DNA of 64,000 nt from Fimbriimonadales bacterium (GTDB lineage Bacteria > Armatimonadota > Fimbriimonadia > Fimbriimonadales > GBS-DC), in contig BPGO01000009.1 of NCBI GenBank assembly GCA_026003075.1, positions 1 through 64,000 of the forward strand, in the 5' to 3' direction. Below the pieces are notes generated by a model that was given only the letters and a program-made list of their open reading frames with translations, was not told the DNA's origin and ran no database searches. Positions 1-64,000 of the stretch are shown piece by piece. The position numbers and the translations under genes were made by a program. Numbering within the stretch: position 1 is the first letter of the stretch; each line of letters begins with the position of its first letter.

Positions 1-1
1 G

Positions 2-316
2 TGGCAGGATTGTTATGACCCTTCGCTTGCGGGGTGGTTGTTGAATTCACCTGATGGGGATAGATTCTCTTTTGCCTATGGCGCGGCGGCTGCAGCGCAA
101 GCGGGGCGATTCGAGGACGCCGAACGCTTGATGCGGAAAGTTGGGGGAATATCACGCGATTGGTATGACATCTATCGCCGCGGCTATGCTGTTGGTTTGG
201 CGAAGAAGGGCGAGTTCCGTGCCGCACTCTGGGAAGCGAGGCGTATCCGAAGTGACATTTATCGCATCGGTTCGCTGGCGCGTATCGCCGCCGAGATGCG
301 TCGGCAGGGATTGTAA
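2..316 (+). CDS. C-terminal end of a helical-repeat protein (partial)
   Basis: An open frame runs in from the window edge and stops at TAA 314-316, leaving about 104 residues of the C-terminus. The visible part is rich in Ala and Arg and shows repeated patterns of about 35 residues such as AGRFEDAERLMRKV and KKGEFRAALWEARRI, which look like TPR-type helix pairs. Such repeats usually mediate protein-protein contacts. The N-terminus and any catalytic domain lie outside the window, so no function can be assigned. An internal ATG at 38 is unlikely to be the true start because the frame stays open upstream with compatible sequence. Confidence 0.55.
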   Translation, partial: WQDCYDPSLAGWLLNSPDGDRFSFAYGAAAAAQAGRFEDAERLMRKVGGISRDWYDIYRRGYAVGLAKKGEFRAALWEARRIRSDIYRIGSLARIAAEMRRQGL

Positions 317-378
317 GCCCTGCCGTTGAGGCGGTGGCGTCTGAAAACAGACCTTGCCGCGTTTGTCGTCGTCTCGCG

Positions 379-831
379 CTAAAACGGTGGGTTGGGAGGA
401 TTGCCGATCGCATCCAGTTCGGTTTCTCGCGTGGCTTGGTTGCCCGCGCGGTCGGCGGCGCGTACCTGTACGCGCACTTTACCGCCTACGCCGTTCCATT
501 GCGCCGTGAACGCCCCGCGATACTGACCTTGTTGAAGACTCAACGCCACACTCGCCTGCGAGTTGTCGGGATAGGTAATCACCGCAACCACATTGGCGAC
601 TCCCGATTCGGCGTCCGTGGCGCTGACCGCGACTTGAGCGTCTACGCCAGAGTACAGCACCGAAGGCGATACCCCGATAGTCCCAAGGGTGGGCGGGTTC
701 GTGTCCGAGCCAGTGTTCGGTGGGGGCGTGCCTCCTCCACCGCCTCCGCCGCCACATGCAATCACCGTCAGTGCAAACAGCCCGGCGAGACAACCTGTCC
801 AAAAAAACCCACGCGATTTTTGTGTACGCAT
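379..831 (-). CDS. Putative secreted lipoprotein with an Ig-like domain
   Basis: This gene encodes about 150 residues. The frame is open further upstream, but the ATG at 831 gives a clean lipoprotein signal: a basic start (MRTQKSRG), a hydrophobic stretch, then a lipobox-like LTVIAC followed by a run of eight glycines. The remainder resembles a bacterial Ig-like or FN3-type beta-sandwich (VSPSVLYSG, VSATDAESGVANV, VQVRAADRAGNQ), a fold common in surface proteins. It starts 5 bp after the stop of the large WD40 gene on the same strand, so the two are probably co-transcribed. The catalytic role, if any, is unknown. Confidence 0.7.
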   Translation of the reverse strand: MRTQKSRGFFWTGCLAGLFALTVIACGGGGGGGGTPPPNTGSDTNPPTLGTIGVSPSVLYSGVDAQVAVSATDAESGVANVVAVITYPDNSQASVALSLQQGQYRGAFTAQWNGVGGKVRVQVRAADRAGNQATRETELDAIGNPPNPPF

Positions 832-836
832 CGCTT

Positions 837-3800
837 TCACCGTGTGAGTAAGATGGGAACGACGCTTCGCGCAATTTGCCCGTCTTCGCTCTGAGCCATA
901 ATCTGCACGGTGTAGGCGCCTGGGGGCAGAGCGCGTCCTGCGTCGTCGCGTCCGTCCCAAGTGAGTTGCACCTGTCCTGCCGAGCGCACGGCTTGCAACG
1001 GGAGGCTACGCACCGTGCGACCGTTCAGAAGCACTTGCGCTTGCACCTGCGCCGCCGCGGTCAGCGTCGCTTGGATGACGAATGCGCCGTTCGTGCTGCG
1101 CCCACCTGAAACGCCTGGGGAGAGGATGCGCAGCAGTTGCGAGCGGCGTGCCGGCTCAATCGTGAAGTGGAACACGCCGCCCTCCGATGGGGCTGTGAAT
1201 CGGTAGGTTGCGCGCCCACGCAGAGGAATCGCGCGCCCTGTCTGCTCGTCGCGCAGGCGCAAGTCCACACCGTGCGGCAGCAGCGCGATGTCGGGCAACC
1301 GCAACTCCACGATGCGAGGGGTTTCTCCCGACGCCACTTGCAGAATCAGTTGCCAGCGCATCGGCGTCTCGGCGCGCAGGTCGGCGGAAAGCCTCTGCTG
1401 CGCATGCTGGAGGCTCAGTTGCACAGGCGTTTCGCCTGCGGGCGCGTCGGGTGGCGCGATGGCTTGAACGGAGCGTCCCATACCTAACACGACCTCGCTG
1501 CTATGCCCTTCGATCACCGCTTGTAGGCGCAATGCCCACATCGAGGCGTTCATAAAGGCGCGCGGCTCTGCCCGTCCGCGTGTCGCAGGGTTGAGGATAA
1601 GCGTGCAGGGACGCAACGCCAGTACCCACGCGGCTTGCCCTGCGGGAAGCGTTCCGCGTGCAATCGGCAGGATGGCAGGGTCATAGAGCAGTTGGTAGCG
1701 TCGCTGGGTGGCGTCCCACATCCAGCCATAGTTGGCAATCCAGCCTGCTTGCGCCGCCTCGTTCAGACCGCGCACTTCACCTGCGAATTCAACGCGAATG
1801 GCAACATCGCTCCACGCCAGCTCGGTCAGGTAGGGGTTGCTCATTAGGTTCCAGCCCGTCTGGAGCGGGATGCGCAACTCTCCTGTGATGGGCGCGCCGC
1901 TGAAGTTTGGCTGGACGGGTGTATCGGCTTTGAGGAAGTAGCCGCGCCCCACCTGCAGCATGTCCACATCGCTGTATTGGTTGCTGTCGGCGTTCCACGC
2001 CACCACGCGCACCCCTTGAAGACCAAGCGCGCTCAAACTCGCATCCGCGGTTTGGAGGTTCAGTCCAAGCGCAACGACGCCCTGAATCTGGGTGGGCAAG
2101 GTGTTCGAGATCACGAGGGGGCGCGAAGCGCTCCAGTCACTCCACTGGTTTGCAGCGTCGCGGGCACGGGCACGCCAACTGCCTTGACCTGCGGGCAGTG
2201 CCTGACTTACGGGCACGCGCACCGTCGCCTCCTGACCACTGGGCGCTGCCGCGCTTAGGAACTGAAACTGCCGATTCCCGATGCTCACCTCGATTTCATA
2301 GACGAGCGCTTCGTTTTCGGGGTCAGTCGCGCGGAGGCGGAAGGTCGGCGTGGCGGAAGTGGCGGCGTTCGCTGCGGGTTGGAGCAGTTCAGGGATAGTA
2401 GGCGGATTGTTGGGCGAGCCGCCACCATTGTTGTTGTCCTCAGATACGGTAAAAGTGCGCGATTCGCTCCAATCGCTGGTGGCGTTGTGAGCGTCCAGCG
2501 CACGCGCTCGCCACTGGTGCGTGCCAACAGGCAACGGCTGATCGCTGGGGACGGCGACGGATGCCTCTTGCCCTGAGTCTACCAACGCCGTCTCCATGGT
2601 ACGGCTGCTTCCATCTTCCAATAGGATTTGGATTTCGGCTTTGACGCGGTTGCTGTCGGGGTCGGTCAGGCGCGCGGTGAAAGTTGGTGTACGGGGAACG
2701 GTGGCGTTCGGCGCCGGCTGGAGCAGTTCGGGAATGTTGGGAGGGGTGTTCGGCGATGGAACCGTAAACGCGCGTGCGCTGCTCCAGTCGCTGGTGGCGC
2801 CAAACTCATCTTCTGTGCGAGCTTGCCAAGTGTAGTTGCCAGGCGGTAGCGGGTTCTGGGCACTCACCGCCAGCGACGCTTCACTGCCTGAGCTAACCAG
2901 TTCGGAAGTGAGGGTGCGTTCAAAACCGCCATCGCCACTGATTCGGACAACCGCACGGCAGCGATCCCCGTCGGCATCACTCAGCTGCAGGCGGAAGGTG
3001 GGGGTGCGGTTGGTCGTGGCGCCATCGTCGGGTTCCAACAGCGTGGGGACGCTTGGGGCGTTGTTTGGCACGGTGAAGGCGCGCGTGCTACTCCAATCGC
3101 TCACGGCGCCTTGATCGTCGTAGGCGCGGGCACGCCAAGTATAACTCCCCGGACGCAACGGCGCGCTGGGGGGCACGCTGATATCGATCGTTGTGCCGCT
3201 CGGAACGAAATTGCTTTGCAAGAGCGTGCTCTGTCCGTTCGAATCCAACTCCACATCCACGCGCACTTGGTTGTTGTCGGGGTCTACGGCGCGTACGCGG
3301 AAGGTCGGCGTGCGAGAGAGGGTCGCGTTATCGGCAGGCGCTATCAATTCGGGCACATTCGGCGGGCGGTTGAACAGACTCGTGCGGCGCACCATCGCCA
3401 GCCCCTCGTCGCCTCCCAAGACCACCCACTGACCGTCGTCACTGACATCCATAGATTGAACCCAACCCTGAAGCGGCTGGATTTGACCGATGAGGTTGCC
3501 CGTGGGAACTTCGTAAACTCTCAACACGCCTTCACCATCGGCGACTGCGAGCGCATCGGCGGCGAGAAAACGCAATTGAGTCACGCCAAAGGTGTGGTTG
3601 GGGAGTTCCCGCACCACCGCGCCATCCGAGACATTCCACAGACGCACATAGCCGTCCGCGCCCCCGGTGGCTACATAGAGACCGTTGGGAGAGAAGGCGA
3701 CCGCTTGCGCTAAATCGGTGTGGGCATTGAGGGTGCGCAGTAGATTGCCTGTATCAGCGTCCCAGAGACGCACTGTGCCCGAGGTATCGCCTGCGGCGAC

Positions 3801-5189
3801 CCGACTCCCTCTGTAGGCGACACATAGGATTGGCTCTGTCCCTGTCCCTAAGGTTCGCACTAAGGCGCCTGTCGCCAGATTCCATATCTTAATGGAGCCG
3901 TCATAGCCCCCGGAGACTAATCGTGCGCCATCCGATGAGTACGCAACGCTTGTGACCTCCGAGCCGTGTGCGTCCCAACTGCGCACGACGGCGCCCGTCG
4001 GCATCAGGCGCAGGGTGATTTTACCGTCGAAGTCGCCGATGGCGACCTGGTCGCGGCTTGGCGCAATCGCCAACTCAAGAATTGGACTATTGTGGTTGAT
4101 GGGGTTGCCTTGTGGGGCGCCGCTTGTGGCTTGCCAGAACCTGAGGACACCACTTGCATCGACGGAGATTACATAACCATTGGAAACGAACCCCACCCCG
4201 GTCACGATGTCGGTATGCCCCGCCAGGCTGCTCTGGAGCGTGCCCGTGCCGGGGTTCCATAAGCGCACGGAGCGGTCTGCGCCTGCCGTTGCTAACTGGG
4301 CGTTATCGGGGCGCAGGGCAAACCCATTAATGCCATCGGCATGCGCGGTAAATTCGCTGAGGAATGCCCCTGTGCTGGGGTTCCAACGGCGCACCTTACC
4401 GTCATAGCCTGCAGAGTAGAGCAGCGTGCTACTGGCGAAGGCAAGCCCTGTGACCCCGAAATCGTGCGCGGCGTTGAGGGTGTCCTTCAGCACCCACTGC
4501 GACCCGCCGTTGCGCTCCCAAATGCGCATATCCCCCAGCAGGGTGCCTGTCGCCAGCAGCGCGCCATCGGGCGACCACGCCACCGCCGACAGACTCGCCA
4601 AGTGCGCTTGCCAACTCTGAAGCCGCACGCCATCGCTTATGCGCCACAGGGCGACACTGCCCCCAGAATCTGCACTGATCAACTGCGTGCGGTCGGGCGA
4701 TACCGCTAACGCCATCACGGTGCTGCTTGACGAGTGCCACACCAGCGACTGGACGATGCCGCCATCCGCCACACTACGCACCTGCAAGATGCCCCCCGAA
4801 CCCCCCACCGCAATCTTCTGGTTATCAATATAGGTGACACAGTACCCCGCTTCCCCACTGAACACCGACTGACTCCACAGCAGCGCTTGGTCGGCAATCC
4901 GCCACTGGCGCAGGGATCCATCGTAGCCCGTGGCAGCCAAGTATTGCCCATCGGGCGAAAAGGCAATCGCCATAATGGCGTCCGTGGCGCCACTCAGGAT
5001 CCCCACAACCTGACCGTTCTGATAGAGCGCGATTCGGTTGCCCTGCGTTGGCGTCGCGATGAGTTGTCCGTCCGGGGAATATGCTACGGTCTGGCCCGTA
5101 AGCACCGGTTGGAGCCAAACCAGTTGCTGTCCCAACGCCAAACGCACTATCAATCCGAAGATGAACCCTACGGCAGCAATCCGAGACAT
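837..5189 (-). CDS. Giant secreted WD40 / FN3-like / FlgD-Ig protein
   Basis: This 1450-residue protein begins with a signal peptide (hydrophobic residues about 5-19, then ALGQQ). Residues about 30-600 are a long array of WD40 blades with recurring units such as VAFSPDGQYLAATG and VRLWNPGTG, enough for two propellers. Residues about 603-1035 hold four FN3-like repeats of about 105 residues, each opening with a PPNVPEL-type motif and closing with WRAR...SDWS..R.F.V. A further region contains the TGWNLMSNPYL motif often seen in exported proteins. The last 85 residues form a FlgD-type Ig domain (WDGRDDAGRALPPGAYTV), common at the C-terminus of secreted surface proteins. It is probably a surface scaffold or adhesion protein; the ligand is unknown. 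Confidence 0.85.
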   Translation of the reverse strand: MSRIAAVGFIFGLIVRLALGQQLVWLQPVLTGQTVAYSPDGQLIATPTQGNRIALYQNGQVVGILSGATDAIMAIAFSPDGQYLAATGYDGSLRQWRIADQALLWSQSVFSGEAGYCVTYIDNQKIAVGGSGGILQVRSVADGGIVQSLVWHSSSSTVMALAVSPDRTQLISADSGGSVALWRISDGVRLQSWQAHLASLSAVAWSPDGALLATGTLLGDMRIWERNGGSQWVLKDTLNAAHDFGVTGLAFASSTLLYSAGYDGKVRRWNPSTGAFLSEFTAHADGINGFALRPDNAQLATAGADRSVRLWNPGTGTLQSSLAGHTDIVTGVGFVSNGYVISVDASGVLRFWQATSGAPQGNPINHNSPILELAIAPSRDQVAIGDFDGKITLRLMPTGAVVRSWDAHGSEVTSVAYSSDGARLVSGGYDGSIKIWNLATGALVRTLGTGTEPILCVAYRGSRVAAGDTSGTVRLWDADTGNLLRTLNAHTDLAQAVAFSPNGLYVATGGADGYVRLWNVSDGAVVRELPNHTFGVTQLRFLAADALAVADGEGVLRVYEVPTGNLIGQIQPLQGWVQSMDVSDDGQWVVLGGDEGLAMVRRTSLFNRPPNVPELIAPADNATLSRTPTFRVRAVDPDNNQVRVDVELDSNGQSTLLQSNFVPSGTTIDISVPPSAPLRPGSYTWRARAYDDQGAVSDWSSTRAFTVPNNAPSVPTLLEPDDGATTNRTPTFRLQLSDADGDRCRAVVRISGDGGFERTLTSELVSSGSEASLAVSAQNPLPPGNYTWQARTEDEFGATSDWSSARAFTVPSPNTPPNIPELLQPAPNATVPRTPTFTARLTDPDSNRVKAEIQILLEDGSSRTMETALVDSGQEASVAVPSDQPLPVGTHQWRARALDAHNATSDWSESRTFTVSEDNNNGGGSPNNPPTIPELLQPAANAATSATPTFRLRATDPENEALVYEIEVSIGNRQFQFLSAAAPSGQEATVRVPVSQALPAGQGSWRARARDAANQWSDWSASRPLVISNTLPTQIQGVVALGLNLQTADASLSALGLQGVRVVAWNADSNQYSDVDMLQVGRGYFLKADTPVQPNFSGAPITGELRIPLQTGWNLMSNPYLTELAWSDVAIRVEFAGEVRGLNEAAQAGWIANYGWMWDATQRRYQLLYDPAILPIARGTLPAGQAAWVLALRPCTLILNPATRGRAEPRAFMNASMWALRLQAVIEGHSSEVVLGMGRSVQAIAPPDAPAGETPVQLSLQHAQQRLSADLRAETPMRWQLILQVASGETPRIVELRLPDIALLPHGVDLRLRDEQTGRAIPLRGRATYRFTAPSEGGVFHFTIEPARRSQLLRILSPGVSGGRSTNGAFVIQATLTAAAQVQAQVLLNGRTVRSLPLQAVRSAGQVQLTWDGRDDAGRALPPGAYTVQIMAQSEDGQIARSVVPILLTR

Positions 5190-5209
5190 GCCGATAGGTT
5201 TATCGGCAT
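5188..5209 (-). promoter_or_regulatory. Perfect hairpin that includes the start codon of the WD40 gene
   Basis: The arms ATGCCGATA (5188-5196) and TATCGGCAT (5201-5209) are perfectly complementary around a 4-nt loop. On the minus-strand mRNA the last bases of the stem are the A and U of the start codon at 5189. No clear Shine-Dalgarno sequence precedes the start. Sequestering the start codon could limit translation, but this is inference. Confidence 0.4.
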
Positions 5210-5279
5210 GGGAGGGTGAAAAATTTACGGGGATGCGTTAGTGGTGATGACCAGGCTGGGAGAGTGTATGGCGCCTGTC

Positions 5280-6317
5280 TTATACAGCGTTGCCCAAATC
5301 TTGCGCCACGCGGGCGAAGGCAGCGATTGCATAGTCGATGGCTCGGTCATCAATCTCTTTGTGCGTCACCAGACGCAGGCGTTGCGGGTCTAATGCAATA
5401 CAGAGAACCCCATGTGCTGCGAGGGCACGCTCTATCTCGATGGCGGGGCGTGCGGTATGCACATAGACCATGTTCGTCTGCACGGTTTGCAGGTTCACGG
5501 AAAAGCCCGGCATCTCGGCGATGGCTTCGGCAAGCCGTTTGGCACGGGCGTGGTCCTCGGCGAGGCGATCGACCATCGTGTCCAACGCGACGAGGCACGC
5601 CGCTGCCAGCACCCCCACCTGACGCATCCCACCCCCAAGCAGCTTGCGCACACGATGCGCCTCGCGAATGAATACGCGCGACCCTGCCAGCACGGAACCT
5701 ACAGGACAGCATAGCCCCTTGGAGAAGGCGATCATCACCGAGTCCACATAACGAGTCCACGCCTGCGGCGAAACGCCCAACGCCACCGCGGCGTTGAAGA
5801 GCCGTGCGCCATCCAAGTGGAGTGGAATCTGGTAGCGATCCGCCAAAGCGCGCAACAAGGGCATCTGCTCGGGGGGCAGAATCGTCCCCCCACAGCGGTT
5901 GTGCGTGTTCTCGATACACACCAAGCGCGTGCCGGGCGTGTGGTCGTCGGCGATGCGAATCCGCGATTCGAGAGCCTCCACCATGAAGATGCCGTCAGTA
6001 ATCGGATAGGTGTCTACTTGCACGCCTGAAATCACCGCGGGTCCTGCGAGTTCATAGTGCAGGATATGGCTCTCGGCGTCCACCAAGATGGCATCGCAGG
6101 GCTGCGTCCAGACTTTGACGGCAATCTCGTTCGCCATCGTGCCGGTGGGGGTGAAGAGCGCGGCTTCGTGCCCCAAGTACTCGGCGACGCGCTCCTGCAG
6201 GCGGTTGACGGTCGGGTCTTCGCCGTACACATCGTCGCCGAGTTCCGCCTCCGCCATCGCACGGCGCATTTCGGGCGTCGGCAGGGTCACGGTGTCCGAA
6301 CGGAGGTCGACGCGCAT
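5280..6317 (-). CDS. ltaE: Low-specificity L-threonine aldolase
   Basis: This 345-residue PLP enzyme cleaves L-threonine or allo-threonine to glycine and acetaldehyde. Family hallmarks are visible from the start: [17 protein letters not shown], then [12 protein letters not shown], and the cofactor region [11 protein letters not shown]. The PLP-binding lysine is expected in [13 protein letters not shown] (residues about 200-210), followed by [10 protein letters not shown]. Length is normal for the family. It lies 7 bp downstream of nuoF on the same strand, so the two likely share a transcript although they have no obvious metabolic link. It acts in the cytoplasm in glycine and threonine metabolism. 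Confidence 0.93.
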
Positions 6318-6324
6318 AGCCGAT

Positions 6325-7695
6325 TTACTTCCTCACCGCGCCGAAGGTGTATTCGTAACGCATCGGGTTGTAGCGCTGGTAGCCTTTGGGCGGGAACATC
6401 TGTTGCGATTCGGGATTATCTGCGTACATGCTGCGTCCGTGCTGTACGAAGTATTCGAACTCGTGGCGGAAGTTTTTGATAAAGGCGCGGATGGGCCACG
6501 CCGCTGCATCACCCAAAGCGCAGAAACTTCGCCCGTCAATCTGGTCGCAAATCTCCAGCAGCAGGTCGATATCTTCCATCCGTCCTTTACCCTGCAGGAT
6601 GCGCTCTAAGATTTGCACCATCCAGCGCGTGCCTTCGCGGCAGGGGGTGCATTTCCCGCACGACTCGTGGGCGTAGAACTCCGCCGTGCGCCACGCGAAA
6701 TGCACGATGCAGGTGTGTTCGTTGAGTACCATGCAGCCGCCAGAGCCGACCATGCTGCCTTTTTCCATCAGCTCCTCATAGCCGATAATCGCATCCTCGC
6801 ACTTCTCGGCGGGCAAGATAGGCATCGACGAGCCGCCGGGAATAATCCCCTTCAACTTGCCTCCGCGCACGCCGCCTGCCAGCTCGATCAGCTCCATCAG
6901 GGGTGTGCCGAACTCAATCTCATAGTTGCCGGGCTTATTCACATGCCCCGACACGGAGAAGATTTTCGTGCCGCGCGAGTTTTTGGTGCTCGCGCCTAAC
7001 TGCGCGTACCATTCGCCGCCGTTATTAATAATGTGCGGAACACAGCTCAGCGACTCGCAGTTATTGATGAGCGTGGGGCAGTTCCACACTCCGGCAATCG
7101 TGGGCAGAGGGGCGTGGGGGAACTTCAGGCGCGGTTGACCTCGCTCGCCCATCAGGCTGGACATCAGCGCCGACTCCTCGCCACACTCGTAGGAGCCTGC
7201 ACCCATGTGGATATAAAGGTCGTAGTCGAACCCGCTGCCTAAAATATTCTTGCCCAGGTAGCCCGCGGCGTAGGCTTGGTCAATCGCCTTGCGCACTTTG
7301 CGAGCGCACTCGACATACTCGCCCCGAATATAGATATAGCCCCGCTGAGCGCGTACCGCGTACCCGGCGATGATCATGCCCTCCACGAGCTGGTGCGGCG
7401 CTTTGTACATCAGCTCGAAGTCTTTGAAGGTGCCCGGTTCGCCCTCATCGGAGTTGCAGATGACATAGTGGGGCTTATCGTCGTCTTTAGGGAGTCCGTT
7501 CCACTTGATCCATGCGGGAAAGCCGGCGCCGCCGCGCCCACGCAGCCCCGATTTTTTTACTTCCTCGATAACGGCTTGACGCTCCATCTGCAGCGCCTTG
7601 CGCAACGCTTGATAACCGCCATACTGCTCGTAAACAGAGATTTCGTCATAGTTCGGGACATCCACATGCTTGAGCAACAATCGGTATTCACCCAT
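6325..7695 (-). CDS. nuoF: NADH-quinone oxidoreductase subunit F (NuoF)
   Basis: This is the flavin- and NADH-binding subunit of respiratory complex I, about 456 residues. The NADH/FMN motif [14 protein letters not shown] lies near residue 50, the FMN segment [14 protein letters not shown] near 165, and the N3 iron-sulfur cluster ligands CGKCTPC near 345 with a further Cys in FCALGDA near 390. I chose the ATG at 7695 (MGEYRL) because a GGAGGC sequence precedes it; an upstream ATG at 7710 would lie 2 bp from the -10 box. No other nuo genes flank it here, so NuoE and NuoG must be encoded elsewhere. Confidence 0.93.
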
Positions 7696-7712
7696 CGTGC
7701 GCCTCCGCATGC

Positions 7713-7718
7713 AGTATA
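7713..7718 (-). promoter_or_regulatory. -10 box of the nuoF-ltaE unit
   Basis: On the minus strand the sequence reads AGGTATACT, with TATACT at 7718-7713. Transcription should start near 7706, giving a leader of about 11 nt that begins with the GGAGGC ribosome-binding site before the ATG at 7695. Confidence 0.5.
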
Positions 7719-7827
7719 CCTACTGCCACCGTCTACAGAACCTCGCAGTTTTGCCGATAATTGCTCCAGAGCCATCTATGGTAAAACGCTATCGGTGTGT
7801 CGCACGCACTGGTAGGGAGGGCAAGCT

Positions 7828-8643
7828 ATGTATGAAGCGTATTGGGGTATAACCGAGCCGCCGTTCGCACTCACGCCCGATCCCCGGTTCCTGTATATGA
7901 GCAAGGAACACGAGGATGCGTTGGTGATGCTGCACTACGCTATTACGCGCAACCGGGGCGCAGGCGTACTTATGGGCGACATCGGACTGGGGAAGACAAC
8001 AATTAGTCGCAAACTGATCGAGATTTTAGACCCGGTGCAATATAAAATCGCCTTGATTGTGAACCCAATCTTGACGCCCATCCAGTTGCTTCAGGAAATC
8101 CTGCACCAACTGGGCGTGGAGACCCACACGCGCAACCGTCAGCAGCTGGTGCAACAGCTCCACGAGTATCTGATCCACATGTATGAGCATGGGCAGCGAG
8201 CGGTGCTGATGATTGACGAGGCGCATCTGATTCGCTCCGCGAACACATTCGAGGAGCTCCGCCTGCTGCTGAATTGCCAGATGAATGACCAGTTCCTGCT
8301 CAGTTTGATTTTGCTGGGGCAGTTAGAGTTGCAGAGAAAGTTGGAGCGTGTGCCTGCCCTCAAGCAACGCCTCGCCGTGCGACACACCCTGAAACCGTTA
8401 GACCAGCAGGAGACGGCGAACCTGATTGAGTACCGCATGCGTGTGGCAGGCTATGCGGGGGAGCGCATCCCGTTCACGCCCGACGCGCTGTACGAACTCT
8501 ACCAGTTCACAGGGGGCTATCCGCGTCTGGTCTGCCAACTGGCAGATAACGCCCTACTGATTGGCATGGCGCAGAAGGCATCGGTGATTGACGGCTATCT
8601 GATGCACGGCGTGATTCAAGACTATCAAGGCAAGGAGTGGTGA
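7828..8643 (+). CDS. ExeA/GspA-like AAA ATPase
   Basis: This 271-residue P-loop ATPase opens with the ExeA-family signature YEAYWGITEPPFALTPDPRF. The Walker A motif is GDIGLGKTT (about residues 50-58) and Walker B is AVLMIDEAH (about 127-135). ExeA-type ATPases work with secretin assembly: in the type II system ExeA and ExeB remodel peptidoglycan to place the secretin. This protein lacks the C-terminal peptidoglycan-binding domain of full ExeA, so it is the cytosolic ATPase part only. It is the first gene of the pilus operon and starts after a GGGAGGG site, 4 nt before a helix-turn-helix gene, which fits a role in pilus or secretin assembly. Confidence 0.85.
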   Translation: MYEAYWGITEPPFALTPDPRFLYMSKEHEDALVMLHYAITRNRGAGVLMGDIGLGKTTISRKLIEILDPVQYKIALIVNPILTPIQLLQEILHQLGVETHTRNRQQLVQQLHEYLIHMYEHGQRAVLMIDEAHLIRSANTFEELRLLLNCQMNDQFLLSLILLGQLELQRKLERVPALKQRLAVRHTLKPLDQQETANLIEYRMRVAGYAGERIPFTPDALYELYQFTGGYPRLVCQLADNALLIGMAQKASVIDGYLMHGVIQDYQGKEW

Positions 8644-8645
8644 GG

Positions 8646-9050
8646 ATGAACCTGGTAGATGCAATTCGGTTGGCATCGCAACGACGCATTCACTCCTCGG
8701 GGGAAGAGGCGTCGCCTAATGTCGCTTCTGTTTCCCCGTCATCCTCACAAGGCGAGGAGAGCGAACCGGTACAGACCGTGCGCTTCGAGGTGCGGCTGAA
8801 CAGTCAACAGCTGTACGAGCTGTTGCAGTGGCTGGCGCGGAACCTACATCCTGTGATGACGCTGCGCGAGGCGGCACACTACCTGCGACTGCGCCCGACA
8901 GAGCTGCAAGTGTTGGCAGAGAATGGCGAACTCCCCGCGTTCAAAGTGGATGGCAAGTGGCGATTTCTCAAAAGCGCACTGGACGAGTGGATGTTGGCAC
9001 AACGCGCCACGGATCTCGTCGTGAAGGAGGAGGGAACAAATGTCGCGTAA
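8646..9050 (+). CDS. Excisionase-type helix-turn-helix protein
   Basis: This protein has about 134 residues. A GTG at 8637 overlaps the previous stop, but the ATG at 8646 is preceded at good spacing by AAGGAG and is preferred. After a variable Ser-rich N-terminus, the C-terminal half matches an excisionase/MerR-like DNA-binding fold: MTLREAAHYLRLRPTEL, then LPAFKVDGKWRFLKSALDEW. Such domains normally bind DNA. Being translationally coupled to pilM (11-bp overlap) it may be a regulator or a structural adaptor of the pilus system. Which one cannot be told from sequence. Confidence 0.75.
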   Translation: MNLVDAIRLASQRRIHSSGEEASPNVASVSPSSSQGEESEPVQTVRFEVRLNSQQLYELLQWLARNLHPVMTLREAAHYLRLRPTELQVLAENGELPAFKVDGKWRFLKSALDEWMLAQRATDLVVKEEGTNVA

Positions 9051-10182
9051 GGGTTCCAAAGTAGAAACGGTGCTGGCGATCGATATCGGTACGACGGGCG
9101 TCAAGCTCTGCGTGGGCGTGCTGCAGGGGCGACAACTGCGCGTGGAGCGGCTCGTCGAGACTCCGCTCCCCTCCGACGCCGTGCGCGAAGGCGCGATTTT
9201 AGACCCCGATGCTGTCTACAGAGCCGTCCGCGCAGCGCTCGCCAGCGCCGGTGTCAAGCAGAAAAATGTGTTGTTGACTGTTGGCGGTCCGCAAACCACC
9301 GCGCGCCCGGTGCGACTGCCGCGCATGACACCCGAAACACTGCAAAAGTCGATCCAGTTCGAAGCAACGCGCTATCTGCCCTCCGCTGCCGAAGAGCATC
9401 TCATCGGCTTCCAAATCTTGCCCTCTGGCAACGAGGAGCAGATGGAGGTGCTACTGGTCGCTGCGCCGCGCTCGACGACCGACCCACTGATGGAGGTGGT
9501 AGAGCGGGCGGGGCTGGAACCGCAGCTGCTGGAGTTGCAGCCGTTCAGCGCATTGCGCACCGTGCAGGCGCTTTACGGAGCGACGCTGCCCTTTGCCTAT
9601 GCGCTGGTGGATTTGGGGGGTGAACACACCCAAATCACCGTCGCCCGCAACGCGACCCTCGTGTTGACACGCTTCATCCCCATCGCCAGCGGCACGCTCT
9701 CTGCCGCGCTCAAGGGCTACTTCCACTACACCGACGAGGAAGCCGAACAGATTAAACGCTCGCTCAACCTTGCCGATTTGCTCAATACAGGGCAACCCCA
9801 AGAGAACCCACCCCTGCGACTGGTGCAGCCGATTTTGGACGAACTGATACGCGAAATCCGACGCTCGTTGAACTATTATCAGTCGCAGTATCAGATGCAA
9901 GGCGGACGCGGACAGATTGAACGCCTCTATCTGTATGGAGGCGGCGCACTTATGCAAGGCATGAGCGCTTACTTCGAATACAAGCTGGGCATCCCTGCCC
10001 AGCTCTTGGATCCTTTTAGCGGCGATGTCATTGTGCCTGCCCATGTGCATCCGGAGCAGTTGGATACAGGCGTGCGCTGGGCGACGGCGCTGGGAACCGC
10101 ACTTGCGCCCCTCGAGATGGCAGCTCCATTCGCAGAGCCTGTTGCGGAGACCGAGCCAGCGACCGCCCAAGCCGCCGCATAA
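9040..10182 (+). CDS. pilM: Type IV pilus inner-membrane assembly protein PilM
   Basis: This 380-residue actin-like protein has the FtsA/PilM nucleotide-binding signature near the N-terminus (LAIDIGTTGVKLC) and a second phosphate motif around ALVDLGGEHTQI (about residue 185). PilM sits on the cytoplasmic face of the inner membrane and binds the N-terminal tail of PilN, linking the assembly motors to the PilN-PilO-PilP alignment complex. The gene order pilM-N-O-P-Q that follows is the classic one. The start is the ATG after AGGAGGGAACAA. The last 30 residues are Ala/Glu/Pro-rich and probably disordered. Confidence 0.93.
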   Translation: MSRKGSKVETVLAIDIGTTGVKLCVGVLQGRQLRVERLVETPLPSDAVREGAILDPDAVYRAVRAALASAGVKQKNVLLTVGGPQTTARPVRLPRMTPETLQKSIQFEATRYLPSAAEEHLIGFQILPSGNEEQMEVLLVAAPRSTTDPLMEVVERAGLEPQLLELQPFSALRTVQALYGATLPFAYALVDLGGEHTQITVARNATLVLTRFIPIASGTLSAALKGYFHYTDEEAEQIKRSLNLADLLNTGQPQENPPLRLVQPILDELIREIRRSLNYYQSQYQMQGGRGQIERLYLYGGGALMQGMSAYFEYKLGIPAQLLDPFSGDVIVPAHVHPEQLDTGVRWATALGTALAPLEMAAPFAEPVAETEPATAQAAA

Positions 10183-10195
10183 GGAGGCAATACCG

Positions 10196-10798
10196 ATGGC
10201 AGTGATTAACCTAATCGCACAGGAACAGCAACTGCGCCGAGTCGCTGAGCGGAAGACCCGCGCGATGGGCTTGGGATGGATTCTCACGGGTGCGCTGGTC
10301 GGAGTTGGATGGGCAGGACTTTTAATGTATGCCGGCGCTCTGACCATGCAACGCGCCCACATCGAAGAGCAGATGGTCAAACTCCGCCCCACCGTGCAGC
10401 AGCTCAAGCAGGTGCAAGCCGAAATGAACACGCTGCAACCGCTCATCGAGACCCTGCAGAACGCTCGCAAAGACACCGGACGATGGCAAAAGCTGTTCCA
10501 ACACTTGGCGCAGCACACGCCCGACGGCTGCTTCCTGACGGGCGCAGAGCTCGGCAAGCGCAGCGACCGCAAAAAGCCGATGGAAATCACCCTCAAGGGT
10601 ATCGCCGAGAACCAGCAGCGCGTCGGCGAGTTCATGCTGCGCCTCAACCAGCACCCCGAACTCGAACAGGTGCGACTCGACTACAGCCAAGAGCGTGCCC
10701 TCACCGAACAGCAGAGCGCGGTCGAGTTCCAAATCACCGCGCAAGTGAAGGGCACCGCGGAGAAGCCACCACAGGAGGGACAAAGTGGCGGTCAGTAA
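10196..10798 (+). CDS. pilN: Type IV pilus assembly protein PilN
   Basis: The protein has 200 residues. The ATG at 10196 follows AAGGAGGC and begins with AVINLIAQ, matching the conserved INLLP-type tail of PilN that docks into PilM. One transmembrane helix follows (about residues 28-48), then a coiled coil and a periplasmic ferredoxin-like domain. PilN pairs with PilO in the periplasm to connect the motor side to the secretin. The frame is open upstream within pilM, but that part is only a shadow. It overlaps pilO by 14 bp. Confidence 0.9.
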   Translation: MAVINLIAQEQQLRRVAERKTRAMGLGWILTGALVGVGWAGLLMYAGALTMQRAHIEEQMVKLRPTVQQLKQVQAEMNTLQPLIETLQNARKDTGRWQKLFQHLAQHTPDGCFLTGAELGKRSDRKKPMEITLKGIAENQQRVGEFMLRLNQHPELEQVRLDYSQERALTEQQSAVEFQITAQVKGTAEKPPQEGQSGGQ

Positions 10799-11456
10799 AC
10801 GCATCCAACGCGCACAACGCGCCTCGAAACTGCTCGGACTGGCAATCGTGGGCACGCTCCTGCTCGGCGGCGCCAGCATGTATCTACCGTGGAGCATGGT
10901 GCAAGACCTCCAGAGCCAGCTGGAGCAAAAGCAGCAAGAACTGCAACAAGCCCAGCAAGCAGCGTCCCAACTCAAAGAGGCACAGCAAGCACTCGAATCC
11001 GCCCGCCGCGATTTACAATTCTTAGAGCGTGGCGTTAGCGAAGCCGCCTATGTGCCCACCATGCTCAAACAGGTCGAGCAAACCGCTCTCCAGAAACAGC
11101 TGCAAATTGTCTCGATTCGACCGCAGGCGGCGCCGCCAACCACCACGCCCCAACAACAGCAAGGCGACGAGCAGAATAGCTCCAGCCAACCGCAAAAACC
11201 CAAAGCCTATAACGAGCAACTGTTCGAAATCCAACTGCGCGGTAAGTTTTGGGATATGATGAGCCTGCTCAAAACGCTGGAGACATTTCCGAAAATTTTA
11301 GCAGTGCAAAGCCTGAATGCGCAGGCGAAAACGGCAGGCACGGAGTTAACGCCCGAGAACCCCGATTTAGAGATTAAGATGGTCGTGAAGGCGTTTATCT
11401 TCCGCGCGGGGCAAGCGCGCCCAAGCGGCTCGGCATCGCAACAGGCAGGAGGGTAG
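10785..11456 (+). CDS. pilO: Type IV pilus assembly protein PilO
   Basis: This 223-residue protein starts at GTG 10785 after GGAGGG. It has a short cytoplasmic basic segment, one transmembrane helix (about 17-36), a long Gln/Ala-rich coiled coil (about 41-85) and a periplasmic domain ending in the PilO-like strand motif LFEIQLRGKFWDMMSLLKTLE. A Pro/Gln-rich insertion interrupts the periplasmic part at about 120-142. PilO forms the heterodimer with PilN in the inner-membrane alignment complex. It is separated from pilP by a single base. Confidence 0.88.
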   Translation: MAVSKRIQRAQRASKLLGLAIVGTLLLGGASMYLPWSMVQDLQSQLEQKQQELQQAQQAASQLKEAQQALESARRDLQFLERGVSEAAYVPTMLKQVEQTALQKQLQIVSIRPQAAPPTTTPQQQQGDEQNSSSQPQKPKAYNEQLFEIQLRGKFWDMMSLLKTLETFPKILAVQSLNAQAKTAGTELTPENPDLEIKMVVKAFIFRAGQARPSGSASQQAGG

Positions 11457-11457
11457 C

Positions 11458-12120
11458 ATGGCGAAAACCCAGGCAGAAGCGAAACCGAAACAGGCGAACC
11501 CGAAGCAGGTGCTCATCCTCGCGGCGCTGGCAGCGGTGATGGTCACCGTCGGCGTGGTGCAGTTTGGTGGGCTGCTGGGCGGCGGCGAGGCATCGACGCC
11601 CTCGCAACCGCAGGCTACCGCCAGCGCAGACGCCGCGCAGAAAGCTGCTTCCGCGTCTCAAGACGCTGCACCGACGGGCACGCAGCTCCCGCCGCTTTCG
11701 CCGCGCGACCCATTCCGCCCCAATATCGTCGTTTCGAAGGGGCAAGAGAGCCAGCCTGAAACGAACAAGGTGGTGCGCAACGCGCCCTCACCGCGACGCG
11801 AAATCGCCGGCACGCCGCCGGTGCCACCGCTCACGCTGCCTGGCGGGCAGATCGGACTACAGCCTGCCGAATCCGCACCGACGGACGCATCCGAATACCC
11901 CAACTATCGCGTGTCGGGTGTGGTTCAAGGACCGAACTCCGTCGCTATTCTCGCCGACTCGGAAGGGCGCCGACGCTTCGTGAAGCAGGGCGACCTGCTG
12001 GAAGAGGGTTGGCGTGTGGTCAGCATCCAGCGCGGCACGATTACCTTGCGTAAGGGGAAAGACCAGATGACAATCCGCGTCGGTGAATCGACCGCCCCGA
12101 ACGGAGGCAATACACCATGA
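11458..12120 (+). CDS. pilP: Type IV pilus assembly protein PilP
   Basis: This 220-residue protein has an N-terminal membrane anchor (about residues 17-39) rather than the lipobox typical of proteobacterial PilP. An Ala/Pro-rich linker follows, then the family motif RDPFRPNI, and a C-terminal beta-domain (YRVSGVVQGPNSVAIL, QGDLLEEGWRVVSI, TITLRKG) like the HR domain of PilP/GspC that contacts the N0 domain of the secretin. It overlaps pilQ by 4 bp (ATGA), so the two are translationally coupled. Confidence 0.85.
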   Translation: MAKTQAEAKPKQANPKQVLILAALAAVMVTVGVVQFGGLLGGGEASTPSQPQATASADAAQKAASASQDAAPTGTQLPPLSPRDPFRPNIVVSKGQESQPETNKVVRNAPSPRREIAGTPPVPPLTLPGGQIGLQPAESAPTDASEYPNYRVSGVVQGPNSVAILADSEGRRRFVKQGDLLEEGWRVVSIQRGTITLRKGKDQMTIRVGESTAPNGGNTP

Positions 12121-14231
12121 GAACACGAAACTACGGAATGATTTGCTGGTTCTTGAGCGCACTGGTCGCCGCCCCTATCCTTACAAACGGGCAGGTCGTG
12201 CAATCGGTGCGCGTCTCGCAGGAGCAGGCACAGACCCTCATCACCATTTCGGGCGAACAGTTGCCACGCCCGCAAGTGAGCGTGTGGAAACGCCAGTTTC
12301 TGGTGTTGGAATTCAACGCGCGATTCAAAGGCAAAGGGGTGGAGCGCACGCTCAAGACCCCCCACGCCGTCAAGCTGCGCTACGGTTGGTTCAGCAGCCG
12401 TCCGCCCAAAGTGCGCGTGGTGGTCACGATGCGCGGCGCTCAGCCCTATACGCTGGAGCAGACCCCTACGGGGTGGCAAGTACGCTTGGGCAAGGCGACA
12501 CCCGTCGATGCGTCTACCGAAACTCCACCCCCATTGGAGCCATATGAGGAACCGAAGCCACCGCAAGTCGCCACGGCGCAATCTATGCTATCGCGCCCCA
12601 GCCCCTCTGAACCCACCAAACGGGGCGAGGTGGCGACGGCATCGCCTGCACCCGCGATACCGCCACCCGCACCGAAGCCTGTGCTGGTCTCGCTGGACTT
12701 CGTGAACGCGGAAATCGGCGATGTGCTGAAAGCGCTCGCGATCCAGTCAGGCGCGAACATCCTCACCGCACCCGATGTGAAAGGCACGGTCACGGTCAGC
12801 CTCAGCCGACTGACGGTGGAGGAATCGCTCAACCTCATCACGCGCCTGAGTGGCTATCGGTACGAAAAAATCGACAACACCTATGTCGTGGGGACGGCGG
12901 AGTCGCTCAAAGCGTTCCGCGACGCCCACGAGCCGCCAGCGACCCCGAAGCCGAAAACGGTGGAAGCGCTGACCTTCAAGGTGGCGAAACCGACCGAAAT
13001 CGCGACCTACCTCAGCGCACGCTTCCCCGAACTCAAAATCACTCCCTCTGGCGAGAAGGACGCGACCTACTTGCTGTTGGAAGGCGACCCTGAGACCGTC
13101 GAGGCAGCCAAAGCCGCCTCCTATGCCTTCGAGCAGCAACTCACAGGCAGCGTGGAGATTGTCACCGAAGTCTATCGCGTCAAGTATGCCGACTCGCGCG
13201 ACTTGGCGCGAATCGTGAGCCAGTTAGTGCCCGGCGTGCAGGTCTCGCTCGGTCCCGATGCGCTCCTCAGTCGCGGGAGTATGGGCGGGAGCGCCAGCGC
13301 TTCAGGCGGCATGACAGGCGGTGAGACGCCCAGCCAAACTGCGCAGCAGATGGGCGCGCCGATGCAAGGCGGCGGGCAAGGCGCTCCCCAAGGCGCACAA
13401 CCCCCCAACACCCTCGTGCTGGTCGGCACCGCACGCGAGGTACTCCGCGCCCTCGAAATCCTGCGTAAGGTCGATGTCAAACAGCCTCAAGTGGTGATCG
13501 AAGCCAAGGTGCTGGATGTGTCGGAGGGCAGCTTAAAGTCGTTGGGGCTGAGCTGGAATATTCTCCAATCGCGTGAAGCGCGTCGTCTGGATCGCGGTGC
13601 AGACAGAGCGCCTTTCCCTATCGGCGATACGCGATTCCCCGCACAGCAAAGCGGAGGCTTCAACCAAGATGGCAACTTAGGACTCGATTTCAATTTTCTT
13701 AAAGCCCCTATCGAGTTCTCCATAAAACTGAACGCTCTTGCGGAAGACCGGCGCAATCGCCTGCTCGCAAGCCCCAGCGTCGCCACGCTGGACGGTCGCC
13801 CCGCCACCATCTTCATCGGCGACGAAGTGAACTATGTCAAGCTCATCCAGCAGACGCCGCAGGGCGCGAATGTGCAGACCGACTCGGTGCAGGCGGGCAT
13901 CATTCTCAAGGTGTTGCCGCGCGTGCACGAGGACAACTCCATCACCCTGCAGATTCAGCCGGAAGTGAGCGTGATTACAGGCTTTCTGGAGGTGCCGGGC
14001 GGCGGGCGACTGCCCCAACTGGCGCGTCGCAACGCCGATACCACCATCCGCGTGGGCAACGGCGAAACTATCGTGATCGGCGGGCTGATACGCGAAGCCG
14101 ACATCAAAACCGTCCAGAAAGTACCGCTCTTGGGCGACCTGCCCTTCTTCGGCTACCTGTTCCGAAGAACCAACACATCACGCGAAAAGTCGGAAATTAT
14201 TATCACGCTTACAGTGCGTGTTATGGAATAA
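12117..14231 (+). CDS. pilQ: Type IV pilus secretin PilQ (full-length copy)
   Basis: This 704-residue outer-membrane secretin forms the pilus exit pore. A signal peptide covers about residues 1-25. An AMIN domain (about 28-120) binds peptidoglycan, followed by a Pro-rich linker. The STN/N0 domain lies at about 190-260 (LDFVNAEIGDVLKALA), N1 around 285-385, then a Gly/Gln-rich linker (about 385-425). The secretin core starts near 445 (VVIEAKVLDVSEGSL) and ends with GLIREADIKTVQKVPLLGDL. Residues about 482-538 form a block that differs strongly from the second copy downstream although the DNA on both sides is almost identical. It is co-transcribed with pilM-P. Confidence 0.93.
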   Translation: MRTRNYGMICWFLSALVAAPILTNGQVVQSVRVSQEQAQTLITISGEQLPRPQVSVWKRQFLVLEFNARFKGKGVERTLKTPHAVKLRYGWFSSRPPKVRVVVTMRGAQPYTLEQTPTGWQVRLGKATPVDASTETPPPLEPYEEPKPPQVATAQSMLSRPSPSEPTKRGEVATASPAPAIPPPAPKPVLVSLDFVNAEIGDVLKALAIQSGANILTAPDVKGTVTVSLSRLTVEESLNLITRLSGYRYEKIDNTYVVGTAESLKAFRDAHEPPATPKPKTVEALTFKVAKPTEIATYLSARFPELKITPSGEKDATYLLLEGDPETVEAAKAASYAFEQQLTGSVEIVTEVYRVKYADSRDLARIVSQLVPGVQVSLGPDALLSRGSMGGSASASGGMTGGETPSQTAQQMGAPMQGGGQGAPQGAQPPNTLVLVGTAREVLRALEILRKVDVKQPQVVIEAKVLDVSEGSLKSLGLSWNILQSREARRLDRGADRAPFPIGDTRFPAQQSGGFNQDGNLGLDFNFLKAPIEFSIKLNALAEDRRNRLLASPSVATLDGRPATIFIGDEVNYVKLIQQTPQGANVQTDSVQAGIILKVLPRVHEDNSITLQIQPEVSVITGFLEVPGGGRLPQLARRNADTTIRVGNGETIVIGGLIREADIKTVQKVPLLGDLPFFGYLFRRTNTSREKSEIIITLTVRVME
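13561..13730 (+). other. Variable block of pilQ, copy 1
   Basis: Codons in this block encode a segment between SWNILQS and the conserved LNALAEDR. Compared with the second copy at 16641-16810 it has the same length but only about half the residues match, while flanking DNA is roughly 97-99% identical by eye. In secretins this position lies in the outer-membrane barrel region, which can include surface-exposed parts. Confidence 0.75.
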
Positions 14232-14243
14232 ATTAGGAGGCAC

Positions 14244-14984
14244 ATGATGAAGCGAATCCTAATTGTAGGCATTGTTGGAGTTTTGGGTACGGTTGTCGTT
14301 TTATCAGGCTGCTCAAGCGATAACGGCGTGGCGCGTCCGCTCAGCACAACGCTCCGTGCAGTTCAAGTAGGCGATTATTACGAATACACGATACGCGGCA
14401 GCGCGACTCATCCCGATGTGGAACCCGAAGACGCACCTCCCGTGTCGGGCACGGTGCGTGTGAGTGTAAGCAATAGTGAACTCAGAATCCTCAACGAACC
14501 GATTCTACGCTTTGAGTATATCACGACCCTGCGTATAGGCACGGAGCTGCGGGAATCGCGCTTCGCACTACACTACTTACAAGGGCGCAACCCCCGCGAT
14601 TTACTCCTCATCGCCTATGAGGACACGCAGGGACAAATTCAACCTATTACGCCGCAGATTATCGCCGTGCCGGGATTATGGAGCGCGGGCTACAGCCGTT
14701 CCTATTCCGAGCCATTTGTCTACTCTTTTATTATCACAGGACAAGATGTCGTGAACACGCCACTAGGGAAATTCACTACATGGCGATGCTATGTACGCTC
14801 GCAAGTGCCTATGGATGACCCGATTGAAAACGCCGTCCGCACGGTTTGGTATGCCCCAGAAATCGGCATGCCTGTTGCAGTTCAGCTGACCACCACAATC
14901 GTTGTGGGGCAGCAAACTTGGACAGTCTCACTGCATCAGCAACTTAGCTTCACCACTGTCCCCATACCTGACACTAATCTCTGA
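14244..14984 (+). CDS. Lipoprotein A of a paralogous pair behind pilQ
   Basis: This 246-residue protein has a lipoprotein signal (hydrophobic core, then LSGCSS at about residues 20-25). The rest is predicted beta-rich and is homologous along its length to the next gene: GDYYEYTIRG near the start, a central region ending VPGLWSAG, and an end motif VWYAPEIGMPV. It starts 12 bp after the pilQ stop with a GGAGG site, so it belongs to the same operon. Lipoproteins next to secretins are often pilotins that deliver the secretin to the outer membrane. That role is a guess here, and no known pilotin motif was recognised. Confidence 0.75.
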   Translation: MMKRILIVGIVGVLGTVVVLSGCSSDNGVARPLSTTLRAVQVGDYYEYTIRGSATHPDVEPEDAPPVSGTVRVSVSNSELRILNEPILRFEYITTLRIGTELRESRFALHYLQGRNPRDLLLIAYEDTQGQIQPITPQIIAVPGLWSAGYSRSYSEPFVYSFIITGQDVVNTPLGKFTTWRCYVRSQVPMDDPIENAVRTVWYAPEIGMPVAVQLTTTIVVGQQTWTVSLHQQLSFTTVPIPDTNL

Positions 14985-14995
14985 GGAGGTAGATC

Positions 14996-15793
14996 ATGAA
15001 ACCAACACAACGACTCACCATGGCTGTTGTAGGAATAGCCGCCACGCTATGGCTTAGCGGTTGTGGCGGTGGTAGCTCTACTGCTAGCGAACCCGGCACG
15101 CCCAACAACCCAGCGAACCCAAACAACCCTTCGTTGCCCTCTACCAACCGCATCCGTTTATTCCAGCATGGCGACGAATTTACCTACACCATCTCGGGCG
15201 TTGCGCTGTATCTCGGACAACGCTTCGATGTCTCAGGAACAAGCACAGACCGTATCACTAGTGCAGGCGCAGGCGTGCTACGAGTCAAACGCGAAACTCG
15301 ACTCCACCTGCGACGCGGTTCTCAAACCTACAGCGACAACTCGCAAGCAATATACTACATATCGCAAGATCGCCAATCGCGCGAGGTGACCCTGATCGGC
15401 TACGCTATCGATGAAGACGATCCCATCACGAACTCAACTCTCCCGTACCGCGTTGTTGTTCCGGGCATCATCCATGAGAACAGCAACTTCAGTTACTCCG
15501 TCGAATTTGAAGATGGCAGGATTCTCTCCGAAACTTGGCAGATTGGCACGATTGAGCCTGTCTCTACCTACGCGGGACAGTACCCCTGCTATCGTATGCG
15601 TTTCGATGGGTATCGGTATTACCCTGCGCCATTCCGCGAAGCGCAGGAGGCAGGTACATGCTGGTTCTCGCCCCAACTGGGCACTATGACACGCATCGAG
15701 TCCAACGAGCAGGGCTGGCTCGACGGCGAACCTGTGGAATACCGCCTTACCTATATCCTTCAACGCACGAACGTCTCACCCAATTCCCCTTAG
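14996..15793 (+). CDS. Lipoprotein B of a paralogous pair behind pilQ
   Basis: This 265-residue lipoprotein (lipobox LSGCGG) carries an Asn/Pro-rich linker just after the acylated cysteine. Its core parallels lipoprotein A: GDEFTYTISG, VPGIIHENSNFSYSV and CWFSPQLGTM near the end. It is 11 bp downstream of lipoprotein A with GGAGGT before the ATG. Its stop codon TAG is in the same reading frame as the truncated secretin that follows about 100 bp later, but a strong hairpin lies between. Its function is unknown; a secretin-associated outer-membrane role is inferred only from position. Confidence 0.75.
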   Translation: MKPTQRLTMAVVGIAATLWLSGCGGGSSTASEPGTPNNPANPNNPSLPSTNRIRLFQHGDEFTYTISGVALYLGQRFDVSGTSTDRITSAGAGVLRVKRETRLHLRRGSQTYSDNSQAIYYISQDRQSREVTLIGYAIDEDDPITNSTLPYRVVVPGIIHENSNFSYSVEFEDGRILSETWQIGTIEPVSTYAGQYPCYRMRFDGYRYYPAPFREAQEAGTCWFSPQLGTMTRIESNEQGWLDGEPVEYRLTYILQRTNVSPNSP

Positions 15794-15815
15794 ATTCGCC
15801 CGAGTCTCCGAAGAT

Positions 15816-15858
15816 GCTACACCGACACCCAGATACGCGCTCTGTGTGTCGGTGTAGC
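15816..15858 (+). terminator. 13-bp hairpin after lipoprotein B
   Basis: The arms GCTACACCGACAC (15816-15828) and GTGTCGGTGTAGC (15846-15858) are perfect complements with a 17-nt loop. There is only a short T-rich stretch after it (GCTTTACGG), so it may act as a weak or factor-assisted terminator of the pil operon. It lies immediately before the point where homology to pilQ begins (about 15867). Confidence 0.55.
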
Positions 15859-15895
15859 GCTGCTTTACGGTCACAGTCAGCTCAGCCGACTGACG

Positions 15896-17311
15896 GTGGA
15901 GGAGTCGCTCAACCTCATCACGCGCCTGAGTGGCTATCGGTACGAAAAAGTCGACAACACCTATGTCGTCGGGACGGCGGAGTCGCTCAAAGCGTTCCGC
16001 GACGCCCACGAGCCGACAGCGACACCGAAGCCGAAAACGGTGGAAGCGCTGACCTTCAAGGTGGCGAAACCGACCGAAATCGCGACCTACCTCAGCGCAC
16101 GCTTCCCCGAACTCAAAATCACCCCCTCCGGCGAGAAGGACGCGACCTACTTGCTGTTGGAAGGCGACGCTGAGACCGTCGAGGCAGCCAAAGCCGCCTC
16201 CTATGCCTTCGAGCAGCAACTCACAGGCAGCGTGGAGATTGTCACCGAAGTCTATCGCGTCAAGTATGCCGACTCGCGCGACTTGGCGCGAATCGTGAGC
16301 CAGTTAGTGCCCGGCGTGCAGGTCTCGCTCGGTCCCGATGCGCTCCTCAGTCGCGGGAGTATGGGCGGGAGCGCCAGCGCTTCAGGCGGCATGACAGGCG
16401 GTGAGACGCCCAGCCAAACGGCGCAGCAGATGGGCGCGCCGATGCAAGGCGGCGGGCAAGGCGCAGCAGCAGGCACACAGCCCCCCAACACCCTCGTGCT
16501 GGTCGGCACCGCACGCGAGGTACTCCGCGCCCTCGAAATCCTGCGCAAGGTCGATGTCAAGCAGCCTCAAGTGCTTATCGAAGCCAAGGTGCTGGATGTG
16601 TCCGAAGGCAGCCTCAAATCGCTGGGACTGAGCTGGAATATTTTGCAGTCGGGCAACATCAACACATTAGACCGCACTGCGAACCGACTGCCGCTGCCCG
16701 ATAGCACCACCAACACCCCCAACCAGCAAGGATTCGGTTTCAACCGCGACGGGCAACTGGGCATCGACTTCACCATCGTGAAACGCCCAGTGGACTTCTC
16801 CGTGACACTCAATGCCCTTGCGGAGGACCGGCGCAATCGTCTGCTCGCAAGCCCCAGCATCGCCACGCTGGACGGTCGCGCCGCCACCATCTTCATCGGC
16901 GACGAAGTGAACTATGTCAAGCTCATCCAGCAGACGCCGCAGGGCGCGAATGTGCAGACCGACTCGGTGCAGGCGGGCATCATTCTCAAGGTGTTGCCGC
17001 GCGTGCACGAGGACAACTCCATCACCTTGCAGATTCAACCGGAAGTGAGCGTGATTACGGGCTTTCTGGAGGTGCCGGGCGGCGGACGACTGCCCCAACT
17101 GGCGCGTCGCAACGCCGACACCACCATCCGCGTGGGCAACGGCGAAACCGTCGTGATTGGCGGGCTGATACGCGAAGCCGACATCAAGACCATCCAGAAA
17201 GTACCGCTCTTGGGCGACCTGCCCTTCTTCGGCTACCTGTTCCGAAGAACCAACACATCACGCGAAAAGTCGGAAATCGTGATTACGCTCACCGTGCGCG
17301 TGATGGAATAG
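15896..17311 (+). pseudogene. 5'-truncated second copy of pilQ (possible cassette)
   Basis: The first possible start is GTG 15896; the open frame (471 residues) matches pilQ from about residue 235 to its end. It lacks the signal peptide, the AMIN domain and half of N0, and no ribosome-binding site or promoter precedes it. DNA homology to pilQ starts near 15867, where one base is missing relative to copy 1, and ends exactly at the stop codon. Identity is very high except for the block at 16641-16810. The frame is intact with no internal stops, and many differences are silent. It could be a silent recombination donor, a decaying duplicate, or a cytosolic protein of unknown use. Confidence 0.8.
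16641..16810 (+). other. Variable block of the truncated pilQ copy
   Basis: This block begins after NILQS (residues GNINTLDRTANRLPLPDS and onward) and rejoins the conserved sequence at LNALAEDR. It keeps anchor residues shared with copy 1 (LDR, GF.N.DG.LG.DF) but is otherwise different, and it has exactly the same length as 13561-13730. Confidence 0.75.
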
Positions 17312-17319
17312 TCCGCTCT

Positions 17320-17347
17320 GGCGCGGCGGCAAGTACACCGCCGCGCC
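17320..17347 (+). terminator. GC-rich 10-bp hairpin after the second secretin
   Basis: The arms GGCGCGGCGG (17320-17329) and CCGCCGCGCC (17338-17347) are perfect complements with an 8-nt loop. No T-run follows. It separates the pil region from the next gene and is likely a transcriptional end point. Confidence 0.55.
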
Positions 17348-17355
17348 CCTCCAGG

Positions 17356-17361
17356 TAAGAT
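17356..17361 (+). promoter_or_regulatory. -10 box, leaderless start of the methyltransferase gene
   Basis: AGGTAAGAT ends 9 nt before the ATG at 17371. This leaves no room for a ribosome-binding site if transcription begins at the usual distance. Confidence 0.45.
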
Positions 17362-17370
17362 TCTATCGCC

Positions 17371-19045
17371 ATGAGACGCACGCTCTACTACGGCGATAAC
17401 CTGGAGGTGCTGCGCAAACATATCGACGATGAGAGTGTAGACCTCATCTATTTAGACCCGCCGTTCAACAGCAACCGCGACTACAATCTGCTGTTCAAGG
17501 AGCAGTCGGGCGAACCGGCGCAGGCGCAAATCAAAGCCTTTACCGACACTTGGCACTGGTCGGAGCGTGCGTTTCACGAGTTTATCGAGGAGTGCCCACG
17601 CCCCGCACTGGTGGAGTTGTTGCAGGGCTTCGTGCGCACGCTGGGCAGGAACGACCTGACCGCCTACTTGGTGATGATGGCGCCGCGCCTGATAGAACTC
17701 CACCGCGTGCTGAAGCCGACGGGAAGCCTCTACCTACACTGTGACCCCACCGCCAGCCACTACCTCAAAGTGATGCTGGATGTGATTTTCGGGGCGAAAA
17801 ACTTCAGAAACGAAATCGCGTGGAAGCGCACAGGAGCGCACGGCGGCGCAAAGCGGTGGGGACCCATTCACGACATCCTGCTATTCTACACCAAAAGCGA
17901 ACACTACACCTGGAACCGCGTGTACGAGGCGTTTGATCCTCAGTATATAGAAGAGTTCTATCGTTTTCATGACGAAAAGGGACGATATCGACTTGTGACA
18001 CTCACGGGTGCTGGTATAACGCAGGGAGATTCGGGACAGCCTTGGAAGGGGGTGGATCCTACCCAAGTGGGGCGGCACTGGGCAGTACCTCAGCGTCTTG
18101 TCGAGGAAATTGTCGGCAAGGAACGTGCGGCGCAAATGACGGTGCAAGAAAAGCTGGATGCGTTGGAAGCGGCAGGGTACATTGTGTGGCCTGACTAAAG
18201 GCAGAGTACCTCAGTACAAGCGCTACTTAGATATGAACCCTGGCAACCCGATTCAGGATGTCATTACTGATATTCAGCCGATATCGGCTCATGCGAAAGA
18301 GCGCCTCGGCTATCCCACGCAAAAGCCCCTTGCCCTGCTGGAGCGCATCCTCCAAGCCTCCAGCAACGAGGGGGATGTGGTGTTAGACCCGTTTTGCGGG
18401 TGCGGCACTGCGATTGTCGCCGCCGAAAAACTGCGCCGGCAGTGGATTGGCATCGATATCACCCACCTCGCGATTGGGCTGATCAAGTACCGCCTCAGCG
18501 ATATGTTCGGGCTACAAGAGAAGAGAGACTATCAGGTCATCGGCGAGCCGACCACGGCGGCGGAGGCGCGCGCCTTAGCCCAGCAAGACCGCGATGAGTT
18601 CCAAAAGTGGGCGATTGGGCTAATCCCCCGCGCACGCCCGTTTCAGGAGAAGAAAGGCGCGGACACAGGTATCGATGGCGTCCTCTATTTTCAGGATGAC
18701 AAGCAGGATGCCAAGAAAGCCGTGATTCAGGTGAAATCGGGCAGGGTGGGGGTGAAGGATATCCGCGATTTTCGCGGCGTGTTGGAGCGGGAGAAGGCGA
18801 CGCTGGGGCTGTTCGTGACGCTGGAGCCGCCCACCGAGCCGATGCACCGCGAGGCGGAGCAAGCAGGCTATTACACCACGCCGTTAGGGAACCTGAAGCT
18901 GCCCCGCCTGCAGATACGCACGGTAGATCAACTGCTCAGAGGCGAGGGGTTTCAAATCCCCAGCGCGGCGCTGTTAATCGGCGTTGCCCGCGCCATGCGC
19001 CACGAAACCGACAGCGGACAACAGCAGATCCTGCTGGAGGAGTAG
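17371..19045 (+). pseudogene. Frameshifted DNA methyltransferase-endonuclease fusion
   Basis: Two overlapping frames (17371-18198 and an onward frame open to 19045) together encode one protein of about 557 residues, broken by a single-base shift near 18190. The first part has the catalytic motif IV of amino-methyltransferases, LIYLDPPFNSN (residue about 30), and a target-recognition region. The second part carries the AdoMet motif VLDPFCGCGTAIVA, so the order IV-TRD-I is the beta class. The last about 150 residues resemble a PD-(D/E)XK nuclease (GIDGVLYF, then VIQVKSG), suggesting a combined modification and restriction enzyme. Whether the frameshift is real or a sequence error decides if it is active. 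Confidence 0.8.
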
Positions 19046-19049
19046 CGGA

Positions 19050-19643
19050 TTAAGTCTCGGTTTCGGGCTGGACCTGATACGCGAGCAGGATGGCGTCGGC
19101 GATTTCGGCGAGGGGTTTGCCTGTCTGCTCGGCGGTTTGCTGCAGGCGTCGGAACGCCTCCTCTTCCGAGAGTCCGAGCTGCTGCATCAGCGTGCGCTTT
19201 GCCCGTCCGATGCGGCGTCGTGCGCGGATCTCTTGTTCCAAGTTCAACGCCTGCGCTTCAATCGCCCGCAGTTCCCGATAGCGGCTCACCGCCACCTGAA
19301 TGGCGGGGGCGAGGTCGGCTTCGCGGAACGGCTTGACCAGATAGCCCAGCACGCCTGCGCGATCGGCGCCCGTAATCATCTCCGGCTCGCTGTAGGCGGT
19401 GAGGATGAGCACGGGGGCAATCCGCTCACGAGCGAGGCGACGCGAGAGTTCAATCCCGTCCATTCCGGGCATCATGATGTCGGCGATCACCAGGTCGGGC
19501 TGTAAGGCACGAGCCAGCTGCAGGGCATCTTCGCCGTTATCTGCCTCGCCGACCACTGTATGTCCCATCGCCTCCAGCATCGCTTTGAGGTCGAGGCGTA
19601 TGACCGGCTCGTCGTCCACAATCAGCACGCGATAGGGGTTCAT
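19050..19643 (-). CDS. Response regulator with ANTAR RNA-binding domain
   Basis: This protein has 197 residues. Residues about 4-120 are a receiver domain with acidic pocket DDE, phospho-acceptor Asp in LVIADIMMPGMDG, Thr in ILTAYSE and Lys in YLVKPF. After a coiled coil comes an ANTAR domain (RIGRAKRTLMQQLGLSEEEAFRRL). ANTAR proteins of the AmiR/NasR type bind paired hairpins in nascent mRNA and prevent termination, so targets should be leaders with tandem hexaloop stems. No cognate histidine kinase is adjacent. Its start overlaps the end of the Nif3-like gene by 4 bp. Confidence 0.92.
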   Translation of the reverse strand: MNPYRVLIVDDEPVIRLDLKAMLEAMGHTVVGEADNGEDALQLARALQPDLVIADIMMPGMDGIELSRRLARERIAPVLILTAYSEPEMITGADRAGVLGYLVKPFREADLAPAIQVAVSRYRELRAIEAQALNLEQEIRARRRIGRAKRTLMQQLGLSEEEAFRRLQQTAEQTGKPLAEIADAILLAYQVQPETET

Positions 19644-20731
19644 GATTCGCCTCCTGCGAAGAAGACTTCGACGCCGCGGGGGGCTAAAAACGCCCGCAGG
19701 CGGTCTGCCAATCGGTGGGCGCCGGGCGTCTCGGTTTCGGCGTGTCCGCCTTCAAACAGCACCACATCCCGCGCCCACGCTTCCCAAGTGTGGTGGTGGC
19801 GCACTTCGCCGGTGAGGAGCGCGTCGGCGTGAATCTGTTGCGCATCGGGGAGGTAATCGCCGCCCGAGCCGCCGACCACCGCCAGGGTGCGGATCACCTT
19901 GCTGGGCTTCCCGTAGAGGCACACGAAGGGGTTGCCCAGTTTTTGGGCGAGGTAGTCGCGCAGTTCACTGGCGAGCATCGGCTTGGGCAATACACCGACC
20001 CGCCCCAGCGCATGCTCGGCGCGGGTGTGCAACGGATACACATCGTAGGCGACCTCTTCGTAGGGGTGGGCGTGTCGCATCGCCTGCACCACGGCATTGA
20101 GCCGCTCCGCAGGAACCAACATCTCGATTCGCATCTCTTCAGCGTGCTCGCGCTTGCCCACCTGTCCCAGATAGGGGTTCGCGCCTTCCATCGGCTCGTA
20201 AGTGCCCACTCCGGAGGCGTAAAACGCGCAACGACGGTAAAGCCCAATGATGCCAGCGCCTGCGTTCGCCATCGCATCGATGACGGCGTCGATATGCTCG
20301 GTCGGGGTGAACACTGCGATTTTGTAGTCTTGCCGTACCGGTCCCTCGCCGAAGGGGCGTATCTCGGTGAGTTCCAGCAGTTCTGCCAGCGTATCGTTGA
20401 TCCCGCCCGGGGCGACATCCCAGTTGGTATGCACGGCAATCAGCGCGATTTTCGCCTCACACAACAGCTGGACTGCCATCCCCACGGGGTCATCGAAGCG
20501 TATCTTACTCAGCGGGCGAAAAATCAACGGGTGGTGGGTCACCAGCAACTGGCAGTCGCGATATTTTGCCTGCACGACCGTGCGCGGGTCGGGGTCTAAG
20601 GCGACCAGCACCCGTTCCACCGTCTGGTTCGGGTCGCCGATTTGCAGTCCGATGGGGTCGTTCGGGAACGCCCACTGCGGCGGAGCCATCTCGTTCAGAA
20701 ATTCGAGCGTCTCGCGTACCGTCGTCGCCAT
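19640..20731 (-). CDS. Nif3-like dinuclear-metal hexameric protein
   Basis: This 363-residue protein belongs to the NIF3/YbgI/YqfO family (GTP cyclohydrolase I type 2-like). Metal ligands are visible in LLVTHHPLIF (about residues 62-71), IALIAVHTNWD (about 96-106), and the C-terminal LLTGEVRHHH and LFEGGHAETE. Like YqfO it contains an inserted PII/CutA-like domain (about residues 135-240). The family's substrate is still disputed, with roles proposed in metal homeostasis or nucleotide chemistry. It is the first gene of a two-gene unit with the ANTAR regulator and has a leaderless-type promoter. Confidence 0.9.
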   Translation of the reverse strand: MATTVRETLEFLNEMAPPQWAFPNDPIGLQIGDPNQTVERVLVALDPDPRTVVQAKYRDCQLLVTHHPLIFRPLSKIRFDDPVGMAVQLLCEAKIALIAVHTNWDVAPGGINDTLAELLELTEIRPFGEGPVRQDYKIAVFTPTEHIDAVIDAMANAGAGIIGLYRRCAFYASGVGTYEPMEGANPYLGQVGKREHAEEMRIEMLVPAERLNAVVQAMRHAHPYEEVAYDVYPLHTRAEHALGRVGVLPKPMLASELRDYLAQKLGNPFVCLYGKPSKVIRTLAVVGGSGGDYLPDAQQIHADALLTGEVRHHHTWEAWARDVVLFEGGHAETETPGAHRLADRLRAFLAPRGVEVFFAGGES

Positions 20732-20740
20732 GGTAGGGAA

Positions 20741-20746
20741 ATTGTA
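20741..20746 (-). promoter_or_regulatory. -10 box, leaderless start of the Nif3-like gene
   Basis: On the minus strand AGGTACAAT is followed by 9 nt (TTCCCTACC) and then the ATG at 20731. Confidence 0.5.
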
Positions 20747-20858
20747 CCTATTTCAGAGGGCGAAGAGGCTCATGGCGCCTTACGCGGATTGGAGTCGCGC
20801 CTGCGTGCGCGCCGATAGTCCCTGCGGCGGCGATTGCTCGAACGCCTCACGAGCAATT

Positions 20859-20989
20859 GAGGGTGTTCGAAAATCCCTCTGCAAGGGACAGACACGCCTT
20901 GCATGGGGTAGGCACGCAGGTCTGCCCCTACAGAGGGCGTGTAGGGGTGTGTGTGCGCCCTTCTATTCTCCGTTTTTTCAAACACCCTC
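20859..20989. mobile_element. 131-bp MITE-like element with target-site duplication
   Basis: The ends GAGGGTGTTCGAAAA (20859-20873) and TTTTCAAACACCCTC (20975-20989) are inverted repeats matching at 14 of 15 positions. They are flanked directly on both sides by the 9-bp direct repeat CGAGCAATT (20850-20858 and 20990-20998). The interior has no gene; it holds nested inverted repeats, such as CCCTCTG and CAGAGGG. This is the layout of a non-autonomous transposable element mobilised by a transposase encoded elsewhere. It fills most of the 304-bp gap between the Nif3-like gene and the next gene. Confidence 0.8.
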
Positions 20990-21021
20990 CGAGCAATTTG
21001 CATTTCAATACACACTTGGGG

Positions 21022-21027
21022 TATACT
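21022..21027 (+). promoter_or_regulatory. -10 box, leaderless start of the small HxnC gene
   Basis: GGGTATACT ends 8 nt before the ATG at 21036. A possible -35 TTGCAT (20998-21003) begins inside the right-hand target duplication of the MITE, with an 18-nt spacer. Confidence 0.55.
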
Positions 21028-21035
21028 ATAGCAGT

Positions 21036-21332
21036 ATGCCGCGCTGGGCGATTCGGATGGCGCAGCTGTTGAGCATGCTGTGGGCGACGCTGTTTTTGTC
21101 GGTCAGCCTACTGCATCCGCTTGTCCACAACGCAATGCAGCACGACGGGGGCGACTGTCTCGTCTGCGTGCTGCAGCAGACGCCTTCGTCCCAGCCGACG
21201 ACATCAGTTGGTGTCTTGCGCTCTCTCTCGGAACACTGGAGCGAGTCGGAGCCGCTCCTCGTTTACGATACCACAAAACATCGCGCTCACTTCGCGCTGG
21301 AACCCTCTATCCCTCGCGCCCCACCTGCGTAA
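21036..21332 (+). CDS. Small membrane protein with His/Cys motif (DUF2946-like)
   Basis: The protein has 98 residues. One hydrophobic segment (about 8-24) is followed by a motif with metal-binding potential, HPLVHNAMQHDGGDCLVCVL. The remainder is polar and looks unstructured. The layout resembles DUF2946-type proteins, small membrane or exported proteins often found in metal-related gene clusters. The next two genes encode His-rich exported proteins, which supports a shared metal-related context but does not prove it. The start was chosen from the -10 box just upstream. Confidence 0.6.
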   Translation: MPRWAIRMAQLLSMLWATLFLSVSLLHPLVHNAMQHDGGDCLVCVLQQTPSSQPTTSVGVLRSLSEHWSESEPLLVYDTTKHRAHFALEPSIPRAPPA

Positions 21333-21431
21333 ATTTCCCCAACGAATGACCCACTCATAACGCCGATTGAGGCGTTCTCGCATTGCACAAACCATTTTGT
21401 CGCGCCTGCACAGGCGCAGGAGGGTTCAATT

Positions 21432-22361
21432 ATGAGAATCTCGGCTATCATCGCAGCAATTGGACTTACTTTCGGTGCGCTTTGGGCACAGCATGATAAC
21501 GACCTGCTGTTTGGCAGGGACGGCAATCGGGTGGAGATTATTCAGCCGCAGCCGCACCCGATTCGGCAGATGTCCAGCGTGTTGGGGAGATATATTCTGG
21601 ATATCGGGCTGGACTTCTACTTTGACTACAACACGGGGTTGCCCGACTTACAATCGTGTCGGATACAGCAGGTGTGGATTTCGCCGGGCTTGGTCGGCTC
21701 CAAGTCGGGCTTTGGGAACCTGTTTTGCGAGTCGGGCTGCGCGAACTTCTTTAACTTGCCCACGAATAACACGCCGCACCATCACTTCATCTTTGCGGTG
21801 GGGTCGCCCGGCGTCTATGTGTGGGATGTGCGCGGGGTGAACGGGGTCGCACGGGATGGCACTGCGCTTCAAGACATGCCCTATGCCTATCGGGTGTATC
21901 TGGTGGCGGGCAACCCGTTGCGTCTCTATGGCGCGGTACAGCCAGCGCAGGGTTATCAGGGGAACCTGTATGACCTGCGCCTGACCGTGCAACTGCGACA
22001 GGGCAGCACGCCCGTTGCGCAAGCGACCCTGCCGCCTAATCCCACCGCACTCTATCCCTATATGGTGGGCTTCAACCAGCCCGCGGGCGCCTACACCGTC
22101 GTCGCCAAGTTGAGCAAGCACCTCTCGCGGCGCGTGGACAACCTCAGCCTCAGCAGCGCACACGCACGCTCGTGGGAGTTCACCACGCTGGGCGATCTCA
22201 ACGGCGACGATGTGATTGACGACGCCGACCTACTCCAGGTGCTGTTCGCGTTCGGCACAAGCGACTTCGAGGCGGATGTGAACGGCGACGGAATCGTAGA
22301 TGATGCAGACCTACTCATCATTCTCTTCAACTTCGGCGCTGTCGGGGAGGGCGCCTCATAA
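21432..22361 (+). CDS. Secreted protein with dockerin type I repeats
   Basis: This 309-residue protein has a signal peptide (about residues 1-19, ending ALWA-QHD). The body shares a domain with the next gene: DIGLDFYF, QQVWISPGLVG, PHHHFIFAVGSPGVYVW and RDGTALQD. The C-terminus (about 255-303) carries two dockerin-like calcium loops, GDLNGDDVIDDADLL and DVNGDGIVDDADLL. Dockerins bind cohesins in cellulosomes, but in many bacteria such repeats occur outside that context. The ATG follows AGGAGGGTTC. The function of the core domain is unknown; His-rich segments suggest metal binding. Confidence 0.85.
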   Translation: MRISAIIAAIGLTFGALWAQHDNDLLFGRDGNRVEIIQPQPHPIRQMSSVLGRYILDIGLDFYFDYNTGLPDLQSCRIQQVWISPGLVGSKSGFGNLFCESGCANFFNLPTNNTPHHHFIFAVGSPGVYVWDVRGVNGVARDGTALQDMPYAYRVYLVAGNPLRLYGAVQPAQGYQGNLYDLRLTVQLRQGSTPVAQATLPPNPTALYPYMVGFNQPAGAYTVVAKLSKHLSRRVDNLSLSSAHARSWEFTTLGDLNGDDVIDDADLLQVLFAFGTSDFEADVNGDGIVDDADLLIILFNFGAVGEGAS

Positions 22362-22385
22362 ATGCCCCCGAAAGGAGGAACTACA

Positions 22386-23006
22386 ATGAAACGATGGTCT
22401 ATTCTCGGACTGAGTATCGCGCTGAGCGCGCTGATGAGCGTGTCGTTTGCACAGCATGACCACGACCACGAAGGCGATATCCATCTCGGTGTGATGGATG
22501 GCGTTGCTGCTGTGATTGAGCCGCACGAACTCGCAGAGCCGCCCTACACCGTGCGCTACACGCTTGAAGAGCTGCTGCCGGGACTGTTCGGCGTGGATGT
22601 CGGCTGGGACTTCTATTACGAGGACGGCAGCGACACTCCGCAGCTACACCAAGTCACGGTGCAGCAGGTCTCCATCTCGCCGAGTTTGGTGGGGGTGCTT
22701 GAAGGCGCAACCGATCCTATCTTCGGGGTGGGCGCGCCCGGCGTCTGGACGCTGACCTTTGACCCCAGCGATCCCGAAGCGGTTCACCAGCACATCATTT
22801 TCGCCACAGAGGCGCTTCCTACCGACGCCAACCCGCTGGTGTTCCAGTTCCAACTGGTGAACGCCACAGCGTGGGACGGAACCGCGCTCACCGATTCGGG
22901 CGTTTACACGCTGGAGTTTGTGCCGGAGCCTACCAGCCTCTTGGCGCTGGGGGCGGGGCTTGCAGGTCTGGTGGGACTGCGCCGTCGGAAGGAGGTACGC
23001 GCGTGA
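22386..23006 (+). CDS. PEP-CTERM sorting-domain protein with His-rich N-terminus
   Basis: This 206-residue exported protein has a signal peptide (about 1-22), a His-rich start to the mature chain (QHDHDHEGDIH), the same core as the dockerin protein upstream (DVGWDFYYEDG, VQQVSISPSLVG, HQHIIFATEA, WDGTALTD) and a C-terminal sorting signal VPEPTSLLALG, hydrophobic helix, then RRRK. PEP-CTERM tails are processed by exosortase, which is not in this window. The ATG at 22386 follows AAAGGAGG. Its stop overlaps the next gene's GTG by 4 bp. A role in metal binding or surface display is inferred. Confidence 0.85.
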   Translation: MKRWSILGLSIALSALMSVSFAQHDHDHEGDIHLGVMDGVAAVIEPHELAEPPYTVRYTLEELLPGLFGVDVGWDFYYEDGSDTPQLHQVTVQQVSISPSLVGVLEGATDPIFGVGAPGVWTLTFDPSDPEAVHQHIIFATEALPTDANPLVFQFQLVNATAWDGTALTDSGVYTLEFVPEPTSLLALGAGLAGLVGLRRRKEVRA

Positions 23007-23404
23007 AGGTCGCCTATGTGTTCATCACGCCACGCGCTGCGACCTACAAGCTGGGGCAGATGATCCTGCCCCAGCTGGAGGCGGGCGTCCACGGCGTGGA
23101 AGTTGTGGGGATGTTCTTCTTCGACGATAACGCCTTCGTGTTGCGCAAGGGCGACCCGATTGGCGAGCGACTGGCGAAAATCGCGCGGGAGAAGAACATC
23201 ATGCTCATGGTGTGCGACGCCTGTGCGCTGGAGCGCAACTTAGCGCAGGGCGAACTGCGCTGGTGCTATCCTGACGGCACAGGACGCACCGAACCCGGAC
23301 ACTGCGAGCCTTATAACTTAGTCGAGGGCGTGCAGGTGGGCTGTTTCCCCGACTTGTACGCGGCCTTGGCGGGCAATCCACCCGACCAGGTGATTTCGCT
23401 CTAA
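23003..23404 (+). CDS. DsrE/DsrF-like sulfur-relay family protein
   Basis: This protein has about 133 residues and starts at GTG 23003 within GTGA, overlapping the PEP-CTERM stop; AAGGAGG precedes it. The fold signature is that of the DsrE family: a beta strand KVAYVFITP, then [24 protein letters not shown], and a Cys pair in [11 protein letters not shown], with a late Cys in [11 protein letters not shown]. DsrE-like proteins carry sulfur as persulfide between partners or sense sulfur species. The coupling to a His-rich exported protein suggests a thiol- or metal-related process. Partner and substrate are unknown. Confidence 0.7.
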
Positions 23405-23409
23405 CCACT

Positions 23410-23433
23410 GGCGCGGACAGTGTCGTCCGCGCC
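23410..23433 (+). terminator. 9-bp GC hairpin between the DsrE-like gene and the pseudopilin
   Basis: The arms GGCGCGGAC (23410-23418) and GTCCGCGCC (23425-23433) are perfect with a 6-nt loop. No T-run follows. It resembles the hairpin at 17320-17347 in sequence. Confidence 0.45.
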
Positions 23434-23451
23434 CCGATAGGAGGGATACGC

Positions 23452-24129
23452 ATGCGAAAAACGGGATTTACGCTGATTGAACTTTTGGTCGTTATCGCCA
23501 TCATCGCGATACTGGCGGCGATTCTGTTTCCTGTGTTCGCACAGGCACGGGCAAAAGCGCGCCAGACCCAGTGCCTAAGCAATATGCGCCAGATGGGGCT
23601 TGCCGTGCAGATGTACCTCCAAGACTACGAGGAGCGCTTCCCGCTGGATAGCCATACGGGTTCGGGAGCCTACTGGACTTGGATGTTCACGCTGGAGCCC
23701 TACACCAAAACACGCCTCCTGTATCGCTGTCCCAGCGACCCCAGCACGAACTGGGAACGCCCGCTTCCGGGACAGCGCACGCCGCGCCGTGTCTCCTACG
23801 GCACGAACTTCTGGATGCTGCCCAACCTTTGGGGCGAGCAGGACTGCTCGGGCTACAATAGCCTCGCCGCCATCGTATCGCCTGCCAACACGATTTATAT
23901 TGCGGAGGTCAAAGAGAACACCACCCTCGACCACTACCATCCGGGCGCATGGCGGTTCCCCAACGAGTGCAGCGGCGTCTATTACATAGAGCCAGGGCAG
24001 GAGATGGCGATGACTTGGCACAGCGGCGGCGCGAACTATGCCTATGTGGACGGACACGCCAAATGGCATCGGTTCGAGCAAACTTGGACACCCGATGGCA
24101 GCATAGATCGGTATGACCCAAGGCGATAA
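23452..24129 (+). CDS. Prepilin-type protein with H-X9-DG-like end
   Basis: This 225-residue protein has a type IV prepilin leader [19 protein letters not shown] with the conserved Glu at mature position 5, followed by the family stretch [20 protein letters not shown]. The C-terminus contains [16 protein letters not shown], matching the H-X9-DG motif of this class, which is hugely expanded in Planctomycetes and Armatimonadota. It is processed by a prepilin peptidase (not in the window) and may be a minor pilin or pseudopilin of the pilus encoded at 7.8-14 kb or of a type II-like secretion system. An AGGAGGG site precedes the ATG. Confidence 0.92.
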
Positions 24130-24183
24130 GACGCTTTCGCCAAGTGTTGGGGCTGGCGCGGCGGCTCTGAGGTTGGATTGGGG

Positions 24184-24218
24184 GCGTCGTGAACATGACC
24201 TTCACCTGTTCACGACGC
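24184..24218. promoter_or_regulatory. 11-bp inverted repeat ahead of the restriction-modification genes
   Basis: The arms GCGTCGTGAAC (24184-24194) and GTTCACGACGC (24208-24218) are perfect complements around 13 nt. The site lies 17 bp upstream of a -10 box (24236-24241). It could be the terminator of the pseudopilin gene or an operator that times expression of the methyltransferase. Confidence 0.5.
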
Positions 24219-24235
24219 GAGGTTGATTCATCGGG

Positions 24236-24241
24236 TACACT
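24236..24241 (+). promoter_or_regulatory. -10 box of the restriction-modification unit
   Basis: CGGGTACACT lies about 55 nt upstream of the methyltransferase ATG, giving a normal leader that contains CGGAGG before the start. Confidence 0.45.
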
Positions 24242-24296
24242 CTATGCGGGAGCGTTCTCTGGCGGTAGGCAGTTTTACGATTCACGGAGGAACGGA

Positions 24297-25649
24297 ATGA
24301 GCGAGAGCATCTACGAACCGCGCTTTGACTGGGCGCTGCTACAGCAGGAGACGATGAAACTGGACAGTTTTGCCGCATTGCTCTCGGAACGGTGCGTATC
24401 TAAAAAACCGACTCCAGACCAGCAACCTCTCCTACAATCGCTTAGTTTCCGTCAAGCGGTTCCGCATATCCCTACCACCACTTATGGGGTATTCAGTCTC
24501 TATCGCTATCCTGCTAAATTTATCCCCCAAGCAGTGGCTTATGTGATTGAGCAGTACGCAACGCGTTGTTCATCTGTAATAGATCCCTTCGGGGGCAGCG
24601 GCACCACTGGCTTAGTTGCGCGTCTATATGGGCTTAACTATGAGTTGTGGGACTTGAATCCGCTGTTAGGCATTTTACATCAAATTGCGACTCTGAACCC
24701 TATGCCCATTCAGCTGGATGGTATTGTACGCGCTCTCAAAGGTTCTCGTGAGACTTGGCTACCTCGATGGAGTAGGCTACACTATTGGTACCCCGAACCC
24801 ATCTTGCCGCTGCTGAGCAAGGCGTGGGGATATTATCATAGTCTCGAAGACACAACACTGCGCTTAATGCTTACAGTGCCCTTGCTCAAAGCGACGAAGC
24901 AGTTTTCTTACAACGACCCGCAGCGCCAGAAGCTCTCGCGTTCGCCGAAAGCGCAGGCGCGTGTCGAGGCACTGATGCAAGGTGACTTTGAGTCGCGCTT
25001 TTTTGCTATTTTCAGAGAAGAACTCGTTCAGGTGTTGCGGAAGCTATGGGAGTATCATCAGCTGATGGGAGAAACTCAAGTTCCCCAGAGCGTTGTGCGT
25101 TCAGGGGTTGATGCTTTAGAGGTCGCTCAGCAACTGAGTGCCGAACAGCGCTGGGATATTCTCATCACATCGCCCCCGTATCTGCAGGCACAGGAGTACA
25201 TCCGCTGCAGCAAGATGGACCTGCTCTGGCTGGGATACACCGAAGAAGCGGTGCGGGAACTTGCACGACACGAATTCCCCTACAAAAAAGTGGAATCGAT
25301 TCCCATCTACTCGCCGACTTACGAAACCTTACGCCAGCACATTCAAGAAACACATCTGCGTCGTATGTACGATCAGTATTTCTACGCCGTGCTGGGGACA
25401 CTGACGCGCTTAGCCCAGCACATCCAAAATTATATGTGCCTGTTCGTGGGACAGGCGACTGTGCGCGGGATGCGTGTGCCCATAGATATCATCTTTGCGG
25501 AACATTTTACTCAACTCGGCTGGATCCATGAGGCGACTCTTATCGACACCATTGAGGCACGCGTGCTCTTCAAAGCGCGGATTAACCCGGCTACGGGTAT
25601 AGAAGACCATCGCATGCCCACAGAACATATGGTCATCTTGCGACGATAG
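24297..25649 (+). CDS. Type II DNA methyltransferase (N4-cytosine or N6-adenine)
   Basis: The protein has 450 residues. The frame is open upstream, but the ATG at 24297 follows GGAGG at good spacing. The AdoMet motif I is VIDPFGGSGTTGLVARLYG (about residues 92-110) and the catalytic motif IV is ILITSPPYLQAQ (about 285-296). SPPY is typical of N4-cytosine enzymes. The order I-IV with a long region between fits an alpha-like arrangement with the recognition domain in the middle. Lower GC than the surrounding genes suggests recent acquisition. The next gene, 11 bp away, is the likely cognate nuclease. Confidence 0.88.
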   Translation: MSESIYEPRFDWALLQQETMKLDSFAALLSERCVSKKPTPDQQPLLQSLSFRQAVPHIPTTTYGVFSLYRYPAKFIPQAVAYVIEQYATRCSSVIDPFGGSGTTGLVARLYGLNYELWDLNPLLGILHQIATLNPMPIQLDGIVRALKGSRETWLPRWSRLHYWYPEPILPLLSKAWGYYHSLEDTTLRLMLTVPLLKATKQFSYNDPQRQKLSRSPKAQARVEALMQGDFESRFFAIFREELVQVLRKLWEYHQLMGETQVPQSVVRSGVDALEVAQQLSAEQRWDILITSPPYLQAQEYIRCSKMDLLWLGYTEEAVRELARHEFPYKKVESIPIYSPTYETLRQHIQETHLRRMYDQYFYAVLGTLTRLAQHIQNYMCLFVGQATVRGMRVPIDIIFAEHFTQLGWIHEATLIDTIEARVLFKARINPATGIEDHRMPTEHMVILRR

Positions 25650-25660
25650 GAGAAGCGCGT

Positions 25661-26188
25661 ATGCCTACCGAGGAACAAGGGCGTCAGGCATCGGTCGAAG
25701 GATTTGCCAACGAGCATATCGCTGCAGGGCTGCTCATGAAGCGCTACCAAAACGTTTCCTTAGTAGACTTGCCCCTGTCGCCTTACGACTTAATTATCGC
25801 CTTGAAGAAACCTGACGGGAGTGAAGAGATTATCCGGGCTCAGACAAAGACTGCTCGCCAGTCTGTGAGCTTCATAGGTGGCGTGCGCGGAGGTGCTGAT
25901 CGCACCTATAAATCAGGAGTGAAGGAGTACCGTCAAAATACAAAAACATCGGATGTTGTTATAGGCGTCCATGAGGAAGAGCCAGGAAAATTTTCGTTGT
26001 ATTTCGTGCCGACATGTCTGATTGAGGTATTGCAACAGAAAAGCATTCGCTTGCGCAGAATAGAGTTTCTCAAAGAGAACTATGCGATGCTGGAGCGTTG
26101 CAAAGATCGTGAGTATGTGATAGAAGAATGTAAGAAAGCAGGGATCCTTCGCGTGGAAGATTCTCAGAATCTGTTTCAAAACGAATAA
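25661..26188 (+). CDS. Putative type II restriction endonuclease
   Basis: This 175-residue protein is not recognised by name. It sits 11 bp behind a methyltransferase gene, with GGAGAAG before the ATG. A candidate PD-(D/E)XK active site is visible: an Asp in LSPYDLIIALK (about residues 45-48) and, after a short loop, IIRAQTKTA where Q-x-K replaces the usual E-x-K (about 65-73). An Arg-rich helix near the end may contact DNA. AT-rich codon use matches that of the methyltransferase and differs from the neighbours, as expected for a horizontally moved pair. Recognition sequence unknown. Confidence 0.65.
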   Translation: MPTEEQGRQASVEGFANEHIAAGLLMKRYQNVSLVDLPLSPYDLIIALKKPDGSEEIIRAQTKTARQSVSFIGGVRGGADRTYKSGVKEYRQNTKTSDVVIGVHEEEPGKFSLYFVPTCLIEVLQQKSIRLRRIEFLKENYAMLERCKDREYVIEECKKAGILRVEDSQNLFQNE

Positions 26189-26228
26189 GCAAATAGACCG
26201 TTTTCTCCGCTGAGATTGGAGTTGGAGG

Positions 26229-26234
26229 TACACT
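26229..26234 (+). promoter_or_regulatory. -10 box, leaderless start of recJ
   Basis: GAGGTACACT ends 8 nt before the ATG at 26243. The GGAGG seen here overlaps the promoter and would not be in the transcript. Confidence 0.45.
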
Positions 26235-26242
26235 TTACGCCG

Positions 26243-27946
26243 ATGTCTCGTTATCGTTGGCGCGTGCGTGCAACGGATACTGCCAAAGCGGAGCGACTGG
26301 CGCGTGAACTTCGCATCAGCCCGACCACCGCAGGCTTGCTGGTCGCGCGCGGCTACACAGAGCCAGAGGCGGCTTACCGTTTCCTGAACCCCTCACTTCA
26401 CGATTTAGCAGACCCGTACCTGCTTCCCGATGTCGAACCCGCGGTGCGACGGCTCGCGTTGGCTGTAGAGCGCAAGGAGCCTGTGTTGGTGTATGGGGAT
26501 TACGATGTTGATGGGGTGTCATCCACGGCGCTTTGGCTGACGACTTTGCGCACACTGGGCGTCCCTGCCGAGTCGTATGTACCCCATCGCGAGCGCGAGG
26601 GTTATGATTTGCATCCGAACGCGATTGATGCGGCGCGAGCGATCGCTGCGCGACTGGTGCTGACCTGCGACTGCGGTACCCGTGCCCACGAGGCGGTTGA
26701 CGCGCTGAACGCAGCAGGGCTGGAGGTGATAGTCACCGACCACCATGAACCGGGCGACTACCTGCCCAACGCCCTTGCCGTCGTGAACCCGAAACGCGCC
26801 GACTCGCAGTACCCGTTTCGGGAGTTGAGCGGGGTGGGGGTGTCGTTCCGTGTCGCGGAGGCATTACTGCGTGCGCGGAACCTGCCGCTCAACGGCTTCT
26901 ACCAGACGATGCTCGAACTCGTCGCCCTCGGAACCGTCGCGGATGTGATGCCCCTCATCGGCGAGAACCGCATCTTGGTCAAATATGGATTGGACAGGCT
27001 CCATCAGACGAAGCGCGTCGGGTTGCAGTCGCTCAAGCAGGCGGCGAAGATTAAAGGTAAACCCACCCCGCGCGACATCGGCTTCGCAATCGGACCGCGC
27101 CTCAACGCTGCAGGACGCCTCGAAGACGCTCAACTCGCGCTGCGGCTCCTGTTGGAAGACGACCCTGCCGAAGCCCAGCGCATCGCGGAACTGTTGGACA
27201 AGCACAACCGCGACCGCCAGAAGTATCAGGAAGACGCTGTCCGCGAAGCGATTGCGCAGGTGGAGAGCGAGGGGCAGACTCGCCATCGCGCGCTGGTCGT
27301 GCATTCCCCCAACTGGCATCACGGCATCGTGGGGCTGGTGGCGGGCAAACTGATGAACCGCTACTACCGACCCGTCGTGGCGGTCACGATCGAACCCGAT
27401 GCGGGAATCGCGCGTGGCTCTATGCGCAGTATCCCTGAGCTGAACCTCACCGAACTGCTCGCGGTGATGAAACCGATTTGCACTAAGTGCGGGGGACACG
27501 CGGCGGCAGGGGGATTCGCCGTACCCCTCGAACGATTCGAAACGCTCCGCCAAACCATCGTCGAGTTCGCCAACCAGCGACTCACGGAGGAAGACCTGAT
27601 TCCAACGCTGGAGATTGACCAGACACTCGAACCGAGCGCCGTATCGATGCGCCTGATTCAGGAGTTGAGCCTACTGGAGCCGTTCGGCAGCGGAAACGAG
27701 CGTCCGCTGTTCCTATGTCGCGGTGTGGAGGTGCTGGGGAGCCGTATCAGCCAGAACGGTAGGCATCTCTTTTTGAAAGTGCGCGGCGAAGGGAGCGTGG
27801 TGTATGACGCCGTTCTCTGGGATGGCGGCGACTATCCCATCGAGCCGGGCACACTGCTGAACCTCGTGTTTGACCCCGAAGAGGACACCTACAACGGCTA
27901 CGGCGCCGTGCGGTGGGTAATCAAAGACTTCGAGGAGTTGGTTTAG
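26243..27946 (+). CDS. recJ: Single-stranded-DNA-specific exonuclease RecJ
   Basis: This 567-residue 5'-3' ssDNA exonuclease acts in recombination and mismatch repair. The DHH-family metal motifs are present: VYGDYDVDGVSS (about residues 85-95), LTCDCGT (about 142) and VTDHHEP (about 165). The DHHA1 motif GGHAAAGGF is near 422-430 and the C-terminal OB-like domain ends with PEEDTYNGYGAVRWVIKDF. Length is standard. The ATG at 26243 (MSRYRW) is preferred over a TTG nine codons earlier because of the promoter position. Confidence 0.94.
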   Translation: MSRYRWRVRATDTAKAERLARELRISPTTAGLLVARGYTEPEAAYRFLNPSLHDLADPYLLPDVEPAVRRLALAVERKEPVLVYGDYDVDGVSSTALWLTTLRTLGVPAESYVPHREREGYDLHPNAIDAARAIAARLVLTCDCGTRAHEAVDALNAAGLEVIVTDHHEPGDYLPNALAVVNPKRADSQYPFRELSGVGVSFRVAEALLRARNLPLNGFYQTMLELVALGTVADVMPLIGENRILVKYGLDRLHQTKRVGLQSLKQAAKIKGKPTPRDIGFAIGPRLNAAGRLEDAQLALRLLLEDDPAEAQRIAELLDKHNRDRQKYQEDAVREAIAQVESEGQTRHRALVVHSPNWHHGIVGLVAGKLMNRYYRPVVAVTIEPDAGIARGSMRSIPELNLTELLAVMKPICTKCGGHAAAGGFAVPLERFETLRQTIVEFANQRLTEEDLIPTLEIDQTLEPSAVSMRLIQELSLLEPFGSGNERPLFLCRGVEVLGSRISQNGRHLFLKVRGEGSVVYDAVLWDGGDYPIEPGTLLNLVFDPEEDTYNGYGAVRWVIKDFEELV

Positions 27947-27961
27947 AGAAGGTATGCTTCT

Positions 27962-29140
27962 ATGAGCATCATGGCAAATCGTGAGGAAGCGATTACGCGC
28001 TGGCGGCTTATTTTGGGGCGACGGGCGGAGCGTGCGAACCCCGTGTTTCGGCTGGGGGATCACGACACCGATGACGGCGAAGAGACGCCGCTGCAATCGG
28101 CGCTGCCCGCTGGGATGAGCCTCACGCAACTCGATCGCGCCCTCAGCTTCGTGTACGATGCGAGTGAGCGTTTCGGCGGCACAGCCGACAGCCGACCCTA
28201 CATTCCCGAATGGCTGGAACAGATGCGCGCCCTGTTCAACCAGTCCACCCTCGCGATGGTGCAGCACGACGCCTTCGAACGCACAGGGCTGGCGGAGCTG
28301 TTGCTCCAACCGGAAGTGATGCCCCAACTGCAGCCCGATGTGCAACTCGTGGCGATGATTCTGAGCCTCAAAGACCAGATTCCCGACACCGTCAAACAAG
28401 CCGCGCGCGACCTCATTCGAAGCGTGGTGAACGAACTGCGCCGCAAACTGGAAACGCAAGTGCAGCAGGCAGTGTTCGGCGCGCTCCAACGCAACCGCTA
28501 CGCGCCCATCCGCTCTGCCCGCAACCTCGACTGGCGACGCACCATCAAGAGCAACCTCAAAAACTACCTGCCTGACCGCAAGGTGATTGTCCCCGAACGG
28601 CTCTACTTCTGGGCGAACGAGAAACGGTTCCGCGACTGGCAAGTTATCATCCTGGTCGACCAGAGCGGCAGCATGGCGAACTCGGCGGTCTATTCCAGCA
28701 TTATGGCGACGATTTTCGCCTCGCTCAATGTGCTGGACACGCGCCTCGTGGCGTTCGACACCAGCATCGCCGACCTCACCCCCTATCTGAACAACGACCC
28801 CGTCGAGTTGCTATTCACGCTGCAGCTGGGTGGAGGCACCGATATCGCGCAAGCGGTTGAGTATGGGGCTGGGTTGATAGAGCGTCCTGAAAAGTGCATT
28901 TTCGTGCTGATTACCGACTTGTACGAAGGTGGCGATGAGACCGCGCTGCTTGCCCGATTGCGTGCCTTGCGCGAAAGCAAAACGCAGGTGCTCTGCCTGC
29001 TCGCGCTGGAAGAGGGGAAGCCTGTATATAATAAACCGCTGGCGCGACAGGTCGCCGCGTTGGGCATCCCGACCTTCGCCGCGACGCCCGATAAACTGCT
29101 GGAAGTGATGCAACGGATTCTAAAGGGGGTGCGCTCCTGA
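27962..29140 (+). CDS. VWA-domain protein (YehP/CoxE-like)
   Basis: The protein has 392 residues. The N-terminal 220 residues are helical and charged. The C-terminal part is a von Willebrand A domain with the metal-binding MIDAS motif DQSGSM (about residues 234-239), the conserved Thr in LGGGTDI and an Asp in VLITDLYEGGD. It lies directly before a SWIM zinc-finger gene, with no gap between the stop and the next ATG. The pairing matches the E. coli YehP (VWA) and YehQ (SWIM) set, which normally also includes a MoxR-like AAA ATPase; none is present here. These systems are thought to act as metal insertion or chaperone machines; the target is unknown. Confidence 0.85.
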   Translation: MSIMANREEAITRWRLILGRRAERANPVFRLGDHDTDDGEETPLQSALPAGMSLTQLDRALSFVYDASERFGGTADSRPYIPEWLEQMRALFNQSTLAMVQHDAFERTGLAELLLQPEVMPQLQPDVQLVAMILSLKDQIPDTVKQAARDLIRSVVNELRRKLETQVQQAVFGALQRNRYAPIRSARNLDWRRTIKSNLKNYLPDRKVIVPERLYFWANEKRFRDWQVIILVDQSGSMANSAVYSSIMATIFASLNVLDTRLVAFDTSIADLTPYLNNDPVELLFTLQLGGGTDIAQAVEYGAGLIERPEKCIFVLITDLYEGGDETALLARLRALRESKTQVLCLLALEEGKPVYNKPLARQVAALGIPTFAATPDKLLEVMQRILKGVRS

Positions 29141-30577
29141 ATGACACCGATGAGTTTAGATGAGGTGCGTGCGTTATGCGATATGAGCGTGTATCGCAAC
29201 GCCGAACAGATTGTTGCGGACGACCAGCTCCTACATCTGGCGCGTTCCGACACGACGCTCTACGCGCAAGTTCAGGGTACCAAGCCCTACACGGTGCGCA
29301 TCGAGTTTCGCGACGGCGCACCGAAGGCGCACTGCACCTGCCCCGCGGCGCGATTCACCAAGTTCTGCAAGCACGCGATTGCCGTGCTGATTGCGTGGGC
29401 GCAGTCGCCCGACCGATTCGCCTATGGACAGCAGACCCTCGTGGAATCGCCACCCCTTGCCAAACCGCGCGGCGCCAAACGCGCCGCCAAAGCGACCGTC
29501 GAGCGCTCCGACCTGCAGACCCAAAGCATTCAGCAGACCCTTAAACTCGCGCAGGAACTCGCCGAGCGGGGTTTGACAGGCGTGCAGCCCGCGTTTCTGG
29601 AGCAACTGCGGACAATCGCCGAGAATCTGCAATCGCTCAAAACGCGCCGCCTCAAACAAGCGGTGGACTATCTAACGCAGCTCATCGAGGAGGCACGCGA
29701 GTCCGCGGTTAGCGAAGAGCGGTTCACACGCGCCCTGCTGCGCCTGTGGCTGACGACCCGCGCGGTGGAAGAGCATTTCACCGAACGGCGCACCCTCCCC
29801 GAAGAGCAACTCGAAGAGATGTTGGGACGCACATGGCGCGATAAAGACCTGCAACCCCGCGCGAACCTGCGATTGATGGAACTCGCCTACGAGAACATCG
29901 TGATAGAGACCGGCTTCCGACTGGACATCAGCCATTTGATCGAGCTGGACACAGGGGAACTGCTGCGTGAGATGAAGATTACGCCCCTCAACGCGCCCGC
30001 CGCTGCCCAAGAAATAAAACCCGCGCGCCCGAAGCCGTTCTTAGCGACGCGCGTGGGCATCTATCCCGGCTATGCACCCAAACGCATCAAGATTTACGAA
30101 ACCCTGCCGCTGGAAACCCCCTCGGCAACACTGGTGCAGCAGGCGCTCGCGCACGCGCACACCGAGTGGCAACCGCTTATCAACCACTACTTGGAGCGCC
30201 TGCTGGACCCGTTCGCCCCTCGCGAACTGCCCTGCCTGCTCCGCTACCAACATATCGTGTGGCAGGACAACCAACTCTGGATCGCCGACACACAGGGCAG
30301 GCTGCTGCAACTGACGGTGAATGTGATGCCGAATCTCATCAACACCTTACGCGAGGCGGAACGGCAGGCTTCTGAAGAGCCGGCGGATATAACTTTTGTT
30401 GTCTGGACAGGCAGTGATCTACGCAGCGGCATCGGCTTGGAGCATGGATTGCTGCGACATCGTTGGCTCGCGCTGTTTGGCTACCTCGAGGGTGAGGACA
30501 GGCTCTGGTTCCGCCCGATTAGCGGCGTGCACGAACGCGGAGTTGCACCGTTCATTTTCCAAGTTCAGAGGCGGTAG
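29141..30577 (+). CDS. SWIM zinc-finger protein (YehQ-like)
   Basis: This 478-residue protein has the SWIM motif near its N-terminus: AHCTCPAA, nine residues on, FCKHAIAVL (about residues 65-85), giving the C-x-C...C-x-H ligand set. The remainder is helical with no other recognised domain; a basic linker around 110-120 precedes a coiled coil. It begins at the base after the VWA gene's stop, so the two proteins are probably made in fixed ratio and act together. SWIM domains bind DNA or proteins. The role in this organism is unknown. Confidence 0.85.
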   Translation: MTPMSLDEVRALCDMSVYRNAEQIVADDQLLHLARSDTTLYAQVQGTKPYTVRIEFRDGAPKAHCTCPAARFTKFCKHAIAVLIAWAQSPDRFAYGQQTLVESPPLAKPRGAKRAAKATVERSDLQTQSIQQTLKLAQELAERGLTGVQPAFLEQLRTIAENLQSLKTRRLKQAVDYLTQLIEEARESAVSEERFTRALLRLWLTTRAVEEHFTERRTLPEEQLEEMLGRTWRDKDLQPRANLRLMELAYENIVIETGFRLDISHLIELDTGELLREMKITPLNAPAAAQEIKPARPKPFLATRVGIYPGYAPKRIKIYETLPLETPSATLVQQALAHAHTEWQPLINHYLERLLDPFAPRELPCLLRYQHIVWQDNQLWIADTQGRLLQLTVNVMPNLINTLREAERQASEEPADITFVVWTGSDLRSGIGLEHGLLRHRWLALFGYLEGEDRLWFRPISGVHERGVAPFIFQVQRR

Positions 30578-30679
30578 AAACGCCGTGCCGAGCGGATGCG
30601 GAGCGGCAGGAATCCAGCGTTTGATGGAGTATATAGCAGTAGATAGTTCTTTAGCAACCTCTAAAAACGGAGGCGCACG

Positions 30680-32131
30680 ATGAAGCCAGAGAAGCCGAGT
30701 CAGGAGGAACTGAAGCAGATAACGCGCCGCTACTTTTTCAAGGTTTGCGGCTACGGGATTGGCGCGCTCGCGTTGAACGCGCTGATGCAGCAGAATCTCT
30801 TCGCGTCGAGCCGAACGAACCCGCTTGCGCCGAAACCGCCACACTTCAAGCCGCGTGCGAAACGGATTATCTTTCTGTTTATGGCAGGCGCTCCGTCGCA
30901 GATTGACCTGTTCGACCCGAAACCGACCTTACAGCAGTACAACGGGCAGCCCTGCCCCGAAAGCCTGCTGAAGGGCGAGCGGTTCGCTTTCATCAAGGGC
31001 ACGCCCAAACTGCTCGGCTCACCTTATAAGTTCCAAAAGCACGGGCAATCGGGTATCGAGGTCTCCGAACTGCTGCCCCACATCTCGAAAATCGTGGACG
31101 ATATCTGCGTCATCCGCTCGATGCAGACCGACCAGTTCAACCACGCGCCAGCGCAAATCTTTATGAATACGGGGCATCAACTGCCAGGGCGCCCCAGCAT
31201 GGGCAGTTGGCTTACCTACGGGCTGGGTACAGAGAACCAAGACCTGCCTGCCTTCGTGGTGCTGATTTCCGGCGAGAACCGACCCGACGGCGGGCATGCA
31301 TGCTGGAGCAGCGGATTCCTGCCCACCGTGTATCAGGGCGTGGAGTTCCGCAAACAGGGCGACCCCGTGTTATATCTGTCGAACCCCGAGGGCATCGACC
31401 CTGAAGCGCGCCGCGCCGTGATCGAAGCCGCGAACGACCTGAATCGCCTCAAGCAGGAGCAAATCGGCGACCCCGAAATCGAAACACGCATCGCGAACTA
31501 TGAACTGGCGTACCGCATGCAGACCAGCGTACCCGAACTGATGGACATCAGCAAGGAGCCGGAGTCCATCCACCAACTCTACGGCACGACGCCGGGCAAG
31601 CCGTCGTTTGCGAACAACTGTCTGCTGGCGCGCCGTCTGGTAGAGCGCGGCGTGCGGTTCGTGCAACTGTATCATCGCGGCTGGGATCATCACGGCTCCG
31701 GCGCAGGGAACGGGATTACCGATGGGCTCCCGCGCCTCTGCCGCGAGGTCGATCAGGCAAGCGCTGCGCTCATTATTGATCTCAAGCAGCGCGGACTACT
31801 GGACGATACGCTGGTCATCTGGGGCGGCGAATTCGGGCGAACCCCGATGAACGAGGGACGCGGCGGCTCGCCCTATCTGGGACGCGACCACCACCCGCGC
31901 GCGTTCACCATCTGGATGGCAGGCGGCGGCATCAAGCCGGGCACGGTCTACGGCGCCACCGATGAGCTGGGCTACTCCGTCACGGAGAACCCCGTGCATG
32001 TGCACGACCTGCACGCCACCATTCTGCACCTGATGGGCATCGACCACACGCGCCTGACCTACTGGTATCAGGGACGCAACTTCCGACTGACCGATGTGTC
32101 TGGGCACGTGGTGGAGGGGATTATCGGCTAA
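30680..32131 (+). CDS. DUF1501 family protein (sulfatase-like fold)
   Basis: This 483-residue protein has a twin-arginine-like start ([22 protein letters not shown]) and is probably exported. DUF1501 proteins are related to the alkaline phosphatase/sulfatase superfamily; visible family motifs include [57 protein letters not shown] and [17 protein letters not shown]. Several of these His and Asp residues would be metal ligands. In Planctomycetes the gene is nearly always paired with a DUF1549/DUF1553 cytochrome-like gene; that partner is absent here. The substrate is unknown. A GGAGGC site precedes the ATG. Confidence 0.9.
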
Positions 32132-34615
32132 TTGGCGTGGGTATCGCCGTTAGGCATGCGCCCTAACCCTTCTGGATGAGCGATGCCACGCCCCCGTTCG
32201 GCAGGGGGATCTCGCTGGCGTTGCGGTTGAGAGAGATCCGCCAGGGCGCCCCGCAAGCCGCGGCACCATGGGTTCTGCGGCACATCGGTTAGCACGACGA
32301 TTAGGTAGTCCCGCGCCCGTGTCAGGGCAACATACAACTTGCGCAACGCTTCTTCATCCTCGCGCTGCTGCGATTGCTCGCGCAACACAGTCAACGGCAA
32401 CGGTGTGTACGGTACTGGGCGGTCAGGATGCACAATCTGCAACGCCACGATGCTTGTTGTCGGCGTCTACTTCCAGCCCCGCCTCGCGGGGGCGACTGTG
32501 AAACGCGGTATCCGCGATGAACACCACAGGAAACTCCAGCCCCTTCGCGCTGTGTACTGTGTAGAAGCGCACCACATTCGCCGTCTCCTCGTAGGTGGGG
32601 GCGTTGCCTTCGCGTTGCTCCAGACGACTGGTCAGTTCCAGTTGCTGGGCGAATTCGCGTGGGGGCGTGGTGGGTTGCTCCAGCGCCATCGCCAGCAGTT
32701 TGCGCACATTCGCCGCGGCCTGCCTGCCCCGGTCGCCCTGACTGAGCAATTTCGATTCGTACTGGCTCGCCTCCAGCGCGCGCGCCAGCAACGCTCCGAC
32801 ACTCCACTCGCCCACATGCGCACAAAGTGGCGTGAACCACTTCAGAAACTGACATAGCCGCTCGGCGTCGGGAGCGTCCAAGTCGCTCGTGTCCTCCACG
32901 ACGAGGCGCAACGGCAACTCAGCCTGCTGCGCACGCAGGCTAAGCGTCATCAGCGCATCGAGGCTCAGCCCCACCAACGGCGAGCGCAGCACGCACAGCA
33001 ACGCCAAATCGTCTTCCGCGTCGCAGAGGGCACACAGCAGGTTCACCAAATCGCGCACCTCGTACTGTGTCCAGTAGCCCCGTCCACCGCCCACCACAAA
33101 GTAGGGGACGCCCTCCTCACGAAACGCCTGCTCGAACTTTTCAATCGAGGTGAACTGATGGAACAGCACGGCGAAGTCGCCATACTGTACCGGACGCTCC
33201 ACGCCTGTTTCAGGGTCATGCACCGTCAGGCTCTGGTGAACAACCCACTGCCGAATCTGATAGGCAATCAGGCGCGCTTCTTCGAGGGGTTCGCGCCGGA
33301 GCCGTCGCCACACTTGCACGCGTCGTTCGGTGGAGGTGGGTGTATGCGGGCGCGTCGGCTCCAAACGCAGAAACCGCTCGCTCCATAAATGCCCAAACAC
33401 CAGCTCCACAAACGCCAGAATATCGGGGTGAGAGCGGAAGTTCGCCTGAAGGGGCACGAGTCGCCCGCCGTTTTGTTGTGCGCGTGTTTGCCACTCTTCG
33501 AACACGCGCGGGTCCGCGTGCCGAAAGCCGTAAATCGACTGTTGCGCGTCGCCCACCACCATCAGGTTACCCCCGCCCGAGAGGATATCGATAATCTGCG
33601 CCTGCAGTCCGTCGATGTCCTGCGTCTCATCGACCAAGGTGTACAGGAACAGTCGCTGGTAGCGTGTGCGCACAGTCGCCGAGTCGCGCAGCATCTGCAG
33701 GGCGCGGATTTGCATGTCGTCGAAGTCGAGAGCGCCGTGCTGGCGCTTGAGGGTTTCGTAAAGGTTCAGATACTCTGTCGTGAGTTCGAGCAGGGCGCAG
33801 GCGACGGCGCGTGCCCGTTGCTCTAAGACGGGGGCAAGAGTGCCCATGAGGCTTTGCAGCACACGCTGCGCCTCGTCCGAAGGTTCCCACTCGGCGATGA
33901 GCGTTTGCCAGTCGGTATTCGCAAGGTCCTCTATTGCGTTGGGGAGGTTCGGGAGAGCTTCGTTGGGAGGCGTGCAGGCACGGCGAAGGTAGTAGGCGAT
34001 GATGGTTTCTGTGTTGGGGTAGTTCGCTTGCCAAGAGCGCAGGTCGTCGGCGGTGCGCCCCCGATGGCGCACGGTTTCGGTGAGGCGCAGCACGATTTCG
34101 TACAACGCTTGAAGGGGGTCGCCGCGCGTGCTGTCCAAGTTGAGATAGTCGGCGATGAGGTCAATCAGGGGATCGGTTTCGAACTCGCGGGGTTCCCGAA
34201 GCAGGTTTGCCAGAGCGCGATGGAACGCCTCACGGCGTAGGTGATTCGCGGCAGGGCGGGGCAGCACGCGCGGGTCGGGGTCGATGCCCGCCTCGAACGG
34301 GTTCTCTTGGAGCAGGCGTCGGCACAAGGCGTGAACCGTGTGGATATAGGCGTTTTCGATGCGTGTGCGGGCATCGCGGAGACCGCGTGCTTCCAGTTTG
34401 CGGATGATTCGCGTTTTCATCTCGGCGGTGGCGGCGCGCGTGAAGGTAATGGTGAGGATTCGCTCCGGGTCTACCCCCTTCTCGGCAACGAGGTGAACGA
34501 ACCGCTCGGTAAGCACGCCCGTTTTGCCAGAGCCAGCCCCCGCAACAACGGCTAACAGCCCCTCGCCATGCGTAATGGCAGCGTGTTGATCCGGTGTCCA
34601 GTTCAACAGCGTCAT
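32128..34615 (-). pseudogene. UvrD/PcrA-like helicase, frameshifted near the C-terminus
   Basis: The main frame (34615 to 32423, 730 residues) shows all early superfamily 1 motifs: Q-motif WTPDQHAAITHGEG, Walker A AGAGSGKT (about residues 26-33), TITFTRAATAEM, and the DE-box variant LVDETQDIDGLQ, then GDAQQSIYGFRHADP. It then shifts frame at about 32430-32450; the continuation, with motif VI KLYVALTRARDYLIV, is in another frame and ends at 32128. One base change would restore a protein of about 830 residues, which still ends only about 50 residues after motif VI. It lies 9 bp behind mutL, suggesting a DNA-repair unit. Confidence 0.85.
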
Positions 34616-34624
34616 CTTCTTGCG

Positions 34625-36583
34625 CTAACTCCGCTTGAACCGCTTCTCGATATCGCTCCAGTTCAGCGTGATGGTGATGGGGCGTCCGTGCGGACACAGG
34701 TACGGGTTCTCGGTGCGGGCGAGGTCTTCGATAAGCTTATGCATTTCGGGCAGGCTGAGCGGGTCGCCCGCTTTGACCGCCATCTTGCAGGAGGTGGTCG
34801 TCCAGATTTGCTCGCGAGCGATGGGCAGCCGCTTGCTGATGGAGAGTTCCACCAACTCATCGACGATGTCGCGCAGGGTTTGCACCGGATCGCCCTTGAG
34901 CGCCGCGGGCACAGCGCGTATCAGGAAGGCGTCCTGACCGAACGGCTCCAGTTCGAAGCCAATCGCTTGCAGTTCGGGCAGTTTCTCTTGCAGCAACAGC
35001 GCATCGCGACGGCTGAGTTGAAGCGTTTCTGGGGTGAGCAGATGCTGTTTCGGGATCGGGAATGCACCGCGCTCGCGACAGAGCTGCTCATAGAGTACGC
35101 GCTCGTGGGCGACATGCTGGTCGATCAGCACCAGCCCCTGCTTGGTTGAAGCGACGATATAGGTGTTCTGTACCTGCCCAAGAATCTGCAGGTCTTCGAG
35201 CAGGTAGGCGAAGGGGAGGTGCGTGGTGGTGAGTGGCTCCGCGCCGAGTAGGGTTGGCGCGTGAGTGGGCGTACCGCCGTCTTCGGGCGTCCAGCGTGGC
35301 ACATCGGCGTGCGTGCCGGCGTCTTCGGGGAGTGGGAACGCCGTAGCATCAGGGCGTCCAGGCGATACGGGAGGCGTCGAGGCACGGGGGGATTCCGCCG
35401 ATGCGGGGAACGCTGTCGCACCCGATTCGACTTCGGTACGGGCAGGGCTGTCCGTGTTACCCAAGCCTGCGCGTTGCATGAGGATTTGATGAAGGGTCTC
35501 CGTGTCGGGTATGGGGGCGGGGAGTGATTGCCGTGCGGTGAGGCGTGCCGTGCGGTAGGGCGCTTGGAATCATCCCGTGTTGCAGCAGTGCCGCGCGAAC
35601 GGCGTTCACGACCGCCTCGAACACAGACTGCTCGCGCGCGAAACGCACCTCAATCTTCGCAGGATGCACATTCACATCCACTTGCCGGGGGTCTATGTCC
35701 ACCATCAGCACGCAAGCCGGGTAGCGTTTTTCGGGGGTGAGGCTTTTATACGCCTCATCAAGCGCGGCGGTGAGCGTTTTGTTGCGCACGGGACGCAGGT
35801 TCACATAAAAATATTGATGCTGGCGCGTGGGGCGCGTCTGATGCGGCGGCGCGATGAGACCCCAAACGCGGATCCCGTCGCGCTCGTAGTCCATCGCTCG
35901 ACCATGCCCTGCACCGTCTCGCGTCCCCAGATCGAGGCGACCGCCGTCAGCAAATCGCCGTTGCCCGGCGTGAAAATCAACTCCTGCCGCTCATGCACGA
36001 GGCGAAACGAGACATCGGGATACGCGAAGGCGTAGCGCGTCACGGTCTCGACGATATGCCCTAATTCGGTGGGCACGGTTTTGAGGAACTTTAGGCGTGC
36101 AGGCACATTATAAAAGAGGTCGCGCACGGTAATCGTTGTGCCAATCGGCGCACCGACCTCCTCCACGCTTTTGATTTCACCGCCTTCAAGCACGATGTGA
36201 GTCCCTGTGTCTTCCTCGAAGGCGCGTGTGAGGATTTCCATACGGCTCACGCTGGCGATGCTGGGTAAGGCTTCTCCGCGGAAGCCGAGCGTGAGGATGC
36301 GGTTCAGGTCGGCGTCGGCGGCGATTTTGGAGGTGGCGTGTCGCTGGAGCGCGTTCAGGGCGTCCTCGCGCGTCATGCCGATGCCGTCGTCGCGCACGCG
36401 AATCAGCCTGCGTCCGCCCATCGCGACCTCGACCTCAATCCGTACGGCGCCCGCATCTAAGGCGTTCTCAATCAGCTCCTTGAGCGCGGCAGCGGGACGC
36501 TCTACCACCTCGCCAGCAGCGATGCGGTTCACTAACTGCTCATCCAGCGTGCGGATAGGACGGCGTTCGGGGCGCGTGCGCAT
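34625..36583 (-). pseudogene. mutL: DNA mismatch repair gene mutL with two frameshifts
   Basis: Three frames together encode one MutL of about 650 residues. The first (36583-35801) has the GHKL ATPase motifs: ELIENALDAGA, DDGIGM and TLGFRGEALPSIAS. The second (35894-35457) continues with the transducer domain (DVNVHPAKIEVRF). The third, whose reading can be followed upstream to about 35555 (LPAPIPDTETLHQILMQ), holds the C-terminal dimerisation domain (LVLIDQHVAHERVLYE, SCKMAVKAGDPL, CPHGRPI). The breaks are near 35890 and 35550. The protein would not be functional unless both are sequence errors. The promoter is intact and of leaderless type. Confidence 0.88.
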
Positions 36584-36591
36584 CAGACGGA

Positions 36592-36597
36592 ATTTTA
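36592..36597 (-). promoter_or_regulatory. -10 box, leaderless start of mutL
   Basis: On the minus strand AGGTAAAAT is followed by 8 nt (TCCGTCTG) and the ATG at 36583. Confidence 0.5.
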
Positions 36598-36864
36598 CCT
36601 GAAATGCCCACGCGCGACAGTGAGGCGTTCTACCGATTGCCCAGCGACCGCGACCAGTGGGGGAAGTGCATGGCTTAGATCACTCTGTGGACTTTGACGC
36701 TCCCTTAGTTATTTAGCTTGGCTAACTACATTGCGCGTACCCCAAGTGGGGTATAATTATGGCAGAGGTACGCGCACGGGCGTGAGTTCAAAGAGCGTCG
36801 GACGCGACTGAACATCGGCGGAAACACCTTGACAGATGGCGTTGTTTTGAGGTAGAATCCTACC
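36598..36864 (+). promoter_or_regulatory. CRISPR leader with promoter
   Basis: This 267-bp gap holds no gene. It contains a -10 box TATAAT (36752-36757) preceded by GG, with a weak TTGCGC 15 bp upstream. A perfect palindrome, TACCCC-aagt-GGGGTA (36738-36753), overlaps the left edge of the -10 box and could be an operator. The array starts about 105 bp downstream of the promoter. The intact repeats lie on this side and the degenerate one at the far end, so this is the leader and the array is transcribed on the plus strand. Confidence 0.65.
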
Positions 36865-38043
36865 GTTGCATCCGCCCTTCAGGGCGGGTGAGGATTGAAA
36901 CACGCGATCAGCGGTGCTCAGATCCGCGACGTTGCATCCGCCCTTCAGGGCGGGTGAGGATTGAAACCATGCGTACCACTCTCGATCAGCTCTCCCGATC
37001 GTTGCATCCGCCCTTCAGGGCGGGTGAGGATTGAAACCTGCAGTCGCACGGCGCGTGCGCGTCTGCGTAGTTGCATCCGCCCTTCAGGGCGGGTGAGGAT
37101 TGAAACAGCGCACGCCTCCGAATCATGCCCATCTGGTCGTTGCATCCGCCCTTCAGGGCGGGTGAGGATTGAAACGTGCATCGACCCTGCACGGTGACGC
37201 GTGAGCCGTTGCATCCGCCCTTCAGGGCGGGTGAGGATTGAAACGAGGACTTTCGGTCCGCCCGCGCTGACCTACTACGTTGCATCCGCCCTTCAGGGCG
37301 GGTGAGGATTGAAACATCCTACTGGTGACGATATGTATGTACTTGATACTTCGTTGCATCCGCCCTTCAGGGCGGGTGAGGATTGAAACATGCTGTAATC
37401 ACGCTGGGTGTGGATCAGCCTTATGTTGCATCCGCCCTTCAGGGCGGGTGAGGATTGAAACCCGTTTTAAATCGTCTCTGAGACGCCTCTGCGCCCAGGT
37501 TGCATCCGCCCTTCAGGGCGGGTGAGGATTGAAACATACTGTCTTGCCTCGCCTAAGCGTCGCCGCAACTCGTTGCATCCGCCCTTCAGGGCGGGTGAGG
37601 ATTGAAACCCACCAGATTGACCACTCGTCGGCAATAGACTGCAATATCGCAGGTTGCATCCGCCCTTCAGGGCGGGTGAGGATTGAAACCTGTGATAGCG
37701 TCCATCTCCGCACGCAACACCACGTTGCATCCGCCCTTCAGGGCGGGTGAGGATTGAAACCCGGATCGGCTGGTAAAGGGCTACAAACACTGGTACGGTT
37801 GCATCCGCCCTTCAGGGCGGGTGAGGATTGAAACACTGTTCGTGGCTCGTCGTTTGCTGCGCGGCTCTGTTGCATCCGCCCTTCAGGGCGGGTGAGGATT
37901 GAAACGTCGTGCTGGGATAGAGTTTCATCGTGTTCAGGTAGAGTTTTGTTGCATCCGCCCTTCAGGGCGGGTGAGGATTGAAACTCTACCGCTTGTGCTG
38001 CGGCGCGCGCCTGCGCCGGGCGTTGCATCCGCCCTTCAGGGCG
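36865..38043 (+). CRISPR. CRISPR array, 16 intact repeats plus one degenerate repeat, 16 spacers
   Basis: The repeat is 37 bp, beginning GTTGCATCCGCCC and ending GGTGAGGATTGAAAC. It contains a hairpin (CCGCCC-ttca-GGGCGG) and ends with ATTGAAAC, the 8-nt tag usual in type I-A/B and III systems. Repeats start at 36865, 36931, 37001, 37070, 37139, 37208, 37279, 37353, 37425, 37499, 37572, 37653, 37724, 37798, 37869, 37948, and a partial one at 38022. The first 16 are identical by eye. Spacer lengths vary widely from 29 to 44 bp (29,33,32,32,32,34,37,35,37,36,44,34,37,34,42,37). No cas gene lies within the window. Confidence 0.98.
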
Positions 38044-38058
38044 CATGAGGGCGGATGC
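38025..38058 (+). terminator. Hairpin formed by the degenerate last repeat
   Basis: GCATCCGCCC (38025-38034), from the truncated last repeat, pairs perfectly with GGGCGGATGC (38049-38058) just beyond it. The loop contains a smaller nested stem. It may end array transcription; no T-run follows. Confidence 0.5.
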
Positions 38059-38065
38059 TAACGGG

Positions 38066-38071
38066 TATACT
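38066..38071 (+). promoter_or_regulatory. -10 box of the coiled-coil protein gene
   Basis: CGGGTATACT is followed by a short leader of about 12 nt holding GGAGGGG and the ATG at 38089. It sits 8 bp beyond the CRISPR-end hairpin. Confidence 0.55.
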
Positions 38072-38088
38072 TTAGCGGAGGGGACAGC

Positions 38089-38382
38089 ATGGATATCGTA
38101 GCACTGACAGCGATTGTGTGTATTTTCGGACCTGCGCTCTTCATACCGATTACGGCGATGGTGCTGAAGCATCGCAAAGAGATGCTGCAGATGGAGCTGG
38201 AAAAGCGCAGGCTGAGCAATCAAGCAGTAGAGGAGCGGATCGAAGCGCTGCGGGCTGAGATTGCCGCGCTTCGCGAGACCGCCACCCAATACGATCTGAG
38301 CCTCCAGGCGAACCTCGAAAACCTCCAAGAGCGCGTGCGGGCACTGGAAGAGCAGAGCCAACTCCAGGGATTTCTGCGCTAA
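38089..38382 (+). CDS. Small membrane-anchored coiled-coil protein
   Basis: The protein has 97 residues. One transmembrane helix (about 4-26, IVALTAIVCIFGPALFIPI) is followed by a basic-acidic heptad-rich coiled coil to the end (ERIEALRAEIAALRE, LENLQERVRALEEQ). The layout resembles PspB-type envelope-stress proteins, but no specific motif confirms that. It has a good promoter and ribosome-binding site and lies 18 bp upstream of dacB on the same strand, so it is probably co-expressed with cell-wall remodelling. Function unknown. Confidence 0.75.
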   Translation: MDIVALTAIVCIFGPALFIPITAMVLKHRKEMLQMELEKRRLSNQAVEERIEALRAEIAALRETATQYDLSLQANLENLQERVRALEEQSQLQGFLR

Positions 38383-38400
38383 GTTCGAATCTGTTTCTCC

Positions 38401-39822
38401 ATGCGACACCGAATTGCGGCGCTGATTTGTGTGCTGACCCTCGCTGGGGCCTTTGCGCAAACGCTCACCACGGAACTCGATGCTCTGCTCGATGTGGAGT
38501 GGCTGCGTTATGGCTACTGTGGCGTGGTGGTGCGCGATGTACAGTCGGGCGAGACGCTCTACAAACGCGATGCGGAGCGGATGCTCATCCCCGCATCCAA
38601 TATGAAACTTATCGTCTCGGCGGCGGCGTTGCATCTACTGGGTGAGGACTATCGCTTTCGCACGCGCGTCTGGGCGCGGGGGACACTGTCGCCTGACGGG
38701 ACACTGCGCGGCGACCTGATTTTGCAGGGCATGGGCGATGCGACGCTGGAGGTACGCGATTTGCAGTCGCTGGCGCAGCGTGTGTACGAGGCGGGGATCC
38801 GGCGCGTGGCGGGCTACCTGGTGTACGACGACTCGTGGCTCGATGCCGACCGCTACGGCTTCGGCTGGAACATCGACGATGAACCCTACGGATACCAAGC
38901 GCAGATGAGCGCGCTCTGCGCCGAACGCAACGCCGTCCGCCTCTATGCGCAACCTGCGTCCCAAGTCGGCGAACCCGCCCGCATCCGAATCGAACCCGAA
39001 ACCGACTATGTGGAGATTGTGAATCGCACGCGCACGGTGGCACAAGGTACGCGCGACGCCTCCATAGATGCCACGCGCACACACGCACGGAATCAGATTA
39101 TCGTCTACGGCACGATACCGCTCGGCGCGGCGGAAGTCGCGCTCGGACGATATGCTGTAGAAAACCCGTCGCATTACGCCGCACATCTGTTTCGGCAGGC
39201 GTTGCAGGCGGTCGGCGTGTCCGTAGAGAAGGGAATCGTGCCCAATATGACACCACTGGATCCTCCCCAGCTGCGCCTTGTGGCGGAACATCGCTCACCG
39301 CCGATGCGGGAAGTCGTCGCGCTCATCAATAAACCCAGCGATAACCTGCTGACCGAAATAACGCTCAAGGTCATCGGTAAGGAGACGCGCGGCGCAGGCG
39401 CCACCACCGCCGGGATTCAAGCGGTGCGCGAGTTTCTGCAGCAGGCGGGCTTGGAGATGGGCGCCGTGCATCTCGTGGACGGTTCGGGGCTATCGCGTAT
39501 CAACGGCGTCAGCCCAGAGAATTTGGTGCGCCTGTTGGAGTTTATGCATCGCTCGCCCCACGCCGAAGCGTTTCGCCGTTCGTTGCCTGTCTACGGTGTG
39601 GACGGCACTTTGCGCAACCGCCTGCGCGATACGCCTGTGCAGGGCAACGGCTACGCCAAGACAGGGAGCCTCAACCGCGTCAGCAGCCTATCGGGCTATT
39701 TGCGCACGAAGAGCGGGCGGTGGCTGGCGTTTTCGATAATTATGAACGCCTACAACGCGTCGGGCAGCGACGCGCGCGCCCTGCAAGACAAGGTGATTCA
39801 ACTCTTGTGGGAGCGGTTGTAG
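38401..39822 (+). CDS. dacB: D-alanyl-D-alanine carboxypeptidase/endopeptidase (PBP4 family, S13)
   Basis: This 473-residue periplasmic enzyme trims and cleaves peptidoglycan cross-links. A signal peptide covers residues 1-18 or so. The three penicillin-binding motifs are in order: S-x-x-K as PASNMKL (catalytic Ser about residue 66), S-x-N as SDNLLTE (about 312) and KTG as AKTGSLN (about 420). The long interval between the first and second motifs is diagnostic for the S13 family. Its stop codon abuts the stop of glyS on the other strand with no gap. Confidence 0.93.
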   Translation: MRHRIAALICVLTLAGAFAQTLTTELDALLDVEWLRYGYCGVVVRDVQSGETLYKRDAERMLIPASNMKLIVSAAALHLLGEDYRFRTRVWARGTLSPDGTLRGDLILQGMGDATLEVRDLQSLAQRVYEAGIRRVAGYLVYDDSWLDADRYGFGWNIDDEPYGYQAQMSALCAERNAVRLYAQPASQVGEPARIRIEPETDYVEIVNRTRTVAQGTRDASIDATRTHARNQIIVYGTIPLGAAEVALGRYAVENPSHYAAHLFRQALQAVGVSVEKGIVPNMTPLDPPQLRLVAEHRSPPMREVVALINKPSDNLLTEITLKVIGKETRGAGATTAGIQAVREFLQQAGLEMGAVHLVDGSGLSRINGVSPENLVRLLEFMHRSPHAEAFRRSLPVYGVDGTLRNRLRDTPVQGNGYAKTGSLNRVSSLSGYLRTKSGRWLAFSIIMNAYNASGSDARALQDKVIQLLWERL

Positions 39823-41931
39823 CTACTCCTGCACCACCTGTGTGAAGTCCGCTAAGGCGAGATAGAGCCGATGCGCGCATGCCAGCAGGTTCAAGCGGTT
39901 CTGGCGACGCGGGGCATCGTCGGTCATCACCATCACGCCGTCGAAAAGCGCGTTCACGGCAGGTGAGAGTGCAAGCAACGCTTGGTAAATCGCTTCGTAG
40001 TCGTGCTTGTAGTAGAGCCCCTCAAAGCGCGGCGTCATCTGGGTGAGTGTCTCATAGAGCGCCCGCTCAGTCTCATGCTCAAACAGCGCGGCGTCCACAT
40101 GGTCTAAACTGGCGATGGGTTTGAGATGCTTCTTTTCGGCGGCGGCGAGGATGTTCGCAGGGCGGGTAGCGGTCTGCACCAAAGGCACGAATTCGGGGGT
40201 ATCGGCGTGCTGTTGGAGCAATCGCGCACGCTGCATAAAGCCGTACACCGAGTCGTCCCAACCTGCGCCCAGCGTGGCACGCACGAGGTCGTACCGTACG
40301 CCCTGCTCTTCCAAGAGCGCCTCCATGCGACTGTAGAACAGGGTGCGCAGGTCGGCTTGCACGGCGATCAGGGGCTTGAGGGGGGCGCGTTGCTCGCGAT
40401 AGACATCGTGGGCGCGTTGTACCAACTCCGCCAGCGTGGGGTAGTCTGGCTCGTGCTGCAGGATCTCCACCACGCCCGCCGCCGCGCGCCGCAGTCCGAA
40501 CGGGTCGGACGAGCCTTTTGGCATATAGCCCAGCCCCACATAGCCCACCAATGCGTCGATACGGTCCAGCACTGCCAGCGCGCGTCCCAACGCCGACTCG
40601 GGAATAGGGTCGCCTGCATGGCGAGGCATGTAATGTTCGCGGATTGCCTGCACGACGCGCGCCTCCTCGCCGGACATGTGCGCATACTCTGCCCCGATGA
40701 CGCCTTGCAGGTCGGGGAACTCCATCACCATCTGCGTGGCGAGGTCGGCTTTGCAGAGCAGGGCGGCGCGTTGCGCCAAAGCGCACATGTCGGCGTCCCA
40801 GTCTAGGGCGTGCGCCAACCGTTCTGTAAGCGTCTCCAGCCGATGCACCTTGTCCAGAAGCGTCCCCAGTTTCTGCTGATACAGAATCCGTCCCAGCGCG
40901 GGCACGAACGCCTCCAACGGCTGCTTGCGGTCTTCCTCAAAGAAGAATGCTGCATCGTTGAACCGCGCGACGAGCACCCATTCGTTGCCCTCACGCACTT
41001 TGTCGGGGTCGCCGTTGTTGTAGACCGAGATGAAACGGGGCAAAAGCGCGCCCTCGGCGTCCACGACGGGGAAGAACTTCTCGTGCTTTTTCATCGCGGA
41101 GATCAGCACAGGCGCGGGCAGACGCAGGAAAGTCTCTGGGAACCCACCCAACAACAGATGGGGCTGTTCCACCAAGAACGCATTCTCGTCCAGCAGGTCG
41201 GGTTCGATGACCGCATGGGCGCCGATGCTGTGTGCGAGGCGAGTTGCGCCGTCCACGATGATACGCGCGCGCTCTTCGGGGTCCGCGATGACATGCGCGG
41301 CGCGCAACTGCTCCAAGAATCGTTCGGGCGATTCCACCGCAAACGGTTCCGGGGCAAGGAACCGATGCCCGCGGCTGTGGCTGCCAGACGGGATGCCTTC
41401 CAGTTCGAAGGGGATGACCTCGCGCCCCAGCATCGCCACAATCCAGCGTATCGGTCGCGCGAATCGCATCTTCCGATGCCCCCAGCGCAGCATCTTGGGG
41501 AAGGTCATCGACAGAATCATCTTGGGCAGGGCTTCCGCCAGGGCTTGCACCGCGGGCTGACCGGGGTCGTACTCTTGTACGAAGGCGTACTCGCCTTGCG
41601 GAGTTTCCTGAAACTGCACTTGATGCGGTTCGACGCCGCGCGAACGGGCAAACCCGATTAACGCCTGCGTGGGGTTACCTTGGGCATCGAAGCAGGCGCG
41701 TTTGGCGGGACCGCGCACGATACGCTCTTGGGGCGTTTGCTGTCGGGCGACATCGGCGACCAGCGCGATGAGCCGTCGGGGCGTGCCCAGAGTGCGCAGG
41801 CTGCCATGCTCCAGTCGCAACTCGCTCAGGAGCGCTGACAATCGTTCCTGCAGTTGCTCCAACGCGCCCCGCATAAACGCTGCAGGAATCTCCTCGCAAC
41901 CGATCTCCAGCAACAGGGTTGCCCGTTCCAT
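39823..41931 (-). CDS. glyS: Glycyl-tRNA synthetase beta subunit
   Basis: The 702-residue beta subunit belongs to the alpha2-beta2 type bacterial glycyl-tRNA synthetase. It begins with the family signature LLLEIGCEEIPAAFM and continues with GTPRRLIALV, an RWGHRKMRFARPIRWIVAM block, an HD-domain-like stretch and a C-terminal anticodon-binding domain (GVMVMTDDAPRRQNRLNLL). The alpha subunit gene glyQ, often adjacent, is not in the window. A leaderless-type promoter precedes it. It is essential and acts in the cytoplasm. Confidence 0.95.
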   Translation of the reverse strand: MERATLLLEIGCEEIPAAFMRGALEQLQERLSALLSELRLEHGSLRTLGTPRRLIALVADVARQQTPQERIVRGPAKRACFDAQGNPTQALIGFARSRGVEPHQVQFQETPQGEYAFVQEYDPGQPAVQALAEALPKMILSMTFPKMLRWGHRKMRFARPIRWIVAMLGREVIPFELEGIPSGSHSRGHRFLAPEPFAVESPERFLEQLRAAHVIADPEERARIIVDGATRLAHSIGAHAVIEPDLLDENAFLVEQPHLLLGGFPETFLRLPAPVLISAMKKHEKFFPVVDAEGALLPRFISVYNNGDPDKVREGNEWVLVARFNDAAFFFEEDRKQPLEAFVPALGRILYQQKLGTLLDKVHRLETLTERLAHALDWDADMCALAQRAALLCKADLATQMVMEFPDLQGVIGAEYAHMSGEEARVVQAIREHYMPRHAGDPIPESALGRALAVLDRIDALVGYVGLGYMPKGSSDPFGLRRAAAGVVEILQHEPDYPTLAELVQRAHDVYREQRAPLKPLIAVQADLRTLFYSRMEALLEEQGVRYDLVRATLGAGWDDSVYGFMQRARLLQQHADTPEFVPLVQTATRPANILAAAEKKHLKPIASLDHVDAALFEHETERALYETLTQMTPRFEGLYYKHDYEAIYQALLALSPAVNALFDGVMVMTDDAPRRQNRLNLLACAHRLYLALADFTQVVQE

Positions 41932-41939
41932 CGGGCGGT

Positions 41940-41945
41940 ATTATA
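41940..41945 (-). promoter_or_regulatory. -10 box, leaderless start of glyS
   Basis: On the minus strand CAGGTATAAT is followed by 8 nt (ACCGCCCG) and the ATG at 41931. The box lies inside the last codons of the alkyltransferase-like gene or directly at its stop. Confidence 0.55.
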
Positions 41946-42297
41946 CCTGCCGTGATGAACTTGCCGTCGCCGAATGGGGGGCGACGGTTGCAGGGTTCGC
42001 CACATGTTCGGGGGTCATCTGCACGCGCCCGTCGGGAGTGAATTGGACACCCTCTTGCTGAAGGTAGGCTTTTTGCAGCTGGGCGAGCATCGGGTCGCGC
42101 TTGTGGATCCGCAAGCTCCCGTCGCTTCCCACCACGCGCCACCACGGAATGTCATCCTCTAACGCAAGCGCCATAATCCGCCCCACCTGCCGTGCCGTGA
42201 GCGGCGGACAGCACGCAGCCACTTGCCCGTAGCTCATCACTTTGCCAGGGGGAATTGCCCGCACCAATGCGTAGACCGAATCGGCTGCAACGCGCAC
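41941..42297 (-). CDS. Alkyltransferase-like protein (ATL, MGMT family)
   Basis: This 118-residue protein matches the DNA-binding domain of O6-alkylguanine-DNA alkyltransferase: IPPGKVMSYGQVA, ARQVGRIMAL. At the position of the active-site Cys motif PCHR it has PWWRVV, with Trp in place of Cys. ATL proteins therefore cannot remove alkyl groups but bind O6-alkylguanine and flag it to nucleotide excision repair. The start is GTG 42297, 7 nt after a -10 box. Its stop overlaps the glyS promoter. Confidence 0.9.
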   Translation of the reverse strand: MRVAADSVYALVRAIPPGKVMSYGQVAACCPPLTARQVGRIMALALEDDIPWWRVVGSDGSLRIHKRDPMLAQLQKAYLQQEGVQFTPDGRVQMTPEHVANPATVAPHSATASSSRQV

Positions 42298-42304
42298 GCA
42301 GGAT

Positions 42305-42310
42305 ACTATA
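42305..42310 (-). promoter_or_regulatory. -10 box, leaderless GTG start of the ATL gene
   Basis: On the minus strand GAGGGTATAGT is followed by 7 nt (ATCCTGC) and GTG at 42297. Confidence 0.5.
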
Positions 42311-42378
42311 CCCTCTTCCGTCGGCAGGAATCTCGAAACGCTGCTCGAACCTAAAAACGCGCAGGCGAGGAGAAACCT

Positions 42379-43665
42379 ATGCGACGACGAGAGAATGCGT
42401 TTGTGATCGCGTTTCGTGTGCTCTTCGAGCGTCCCAGTTTGGCGGTGATGATGTTTCTGCAGTACGCCATCTGGGGCACATGGTCGGTGTCGCTGTCAGC
42501 CTACTTGGAGCAAGAGTTGGGCTTCACGGGGCAGGGGCTGGCGTTTATCTATAACGCGCTCCCACTGATGAGCCTGATTGTGCCGTTCACGGCGGGTCAG
42601 GTGGCAGACCGGTTTATGCCCGCGCAGCGTGCGCTGGCGCTGTTCCATCTGCTGGGGGGGGGCTTGCTCATCGCGCTTGCGTTCCAACGCGAGCTGATGC
42701 CGATGACCGTGCTGATGCTCGGCTACGCTTTCTTCTACGCCCCGACGCTTGCCCTGTCTAACTCCGTGGCATTTCGCAACCTGAAAGACCCCGAAGTGGA
42801 GTTCGGACCGATTCGCGTGTGGGGCACCATCGGCTGGATTGTGGCGAACTGGGGCGTGACCTTCGTGCGCGCGAATTTCAACTCGTTGCAGTGGGGCTTC
42901 ATTGATTTGTTCGCGTTGGCAGGCGGCGTCTCGATTCTGGCAGCGCTGGCATGTCTGGCTCTTCCGCACACACCGCCTGCTAAAGAGGCAACCGACCCGC
43001 TTGCGTTCACCAAAGCGTTCAGCCTCCTGCGCGACCCGAACTATCGCGTCTTCTTCATCATTGCTCTGATTGTCGCGACCGAGTTGCCCTTGTACTATGT
43101 GCTAACCGCCCCATTCCTGCAGTCGGCGGGCAGTGGGGTAGGAATCACAGCCGAGAATCTGCCCTCGTGGATGACTATCGCTCAAATCGCCGAGATTTTC
43201 ACGATTGCGTTTATGCTACCTGCCGTGCTGCCCATTTGGGGGGTACGCAAGACGATGTTATTGGGCATCTTTGCGTGGCCCGCGCGCTACGCGGTCTTCG
43301 CGTTAGCGTGGGCGTTCCATCAGACCGCGCCGTGGACGGTGTGGCTCGCGGTCGCGTCGCTCGCGCTGCACGGGTTCTGCTATGTGTTTTTCTTCGTGGT
43401 GGCGTTCATCTACACCGACATGATTGCCCCGCGCGATGTACGCTCGTCGGCGCAGGCGTTAATTAATGTGGCGGTGCTGGGTATCGGGATGCTCATTGGA
43501 GGCTTTTTCGCGGGCTGGCTGAAGGACTACTTCACGGAAGACGGTGTGACGAACTACACCCATGTGTTCCTCGTGCCGACGGTGATTACGGTGATGGCGG
43601 GGCTTGCCTTCGCCGTGCTGTTCCGCGAGAAACCGACCGGCGAGGTCGCGACGCAGGCGAACTAA
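42379..43665 (+). CDS. MFS transporter of the nucleoside:H+ symporter type
   Basis: This 428-residue inner-membrane protein has 12 predicted helices. It resembles the NupG/XapB branch of the major facilitator superfamily, with motifs LQYAIWGTWSVSLSAYLEQ near the N-terminus, GQVADRF (loop 2-3, equivalent of the MFS signature) and VRSSAQALINVAVLGIGM near helix 11. Substrates in this branch are nucleosides; in Armatimonadota and Planctomycetes many homologues are uncharacterised and could carry other compounds. A GAGGAGAAACCT site precedes the ATG. Confidence 0.87.
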   Translation: MRRRENAFVIAFRVLFERPSLAVMMFLQYAIWGTWSVSLSAYLEQELGFTGQGLAFIYNALPLMSLIVPFTAGQVADRFMPAQRALALFHLLGGGLLIALAFQRELMPMTVLMLGYAFFYAPTLALSNSVAFRNLKDPEVEFGPIRVWGTIGWIVANWGVTFVRANFNSLQWGFIDLFALAGGVSILAALACLALPHTPPAKEATDPLAFTKAFSLLRDPNYRVFFIIALIVATELPLYYVLTAPFLQSAGSGVGITAENLPSWMTIAQIAEIFTIAFMLPAVLPIWGVRKTMLLGIFAWPARYAVFALAWAFHQTAPWTVWLAVASLALHGFCYVFFFVVAFIYTDMIAPRDVRSSAQALINVAVLGIGMLIGGFFAGWLKDYFTEDGVTNYTHVFLVPTVITVMAGLAFAVLFREKPTGEVATQAN

Positions 43666-43669
43666 GCGG

Positions 43670-43675
43670 TACAAT
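43670..43675 (+). promoter_or_regulatory. -10 box, leaderless start of the PH-like membrane protein gene
   Basis: GCGGTACAAT ends 7 nt before the ATG at 43683. Confidence 0.5.
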
Positions 43676-43682
43676 TCAAACG

Positions 43683-44156
43683 ATGGCGGACCAACCGACT
43701 GGAGTGCGCTGGCAGGTACATTTGGCGAAGCGGCAACCCGAGCGATTGCCTGTGATTCTGCTTGCGCTGGTCGGTGCGCCGGTGCTGGGCGCGTGGCTGA
43801 TGGGGCACTGGATTTTCGGACTGGTCGCGTTCTGGATGCTCTGGAGCGCCACCGCCGACTTCCTGCTACCCATTCGCTATGAAGCGGATGCCGAGGGCGT
43901 GCGCCAGCGCGGTTGGTCCCCCCGCGTCATGCGCTGGGAGAAGGTGAAGCGGGTGGTGTGGGGCGAGGATGGCGTGCTGCTCAGTCCGTTCGCGCACCCC
44001 TCGCGCCTGAACGCTTATCGCGGCGTGTTTTTATGGTACGGCGACCAGCGCGCGGTGGTAGAGGCTCTGGTGCGCACCCATTGCGCCCATGCGCTGGGCG
44101 AGACGAAACCGAAACGCAAAAAGAAGCGTCGCGCCGATAGTCCCGCGCGCGTTTGA
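43683..44156 (+). CDS. Two-helix membrane protein with a PH-like cytoplasmic domain
   Basis: The protein has 157 residues. Two hydrophobic helices (about 24-42 and 44-60) are followed by a beta-rich segment (YEADAEGVRQRGW, MRWEKVKRVVWGEDGVLLSPF) that has the pattern of bacterial PH-like (DUF304-type) domains, and a lysine-rich tail (KPKRKKKRRADSP). Such proteins lie in the membrane and may bind lipids or proteins. It is a single gene with its own promoter, followed by about 140 bp in which I see no clear feature. Confidence 0.65.
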   Translation: MADQPTGVRWQVHLAKRQPERLPVILLALVGAPVLGAWLMGHWIFGLVAFWMLWSATADFLLPIRYEADAEGVRQRGWSPRVMRWEKVKRVVWGEDGVLLSPFAHPSRLNAYRGVFLWYGDQRAVVEALVRTHCAHALGETKPKRKKKRRADSPARV

Positions 44157-44295
44157 ACTACGCTTGGGTCATCTGCTTGGCACGTGTCGCACCGTGTAGC
44201 CGAAACGCCCCTCCTATAGCAGGAATCGAGCCGGCACCAGCGAACTAAAGAACGGCTTCGCACAGCAGGAAAATCGGCGATGAAGGCGAATACCC

Positions 44296-44664
44296 TTGGC
44301 GCGGACAGAAATCACCGTGTCATGGGACAAGGTTGCTCGCGGCACAAGTACCGAGATGCGTGAGTTCTGGAAAGAGCCTCTGAGTGAGGCGCAGAAGCAG
44401 GAGCTGATCGACGCGCTGGCGCAGCAGGTCGTCAAGCGCGGACTGAGCTCGCCTGCCATCCTATTTCTGGAACTCCATAAGCCGTTCGCCTTTATCGGTT
44501 CGCAGGCGGGGATTGTGTTCTCGCCATTCCTTGCGCCGTTTTTCGGCTTTGAGAAAGTAGATCAGTATACGCAGCTGCTCAGCGAACGCGAGAACTGGGA
44601 GCGTTTAGTCGAGCGAATCGAGGAACTGGAAGAGGAAAAGCGCACGCAAGTAGCGCGGGAGTAG
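44296..44664 (+). CDS. Conserved small protein A of the five-gene membrane operon
   Basis: This protein has 122 residues, starting at TTG 44296 with GAAGG nine bases upstream; an internal ATG at 44356 is an alternative. It is helical and charged with one central hydrophobic segment (SPAILFLELHKPFAFIGSQ, SPFLAPFFGF at about 55-80), which may embed in or touch the membrane. No known domain was recognised. It lies 6 bp upstream of the DUF6754 gene and is presumably the first gene of this operon. Function unknown. Confidence 0.65.
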   Translation: MARTEITVSWDKVARGTSTEMREFWKEPLSEAQKQELIDALAQQVVKRGLSSPAILFLELHKPFAFIGSQAGIVFSPFLAPFFGFEKVDQYTQLLSERENWERLVERIEELEEEKRTQVARE

Positions 44665-44670
44665 GTAGAG

Positions 44671-45498
44671 ATGACTTATCAACATGCACAAGACAACTGG
44701 TTCGCTGCCATAGTGATCGGTTTCATCGCGCTGGCAGTGCTGGTGAACATACTGCGAGCGAAAACGGGCGCGCAGCTTTATATTCGGCGTATCCCGGGGC
44801 TCGACGCCATCGACGAGGCGATTGGACGCTCCACCGAGTTAGGGCGCCCTGTGACGATGATTCCGGGCTTGACCACATTTGGCGTGGTGGCGGTTCAGGC
44901 GCTCACGATTTTCAAATACATCACCCAGCAGATTGCCCACTTCGCCACGCCGATGCGTCTGCTCACGGGGGACGCTACGGTGTTCGCCGTCGCACAGGAA
45001 GCGATTGCGGACGCCTATAACGAGGCGGGACGCCCCGATTTGTACGATGCGGACAATATTCGCTTCCTGTCCGACCGTCAATTTGCGTTCGCCTCGGGGG
45101 TGGCAGGCTTGATTCAGCGCGAGCGCGTTGCTGCGAGCTTTATGTTCGGCGAATTCTTCGCGGAATCGCTGATTTTCGCGGAGACGGGCAACATGGTCGG
45201 CGCGATTCAGATTGCGGGCACAACCAGCTTTACGCAGGTGCCGTTTTTCGTGGCGGCGTGCGACTACACGATTATCGGCGACGAGTTCTACGCCACCAGC
45301 GCATACCTGAGCCGTGAGCCGGTGTTGCTGGGCAGCCTGGTCGGGCAAGATATCGCCAAGCTCCTGTTCGCACTCACGGCGGTCAGCGGCGCGATTATCT
45401 CAACGATAGTAGGCGTGGATTCCCCGATTATCAAACTGCTGGGGCAGCCGGGCGGTTGGGACGCCTTCTTCCAGTGGCTCCAGGGAGGTGGGCAATGA
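44671..45498 (+). CDS. DUF6754-type membrane protein (operon protein B)
   Basis: This 275-residue protein has an N-terminal helix (about 12-29), an unusual middle domain and a C-terminal hydrophobic segment (about 225-250). The middle has strong, glycine-rich motifs likely to be conserved: GRPVTMIPGLTTFG, QRERVAASFMFGEFFAES and TTSFTQVPFFVAACDYTIIGDEFY. I believe it matches DUF6754, a domain with no known function. It overlaps the next gene by 4 bp, so the two are translationally coupled. The cytoplasmic or extracellular side of the central domain cannot be fixed from sequence. Confidence 0.75.
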   Translation: MTYQHAQDNWFAAIVIGFIALAVLVNILRAKTGAQLYIRRIPGLDAIDEAIGRSTELGRPVTMIPGLTTFGVVAVQALTIFKYITQQIAHFATPMRLLTGDATVFAVAQEAIADAYNEAGRPDLYDADNIRFLSDRQFAFASGVAGLIQRERVAASFMFGEFFAESLIFAETGNMVGAIQIAGTTSFTQVPFFVAACDYTIIGDEFYATSAYLSREPVLLGSLVGQDIAKLLFALTAVSGAIISTIVGVDSPIIKLLGQPGGWDAFFQWLQGGGQ

Positions 45499-46382
45499 GC
45501 ATTCCGTACTTGATTGCCCAATGGCAGCTCCCACAGCAAGGGCGCTTACTTTACGCTACGCTGGTGGTGCTGGGAGCGTTTGTGCTAATTCTGGGACTGG
45601 TGCCCTTGCTGCAAACTTTACCCCCACGCGGGCGACGCGTGTTGATTGTTACCATCACTTTTTTGGCGGGACTCTTCTTTGCCGCGGAGTTCTTCCTGCC
45701 CGTCGACTGGACAGCCATCTTCCCAAAAGACGACCCAACGCGCAACTTCCTGACGCCCGCCATTCAGCCTGCGCAGAATGTGTTGCAGATTATCGGCGCA
45801 CTCGCGTTGGGACTGGGCACCTTCGGATTGGTGCGCCTGCATATGCGCAATGTAGTGCAGAAACGCGCGCAGTGGGGCTACAGTGTAGTGTTGCTGGTTG
45901 CCTTCGTCACGATGGCGATCTTCAGTATCCTTAACACGCTCTCAGAGAAGGGGGTGGTGACCAAGACCCCGCTGTTGGAGCGTGGTTTCAGCATCCTGTT
46001 TGACTATACGCTGGTGCAGCTGGACGCGGCGATGTTCTCGCTGATTGCGTTTTACATCTTCTCGGCAGCGTATCGGGCGTTCCGTATCCGCTCGGTGGAA
46101 GCGAGTATCCTGATGTTCACGGCGGTGGTGGTGCTGATTGGCGTGGTACCGTTGGGCGCGTACATCAGCTACACGCTGCTGGGCTTGCCCCAAGGTCCCC
46201 CACCAGAAAACGCTGATTGGTGGACGCAGTTCTTGCACAGCGCAGGGCTGCCTTCCATCGCGAATTGGATACTCACCGCGCTGAACGCTCCTGCTCAACG
46301 CGCCATCGAGTTCGGCGTGGGCATTGGCGGACTCGCGATGGCGATCCGGCTCTGGCTCAGCTTGGAGCGCGGCGTAACCTAA
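45495..46382 (+). CDS. Polytopic membrane protein C of the operon
   Basis: The protein has 295 residues. The ATG at 45495 overlaps the previous stop (ATGA) and is preceded by GGGAGGTGGG. Seven to eight hydrophobic helices are visible, among them LLYATLVVLGAFVLILGLV, VLIVTITFLAGLFFAAEF, ASILMFTAVVVLIGVV and a final amphipathic stretch. No transporter or enzyme motif was recognised. It is an integral part of the DUF6754 cluster. Function unknown. Confidence 0.75.
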   Translation: MSIPYLIAQWQLPQQGRLLYATLVVLGAFVLILGLVPLLQTLPPRGRRVLIVTITFLAGLFFAAEFFLPVDWTAIFPKDDPTRNFLTPAIQPAQNVLQIIGALALGLGTFGLVRLHMRNVVQKRAQWGYSVVLLVAFVTMAIFSILNTLSEKGVVTKTPLLERGFSILFDYTLVQLDAAMFSLIAFYIFSAAYRAFRIRSVEASILMFTAVVVLIGVVPLGAYISYTLLGLPQGPPPENADWWTQFLHSAGLPSIANWILTALNAPAQRAIEFGVGIGGLAMAIRLWLSLERGVT

Positions 46383-46394
46383 GGAGGGAAACCG

Positions 46395-47228
46395 ATGCAA
46401 TCCCCAACGATTTGGCAACGTATGCTCAGTATCGACAGGCGGCTGTTATACCTCTTGTTGTTTGTGAACATTATCGTGTTTCTGATTGCGCCGATACGGA
46501 TGCCTGCCAGCATCTCACCGCCCGTGCAAAAGTTCTACGACGAAATCGAAAAGCTGAAACCCGGCGACCTCGTGATGATTTCCTCAAACTGGAGCGCCAG
46601 CACCTTGGCGGAAAACCAGCCGCAACTGGAGGCGGTGCTGATCCATCTGATGCGCAAAAAAGCGCGATTCACCTTTATTTCCATCGAGGCGCAGTCGCGC
46701 GATATTTCCTATCGTTTGGCAGAGCGCCTCACGAAGACCCACGGTTACGAGTATGGCAAGGATTGGGCGCACTTCGGCTTCGTGCCCAACCTCATCGTCG
46801 CCATCAAAGGGATGGTGAACGATCTCCCAGCCACAATTAAGGAAGATGTGCGCGGGACGCCTATCAGCCAATTAGAGGTCGTCAAAGGCGTTAAGTCGCT
46901 CAAGGATTATAAGATGATTATCGATGTGACGCCCTCTGGTACAGTGCCCATCTGGATTTCCTATAGCCCGAAGGGCATCCCGATTCTCTACTGCCCGACC
47001 TCCGTGATGGCAGCGGAAGCATACACCTATCTCGATTCAGGACAGATCACAGGCATGATTACTGGTGCGAAGGGCGCCCAGGAGTACGAACAACTCCTCA
47101 AAATCGAAGGGTTGGGGGCGCGTTTTGCCAACGCGATTTCCTTCTCCCATGTGCTCATCATTGTGTTCATTCTGCTCGGGAACTTTGCGATGTTTATGAA
47201 CCGTGCCCAAGCAAGACGGGAGGCGTAA
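46395..47228 (+). CDS. Membrane protein D with a large soluble domain
   Basis: This 277-residue protein starts after AAGGAGGG. A helix at about 17-33 and another at about 250-270 bracket a soluble alpha/beta domain of about 210 residues (LKPGDLVMISSNWSAST, YGKDWAHFGFVPN, KMIIDVTPSGTVPIWI). The domain alternates strands and helices in a Rossmann-like manner but no binding motif could be named. Position between two polytopic proteins suggests it is the extramembrane part of a complex. Function unknown. Confidence 0.75.
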   Translation: MQSPTIWQRMLSIDRRLLYLLLFVNIIVFLIAPIRMPASISPPVQKFYDEIEKLKPGDLVMISSNWSASTLAENQPQLEAVLIHLMRKKARFTFISIEAQSRDISYRLAERLTKTHGYEYGKDWAHFGFVPNLIVAIKGMVNDLPATIKEDVRGTPISQLEVVKGVKSLKDYKMIIDVTPSGTVPIWISYSPKGIPILYCPTSVMAAEAYTYLDSGQITGMITGAKGAQEYEQLLKIEGLGARFANAISFSHVLIIVFILLGNFAMFMNRAQARREA

Positions 47229-47229
47229 G

Positions 47230-47913
47230 ATGGATTGGTTAATACAGTTTTTGCCGTTGAATATAGAGCGGATAAGCGTGTGGATTGGTGTGCTGTGTAC
47301 GGCTGCCATCTATTCGCTGCTTTATCGCGAGAACCCGATTTACCGCTTCTTTGAGCATATGTATATCGGGTTGGCAGCGGGCTACTCGCTGGGACCGCTC
47401 TTTGTGGACATTATTTATCGCTACTGGATTGAGCCAATCTGGGGTCAAGGCTATTGGGCGTGGGCGTTTGTCGTGCCCTATGGGATGTATCTGTACTTCA
47501 TCTTCAGCGAGCGTTATGGCTGGATAAGCCGTATCGTGATTGGCACGCTGATTGGCGCGTCCGCAGGGCTGTTCTTCCAAGAGTTTAGTTCACGCTACCT
47601 GCCACAACTCAATAGCACGCTCCAAAAACCGCTCTGGGTCACGAGCGCGAACCCTGATGTAACGGGATGGGATGTGTTTGGGAACTTTTTGTTCATCGCA
47701 ATTCTGCTCTCGGTACTGACCTACTTCACCTTTTCCTACGAGCAGCGGGGCGGGGTGAAGCGCGTCGCCACTTTGGGGCGCTGGTTCCTGATGATCGGTT
47801 TGGGCGCAATTTTTGGCAACACGGTGATGGCGCGTATGGCGCTGCTGATTGGGCGAATCTACTATATTCTCAGCGACTGGTTGATGCTACCGCTGGGTAG
47901 AGGAGGTGGCTGA
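47230..47913 (+). CDS. Polytopic membrane protein E of the operon
   Basis: This 227-residue protein has about six transmembrane helices (for example ISVWIGVLCTAAIYSLLY, FEHMYIGLAAGYSLGPLF, FLFIAILLSVLTYFTF, WFLMIGLGAIFGNTVMAR). The start lies 1 bp after the previous stop, with GGGAGG upstream. Several aromatic residues and short acidic loops occur, but no channel or transporter signature. It closes the five-gene set. An M24 peptidase gene follows 1 bp later and may belong to the same transcript. Confidence 0.75.
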   Translation: MDWLIQFLPLNIERISVWIGVLCTAAIYSLLYRENPIYRFFEHMYIGLAAGYSLGPLFVDIIYRYWIEPIWGQGYWAWAFVVPYGMYLYFIFSERYGWISRIVIGTLIGASAGLFFQEFSSRYLPQLNSTLQKPLWVTSANPDVTGWDVFGNFLFIAILLSVLTYFTFSYEQRGGVKRVATLGRWFLMIGLGAIFGNTVMARMALLIGRIYYILSDWLMLPLGRGGG

Positions 47914-47914
47914 G

Positions 47915-49024
47915 GTGAGTCTCTATCAGAATCGTGTGGCGAAGTTGCAGCACGCCATGTTGCGCGAGGGCGTCGATGTGTTTCTGGCGTCGACGCAAGT
48001 GAATATGCACTATTTGAGTGGCTTTTCGGAGCCGCCGTTGGAACGGCTGATGTTCCTACTCATACCGCAAGAGGGCGACCCTGTGTGGTTCGCGCCTGCG
48101 CTGAGCGCAGAAAGCACCGCCACGAACCCCGCCGGCTGGCAGACGCGCTATATCTGGCACGACTCGGACGGACCGCACCGCGCCTTAGAAGCCTGCACAC
48201 GCGATTACGATTTAGAGACCGCCACGGTCGCCGTGGACGACGAGATGCCTGCAGCATTTCTGCTGATGCTGCAGGAGGCGTTGCCAGCCGCGCTATTTCG
48301 GCGTGGGGGCGAGTTAATGGGTTCTGTGCGTGCCGTCAAAGACGCCGAGGAACTGCGCTGTATGCGCGAAGCGGCGCGCCTGACCGACGATGCGCTCGCC
48401 GCAGGGCTGGAACGCTGTATCGAAGGCTATAGCGAATGGGCAATAGCGATTGCCATTCAGCGGGCGCTGTTCGACTCAGGCTCTAAACTCGCGTTCGGCA
48501 TCCCGTTGGTGGCGGCGGGCGAGATGAGTGCGATGCCTCACCACACGACCAGCCATCGCCCACTACGAAAAGGGGATGTGGTGATTATCGACTACGGCGG
48601 TGTGTACGAAGGCTACTGCAGCGACATCACACGCGTGGCAAGCGTCGGGCGCGCACCCGACGAAGCGAAAGCGATCTACGAAATCGTGTACGAGGCACAC
48701 ATGCGCGCTCGCGAGACCGCCAAGCCGGGCGTGCCCGCACGCGAGGTGGATGCCGCCGCACGACGAGTCATCGAAAAAGCAGGCTACGGCGACTACTTCG
48801 TCCATCGCACAGGGCATGGCATCGGACTCTCGGTGCATGAACCGCCCTATCTCGCCCAAACCTACGACGGCATATTGGAAGTAGGGCACTGCTTCACGAT
48901 TGAGCCGGGTATCTACCTGCCTGGCAAGTTCGGCGTGCGGATCGAGAATGTGTACACGGTTACCGAACACGGCTGCGAGTCGCTGAATGCCGAGCCACCG
49001 ATGCAAATTCGGGAGATTGAGTAG
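47915..49024 (+). CDS. M24-family Xaa-Pro aminopeptidase
   Basis: This cytoplasmic metallopeptidase has about 369 residues. I chose GTG 47915 (MSLYQNR) because GGAGGT lies 7 nt upstream; an earlier GTG at 47906 overlaps that site. The N-terminal creatinase-like domain covers about 1-125. The pita-bread catalytic domain holds the five metal ligands: Asp in VVIIDYGGVY, Asp in GYCSDITR, His in HRTGHGIGLS, Glu in FTIEPGIY and Glu in VRIENVY. It removes an N-terminal residue before proline. Its physical link to the preceding membrane operon may be only transcriptional. Confidence 0.92.
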   Translation: MSLYQNRVAKLQHAMLREGVDVFLASTQVNMHYLSGFSEPPLERLMFLLIPQEGDPVWFAPALSAESTATNPAGWQTRYIWHDSDGPHRALEACTRDYDLETATVAVDDEMPAAFLLMLQEALPAALFRRGGELMGSVRAVKDAEELRCMREAARLTDDALAAGLERCIEGYSEWAIAIAIQRALFDSGSKLAFGIPLVAAGEMSAMPHHTTSHRPLRKGDVVIIDYGGVYEGYCSDITRVASVGRAPDEAKAIYEIVYEAHMRARETAKPGVPAREVDAAARRVIEKAGYGDYFVHRTGHGIGLSVHEPPYLAQTYDGILEVGHCFTIEPGIYLPGKFGVRIENVYTVTEHGCESLNAEPPMQIREIE

Positions 49025-49029
49025 CGACC

Positions 49030-49842
49030 TCATGGGCGGTTTACCTCATCAAATGCCTGAATCAGCCACTCCCAGCCTTTGCGGATGCGTGATAGCCCGC
49101 GCCGATTCCCCACGAGCCAGAGCATCAGGATAGCCTCATGCATCAGCAGCCTCTCCAGCGTTTGCTGGGTCTCCTCTTTCCAGCGTAGATGTTCCAGCAT
49201 AGCGTAGCGTTCGCGCCACACGCTGTCGGGTTGGCAGTCCAGCAAGGGCTGGAGGAGGGCACATCCCTCGATGAGCGTGCGGAGCCGTCCGCAACGCACC
49301 GCCAGCGACTGCCCTGTGTCGTCGTGCAGTGCAGAAACTTGCTCGCGGGCAAAGAGCGTCCACTGCTGCTGTGCGAAGTCTCTATCCCATGGTTCGTCAT
49401 CGAACGATTCCCTCCATCGCTGCGACAGCCCAAGGATTTCGTTGGGTGCGCAGCTGCGGAGCCACTCGTGCCAGAACTGCTGGAGTGAGTCGGCATGTGC
49501 CTCTGCCTGTTGCGTGAGGCGTAAAAGGGCGCGTCGTACACCTGCGCGGCATTCGTGGGGTGGCGTGAGTGTCCTGATCCACTCAATCGTTCGCAGGAGG
49601 TCGCGCTGCTTGTTCAGGGCGCGCAGGAGCCGCCGCAGTCGCCGCTTCCAGAACGCAATGCGCGTCTTGGGATAGCACACGCGAAAGAGCGTCAGGCAAG
49701 TCTGCAGGCGGTGTGCTGCACTCAGCGCGCGCTCAACAGCCTCCCGATCCGTGACAGCGAGTGCACTCATCGACTCTTGTAATGCCTGAACCGCCTCGCC
49801 CGTGCGCTGCGCACCGTACGCGCAGTAGCCCTCCTTGCGCAT
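49030..49842 (-). CDS. CHAD-domain protein
   Basis: The protein has about 270 residues, starting at the ATG at 49842, 6 nt behind a -10 box. It is a helical protein rich in His and Arg matching the CHAD family: AVERALSAAHRLQTCLTLF, WKRRLRRLLRALNKQRDLLRTIEWI and ERLLMHEAILMLW. CHAD domains bind inorganic polyphosphate through conserved basic residues and often target polyphosphate granules. No CYTH domain or polyphosphate kinase is adjacent. It diverges from the membrane-fusion gene. Confidence 0.8.
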   Translation of the reverse strand: MRKEGYCAYGAQRTGEAVQALQESMSALAVTDREAVERALSAAHRLQTCLTLFRVCYPKTRIAFWKRRLRRLLRALNKQRDLLRTIEWIRTLTPPHECRAGVRRALLRLTQQAEAHADSLQQFWHEWLRSCAPNEILGLSQRWRESFDDEPWDRDFAQQQWTLFAREQVSALHDDTGQSLAVRCGRLRTLIEGCALLQPLLDCQPDSVWRERYAMLEHLRWKEETQQTLERLLMHEAILMLWLVGNRRGLSRIRKGWEWLIQAFDEVNRP

Positions 49843-49848
49843 ATCGCA

Positions 49849-49873
49849 AGTGTACCTGCTGATAGGGTACACT
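49849..49873. promoter_or_regulatory. Palindromic divergent promoter pair
   Basis: AGTGTACC (49849-49856) and GGTACACT (49866-49873) are perfect inverted copies. Each is a GGTACACT -10 element: the left drives the CHAD gene leftwards (leaderless, 6 nt to the ATG) and the right drives the membrane-fusion gene rightwards (18 nt to the ATG at 49892). Only 9 nt lie between them, so the two polymerases would exclude each other. Confidence 0.6.
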
Positions 49874-49891
49874 TTGCGGGGGACGAAAACG

Positions 49892-52144
49892 ATGCAGAAG
49901 CGAGTTTTTGGATGCGCGATTGCGCTCGCCAGTGTTATCCTCTGTGCGGGTGCGGGATGGGTTATTGCAGGCACACGAGTTAAGGCAAGCCCCACGGGAA
50001 CGGAGCGTGTTTTTACCGTCGAACGCGGCGATATCACGGTGGAGGTCAGCGAGTCGGGAGCTGTGGAACCGGTGCGCGTGGTGGAAATCAAGTCGCGCGT
50101 ACCCGGACGAATTGAATCGCTGTTGGTCGACGAAGGCGCGGTGGTGGAGCAAGGGCAGTTGCTGGCGCGCATCGACCCGCGTGAAATCAAGCAGCAGTTA
50201 GAGCAGGGAAGTGCGCAAGTCGAATCGGCGCAGGCAAACGCGGAACGGGCGCGTATCGCGTTGGAGATGCAGGCGCAACAAGCACGACTGCAACTGCAGC
50301 AGGCGCAAATCCGCTATGAGCAAGCGCAACGCGAAGCCGAAACGCAACCGACGCTCACCCGAGCCGCGCTCAAAAACGCCGAGAACGCCGTCAAAACCGC
50401 TCAGGAGAACTTGCGCATGCTCCGCGAGGTGAAGCACCCGCAGGAGCGCGTGGAAGTCGCCAACGCGGTGCGCGACGCCGAGACACGCCTGCAAGAGGCA
50501 CGACGCAACCTCGAACGCCTGAAGAACCTGCTGGAAAAAGGCTATGTCTCGCGGCAGCAGGTGGACGCCGCGCAAACACAGCTCGTTACCGCCGAGAGCC
50601 AATTGCGCAACCTACAACAGCGGCAGCAGCAACTCGCGCAGCAACAAGCCATCGAGCTGGAAAACGCGCAAGCACAGGTCGAATCGGCGCAGGCGGAGCT
50701 GGAACGCGCCCGCGCGAGCGCAGTGCAGGATGAACTCAAACGCAAAGCCCTCGAAGCCGCACGCACCGAACTGGAGAACGCCCGCATCCGTCTGCGCGAG
50801 ATCGAGATGCGCCAACTGGAACTGAAGCAAGCACGCGCCAGCGAAAAGCAAGCCATGAGCCAGTTCCAGAACCTAAGGATCCAGTTCTCTGAGACCGATG
50901 TGCGCGCCCCGATCCAAGGCGTCGTAACCCGTCGCTATCGTGAGGTGGGCGAACTCGTGATGTCGGGCACGACAGGCTTCGGAGAGGGAACCCCCATCCT
51001 CCAATTAGCAGACCTGTCACGGATGCGCGTGAAGCTAAACCTGAACGAGCTGGATGTCGCCAAAGTGCGGGTGGGCATGCCCGTCGAAATCACGGTCGAT
51101 GCCCTACCCGAGCGTACATTTCGGGGTACTGTGCGCAAAATCGCGCCTGCGGCGCAAAACAGCGGGCAAAACACCGCACTCGGGGTGGTGAAGTTCGCCG
51201 TCGAGGTATACCTAAGCCAAGCCGACAGCGCCTTGCGTCCCGGCATGACCGCACGCTGCCGAATCATCACAGCACGAAAACCTAACGCTTTGCGCTTGCC
51301 CCTGGAAGCCATTGGCAAGGAAGGCGACAAAGAGTATGTGCTGCGTATCGTGCCCGGACAAACTGAACCCGACGGCAAACCGAAGACCAAGAAGGTGTTC
51401 GTCAAGATTGGGTTGCGCAGTGCGAGCCATGCCGAAATCTTAGACGGACTGCGCGAGGGCGACCGAGTGCAGAAACCCCCGTTCACAGGTCCGCAACGCC
51501 GCCAGTTCGAAATTCGTGAAGGCGGTGATGGGGAAGAGCGAGCGCTAATCAGAGGTATCATTAATAAGGGATTCCTGATGGCGTTTACGGTACACGACTT
51601 CGAAGACACGCTCCGCATTCTGGAGGAGAAGCCAGAATGGCAGCAGCGGATGCCTCAGGCGATTCTGACACGCGAGTTGCTTGAGCTGCCTCCACGGTTC
51701 GAGCAACTGGTTGAAACGGTCAAGGAACTGGCTGAGGCGCAGCGGCGCACCGATGCGCGCGTGGACGAACTCGCGGGTATCGTGCAGGAACTGGTACAAA
51801 TCTCGCGTGATGCCTTGCGTCGTCTGGAGCGACTGGAAAACTGGCAACAGGGCGAAACAGATAGGTGGGAGGACGAACTATACGAGCGCGATCTTGCGGC
51901 GCGGGCGCAAACCCTACGCCAAGTGGGAGTCAACGCTACGCCCATCGTCATCGGCGAGGAGTGGGGCACACCCGATACCGAAGCGATCGCGCAGCAGGAA
52001 GGCGTCGAGTGGGATGTGCGTGGCGGGCTATCGTCAGGGTTTCTGGAGTTCCGAAACTGCCCGATGGCTACGAGGCGAACTGATGCGTCCATACGAACTG
52101 ATTATCATCGGCGCAGGACCAGTCGGCTTGGCGGCAGGGATTGA
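49892..52144 (+). CDS. RND/ABC-type membrane fusion protein fused to a nuclease-family remnant
   Basis: Residues 1 to about 555 form a periplasmic adaptor of the MacA/HlyD type. They comprise a signal anchor (about 8-27), the first lipoyl half VEIKSRVPGRIESLLVDEGAVVEQGQ, an exceptionally long Gln/Ala/Glu coiled coil (about 105-335), the second lipoyl half APIQGVVTRRYREVGELV, and a beta-barrel and membrane-proximal domain. Such adaptors link inner-membrane exporters to outer-membrane channels. From residue 563 on the frame runs into a different gene (see 51578) because the adaptor's own stop has been bypassed. No ABC or RND pump gene is adjacent, which is unusual. Confidence 0.78.
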   Translation: MQKRVFGCAIALASVILCAGAGWVIAGTRVKASPTGTERVFTVERGDITVEVSESGAVEPVRVVEIKSRVPGRIESLLVDEGAVVEQGQLLARIDPREIKQQLEQGSAQVESAQANAERARIALEMQAQQARLQLQQAQIRYEQAQREAETQPTLTRAALKNAENAVKTAQENLRMLREVKHPQERVEVANAVRDAETRLQEARRNLERLKNLLEKGYVSRQQVDAAQTQLVTAESQLRNLQQRQQQLAQQQAIELENAQAQVESAQAELERARASAVQDELKRKALEAARTELENARIRLREIEMRQLELKQARASEKQAMSQFQNLRIQFSETDVRAPIQGVVTRRYREVGELVMSGTTGFGEGTPILQLADLSRMRVKLNLNELDVAKVRVGMPVEITVDALPERTFRGTVRKIAPAAQNSGQNTALGVVKFAVEVYLSQADSALRPGMTARCRIITARKPNALRLPLEAIGKEGDKEYVLRIVPGQTEPDGKPKTKKVFVKIGLRSASHAEILDGLREGDRVQKPPFTGPQRRQFEIREGGDGEERALIRGIINKGFLMAFTVHDFEDTLRILEEKPEWQQRMPQAILTRELLELPPRFEQLVETVKELAEAQRRTDARVDELAGIVQELVQISRDALRRLERLENWQQGETDRWEDELYERDLAARAQTLRQVGVNATPIVIGEEWGTPDTEAIAQQEGVEWDVRGGLSSGFLEFRNCPMATRRTDASIRTDYHRRRTSRLGGRD
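51578..52083 (+). pseudogene. Remnant of a coiled-coil/PD-(D/E)XK (DUF3782-like) family gene
   Basis: The ATG at 51578 opens MAFTVHDFEDTLRILEE, the start of a family I associate with Armatimonadota genomes, followed by its coiled coil (VKELAEAQRRTDARVDEL). The nuclease core that should follow is missing; the sequence jumps to what looks like the family's C-terminal piece (ATPIVIGEEWG). Near the end one A is missing in CGAAACTG: restoring it gives KLPDGYEAN and a stop at 52083 that overlaps the next gene's ATG. It is therefore an internally deleted, frameshifted relic, now read in frame with the upstream adaptor. Confidence 0.6.
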
Positions 52145-53060
52145 GGCGAAGCGTGCCGGGCTGGAGTTCCTGATTCTGGAAGCAGGCGCATTGTGTCAAT
52201 CGCTCATTGAGTACCCCGTCGGGATGCGTTTCTACTCTCCTGCAGATGAACTGGCGATTGGCGGCTACCCGTTTCCCACTCCGCACGATGAGAAGCCGAG
52301 CCGCGAGATGGCTCTGAACTATTACCGTAAAGTCGCCTCCGCAGAAAACTTACCCATCCGCACCTATGAGCGTGTGGAGCGCATTGAACGCCGCTCGAAC
52401 AGGTTCGCGTTGCATACAGTACGCCGACCGCACGGGATACCTGCCTGCCACGAGGCGCGCTGTGTCTTGGTCTGCACAGGCATCTGGGGCAAGGAGCGAC
52501 GCCTCTCGGTGGAGGGCGCCGACCTGCCCCATGTGCTGACACGCTATGACGAGCCGATTCGGTTCTGGCGTAAGCGCGTGCTGATTATCGGCTCGGGTAA
52601 CTCGGCAGGTGAGGCGGCAATTCGGTTAGCAGATAGCGATGCACAGGTCTGGCTTGCCGTCGAACCGCCCACACTGGAACAGTGCAAATTCCGCCCCTTC
52701 ATTTTGCGCGAGATTCTGCTGCGCATCGAGGAGGGGCGAATCACGCCACTCACAGAGACGCATATCCTTCGAATCCAGCCTGAATGTGTGGATCTGCGCT
52801 GCGCTCAGGGCGTGGAGAGCCTCCCTGTGGATTTCGTGCTGACCCTGATTGGGCTGGAGCCTGACCCGACTCTGCTCGCGCCGCTGGGAGTTCCGTTCGG
52901 CGCAGACGGCAAGCCCGAACACGACCCCGAAACCTATGAGACAGTCATTCCAGGGCTGTTTGTGGGGGGCGCTTTGTCGCAGGACGGCTTCATCTATGTA
53001 GCGCGGGAACGGGTCAAACGGGCAATCGCGTCGGTTCGGGAGCGCGTTCAGGCAGAATGA
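52083..53060 (+). CDS. ypdA: YpdA-family NAD(P)/FAD-dependent oxidoreductase
   Basis: This 325-residue flavoprotein starts at the ATG at 52083. The FAD-binding motif is LIIIGAGPVGLAAGIEAKRAG and the NAD(P) motif is VLIIGSGNSAGEAAIRLA (about residues 163-180). The segment SLIEYPVGMRFYSPADELAIGG matches YpdA, the bacillithiol disulfide reductase family, and the end motif FVGGALSQDGFIY is typical. Whether this organism makes bacillithiol is unknown, so a different low-molecular-weight disulfide could be the substrate. The start overlaps the restored stop of the upstream remnant (TGATG). Confidence 0.8.
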   Translation: MRPYELIIIGAGPVGLAAGIEAKRAGLEFLILEAGALCQSLIEYPVGMRFYSPADELAIGGYPFPTPHDEKPSREMALNYYRKVASAENLPIRTYERVERIERRSNRFALHTVRRPHGIPACHEARCVLVCTGIWGKERRLSVEGADLPHVLTRYDEPIRFWRKRVLIIGSGNSAGEAAIRLADSDAQVWLAVEPPTLEQCKFRPFILREILLRIEEGRITPLTETHILRIQPECVDLRCAQGVESLPVDFVLTLIGLEPDPTLLAPLGVPFGADGKPEHDPETYETVIPGLFVGGALSQDGFIYVARERVKRAIASVRERVQAE

Positions 53061-53106
53061 TGTGCGTCTTTAGCGCACAAACGCGCGCAAGGAGTGCGTT
53101 TGTCGG

Positions 53107-53112
53107 TACAAT
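53107..53112 (+). promoter_or_regulatory. -10 box of the zinc-finger/STN cluster
   Basis: TCGGTACAAT precedes the ATG at 53136 with a leader of about 17 nt that includes GAGG. Confidence 0.5.
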
Positions 53113-53135
53113 AATAGCACGGCGAGGTTGGGAAT

Positions 53136-53813
53136 ATGCGACAGGGCAATTGTAATTGGGTGCGGCAGCAGAAGTGGCGGTATCTGGATAAGACGCTCTC
53201 TGCTTCGTGGCAGCAGCGTGTGGAGGCGCATCTTGCGGTCTGCATTCCCTGTCGTGCGGAGTTTGCGCAAGCGCAGGAGGCGATGGATGCTCTAATTGCA
53301 GGTAAACCCCTTACGCCCGAACAACAGCGTGCGCTCCAGCGTCCGCGGGCGCGGCTCTCCTTGAGCAAGGTCGCCGCGATGGGGATTCTGGCGTTGCTTA
53401 TCGGCGTGGGCATCTATTTATGGCGCGTGCAGGGCGATGCGCTCATGGCGCGTTTGAGCCAGCGCGGAGCCGAGTCGACCACGCTCGCATCGCCCACATC
53501 CCTACAGCCTGCCACGGTGGCGGAACCGTCCGCTCCCAGCACGACGACTCCGCAGTCGGAATCGATAGCGACGCCTGTCGTCGAACCCCGTATGCTGGAA
53601 GCGTCGCCCAAATCCGCTGGAACCGAAATGCGTGTCAAGTCGCCCACGACGAACTTACGCCCGCGCTCGTCGTCGCCTCCAAAGCGCCCCCGTGCGACAA
53701 TCGCCAAGCCCGAGCCCATGCCTCAGATCACCACGCCTGCCGAAGGCGTGGTGGAAGTGTACGACGAGGCGGGCAATCTTGTCAAGCGCGAACAGATAAG
53801 GGGGAGAAAATGA
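53136..53813 (+). CDS. Anti-sigma-factor-like membrane protein with zinc finger
   Basis: The protein has 225 residues. An N-terminal zinc-binding motif HLAVCIPC with an upstream Cys (NCNW) resembles the ZAS domain of anti-sigma factors (putative zinc-finger, H-x3-C-x2-C). One transmembrane helix follows (about 76-95), then a long Pro/Ser/Thr-rich periplasmic tail. ZAS proteins normally hold an ECF sigma factor encoded just upstream; no sigma gene is present here, the upstream gene being ypdA. The last residues overlap the next start by 4 bp. It may regulate a sigma factor elsewhere or have another role. Confidence 0.7.
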   Translation: MRQGNCNWVRQQKWRYLDKTLSASWQQRVEAHLAVCIPCRAEFAQAQEAMDALIAGKPLTPEQQRALQRPRARLSLSKVAAMGILALLIGVGIYLWRVQGDALMARLSQRGAESTTLASPTSLQPATVAEPSAPSTTTPQSESIATPVVEPRMLEASPKSAGTEMRVKSPTTNLRPRSSSPPKRPRATIAKPEPMPQITTPAEGVVEVYDEAGNLVKREQIRGRK

Positions 53814-54550
53814 GTCTGCGTTTTCAAGAGATTCTTATCACGCTGGAGGCGCGTGGCGAAGATGCGCGTGAGGTGTTCGCAAATCTGTTTGCGCAGGCGA
53901 AAGTCAACTTTGTGCTGCAGGTAGACATTCAGCGTCCTGTGTATCTGACGCTGCGCGAGACGCCGTTTATGAAGGCGCTACAACTGCTGTGCGAGGCGAC
54001 GAATACCCGCTTTAGTGTGCGCGACGGCGTCTACTACATCGCGCCGCTGGCGAGTGGACCCCCTCCTGAGCGGGTTCAGGAAACTCGTCCGCGCACGGTG
54101 CGTCTTGTGGGGACGGGCATACCTTTGCAGAGCGTCGCGGAAGCGATTGCCCGACAGACGGGGGTCAAGGTGGAGGTCGCGCCCGACGCGCCGAACTTGC
54201 GGTTCAACCTGAATCTCTCGGAAGTGGAGGTTGAGCAGGCGTTGGATGCGTTATGTTCTGGAACGGGGTTGCGCTGGCAGAAGACGGGAAACGGCTATCG
54301 GATTGCTCCAGCCAGCCCGCCCCAAGCGCGCGCAGCACAGACTCCTATGGAACAGCCCCCTACTCTGCGCGGCGCCCCTGCCAGCCCGCGCACCACGCCC
54401 AGCCGTGCGGTCTCGCCCGAGCAGCCCCTGCGCTGTCCCAAATGTCGCTATGCGCTGCAACTCGACTGGCGCTACTGCCCCGTCTGTGGCGCGTTCGTGA
54501 AACATTTGACCGATAGAGCCAAACGCGAGCTGGAGCAGAAACCGAAATGA
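53810..54550 (+). CDS. STN-domain protein with C-terminal zinc ribbon
   Basis: This 246-residue protein starts at the ATG at 53810 (ATGA overlap, GGGGGAG upstream). Two repeats similar to the short N-terminal domain of secretins and TonB receptors are visible: about 22-80 (VYLTLRETPFMKALQLLCE, VYYIAPL) and about 95-165 (LQSVAEAIARQTGVKVEV, YRIAP). The C-terminus is a zinc ribbon (RCPKCRYALQLDWRYCPVCG). There is no signal peptide or membrane helix, so these normally periplasmic domains would be cytoplasmic. It overlaps the next gene by 4 bp. Function unknown. Confidence 0.7.
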   Translation: MSLRFQEILITLEARGEDAREVFANLFAQAKVNFVLQVDIQRPVYLTLRETPFMKALQLLCEATNTRFSVRDGVYYIAPLASGPPPERVQETRPRTVRLVGTGIPLQSVAEAIARQTGVKVEVAPDAPNLRFNLNLSEVEVEQALDALCSGTGLRWQKTGNGYRIAPASPPQARAAQTPMEQPPTLRGAPASPRTTPSRAVSPEQPLRCPKCRYALQLDWRYCPVCGAFVKHLTDRAKRELEQKPK

Positions 54551-55002
54551 ACTGTTTCTTGCACCCGCACACGCCCGCTGCTGCGCACTGTGTGGACTGT
54601 GGTCACCCCGTGTGTGAAGTGTGCCTTGCGCGAATCAACGGCAAGCCGTATTGCGAACACTGCGCGGTGAACCGTCATCCGCAAAGCCCTCTCTGGGCGG
54701 GTGTGTTCAGTTTCTTCGTGCCTGGATTAGGGCAGATCTATAATGGGGACTGGGTGAAGGGGGTGGTCATCTTCCTAACGGGGTGGCTAATCTTACCTTG
54801 GCTGTATGGTGTGATTGATGCGGTGGTGGTCGCGCAGGCGATTGCGCAGGGCGAGCGCGAGGCGGCGACCGTGCCACCAGGGTACCTCGTACTGGGGTTG
54901 AAAATCGGCATGTTGGGTCTGAGCTGCCTCTATTTGTCGCTGATGTGGGTGGTGGTCAGCTTTGTGTTGACGATGACGGGGCTATCGGCGGTGCAGCCGT
55001 AA
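54547..55002 (+). CDS. B-box-like zinc-finger membrane protein
   Basis: The protein has 151 residues. The N-terminus binds zinc through C-H and C-x2-C pairs (CFLHPHTPAAAHCVDCGHPVCEVC, CEHC), as in B-box-type fingers found in bacterial membrane proteins. Three hydrophobic segments follow (about 56-75, a TM2-like hairpin FFVPGLGQIYNGDWVKGVVIF, and about 115-140). The motif PGLGQIYNG is typical of the TM2/DUF5683 group. It is the last gene of the three-gene cluster and its end overlaps queG on the opposite strand by 47 bp. Function unknown. Confidence 0.75.
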   Translation: MNCFLHPHTPAAAHCVDCGHPVCEVCLARINGKPYCEHCAVNRHPQSPLWAGVFSFFVPGLGQIYNGDWVKGVVIFLTGWLILPWLYGVIDAVVVAQAIAQGEREAATVPPGYLVLGLKIGMLGLSCLYLSLMWVVVSFVLTMTGLSAVQP

Positions 55003-56014
55003 GGCGTTGGATTGCCCATTTTGCTGCTTCACGCACGACGGGGTCTTCGTGGTTCAAGAATCGTTCGATGAGGGGGCGCAGGGCGGGGTCGCGTCTGTTG
55101 CCTGCCACAATCAGCGCGTTGCGCACCAGTCCGCGCCACTTCGTGCGTTTGATTGCGCTGCCACGAAACCGCTCGGCGAACTCTGTCTCATCCATCTGTA
55201 GAATCTCGGTCAGCGTCGGCAGTGGTCGGGGTTGGAAGCGTGGCTCGGTCGTCGGCTGGGCGCGTAGCGGCTGGTGGGCGCGCGGACGGTTGAACGGGCA
55301 TACCTCTTGGCAAATGTCGCACCCGAACAGCCATTCGCCCATCGCCGCGCGATATTCCGTTGGAATCGAGTCGCGTCGCTCGATAGTCAGGTAGCTGATG
55401 CACCTGCGGGCGTCAAGCCGATACGGCTCCACCAGCGCGCCTGTGGGACAAGCGTCTAAACACAAGCGACAGGTTCCGCATCCCCCTTGGGCGGGCGAGT
55501 CGTACTCCAGCTCCAGCGTCAGCAACAGCACGCCCAAAAAGAAGTACGACCCGCGATGCGTATTAATCAGGCAGGTGTTTTTACCGTACCAGCCCAGCCC
55601 TGCCAGCCAGGCGAGGTCGCGCTCCAGCACGGGCGCCGAATCGACGCATATACGCCCTTGAACAGACGGCTCTATCGCTTGGAGAGCTCCCAGGAGCGTC
55701 TCCAGCTTTTCGCGAATAACGGCATGGTAGTCGTCGCCGAGGGCGTAGCGGGCGATTCGGTAATCCGTGTTGGGCAGCTCGGCGGGCGCGTAGTTCAGCC
55801 CGACGACGACCGCGCTGCGTGCATCAGGCAGGAGCTCCGCGGGGTTGATACGCAGGTGTGCGGTGCGCTCCATGTAGTCCATCGTCCCTGCATAGCCTTG
55901 CGCCAGCCACAGCAGGAACGAATCGGCGTGCGGCGGCGACTGCACAGGCGCAACCCCCACCAAATCGAGCCCCAACGCGCGAGCATACTGCTTGAGCCAC
56001 TCAGTCAAACGCAT
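54956..56014 (-). CDS. queG: Epoxyqueuosine reductase
   Basis: This 352-residue cobalamin- and iron-sulfur-dependent enzyme performs the last step of queuosine synthesis on tRNA. Visible are the substrate-binding start (LDLVGVAPV), RICVDSAPVLERDLAWLAG, and two 4Fe-4S motifs, CGTCRLCLDACPTGAL and FGCDICQEVCPFN. A C-terminal HEAT-like segment is shorter than in some homologues. It converges with the B-box gene, with the two stops overlapping by 47 bp. Other queuosine genes are not in the window. Confidence 0.94.
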   Translation of the reverse strand: MRLTEWLKQYARALGLDLVGVAPVQSPPHADSFLLWLAQGYAGTMDYMERTAHLRINPAELLPDARSAVVVGLNYAPAELPNTDYRIARYALGDDYHAVIREKLETLLGALQAIEPSVQGRICVDSAPVLERDLAWLAGLGWYGKNTCLINTHRGSYFFLGVLLLTLELEYDSPAQGGCGTCRLCLDACPTGALVEPYRLDARRCISYLTIERRDSIPTEYRAAMGEWLFGCDICQEVCPFNRPRAHQPLRAQPTTEPRFQPRPLPTLTEILQMDETEFAERFRGSAIKRTKWRGLVRNALIVAGNRRDPALRPLIERFLNHEDPVVREAAKWAIQRLTAAPPIAPSSSTQS

Positions 56015-56063
56015 TCGTCGCTTGGACGGTCATGCCCAAGCACACAGACTCGACTCCTCGTCT

Positions 56064-56097
56064 CGCTCGGAAGGCAAAGAGCCTTTCCTTCCGAGCG
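56064..56097. terminator. 11-bp hairpin between speE and queG
   Basis: The arms CGCTCGGAAGG (56064-56074) and CCTTCCGAGCG (56087-56097) are perfect with a 12-nt loop. The pairing can extend imperfectly outward to about 56051-56112. It probably ends the speE transcript on the minus strand. Confidence 0.6.
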
Positions 56098-56141
56098 GAA
56101 ATCGAGGAATCTCACACAGTTAGCCTCTTAGGCGAATCGGC

Positions 56142-57069
56142 TTACGCCTCCCACAGGAACGGCTGATCGTCTGTGAGTACGCGTGCTTTGCTAATCACAT
56201 CGCGCAGGTAGGGTGGGATGCCGAACATGCCATAGTGCGTGCCAGGGTCATAGTAGCGCAAGCCTTGTACTTGCCGTTGCTCGATGCGCCGTGCAATCTC
56301 TTCGCGCGGGATCTCCAGCGGGTCGTGCTTCTTGGACGCCAGAATAAAGCCCCACGGCAACATAAACGACGCCACGAAGCACCAGTACGGACGCACAATT
56401 GGGAACACCTCTTGCAGCGTGCGTGCGATGCAGCCGTACAGGTATGGATAGAGCGGGTCGCCTGCGCCCGATTGCACGGTCAGCACGCCGTCGTCCGTCA
56501 GCGCGTCATAAATCATCTGATAGAACTCGCGCGTGAACAGGTATTGCGACGGCCCCGCTTCCAGGGGGTCGGTCAGGTCGGACACGATGACATCGAAGTG
56601 GTTCTGGTATTGCGGAATAATTTTGCGAGCGTCGTCAAAGATTATTGTAGAGCGGGGGTCTTTGAACGCGCCCTGGTGCCATTCGGGCAGCCACTCGTCG
56701 CACATGCGCACGAGTTCCTCGTCGATGTCCACCATCACGGCTTCCTGCACGGTATTGTGGCGAAGTACCTCGCGCAGGGTTGCGCCCTCGCCGCCACCCG
56801 CGACCAGCACGCGCTCGCGGGTTCGGATGGGTGAACATCCCCGGCTGCACCATCGGCTCGTGGAACATATACTCGTCCAGCAACGCCGATTGGATTTTCT
56901 TATCTAAAAACAACGCTTTACCGTAGCCTTCTAACTCCACGACCCACGCATCCTGGAATTTGGTGCGGGTCATGTGCATTACATGCTTGACGCGATAGGT
57001 GTACATTACCGCGTCGGTATGGGTCTCCGACAGAATCAGACCGCCGCATACATGGTGTGCTGCTGCCAT
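56142..57069 (-). pseudogene. speE: Spermidine synthase, frameshifted
   Basis: Two frames encode one polyamine aminopropyltransferase of about 308 residues. The first (57069 onward) ends its homology at MFTHPNPR; the second carries VLVAGGGEGATLREVLRH (the AdoMet-site glycines), VDIDEELV, DDARKI and VIVSDLTDP to the end at 56142. The break is in CCCGCGAGCGCG, where a two-base CG loss (or one-base gain) explains it, a typical slippage site. If real, the enzyme is truncated before its active site. It lies 15 bp downstream of pgi/pmi. Confidence 0.85.
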
Positions 57070-57084
57070 TTGTTGCCTCCTCGT

Positions 57085-58149
57085 TTAGTGTATTTTTGCC
57101 AACTCTGCCTTCAAGATGTTGATGTAATCGATATTTTCTGGGTCTACTTGATTGAGGAACGCGAGATAGATGCTCACGAAGTCGCCGAAGTAGGTCAGGT
57201 GCATCAGGCGTTCGAGTTGGGAGATGCCTTCGGCAGTGAGTTCGTGCCATGTGGCGCGTGTGTCGACGAGTCGGCGCGTGACTTCGATGCGGGTTCGGAT
57301 TTTCGCGCTCTCGTCGGGGTCGCGCAACACCACCACGCTCCAGTTGGTTGCTTGTTCGGGTGCCTTGACCCAGCCGAGGATTTCGTTGTGGTTCAGTTCG
57401 GGGAAGGTGTAGGCGAAGGCGTGTTGCTTGGCGTTCTCGTTGATTTGCCCTTTCCAGCGCAGCGCTACTGTGGCGCGTGCGCCGCCTGAGCCATAGATAA
57501 GTGGGATGCGCCCGTGCAATGCTTGCGCGAGTTGCTTGGCGGGGTTCTGCTCGAACGGAACCTCCATCTGCAGCGCGACGCGGGTTTGCACGAGGCGGGT
57601 GAGCGTCTGGGTGTAGGGCTGGCTCAGGTCAGGCAGTAAGCCCAGTCGCTCCGCGAGGCGCATCAGCGGGATAAAGAGGTAGCCGAGCGCGGTGCGTGGG
57701 GGCTGACCGCCGGGCACCTGAATATGGGGTACTCCATCGGCGTGGGCACGCTGTTGCAGTTCGCCGCCGCTGGAAATGGTGAAGATCATCGCCCCACGCT
57801 CATGTGCCTGATGATAGCACGCAAGCGTCTCTTCCGTGTTGCCGGAGTAGCTCACGGCGAACACGAGGGTATGCGCGTCCACGCTATGGGGCAGTTGGTA
57901 ATCGCGGATCACCTGCACGGGGAGGTCGCCGTACTCTTCGAACAGGGCGCGCAGATAGTCGCCCCCAATTGCCGAGCCGCCCATCCCACACACGATGACT
58001 TGGCGTGGCGCACGGGACAGGCTGGGCAACGGCGCCTCACTGGCGATTTGCATCGCACGCTCACACTGGTCAGGAAACTCCAGCGTGAGCGCCATCATAC
58101 CGTGCGGGTCGCGCTGAGCCAAGAGTCCGTGTTCGTCTAAAGGGTGCAT
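57085..58149 (-). CDS. Bifunctional phosphoglucose/phosphomannose isomerase
   Basis: This 354-residue SIS-fold enzyme interconverts glucose-6-P or mannose-6-P with fructose-6-P. Key motifs are VIVCGMGGSAIGGDYLRAL (about residues 50-68), FAVSYSGNTEETLA (about 95-108), LIYGSGGARATVALRWKGQINENAK (with the catalytic Glu) and FPELNHNEILGW, which includes the catalytic His. Length and motif order fit the archaeal/bacterial PGI/PMI family. It lies 12 bp downstream of rpsR, in place of the usual ribosomal protein L9 gene. Confidence 0.9.
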   Translation of the reverse strand: MHPLDEHGLLAQRDPHGMMALTLEFPDQCERAMQIASEAPLPSLSRAPRQVIVCGMGGSAIGGDYLRALFEEYGDLPVQVIRDYQLPHSVDAHTLVFAVSYSGNTEETLACYHQAHERGAMIFTISSGGELQQRAHADGVPHIQVPGGQPPRTALGYLFIPLMRLAERLGLLPDLSQPYTQTLTRLVQTRVALQMEVPFEQNPAKQLAQALHGRIPLIYGSGGARATVALRWKGQINENAKQHAFAYTFPELNHNEILGWVKAPEQATNWSVVVLRDPDESAKIRTRIEVTRRLVDTRATWHELTAEGISQLERLMHLTYFGDFVSIYLAFLNQVDPENIDYINILKAELAKIH

Positions 58150-58161
58150 TGTCTTGCTTCG

Positions 58162-58437
58162 TTAGGATGCCACATAGGGTAGCAAGGCGAGTTCACGCGC
58201 TCGTTTGATAGCTAACGCGAGTCGGCGTTGGCACTTCGCGCACAGGTGGGTCTGGCGGCGTGGCAGGATTTTGCCCCGTTCTGGGGTTGTGTAGCGCCGC
58301 AGGGTCGCCACATCCTTGTAGTCGAAGTAGCCATCGGCTGGGCAGGCGTTGCGACGGCGTCGGCGCACAACGCGCCGCTTACCTAACTCCAACTCTTCCT
58401 CGTCCTTCTTCGTCAAATCTAAGCGTTCGGTTGCCAT
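58162..58437 (-). CDS. rpsR: 30S ribosomal protein S18
   Basis: The 91-residue protein has a basic N-terminal extension and the core [20 protein letters not shown] and [23 protein letters not shown]. It carries a Cys pair (CAKC) together with an upstream Cys, suggesting the zinc-binding C+ form. It is part of the classic rpsF-ssb-rpsR operon; an AGGAGG sequence precedes the ATG. Confidence 0.97.
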
Positions 58438-58449
58438 TGGTTTACCTCC

Positions 58450-58971
58450 TTATCGGAATGGGTCATCTTCAATATCGTAATCGTCGGTCGCGAGGTCAAT
58501 GTCGCTATAGTCGTCAGAGGACTCCGGTTCAGGTTCGGGCGCCGGCGCCGATGTAGCAGGGGGGGCATCGCGTTGTACGGTGCGCGGTGCCGCAGCGGGG
58601 GCTGTAGTCGCCGCCTCCTCCGCGTGCTCGCCTTGGGGCGCCTCGGTGTCGCGTGGTCGTTCCAGAAAGCGCACCGTGTCCGCAACCACCTCGAAGGCTG
58701 TGCGCTGGTGTCCTTCGCGATCGGTGTAGGTGCGACTCTGCATTTTGCCCTCCACCAGTACCAGTCGCCCTTTGCTCATGTAGTTCGCCACGGTATCCGC
58801 CAGTTGGCGGAACGCGACGACATCGAAGAAATCCGTTTGACGCTCCTCGCCTGCGCGTCCGCCTCGGTCCACTGCCAGCCTAAAGCGCACGACGGATATC
58901 CCATCGGGCGTTGTACGCAGTTCGGGGTCGCGCGTCAATCGTCCGACCAGTATGATTCGGTTATAGTGCAT
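58450..58971 (-). CDS. ssb: Single-stranded DNA-binding protein
   Basis: This 173-residue protein has an OB-fold at about 1-105 (NRIILVGRLTRDPELRTTP, VVRFRLAVDRG, ADTVANYMSKGRLVLVEG) followed by an Ala/Pro/Glu-rich linker. The C-terminal acidic tail ends DDYDIEDDPFR, close to the canonical DDDIPF tip that recruits repair enzymes but with a final Arg after the Phe. It lies between rpsF and rpsR. Confidence 0.96.
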   Translation of the reverse strand: MHYNRIILVGRLTRDPELRTTPDGISVVRFRLAVDRGGRAGEERQTDFFDVVAFRQLADTVANYMSKGRLVLVEGKMQSRTYTDREGHQRTAFEVVADTVRFLERPRDTEAPQGEHAEEAATTAPAAAPRTVQRDAPPATSAPAPEPEPESSDDYSDIDLATDDYDIEDDPFR

Positions 58972-58983
58972 AGCACCCTCCCA

Positions 58984-59301
58984 TTACGAGGATTTGGCGA
59001 ACTCCTCCGGCTCCATGCGGAAGGTGCGGTAGCGGATGACATCCTCGTTGATTTTGAGGATGCGGTTCAGCTCCTCGGCGGCTTTAGGCTGCCCTTCGTA
59101 GCGGAACAGGAGGTAGACGCCCTCCTTGTGTTTTTTGATCTCGTAAGCGAGTTTGCGCTTATCCCACACGCGCGCGGTATGTACTGTTGCGCCGAGGCTT
59201 TCCAGCACGCTGCGCGCACGGTCGATAATCGCGTTCACCTGCTCCTCTTCCAAGTTTGCAGGCACAATTGCCATCGTTTCGTAGTAGCGTGGATGCTCCA
59301 T
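58984..59301 (-). CDS. rpsF: 30S ribosomal protein S6
   Basis: The protein has 105 residues, starting at the second of two adjacent ATGs (59301; 59304 is the first) with GGAGG 6 nt upstream. The fold motifs are YETMAIVPANLEEEQVNAI, WDKRKLAYEIKKHKEGVYLLF and EDVIRYRTFRMEPE. It pairs with S18 in the small subunit, and the S6:S18 pair is known to repress this operon by binding its leader. Confidence 0.96.
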   Translation of the reverse strand: MEHPRYYETMAIVPANLEEEQVNAIIDRARSVLESLGATVHTARVWDKRKLAYEIKKHKEGVYLLFRYEGQPKAAEELNRILKINEDVIRYRTFRMEPEEFAKSS

Positions 59302-59304
59302 CAT

Positions 59305-59379
59305 TACCCTCCTCTGGACCTTTGGTTTTTCGGGGCTTCGCTTTGCGAAGCCAGAAGGGTCCGCGTGGGGTGTATTATA
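59305..59379 (-). promoter_or_regulatory. rpsF promoter and probable S6:S18-binding leader
   Basis: A -10 box TATAAT (59379-59374) is preceded by GTGGG. The mRNA leader then folds as an outer stem (GGACC at 59362-59358 with GGUCC at 59320-59316), a large asymmetric internal loop, and an inner 8-bp stem GGCUUCGC/GCGAAGCC (59352-59345 and 59341-59334). CCG (59333-59331) follows directly 3' of the inner stem. An unpaired CCG beside a stem is the hallmark of the S6:S18 autoregulatory motif. The outer stem ends 3 nt before the GGAGG site, so binding could block translation. Confidence 0.6.
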
Positions 59380-59387
59380 CCCACTTT

Positions 59388-61508
59388 TCAAAGCAAACGC
59401 GATGTTGGCACACGCAACAGCCGTAAGGCGTTCCCCACAACCGAGACGGAGCTGAGGCTCATTGCCAGTGCGGCGAGCATTGGGTTTAGGTAGCCAAGTG
59501 CTGCCAGCGGGATGCCCAGCGTATTGTAGACGAAGGCGAAGAAAAGGTTCTGCCTCACGACGCGATAGATGTCCTGTGCCACCTGCAGCGCGTTCAGCAG
59601 GGTACGCAGGTCGGGGTTCAGCAGGATGAGGTCGGCGTTCTCCGCGGCGAGTTGGGTTCCTGTGGCGACGGCGACTCCCAAATCGGCTTGGGCGAGCGCG
59701 GGCGCATCGTTGACGCCATCCCCCACGAACGCCACCCGTCGCCCCTCCGCCTGCAGTTGGCGCACGAGCGCGGCTTTGTCGGTCGGCGACTGCGCGGCGT
59801 ACCAGTCCTCTATTCCCAATTGTTGGGCAAACGCCTGCACCGCCTCCGCGCGATCGCCGGAGCAGAGGACGAGGTGCAACCCCGCCTTGCGCAACGCCTC
59901 AAGCGTCTCGGCGACCTCGGGCAGGGGGTCATCCGTGAACTCAAACCCTGCCACGACGCGCTCATTCACTGCGAGCAGTACGGGCGCGTTCGATACTTTG
60001 TCGGGTTCGATGCTGTGTTCCTGCAAGAAGCGTGGGCTGCCGATTATCATGGAACTATTACCCCATGCGCCTCGCACCCCACCTCCTGCCACAACCTCTA
60101 GCGCGCTTATCGGGGCAGGTTCTATCCCGCGCTCTCGCGCCGCGTGCAGAATCGCCTCTGCCAGTGGGTGGCGCACGGCTTGTTCCAGTCCCGCGGCGAG
60201 TTGCAGCGCTTCTTCTTCGGGGATGCCCTCTGTGTGGATGCGTACCAAGCGCGGTTTGCCCAGCGTGAGCGTGCCCGTTTTGTCTAAAACCAGCGTATCG
60301 ATGTGGCGCACGCGCTCCAACGCCTCAAATCCGCGTATCAGCACACCTGCCCGCGCGGCGCGTGTGGCGCCTGTCATCATCGCAATCGGCACGGCAAGCC
60401 CCAACGCGCACGGGCAGGCGATGACCAGCACGCTCACGGCAGGCACGAGCGCAGCTGCGAAATCGCGCGTGGCAAGATACCAGCCCCCCAGCGTGAGTAG
60501 CGCAATCGCAACCACAATCGGCACGAACACCGCTGCAATCTGGTCAGCAAGTCGCTGGATGCTTGCTTTCTGTGCTTGGGCTTGCGCGACAGCGTGGGCG
60601 ATTTGGGCGAGCATCGTCGCAGTGCCCACCGCCTGCGCCTGAATTTGTATCATGCCGTCGGTCAGCAACGCGCCACTCAGAACCCGATCCCCAATGGTGC
60701 GCTCTTGAGGCAGCGACTCGCCCGTGAGCGGCGACTCGTCCACCCAGCCGCGCCCTTCCAGCACCACGCCGTCGACAGGGATACGATCGCCGGTGCGCAC
60801 CAGCAGACGGTCCCCAGCGCGCACTTGGCTGATGGGTACAGGCTCGTAGGCAGTTCCGTTCCAGCGTAGCGTCTCGTGGGGCAGCAGTTGCCACAGCGAT
60901 TCGAGGGCGCGCTTTGCTTGCCCGCGTGCCCGCGCCTCCAGCGTGCGCCCCAGCAAGACCAGCGTGATAATCACGGCGGAGGTTTCGTAGTACAGGTGGT
61001 GCGTGTGCCCCTGAAGCGTCAGCACAAGGCTATAGAAAAACGCCGACAGCGTGCCCAGCAGCACCAACACCTCCATGTTGGCGGTACCGTGACGCAACGC
61101 CGCCCACGCTGAGCGATAGAGCGGCAACGCCACGCCAAACTGCACAGGAACCGTAAGCGCGAGCAGGATCCAGCCTTGGTACGGCAGGGGTTTCGACAGG
61201 AACATACTCATTATCACGATTGGGACGGTGAGCGCGAGGCTGAACAGCAGACGCCGTTGCAGTCCCTGTGCGGTTGTGTCTTGATCGGGGCGTTCGGAGG
61301 CGACTGGCTCTGCATCGTAGCCCGCCTTGCGCACGGCATCGATCAGTGCGTCCACCGCGATAGGGTGTGCGAGTTCAATCTCGGCGGTCTCGGTCGCGAG
61401 GTTCACCGTCGCCGCCTGCACGCCGGGCGCGCGTTGCAGGACCTTTTCCACTCGGCGCACGCACGCCGCGCAGGTCATGCCTTTGATTTTGAGGCGTTGC
61501 GTGGGCAT
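59388..61508 (-). CDS. copA: Copper-exporting P-type ATPase
   Basis: This 706-residue P1B ATPase has one N-terminal HMA domain with the metal motif GMTCAACVRR (about residues 10-19), eight membrane helices, the transmembrane copper site CPCALGLA (about 370), the phosphorylated Asp in DKTGTLTLGKP (about 406) and the hinge VGDGVNDAPALAQADLG. The sequence PDLRTLLNAL and the end motif LNPMLAALAMSLSSVSVVGNALRL are typical of CopA. It removes Cu(I) from the cytoplasm. It has its own leaderless promoter; no copper sensor gene is adjacent. Confidence 0.96.
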   Translation of the reverse strand: MPTQRLKIKGMTCAACVRRVEKVLQRAPGVQAATVNLATETAEIELAHPIAVDALIDAVRKAGYDAEPVASERPDQDTTAQGLQRRLLFSLALTVPIVIMSMFLSKPLPYQGWILLALTVPVQFGVALPLYRSAWAALRHGTANMEVLVLLGTLSAFFYSLVLTLQGHTHHLYYETSAVIITLVLLGRTLEARARGQAKRALESLWQLLPHETLRWNGTAYEPVPISQVRAGDRLLVRTGDRIPVDGVVLEGRGWVDESPLTGESLPQERTIGDRVLSGALLTDGMIQIQAQAVGTATMLAQIAHAVAQAQAQKASIQRLADQIAAVFVPIVVAIALLTLGGWYLATRDFAAALVPAVSVLVIACPCALGLAVPIAMMTGATRAARAGVLIRGFEALERVRHIDTLVLDKTGTLTLGKPRLVRIHTEGIPEEEALQLAAGLEQAVRHPLAEAILHAARERGIEPAPISALEVVAGGGVRGAWGNSSMIIGSPRFLQEHSIEPDKVSNAPVLLAVNERVVAGFEFTDDPLPEVAETLEALRKAGLHLVLCSGDRAEAVQAFAQQLGIEDWYAAQSPTDKAALVRQLQAEGRRVAFVGDGVNDAPALAQADLGVAVATGTQLAAENADLILLNPDLRTLLNALQVAQDIYRVVRQNLFFAFVYNTLGIPLAALGYLNPMLAALAMSLSSVSVVGNALRLLRVPTSRLL

Positions 61509-61516
61509 CGAGGGGA

Positions 61517-61522
61517 ATTATA
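61517..61522 (-). promoter_or_regulatory. -10 box, leaderless start of copA
   Basis: On the minus strand CAGGTATAAT is followed by 8 nt (TCCCCTCG) and the ATG at 61508. Confidence 0.55.
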
Positions 61523-61558
61523 CCTGTTCGAGGGGGGACTGGCTCAGTTTCAGACGAC

Positions 61559-62320
61559 TTATGATGCCTTGACGCTCGTGGCTGCTTGTGCCAGCGTGTC
61601 GATAAGCCTCCACAGGCGTGTGAAGTAGTCGTACTGTGGGTGGGGCATTTCCAGCGTGTCGGCGATGACAAGGGGCACTCTGAGTATCCGCGCAACGGTC
61701 GCGCCGACCGGCGAGGGTTCGTTGGCGAGCACCATCCCGACACCTGCGCGTCGCCCCTGTTCGATGGCGGCGCGTAGGTGCTGTAGGCTGGGCGGTCGCT
61801 CGTGGTCGGGCTGCAGGCTGCCCAGCGAGCGCATGCCGAGCGATTGCGTGAGGGGCAGGTAAGCGTCGTGAACGGCGAGGTAGGCTTTTCCTTGCAACGC
61901 GCCACGCGCTTCCTGCAGGCGCATCCCCAGTTGACGGAACAAGAGCTGGGTGCGTGCCCACGCTTGCCGCTGCGCCGTGCCCACCAAGCCGTCTGCTTCC
62001 GCCCAGCGCAGGATTTGGGCACAGCACTGCCGCGCATAGCCTAAGTCCAGCCAGATGTGCCGATTTGTTGGCTGGGGATGGAGATGATCGAGTAATGAGC
62101 TGATGGGCACACGGTTTTGCACGGCGCGTTGCAGGGCAGGCAGATAACCTTCCAGCCCACCGCCGATTGCCACCACGCGCCTCGACCGAAACGCTTGCTG
62201 CACCATCCTCACAGTGAGCGGCGTTTCGTGGGCGTCCGCGTTGCGCGGTTGTATTAGGGTAACGGGCAGCTCCAGCGCACGAATCCAGTCGGCAATCACG
62301 GCGAGCGTCGCGGCGTACAT
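61559..62320 (-). CDS. ZnuA-like metal-binding protein lacking a signal peptide
   Basis: This 253-residue protein matches the cluster A-I solute-binding proteins for zinc or manganese. All four likely ligands are present: His in NADAHETPL (about residue 31), His in NRHIWLDLGYA (about 94), His in AVHDAYLP (about 150) and Glu in LANEPSPVGATV (about 204). It begins directly at the mature domain (MYAATLAVIADWI), with no export signal, and is 3 bp downstream of lysS. No permease or ATPase gene is next to it. It is either a cytoplasmic metal-binding variant or has lost its signal. Confidence 0.75.
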   Translation of the reverse strand: MYAATLAVIADWIRALELPVTLIQPRNADAHETPLTVRMVQQAFRSRRVVAIGGGLEGYLPALQRAVQNRVPISSLLDHLHPQPTNRHIWLDLGYARQCCAQILRWAEADGLVGTAQRQAWARTQLLFRQLGMRLQEARGALQGKAYLAVHDAYLPLTQSLGMRSLGSLQPDHERPPSLQHLRAAIEQGRRAGVGMVLANEPSPVGATVARILRVPLVIADTLEMPHPQYDYFTRLWRLIDTLAQAATSVKAS

Positions 62321-62323
62321 CGC

Positions 62324-63826
62324 TTAGCCCTCGCGCATTTGCGGGAAGAAAATCACCTCGCGAATCGAGTCGGCCCCGGTGAGCAGCATCGCCATGCGGT
62401 CAATCCCGATGCCTAAGCCGCCTGTGGGAGGCATGCCGTACTCCATCGCGAGGAGGAAGTCCTCATCGAAGGGATGCGCTTCCTCGTCGCCTGCTTGGCG
62501 TAGCGCGTACTGCTGTTCGAATCGCGCCCGTTGTTCCAGTGGGTCGTTCAACTCCGAGAAGGCGTTGGCGACCTCTTTCCCGAAGAGGTAGCCCTCGAAA
62601 CGCCGCGTGAAGCGTGGGTTGTCGGGTTCGCGCTTCGCTAACGGCGAGGTGTCTATCGGAAAGCCATACACAAAGGTCGGCTGTTGAAGATGCTCCGCCA
62701 CGCACTTCTCCAGTACCTTTTCGATAATCCCGCCGATGGTGTCCTTACGCTCCACCGAGATTCCGACCTTCTCGGCGGCGTGTGTGGCGCGTTCCAGCGT
62801 CTCGAAATCGGCTTCGGTAAGTCCCGTGCGTTCGCGAATCGCGTCCATCAGGCGAATGCGCTGCCACGGCTGGGCGAAGTCCACCCGTATGCCGTGCATT
62901 TCGAACACCGTTGTCCCGAACACGCGCTCTGCGACATGGTGGAAGAGTTCCTCGACGAGGCTCATAATATCTTCGAGGTTCGCATATGCCTGATAGAGTT
63001 CGAGCATCGTGAATTCGGGGTTATGGCGCGTGGAGATACCCTCGTTGCGGAACACGCGCCCGATTTCGTACACGCGATCGATTCCGCCGATGACCAATCG
63101 CTTGAGATAGAGTTCCAGCGCGATGCGTAGCTGGAACTCGCGGTCTAATGCGTTGTGGTGGGTGATGAACGGGCGCGCTGCGGCGCCGCCCGCTATGGGC
63201 TGGAGCACGGGCGTCTCCACCTCCAGAAAGCCCCGTTCATCCAGAAAGCGTCGGATTTCGCGCACCATACGGCAACGCGCGATGAGCCGTCGGCGTGAAT
63301 CGGGATTCACCAGCAGGTCTAAATAGCGCTGGCGATAACGCTGCTCCACATCATGTAGTTCGTACCAGCGTTGCTCACCCTTCTCTTTGGGGAATGGTAC
63401 GGGACGAATTGCTTTCGCCAACATCGTAAACGACTGCACATGCACCGTAACTTCACCGGTGCGCGTTTTGAACACGAAGCCCTGCACGCCCAAGTAATCG
63501 CCCAAATCCCAGAGGTCAATCAGGTCATAGCGTTCGCCCTGTTCGTCGGCTTTGAGGTAGATTTGCAGTTTGCCGGTGCTGTCCATCAGGTGCGCGAAGG
63601 TCGCCTTACCCATCTTGCGGAGCGCCGCAATGCGTCCAGCGACCGCGACCGTTTTGCCTTCCAGTTGCTCGTAGTCGTCGTGGACGGTTTGCAGGGCGTG
63701 GGTGATTTCGTAGCGTTCGATGGCGAAGGGGTCTAAGCCCAGCGCACGCAGTTGTTCCAGTTTCTGCAGGCGAATTTGTACCAGCTGGTTCTCTTCCTCA
63801 AGCGTGTGGTGGGTCGGCTCGTGCAT
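62324..63826 (-). CDS. lysS: Lysyl-tRNA synthetase (class II)
   Basis: This 500-residue enzyme has an N-terminal OB-fold (VAVAGRIAALRKMGKATFAHL) and the class II motifs: motif 1 FLEVETPVLQPIAGGAAARPF, motif 2 VYEIGRVFRNEGISTRHNPEFTMLE and motif 3 GLGIGIDRMAMLLT near the C-terminus. Length is standard. It charges tRNA-Lys in the cytoplasm. A leaderless-type promoter lies directly upstream, and the ZnuA-like gene follows 3 bp later. Confidence 0.97.
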   Translation of the reverse strand: MHEPTHHTLEEENQLVQIRLQKLEQLRALGLDPFAIERYEITHALQTVHDDYEQLEGKTVAVAGRIAALRKMGKATFAHLMDSTGKLQIYLKADEQGERYDLIDLWDLGDYLGVQGFVFKTRTGEVTVHVQSFTMLAKAIRPVPFPKEKGEQRWYELHDVEQRYRQRYLDLLVNPDSRRRLIARCRMVREIRRFLDERGFLEVETPVLQPIAGGAAARPFITHHNALDREFQLRIALELYLKRLVIGGIDRVYEIGRVFRNEGISTRHNPEFTMLELYQAYANLEDIMSLVEELFHHVAERVFGTTVFEMHGIRVDFAQPWQRIRLMDAIRERTGLTEADFETLERATHAAEKVGISVERKDTIGGIIEKVLEKCVAEHLQQPTFVYGFPIDTSPLAKREPDNPRFTRRFEGYLFGKEVANAFSELNDPLEQRARFEQQYALRQAGDEEAHPFDEDFLLAMEYGMPPTGGLGIGIDRMAMLLTGADSIREVIFFPQMREG

Positions 63827-63833
63827 AGGGCGA

Positions 63834-63839
63834 ATTGTA
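63834..63839 (-). promoter_or_regulatory. -10 box, leaderless start of lysS
   Basis: On the minus strand AGGGTACAAT is followed by 7 nt (TCGCCCT) and the ATG at 63826. Confidence 0.55.
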
Positions 63840-63867
63840 CCCTAAAGCGCCTCGCCCTGCTTGGTAG

Positions 63868-63893
63868 GGCAGGGAGGTTGGCTCCCCCCTGCC
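63868..63893 (-). terminator. Hairpin upstream of lysS
   Basis: The arms GGCAGGG (63868-63874) and CCCTGCC (63887-63893) are separated by 12 nt. The position between a gene ending at 63920 and the lysS promoter suggests it terminates the upstream transcript. Confidence 0.4.
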
Positions 63894-63919
63894 ATGGTGC
63901 GCTTCTCGATGTTCGGCGA

Positions 63920-64000
63920 TTATTCCAGGGTGGTCTGGATTGCTGCGATGACGCGCGTCAGGTCGGGCAGCACCGCGTACTCCAGCTCGGGGCAGAACGG
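63920..64000 (-). CDS. C-terminal end of an unidentified gene (partial)
   Basis: A minus-strand frame enters from the right edge and stops at TAA (63922-63920), giving 26 residues that end TRVIAAIQTTLE. Codon use and the following hairpin fit a real gene end. It is too short to identify. Confidence 0.4.
   Translation of the reverse strand, partial: PFCPELEYAVLPDLTRVIAAIQTTLE

What the first reader, a model, noticed from the sequence alone, without database searches (positions are those of the whole stretch)
12787..17311. Truncated second pilQ with a swapped variable block: a possible secretin cassette
The sequence shows two copies of the 3' two-thirds of pilQ about 3.08 kb apart. Flanks differ at only a few percent of positions, many silent, with long stretches perfectly identical. 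In contrast, one block of about 170 bp (13561-13730 versus 16641-16810) of identical length has only about half of its residues in common. Copy 2 has no signal peptide, no promoter and no ribosome-binding site, yet its frame is intact. Near-identical flanks around a divergent core are what gene conversion from a silent donor produces. In secretins this position falls in the outer-membrane barrel region, so exchange could alter surface parts seen by phages. Antigenic or phage-escape switching of a secretin would be new to my knowledge; that part is inference.
Basis: partly seen in the sequence, partly recalled or inferred. Interest (0 to 1): 0.78.

Follow-up and report, generated by a model that had tools for sequence, protein, structure and literature searches.

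The report
Swapped pilus-pore rim, old end kept
In this uncultured Fimbriimonadales bacterium the gene for the outer-membrane pilus pore (PilQ) seems to have received a different outer rim together with two lipoprotein genes, while the old gene end with the usual rim survives as a silent fragment just downstream, much as in the tip-swapping of Rhs toxin genes.

Summary
In detail: two in-register pilQ copies 3,080 bp apart, flanks 96-98% identical, a ~170-bp block only 54% identical. The interpretation must be turned round. Relatives show that silent copy 2 carries the common, strongly conserved form of the block (91% nt and all but one residue identical to the nearest relative). Expressed copy 1 carries a rarer form, clearly seen otherwise in one congener, where pilQ is likewise followed by the two lipoprotein genes that follow copy 1 here. 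The block coincides with the secretin beta-lip, which crosses the outer membrane. Copy 2 leads into the relatives' usual downstream genes; it lacks start codon context and ribosome site, and a hairpin precedes it. Best reading: a 'lip + lipoproteins' module entered by homologous recombination and displaced the native pilQ 3' end downstream as an orphan, as in rhs/CDI loci. One crossover between the repeats would restore the common form and delete the lipoproteins. In a close relative the assembly forks exactly at the lip edge, suggesting coexisting alleles. Antigenic or phage-driven hypervariation is not supported. Switching in cells is untested, and the tandem rests on one contig of one metagenome bin.

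The parts
12117..14231 (+). pilQ copy 1, full-length expressed type IV pilus secretin (704 aa), last gene of pilMNOPQ; mosaic with a type A lip
   Evidence: Pfam Secretin 7e-45, STN, Secretin_N; synteny with relatives; segment identities and trees
13494..13736 (+). divergent block of copy 1 (core 13561-13730) = beta-lip, type A
   Evidence: lip mapping
12801..13493 (+). upstream repeat arm in copy 1 (97% to 15881-16573)
13737..14197 (+). downstream repeat arm in copy 1 (about 97% to 16817-17277), native-like
14198..14231 (+). second divergent patch: non-native 3' tail of copy 1, leading into lipo1
14244..14984 (+). lipo1, lipoprotein gene (246 aa) with SD, 12 nt after the pilQ stop
   Evidence: homologue (63%) after type A pilQ in G012; absent from the other family genomes searched
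14996..15793 (+). lipo2, paralogous lipoprotein gene (265 aa) with SD
   Evidence: homologue (63%) in the same order in G012; paralogy; YmcC-like fold of the model
15816..15857 (+). strong hairpin between lipo2 and copy 2, possible terminator
   Evidence: z -5.2; not repeated in the genome
15867..17311 (+). pilQ copy 2: displaced native 3' two-thirds, orphan, frame open from 15881
16574..16816 (+). beta-lip type B (common form) in copy 2
   Evidence: 91% nt, one residue different from G005
17371..19045 (+). DNA methylase-Mrr gene, split by a frameshift, between copy 2 and the native neighbours
   Evidence: open in one frame in G005 and G010 homologues
19050..20731 (-). response regulator and Nif3-like genes that directly follow pilQ-B in relatives: the native downstream neighbours of copy 2
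   Evidence: G005, G007, G010

Best explanation
[quoted passage not shown] In this lineage the PilQ lip exists in at least two forms: type B, common, conserved and alone; and type A, rarer and followed by two lipoprotein genes. DNA with a type A pilQ 3' part plus lipo1-lipo2 recombined into a type B pilQ by homology inside the gene. The result is an expressed hybrid pilQ (native 5' end, type A lip) with lipo1 and lipo2 in its operon and, downstream, the displaced native type B 3' end, now an orphan without start signals. The state is in principle reversible: a RecA crossover between the ~690-bp upstream arms would recreate a type B pilQ and remove the type A lip, lipo1 and lipo2 in one 3,080-bp deletion. 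Functionally I infer that the type A lip and the outer-membrane lipoproteins are partners (assembly aid or rim-associated proteins) and so are inherited as a unit. Shown: mosaic structure, polarity, linkage in two species, silence features. Inferred: route of entry, partnership (about 0.3 on its own), reversion in cells.
For: Copy 2 block groups with G005 (100/100) and copy 1 block with G012 and G001 (92/92), while the upstream flank groups copy 1 with copy 2 (99/97). Copy 2 equals G005 at 91% in the block and 100% in the last 31 nt; copy 1 at 54% and 74%. Of 80 block differences, 69 are native in copy 2 and 6 in copy 1. Type B lip is shared by 5 congeners and 3 other genera under purifying selection (dN 0.008, dS 0.47). 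Lipo1-lipo2 follow pilQ in G012 in the same order and occur in no other genome of the family. The native neighbours of pilQ-B lie beyond copy 2. Remote lipoprotein homologues follow pilQ in seven genomes of another family of the order. Hairpin and missing start signals before copy 2. ComEC present. Precedent: rhs main/orphan locus (PMC3967940); pilotin-lip binding model (PMC10653833).
Against: The tandem is seen in one contig of one bin that also holds strain variants. Only two species show the lip A-lipoprotein linkage, and G001 has an A-like lip without the lipoproteins. The stretch 13737-14197 of copy 1 is native-like, so a single clean insertion does not explain everything: the donor was conspecific or the arms were homogenised later. 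No direct evidence that lipo1/lipo2 touch PilQ. No reverted molecule seen.
Confidence: 0.6

Rival explanations
1. Silent-donor switching: copy 2 is a maintained reserve cassette and the lip is exchanged repeatedly to change surface parts seen by phages or competitors.
For: Near-identical arms around a divergent core; copy 2 frame intact, with fewer amino-acid changes than neutral decay would give (8 of 17 against about 0.70 expected, p about 0.04); assembly forks exactly at the lip edge in G005 and contig ends nearby in G008 and G006.
Against: No second copy in relatives, including the single-contig genome G010; the common lip is conserved, not diversified; only two or three lip forms seen; the unit includes lipoprotein genes, so reversion by crossover loses them; the constraint signal is also expected if two functional alleles were only recently joined.
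Confidence: 0.12
2. Assembly artefact: type A and type B alleles of different strains were joined head to tail by the assembler.
For: Contig C17 duplicates window 1-13100 with 9 SNPs and ends inside the repeat, so strain variation was present and the repeat confused the assembly.
Against: Copy 2 begins inside pilQ at an imperfect edge (substitution plus 1-nt deletion) behind a unique hairpin, not at an exact k-mer overlap; even as an artefact the two alleles and the lip A-lipoprotein linkage in G012 would remain.
Confidence: 0.13
3. In-place tandem duplication of pilQ followed by divergence of one lip under relaxed or positive selection.
For: Tandem orientation and near-identical flanks.
Against: The divergent lip of copy 1 groups with G012 and G001 rather than with copy 2 (holding copy 1 and copy 2 together p-AU 0.051, borderline), and the lipoprotein genes and 3' tail are also non-native.
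Confidence: 0.05
4. Neutral relic: the recombination happened as described, but lip and lipoproteins have no functional link and copy 2 is simply debris.
For: Only two genomes carry the linkage; G001 has an A-like lip without lipoproteins.
Against: In copy 1 lip and lipoproteins are both foreign-type although the ~460 bp between them is native-like; a remote pilQ-lipoprotein neighbourhood recurs in another family.
Confidence: 0.3

Closest known systems
rhs main/orphan loci (Salmonella Typhimurium LT2, PMC3967940) and CDI orphan cdiA-CT/cdiI modules
   Same: Variable 3' part of a large surface-machine gene exchanged together with a downstream partner gene; displaced 3' fragment kept downstream without translation start; main and orphan share a long near-identical arm (522 bp at 95% in LT2; ~690 bp at 97% here) through which recombination can reactivate the orphan.
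   Different: Not a toxin; the variable part is an internal block, not the C-terminus; the partners are lipoproteins, not immunity proteins; the orphan here has no partner gene of its own; no recombinants observed.
Neisseria pilE/pilS antigenic variation (from general knowledge)
   Same: Silent partial copy without start signals, homologous arms around a variable core, in a type IV pilus gene.
   Different: One orphan only, not an array; the silent copy holds the conserved common form; no sign of repeated diversification; secretin, not pilin.
T4aP secretin-pilotin pairs (Tgl/PilQ of Myxococcus, PMC10653833)
   Same: Outer-membrane lipoprotein proposed to bind the beta-lip of its cognate secretin.
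   Different: Known T4aP pilotins are TPR proteins (general knowledge); lipo1/lipo2 are beta-rich and YmcC-like in the model; binding untested.
YmcC/GfcB-like lipoproteins (PDB 2in5, 3fzx)
   Same: Best Foldseek matches of the lipo2 model (E 1e-6 for 3fzx).
   Different: TM-scores only 0.3-0.45 and 10-14% identity: a fold-level resemblance.

Membership tests
Secretin family (PF00263), PilQ of type IV pili | Secretin domain above curated cut-off | tested here: met
   153 and 154 bits, cut-off 27.5
Secretin family (PF00263), PilQ of type IV pili | Gene order pilM-N-O-P-Q | tested here: met
Secretin family (PF00263), PilQ of type IV pili | Copy 2 has a signal peptide and the N-terminal domains | tested here: not met
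   homology starts at codon ~224: copy 2 is a fragment
rhs/CDI-like orphan displacement | Orphan 3' fragment downstream of a full gene, sharing a long arm | tested here: met
rhs/CDI-like orphan displacement | Variable part linked to a downstream partner gene | tested here: met
   lipo1-lipo2 after the type A lip in two species only
rhs/CDI-like orphan displacement | Orphan lacks translation initiation signals | tested here: met
rhs/CDI-like orphan displacement | Recombination can fuse the orphan part to the main gene | not testable with these tools
   needs reads or experiment
rhs/CDI-like orphan displacement | Variable part is a toxin with immunity | tested here: not met
   it is a secretin lip: works like, is not a member
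Silent-cassette antigenic variation (pilE/pilS-like) | Array of silent variant donors | tested here: not met
   one copy here, none in relatives
Silent-cassette antigenic variation (pilE/pilS-like) | Hypervariable expressed segment | tested here: not met
   type B lip 92% aa identity within the genus
T4aP pilotin (Tgl/PilF/PilW, TPR) | TPR fold | tested here: not met
   no TPR hit; beta-rich model
T4aP pilotin (Tgl/PilF/PilW, TPR) | Needed for secretin multimerisation | not testable with these tools
   needs experiment

The most novel reading that the evidence does not exclude
A reversible population-level two-state switch of the pilus secretin rim: type A lip with two cognate lipoproteins, type B lip alone, exchanged by recombination between pilQ and an orphan 3' end, possibly an old balanced polymorphism that alters what passes or binds the pore (pilus, DNA, phage).
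Probability: 0.15. Interest if true: 0.8.

Novelty: new variant of a known kind. Interest (0 to 1): 0.52.

Why it matters
Which parts of type IV pilus secretins face the outside, and which lipoproteins serve them, is unsettled. A natural experiment in which mainly the beta-lip and two lipoprotein genes change together points to a lip-specific partner, and would extend the rhs/CDI 'orphan module' logic from toxins to a core envelope machine. It also makes clear predictions for long-read data from such communities.

Tried and rejected
Phage origin of the lipoproteins: no relative of the 14996 gene among viral contigs, and no significant PHROGs hit for either gene. Mobile or repeated hairpin: not repeated in the genome. 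Known domain for lipo1/lipo2: only sub-threshold DUF3108. RM contig C345 of G005 as a continuation of its pilQ locus: no end overlap, so a different place. A 15-nt match to the RM gene's 3' end right after pilQ-B in G005 could be a deletion relic or the insertion target; not resolved. AF2 of the lip: low confidence over residues 479-536, so mapping relies on alignment to solved secretins. Decay test on copy 2: too few sites for a firm result. No paper on type IV pili of Fimbriimonadales in the library.

Full report
CHECK. The repeat is real and in register. Identity is 96-98% in both flanks and 54% in 13561-13730; divergence begins at 13494 and there is a second divergent patch at the very 3' end, 14198-14231. 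Copy 2 begins at 15867, inside codon ~224 of pilQ, carries a 1-nt deletion at its edge, has no start codon with ribosome site, and follows a strong hairpin. Its frame is then open to the stop.

SOURCE AND ASSEMBLY. The window is part of contig C9 of an 18-contig bin (84% complete). A second contig, C17, repeats window 1-13100 with 9 SNPs and ends 11 nt into the longest exact run shared by the two copies (13090-13339). Strain variants were therefore present, and the tandem rests on one contig. The imperfect left edge of copy 2 and the unique hairpin speak against a simple mis-join.

WHICH COPY IS NATIVE. In an alignment of PilQ from the genus and family the block has a common form B (copy 2, G005, G009, G002, G007, G010, and outside the genus G013, G016, G014) and a rarer form A (copy 1 and G012; G001 is A-like in its second half and distinct in its first). 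Copy 2 is the native form: 91% to G005 in the block and 100% in the last 31 nt, against 54% and 74% for copy 1. Of the 80 differences in the block, 69 have the G005 letter in copy 2 and 6 in copy 1. Trees agree: upstream flank copy 1 + copy 2 99/97; block copy 2 + G005 100/100, copy 1 + G012 + G001 92/92. The type B lip is under strong purifying selection (copy 2 against G005 dN 0.008, dS 0.47). So the expressed gene was changed and the silent one preserves the old form: the reverse of a silent donor that brings novelty.

WHAT TRAVELLED WITH IT. Two lipoprotein genes with good Shine-Dalgarno sequences follow copy 1, each 11-12 nt after the stop before it. G012, the other clear type A genome, has homologues of both (63% each) in the same order after pilQ. 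A search with the first found it in no other genome of the family. In G005, G007 and G010 pilQ-B is followed by the response regulator and Nif3-like genes that here lie beyond copy 2 and an RM gene. Remote homologues follow pilQ, behind one gap of 350-440 bp that holds a ~120-aa lipoprotein gene where I looked, in seven genomes of another family of the order (hhalign probability 98%). The two lipoproteins are paralogues; the model is beta-rich and resembles YmcC-like lipoproteins at fold level.

WHERE THE BLOCK SITS. It lies between the conserved 'IEA...LGLSWNILQS' and 'LNALAEDRRNRLLASP' segments. In f1 pIV the extracellular part of the barrel is residues 199-234 (PMC8563730), and the sequence match puts chain residue 229 at query residue 529, so the lip ends near residue 534 and the block (482-538) coincides with it; type II lips have 51-60 residues in that paper. 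AF2 is uncertain exactly there, as for a region that orders only in the multimer. The model as a whole matches solved secretins, V. cholerae PilQ first. Pilotins are proposed to bind the unfolded beta-lip of T4aP secretins (PMC10653833). How much of the PilQ lip is exposed outside the cell is stated to be unclear (PMC7545093), so surface exposure is plausible but not shown.

HOW IT PROBABLY AROSE AND WORKS. A type A 3' part with lipo1-lipo2 recombined into a type B pilQ and the native 3' end was displaced, as in rhs and CDI loci, where orphan fragments without translation signals share a long arm with the main gene (522 bp at 95% in LT2) and can be reactivated by recombination (PMC3967940). 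ComEC is present, so DNA uptake is a plausible route. The native-like stretch 13737-14197 in copy 1 means that the donor belonged to the same species or that the arms were later homogenised. Changes in copy 2 since then are fewer at amino-acid level than pure decay would give (8 of 17, p about 0.04), which fits two functional alleles joined recently, but the numbers are small. A crossover between the upstream arms would restore pilQ-B and remove 3,080 bp with both lipoprotein genes. That is inference; no such molecule was seen.

SIGNS OF COEXISTING ALLELES. In G005, contigs C169 and C328 overlap by exactly 99 nt, the assembler's k (contig names begin k99), and the fork is at the position equal to 13494, where the two copies here part. 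Contigs of G008 and G006 end in pilQ at residues 480 and 442. This suggests, but does not prove, lip polymorphism in those populations.

VERDICT. Observation confirmed; polarity and unit of exchange corrected; hypervariation and phage escape not supported; a module replacement with orphan displacement is the best reading, and a cognate lip-lipoprotein pair is the most useful hypothesis it yields.

Noticed in passing
17371-19045: DNA methylase fused to an Mrr-type nuclease, split here by a frameshift near 18158-18198; homologues in G005 and G010 read in one frame, and several copies occur in these genomes.
   Followed up: partly
1-13100: Contig C17 of the same bin duplicates this stretch with 9 SNPs and extends ~12.6 kb further upstream: redundant strain contigs in the bin.
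   Followed up: yes
L131, L132, L133, L136 (G024, G019, G032, G048): In another family of the order pilQ is followed by a conserved ~120-aa glycine-rich lipoprotein gene and then a ~320-aa lipoprotein gene: an undescribed pilQ-lipoprotein neighbourhood.
   Followed up: partly
L049 against L043 (G012 contigs C46 and C278): G012 also holds two strain versions of its pil operon (96% identical over 3 kb); one contig ends inside pilQ at codon ~317.
   Followed up: partly
21432-22361: Secreted protein whose C-terminal part shows dockerin-like DxNxDG repeats (by eye), shared with G005 at 93%.
   Followed up: no
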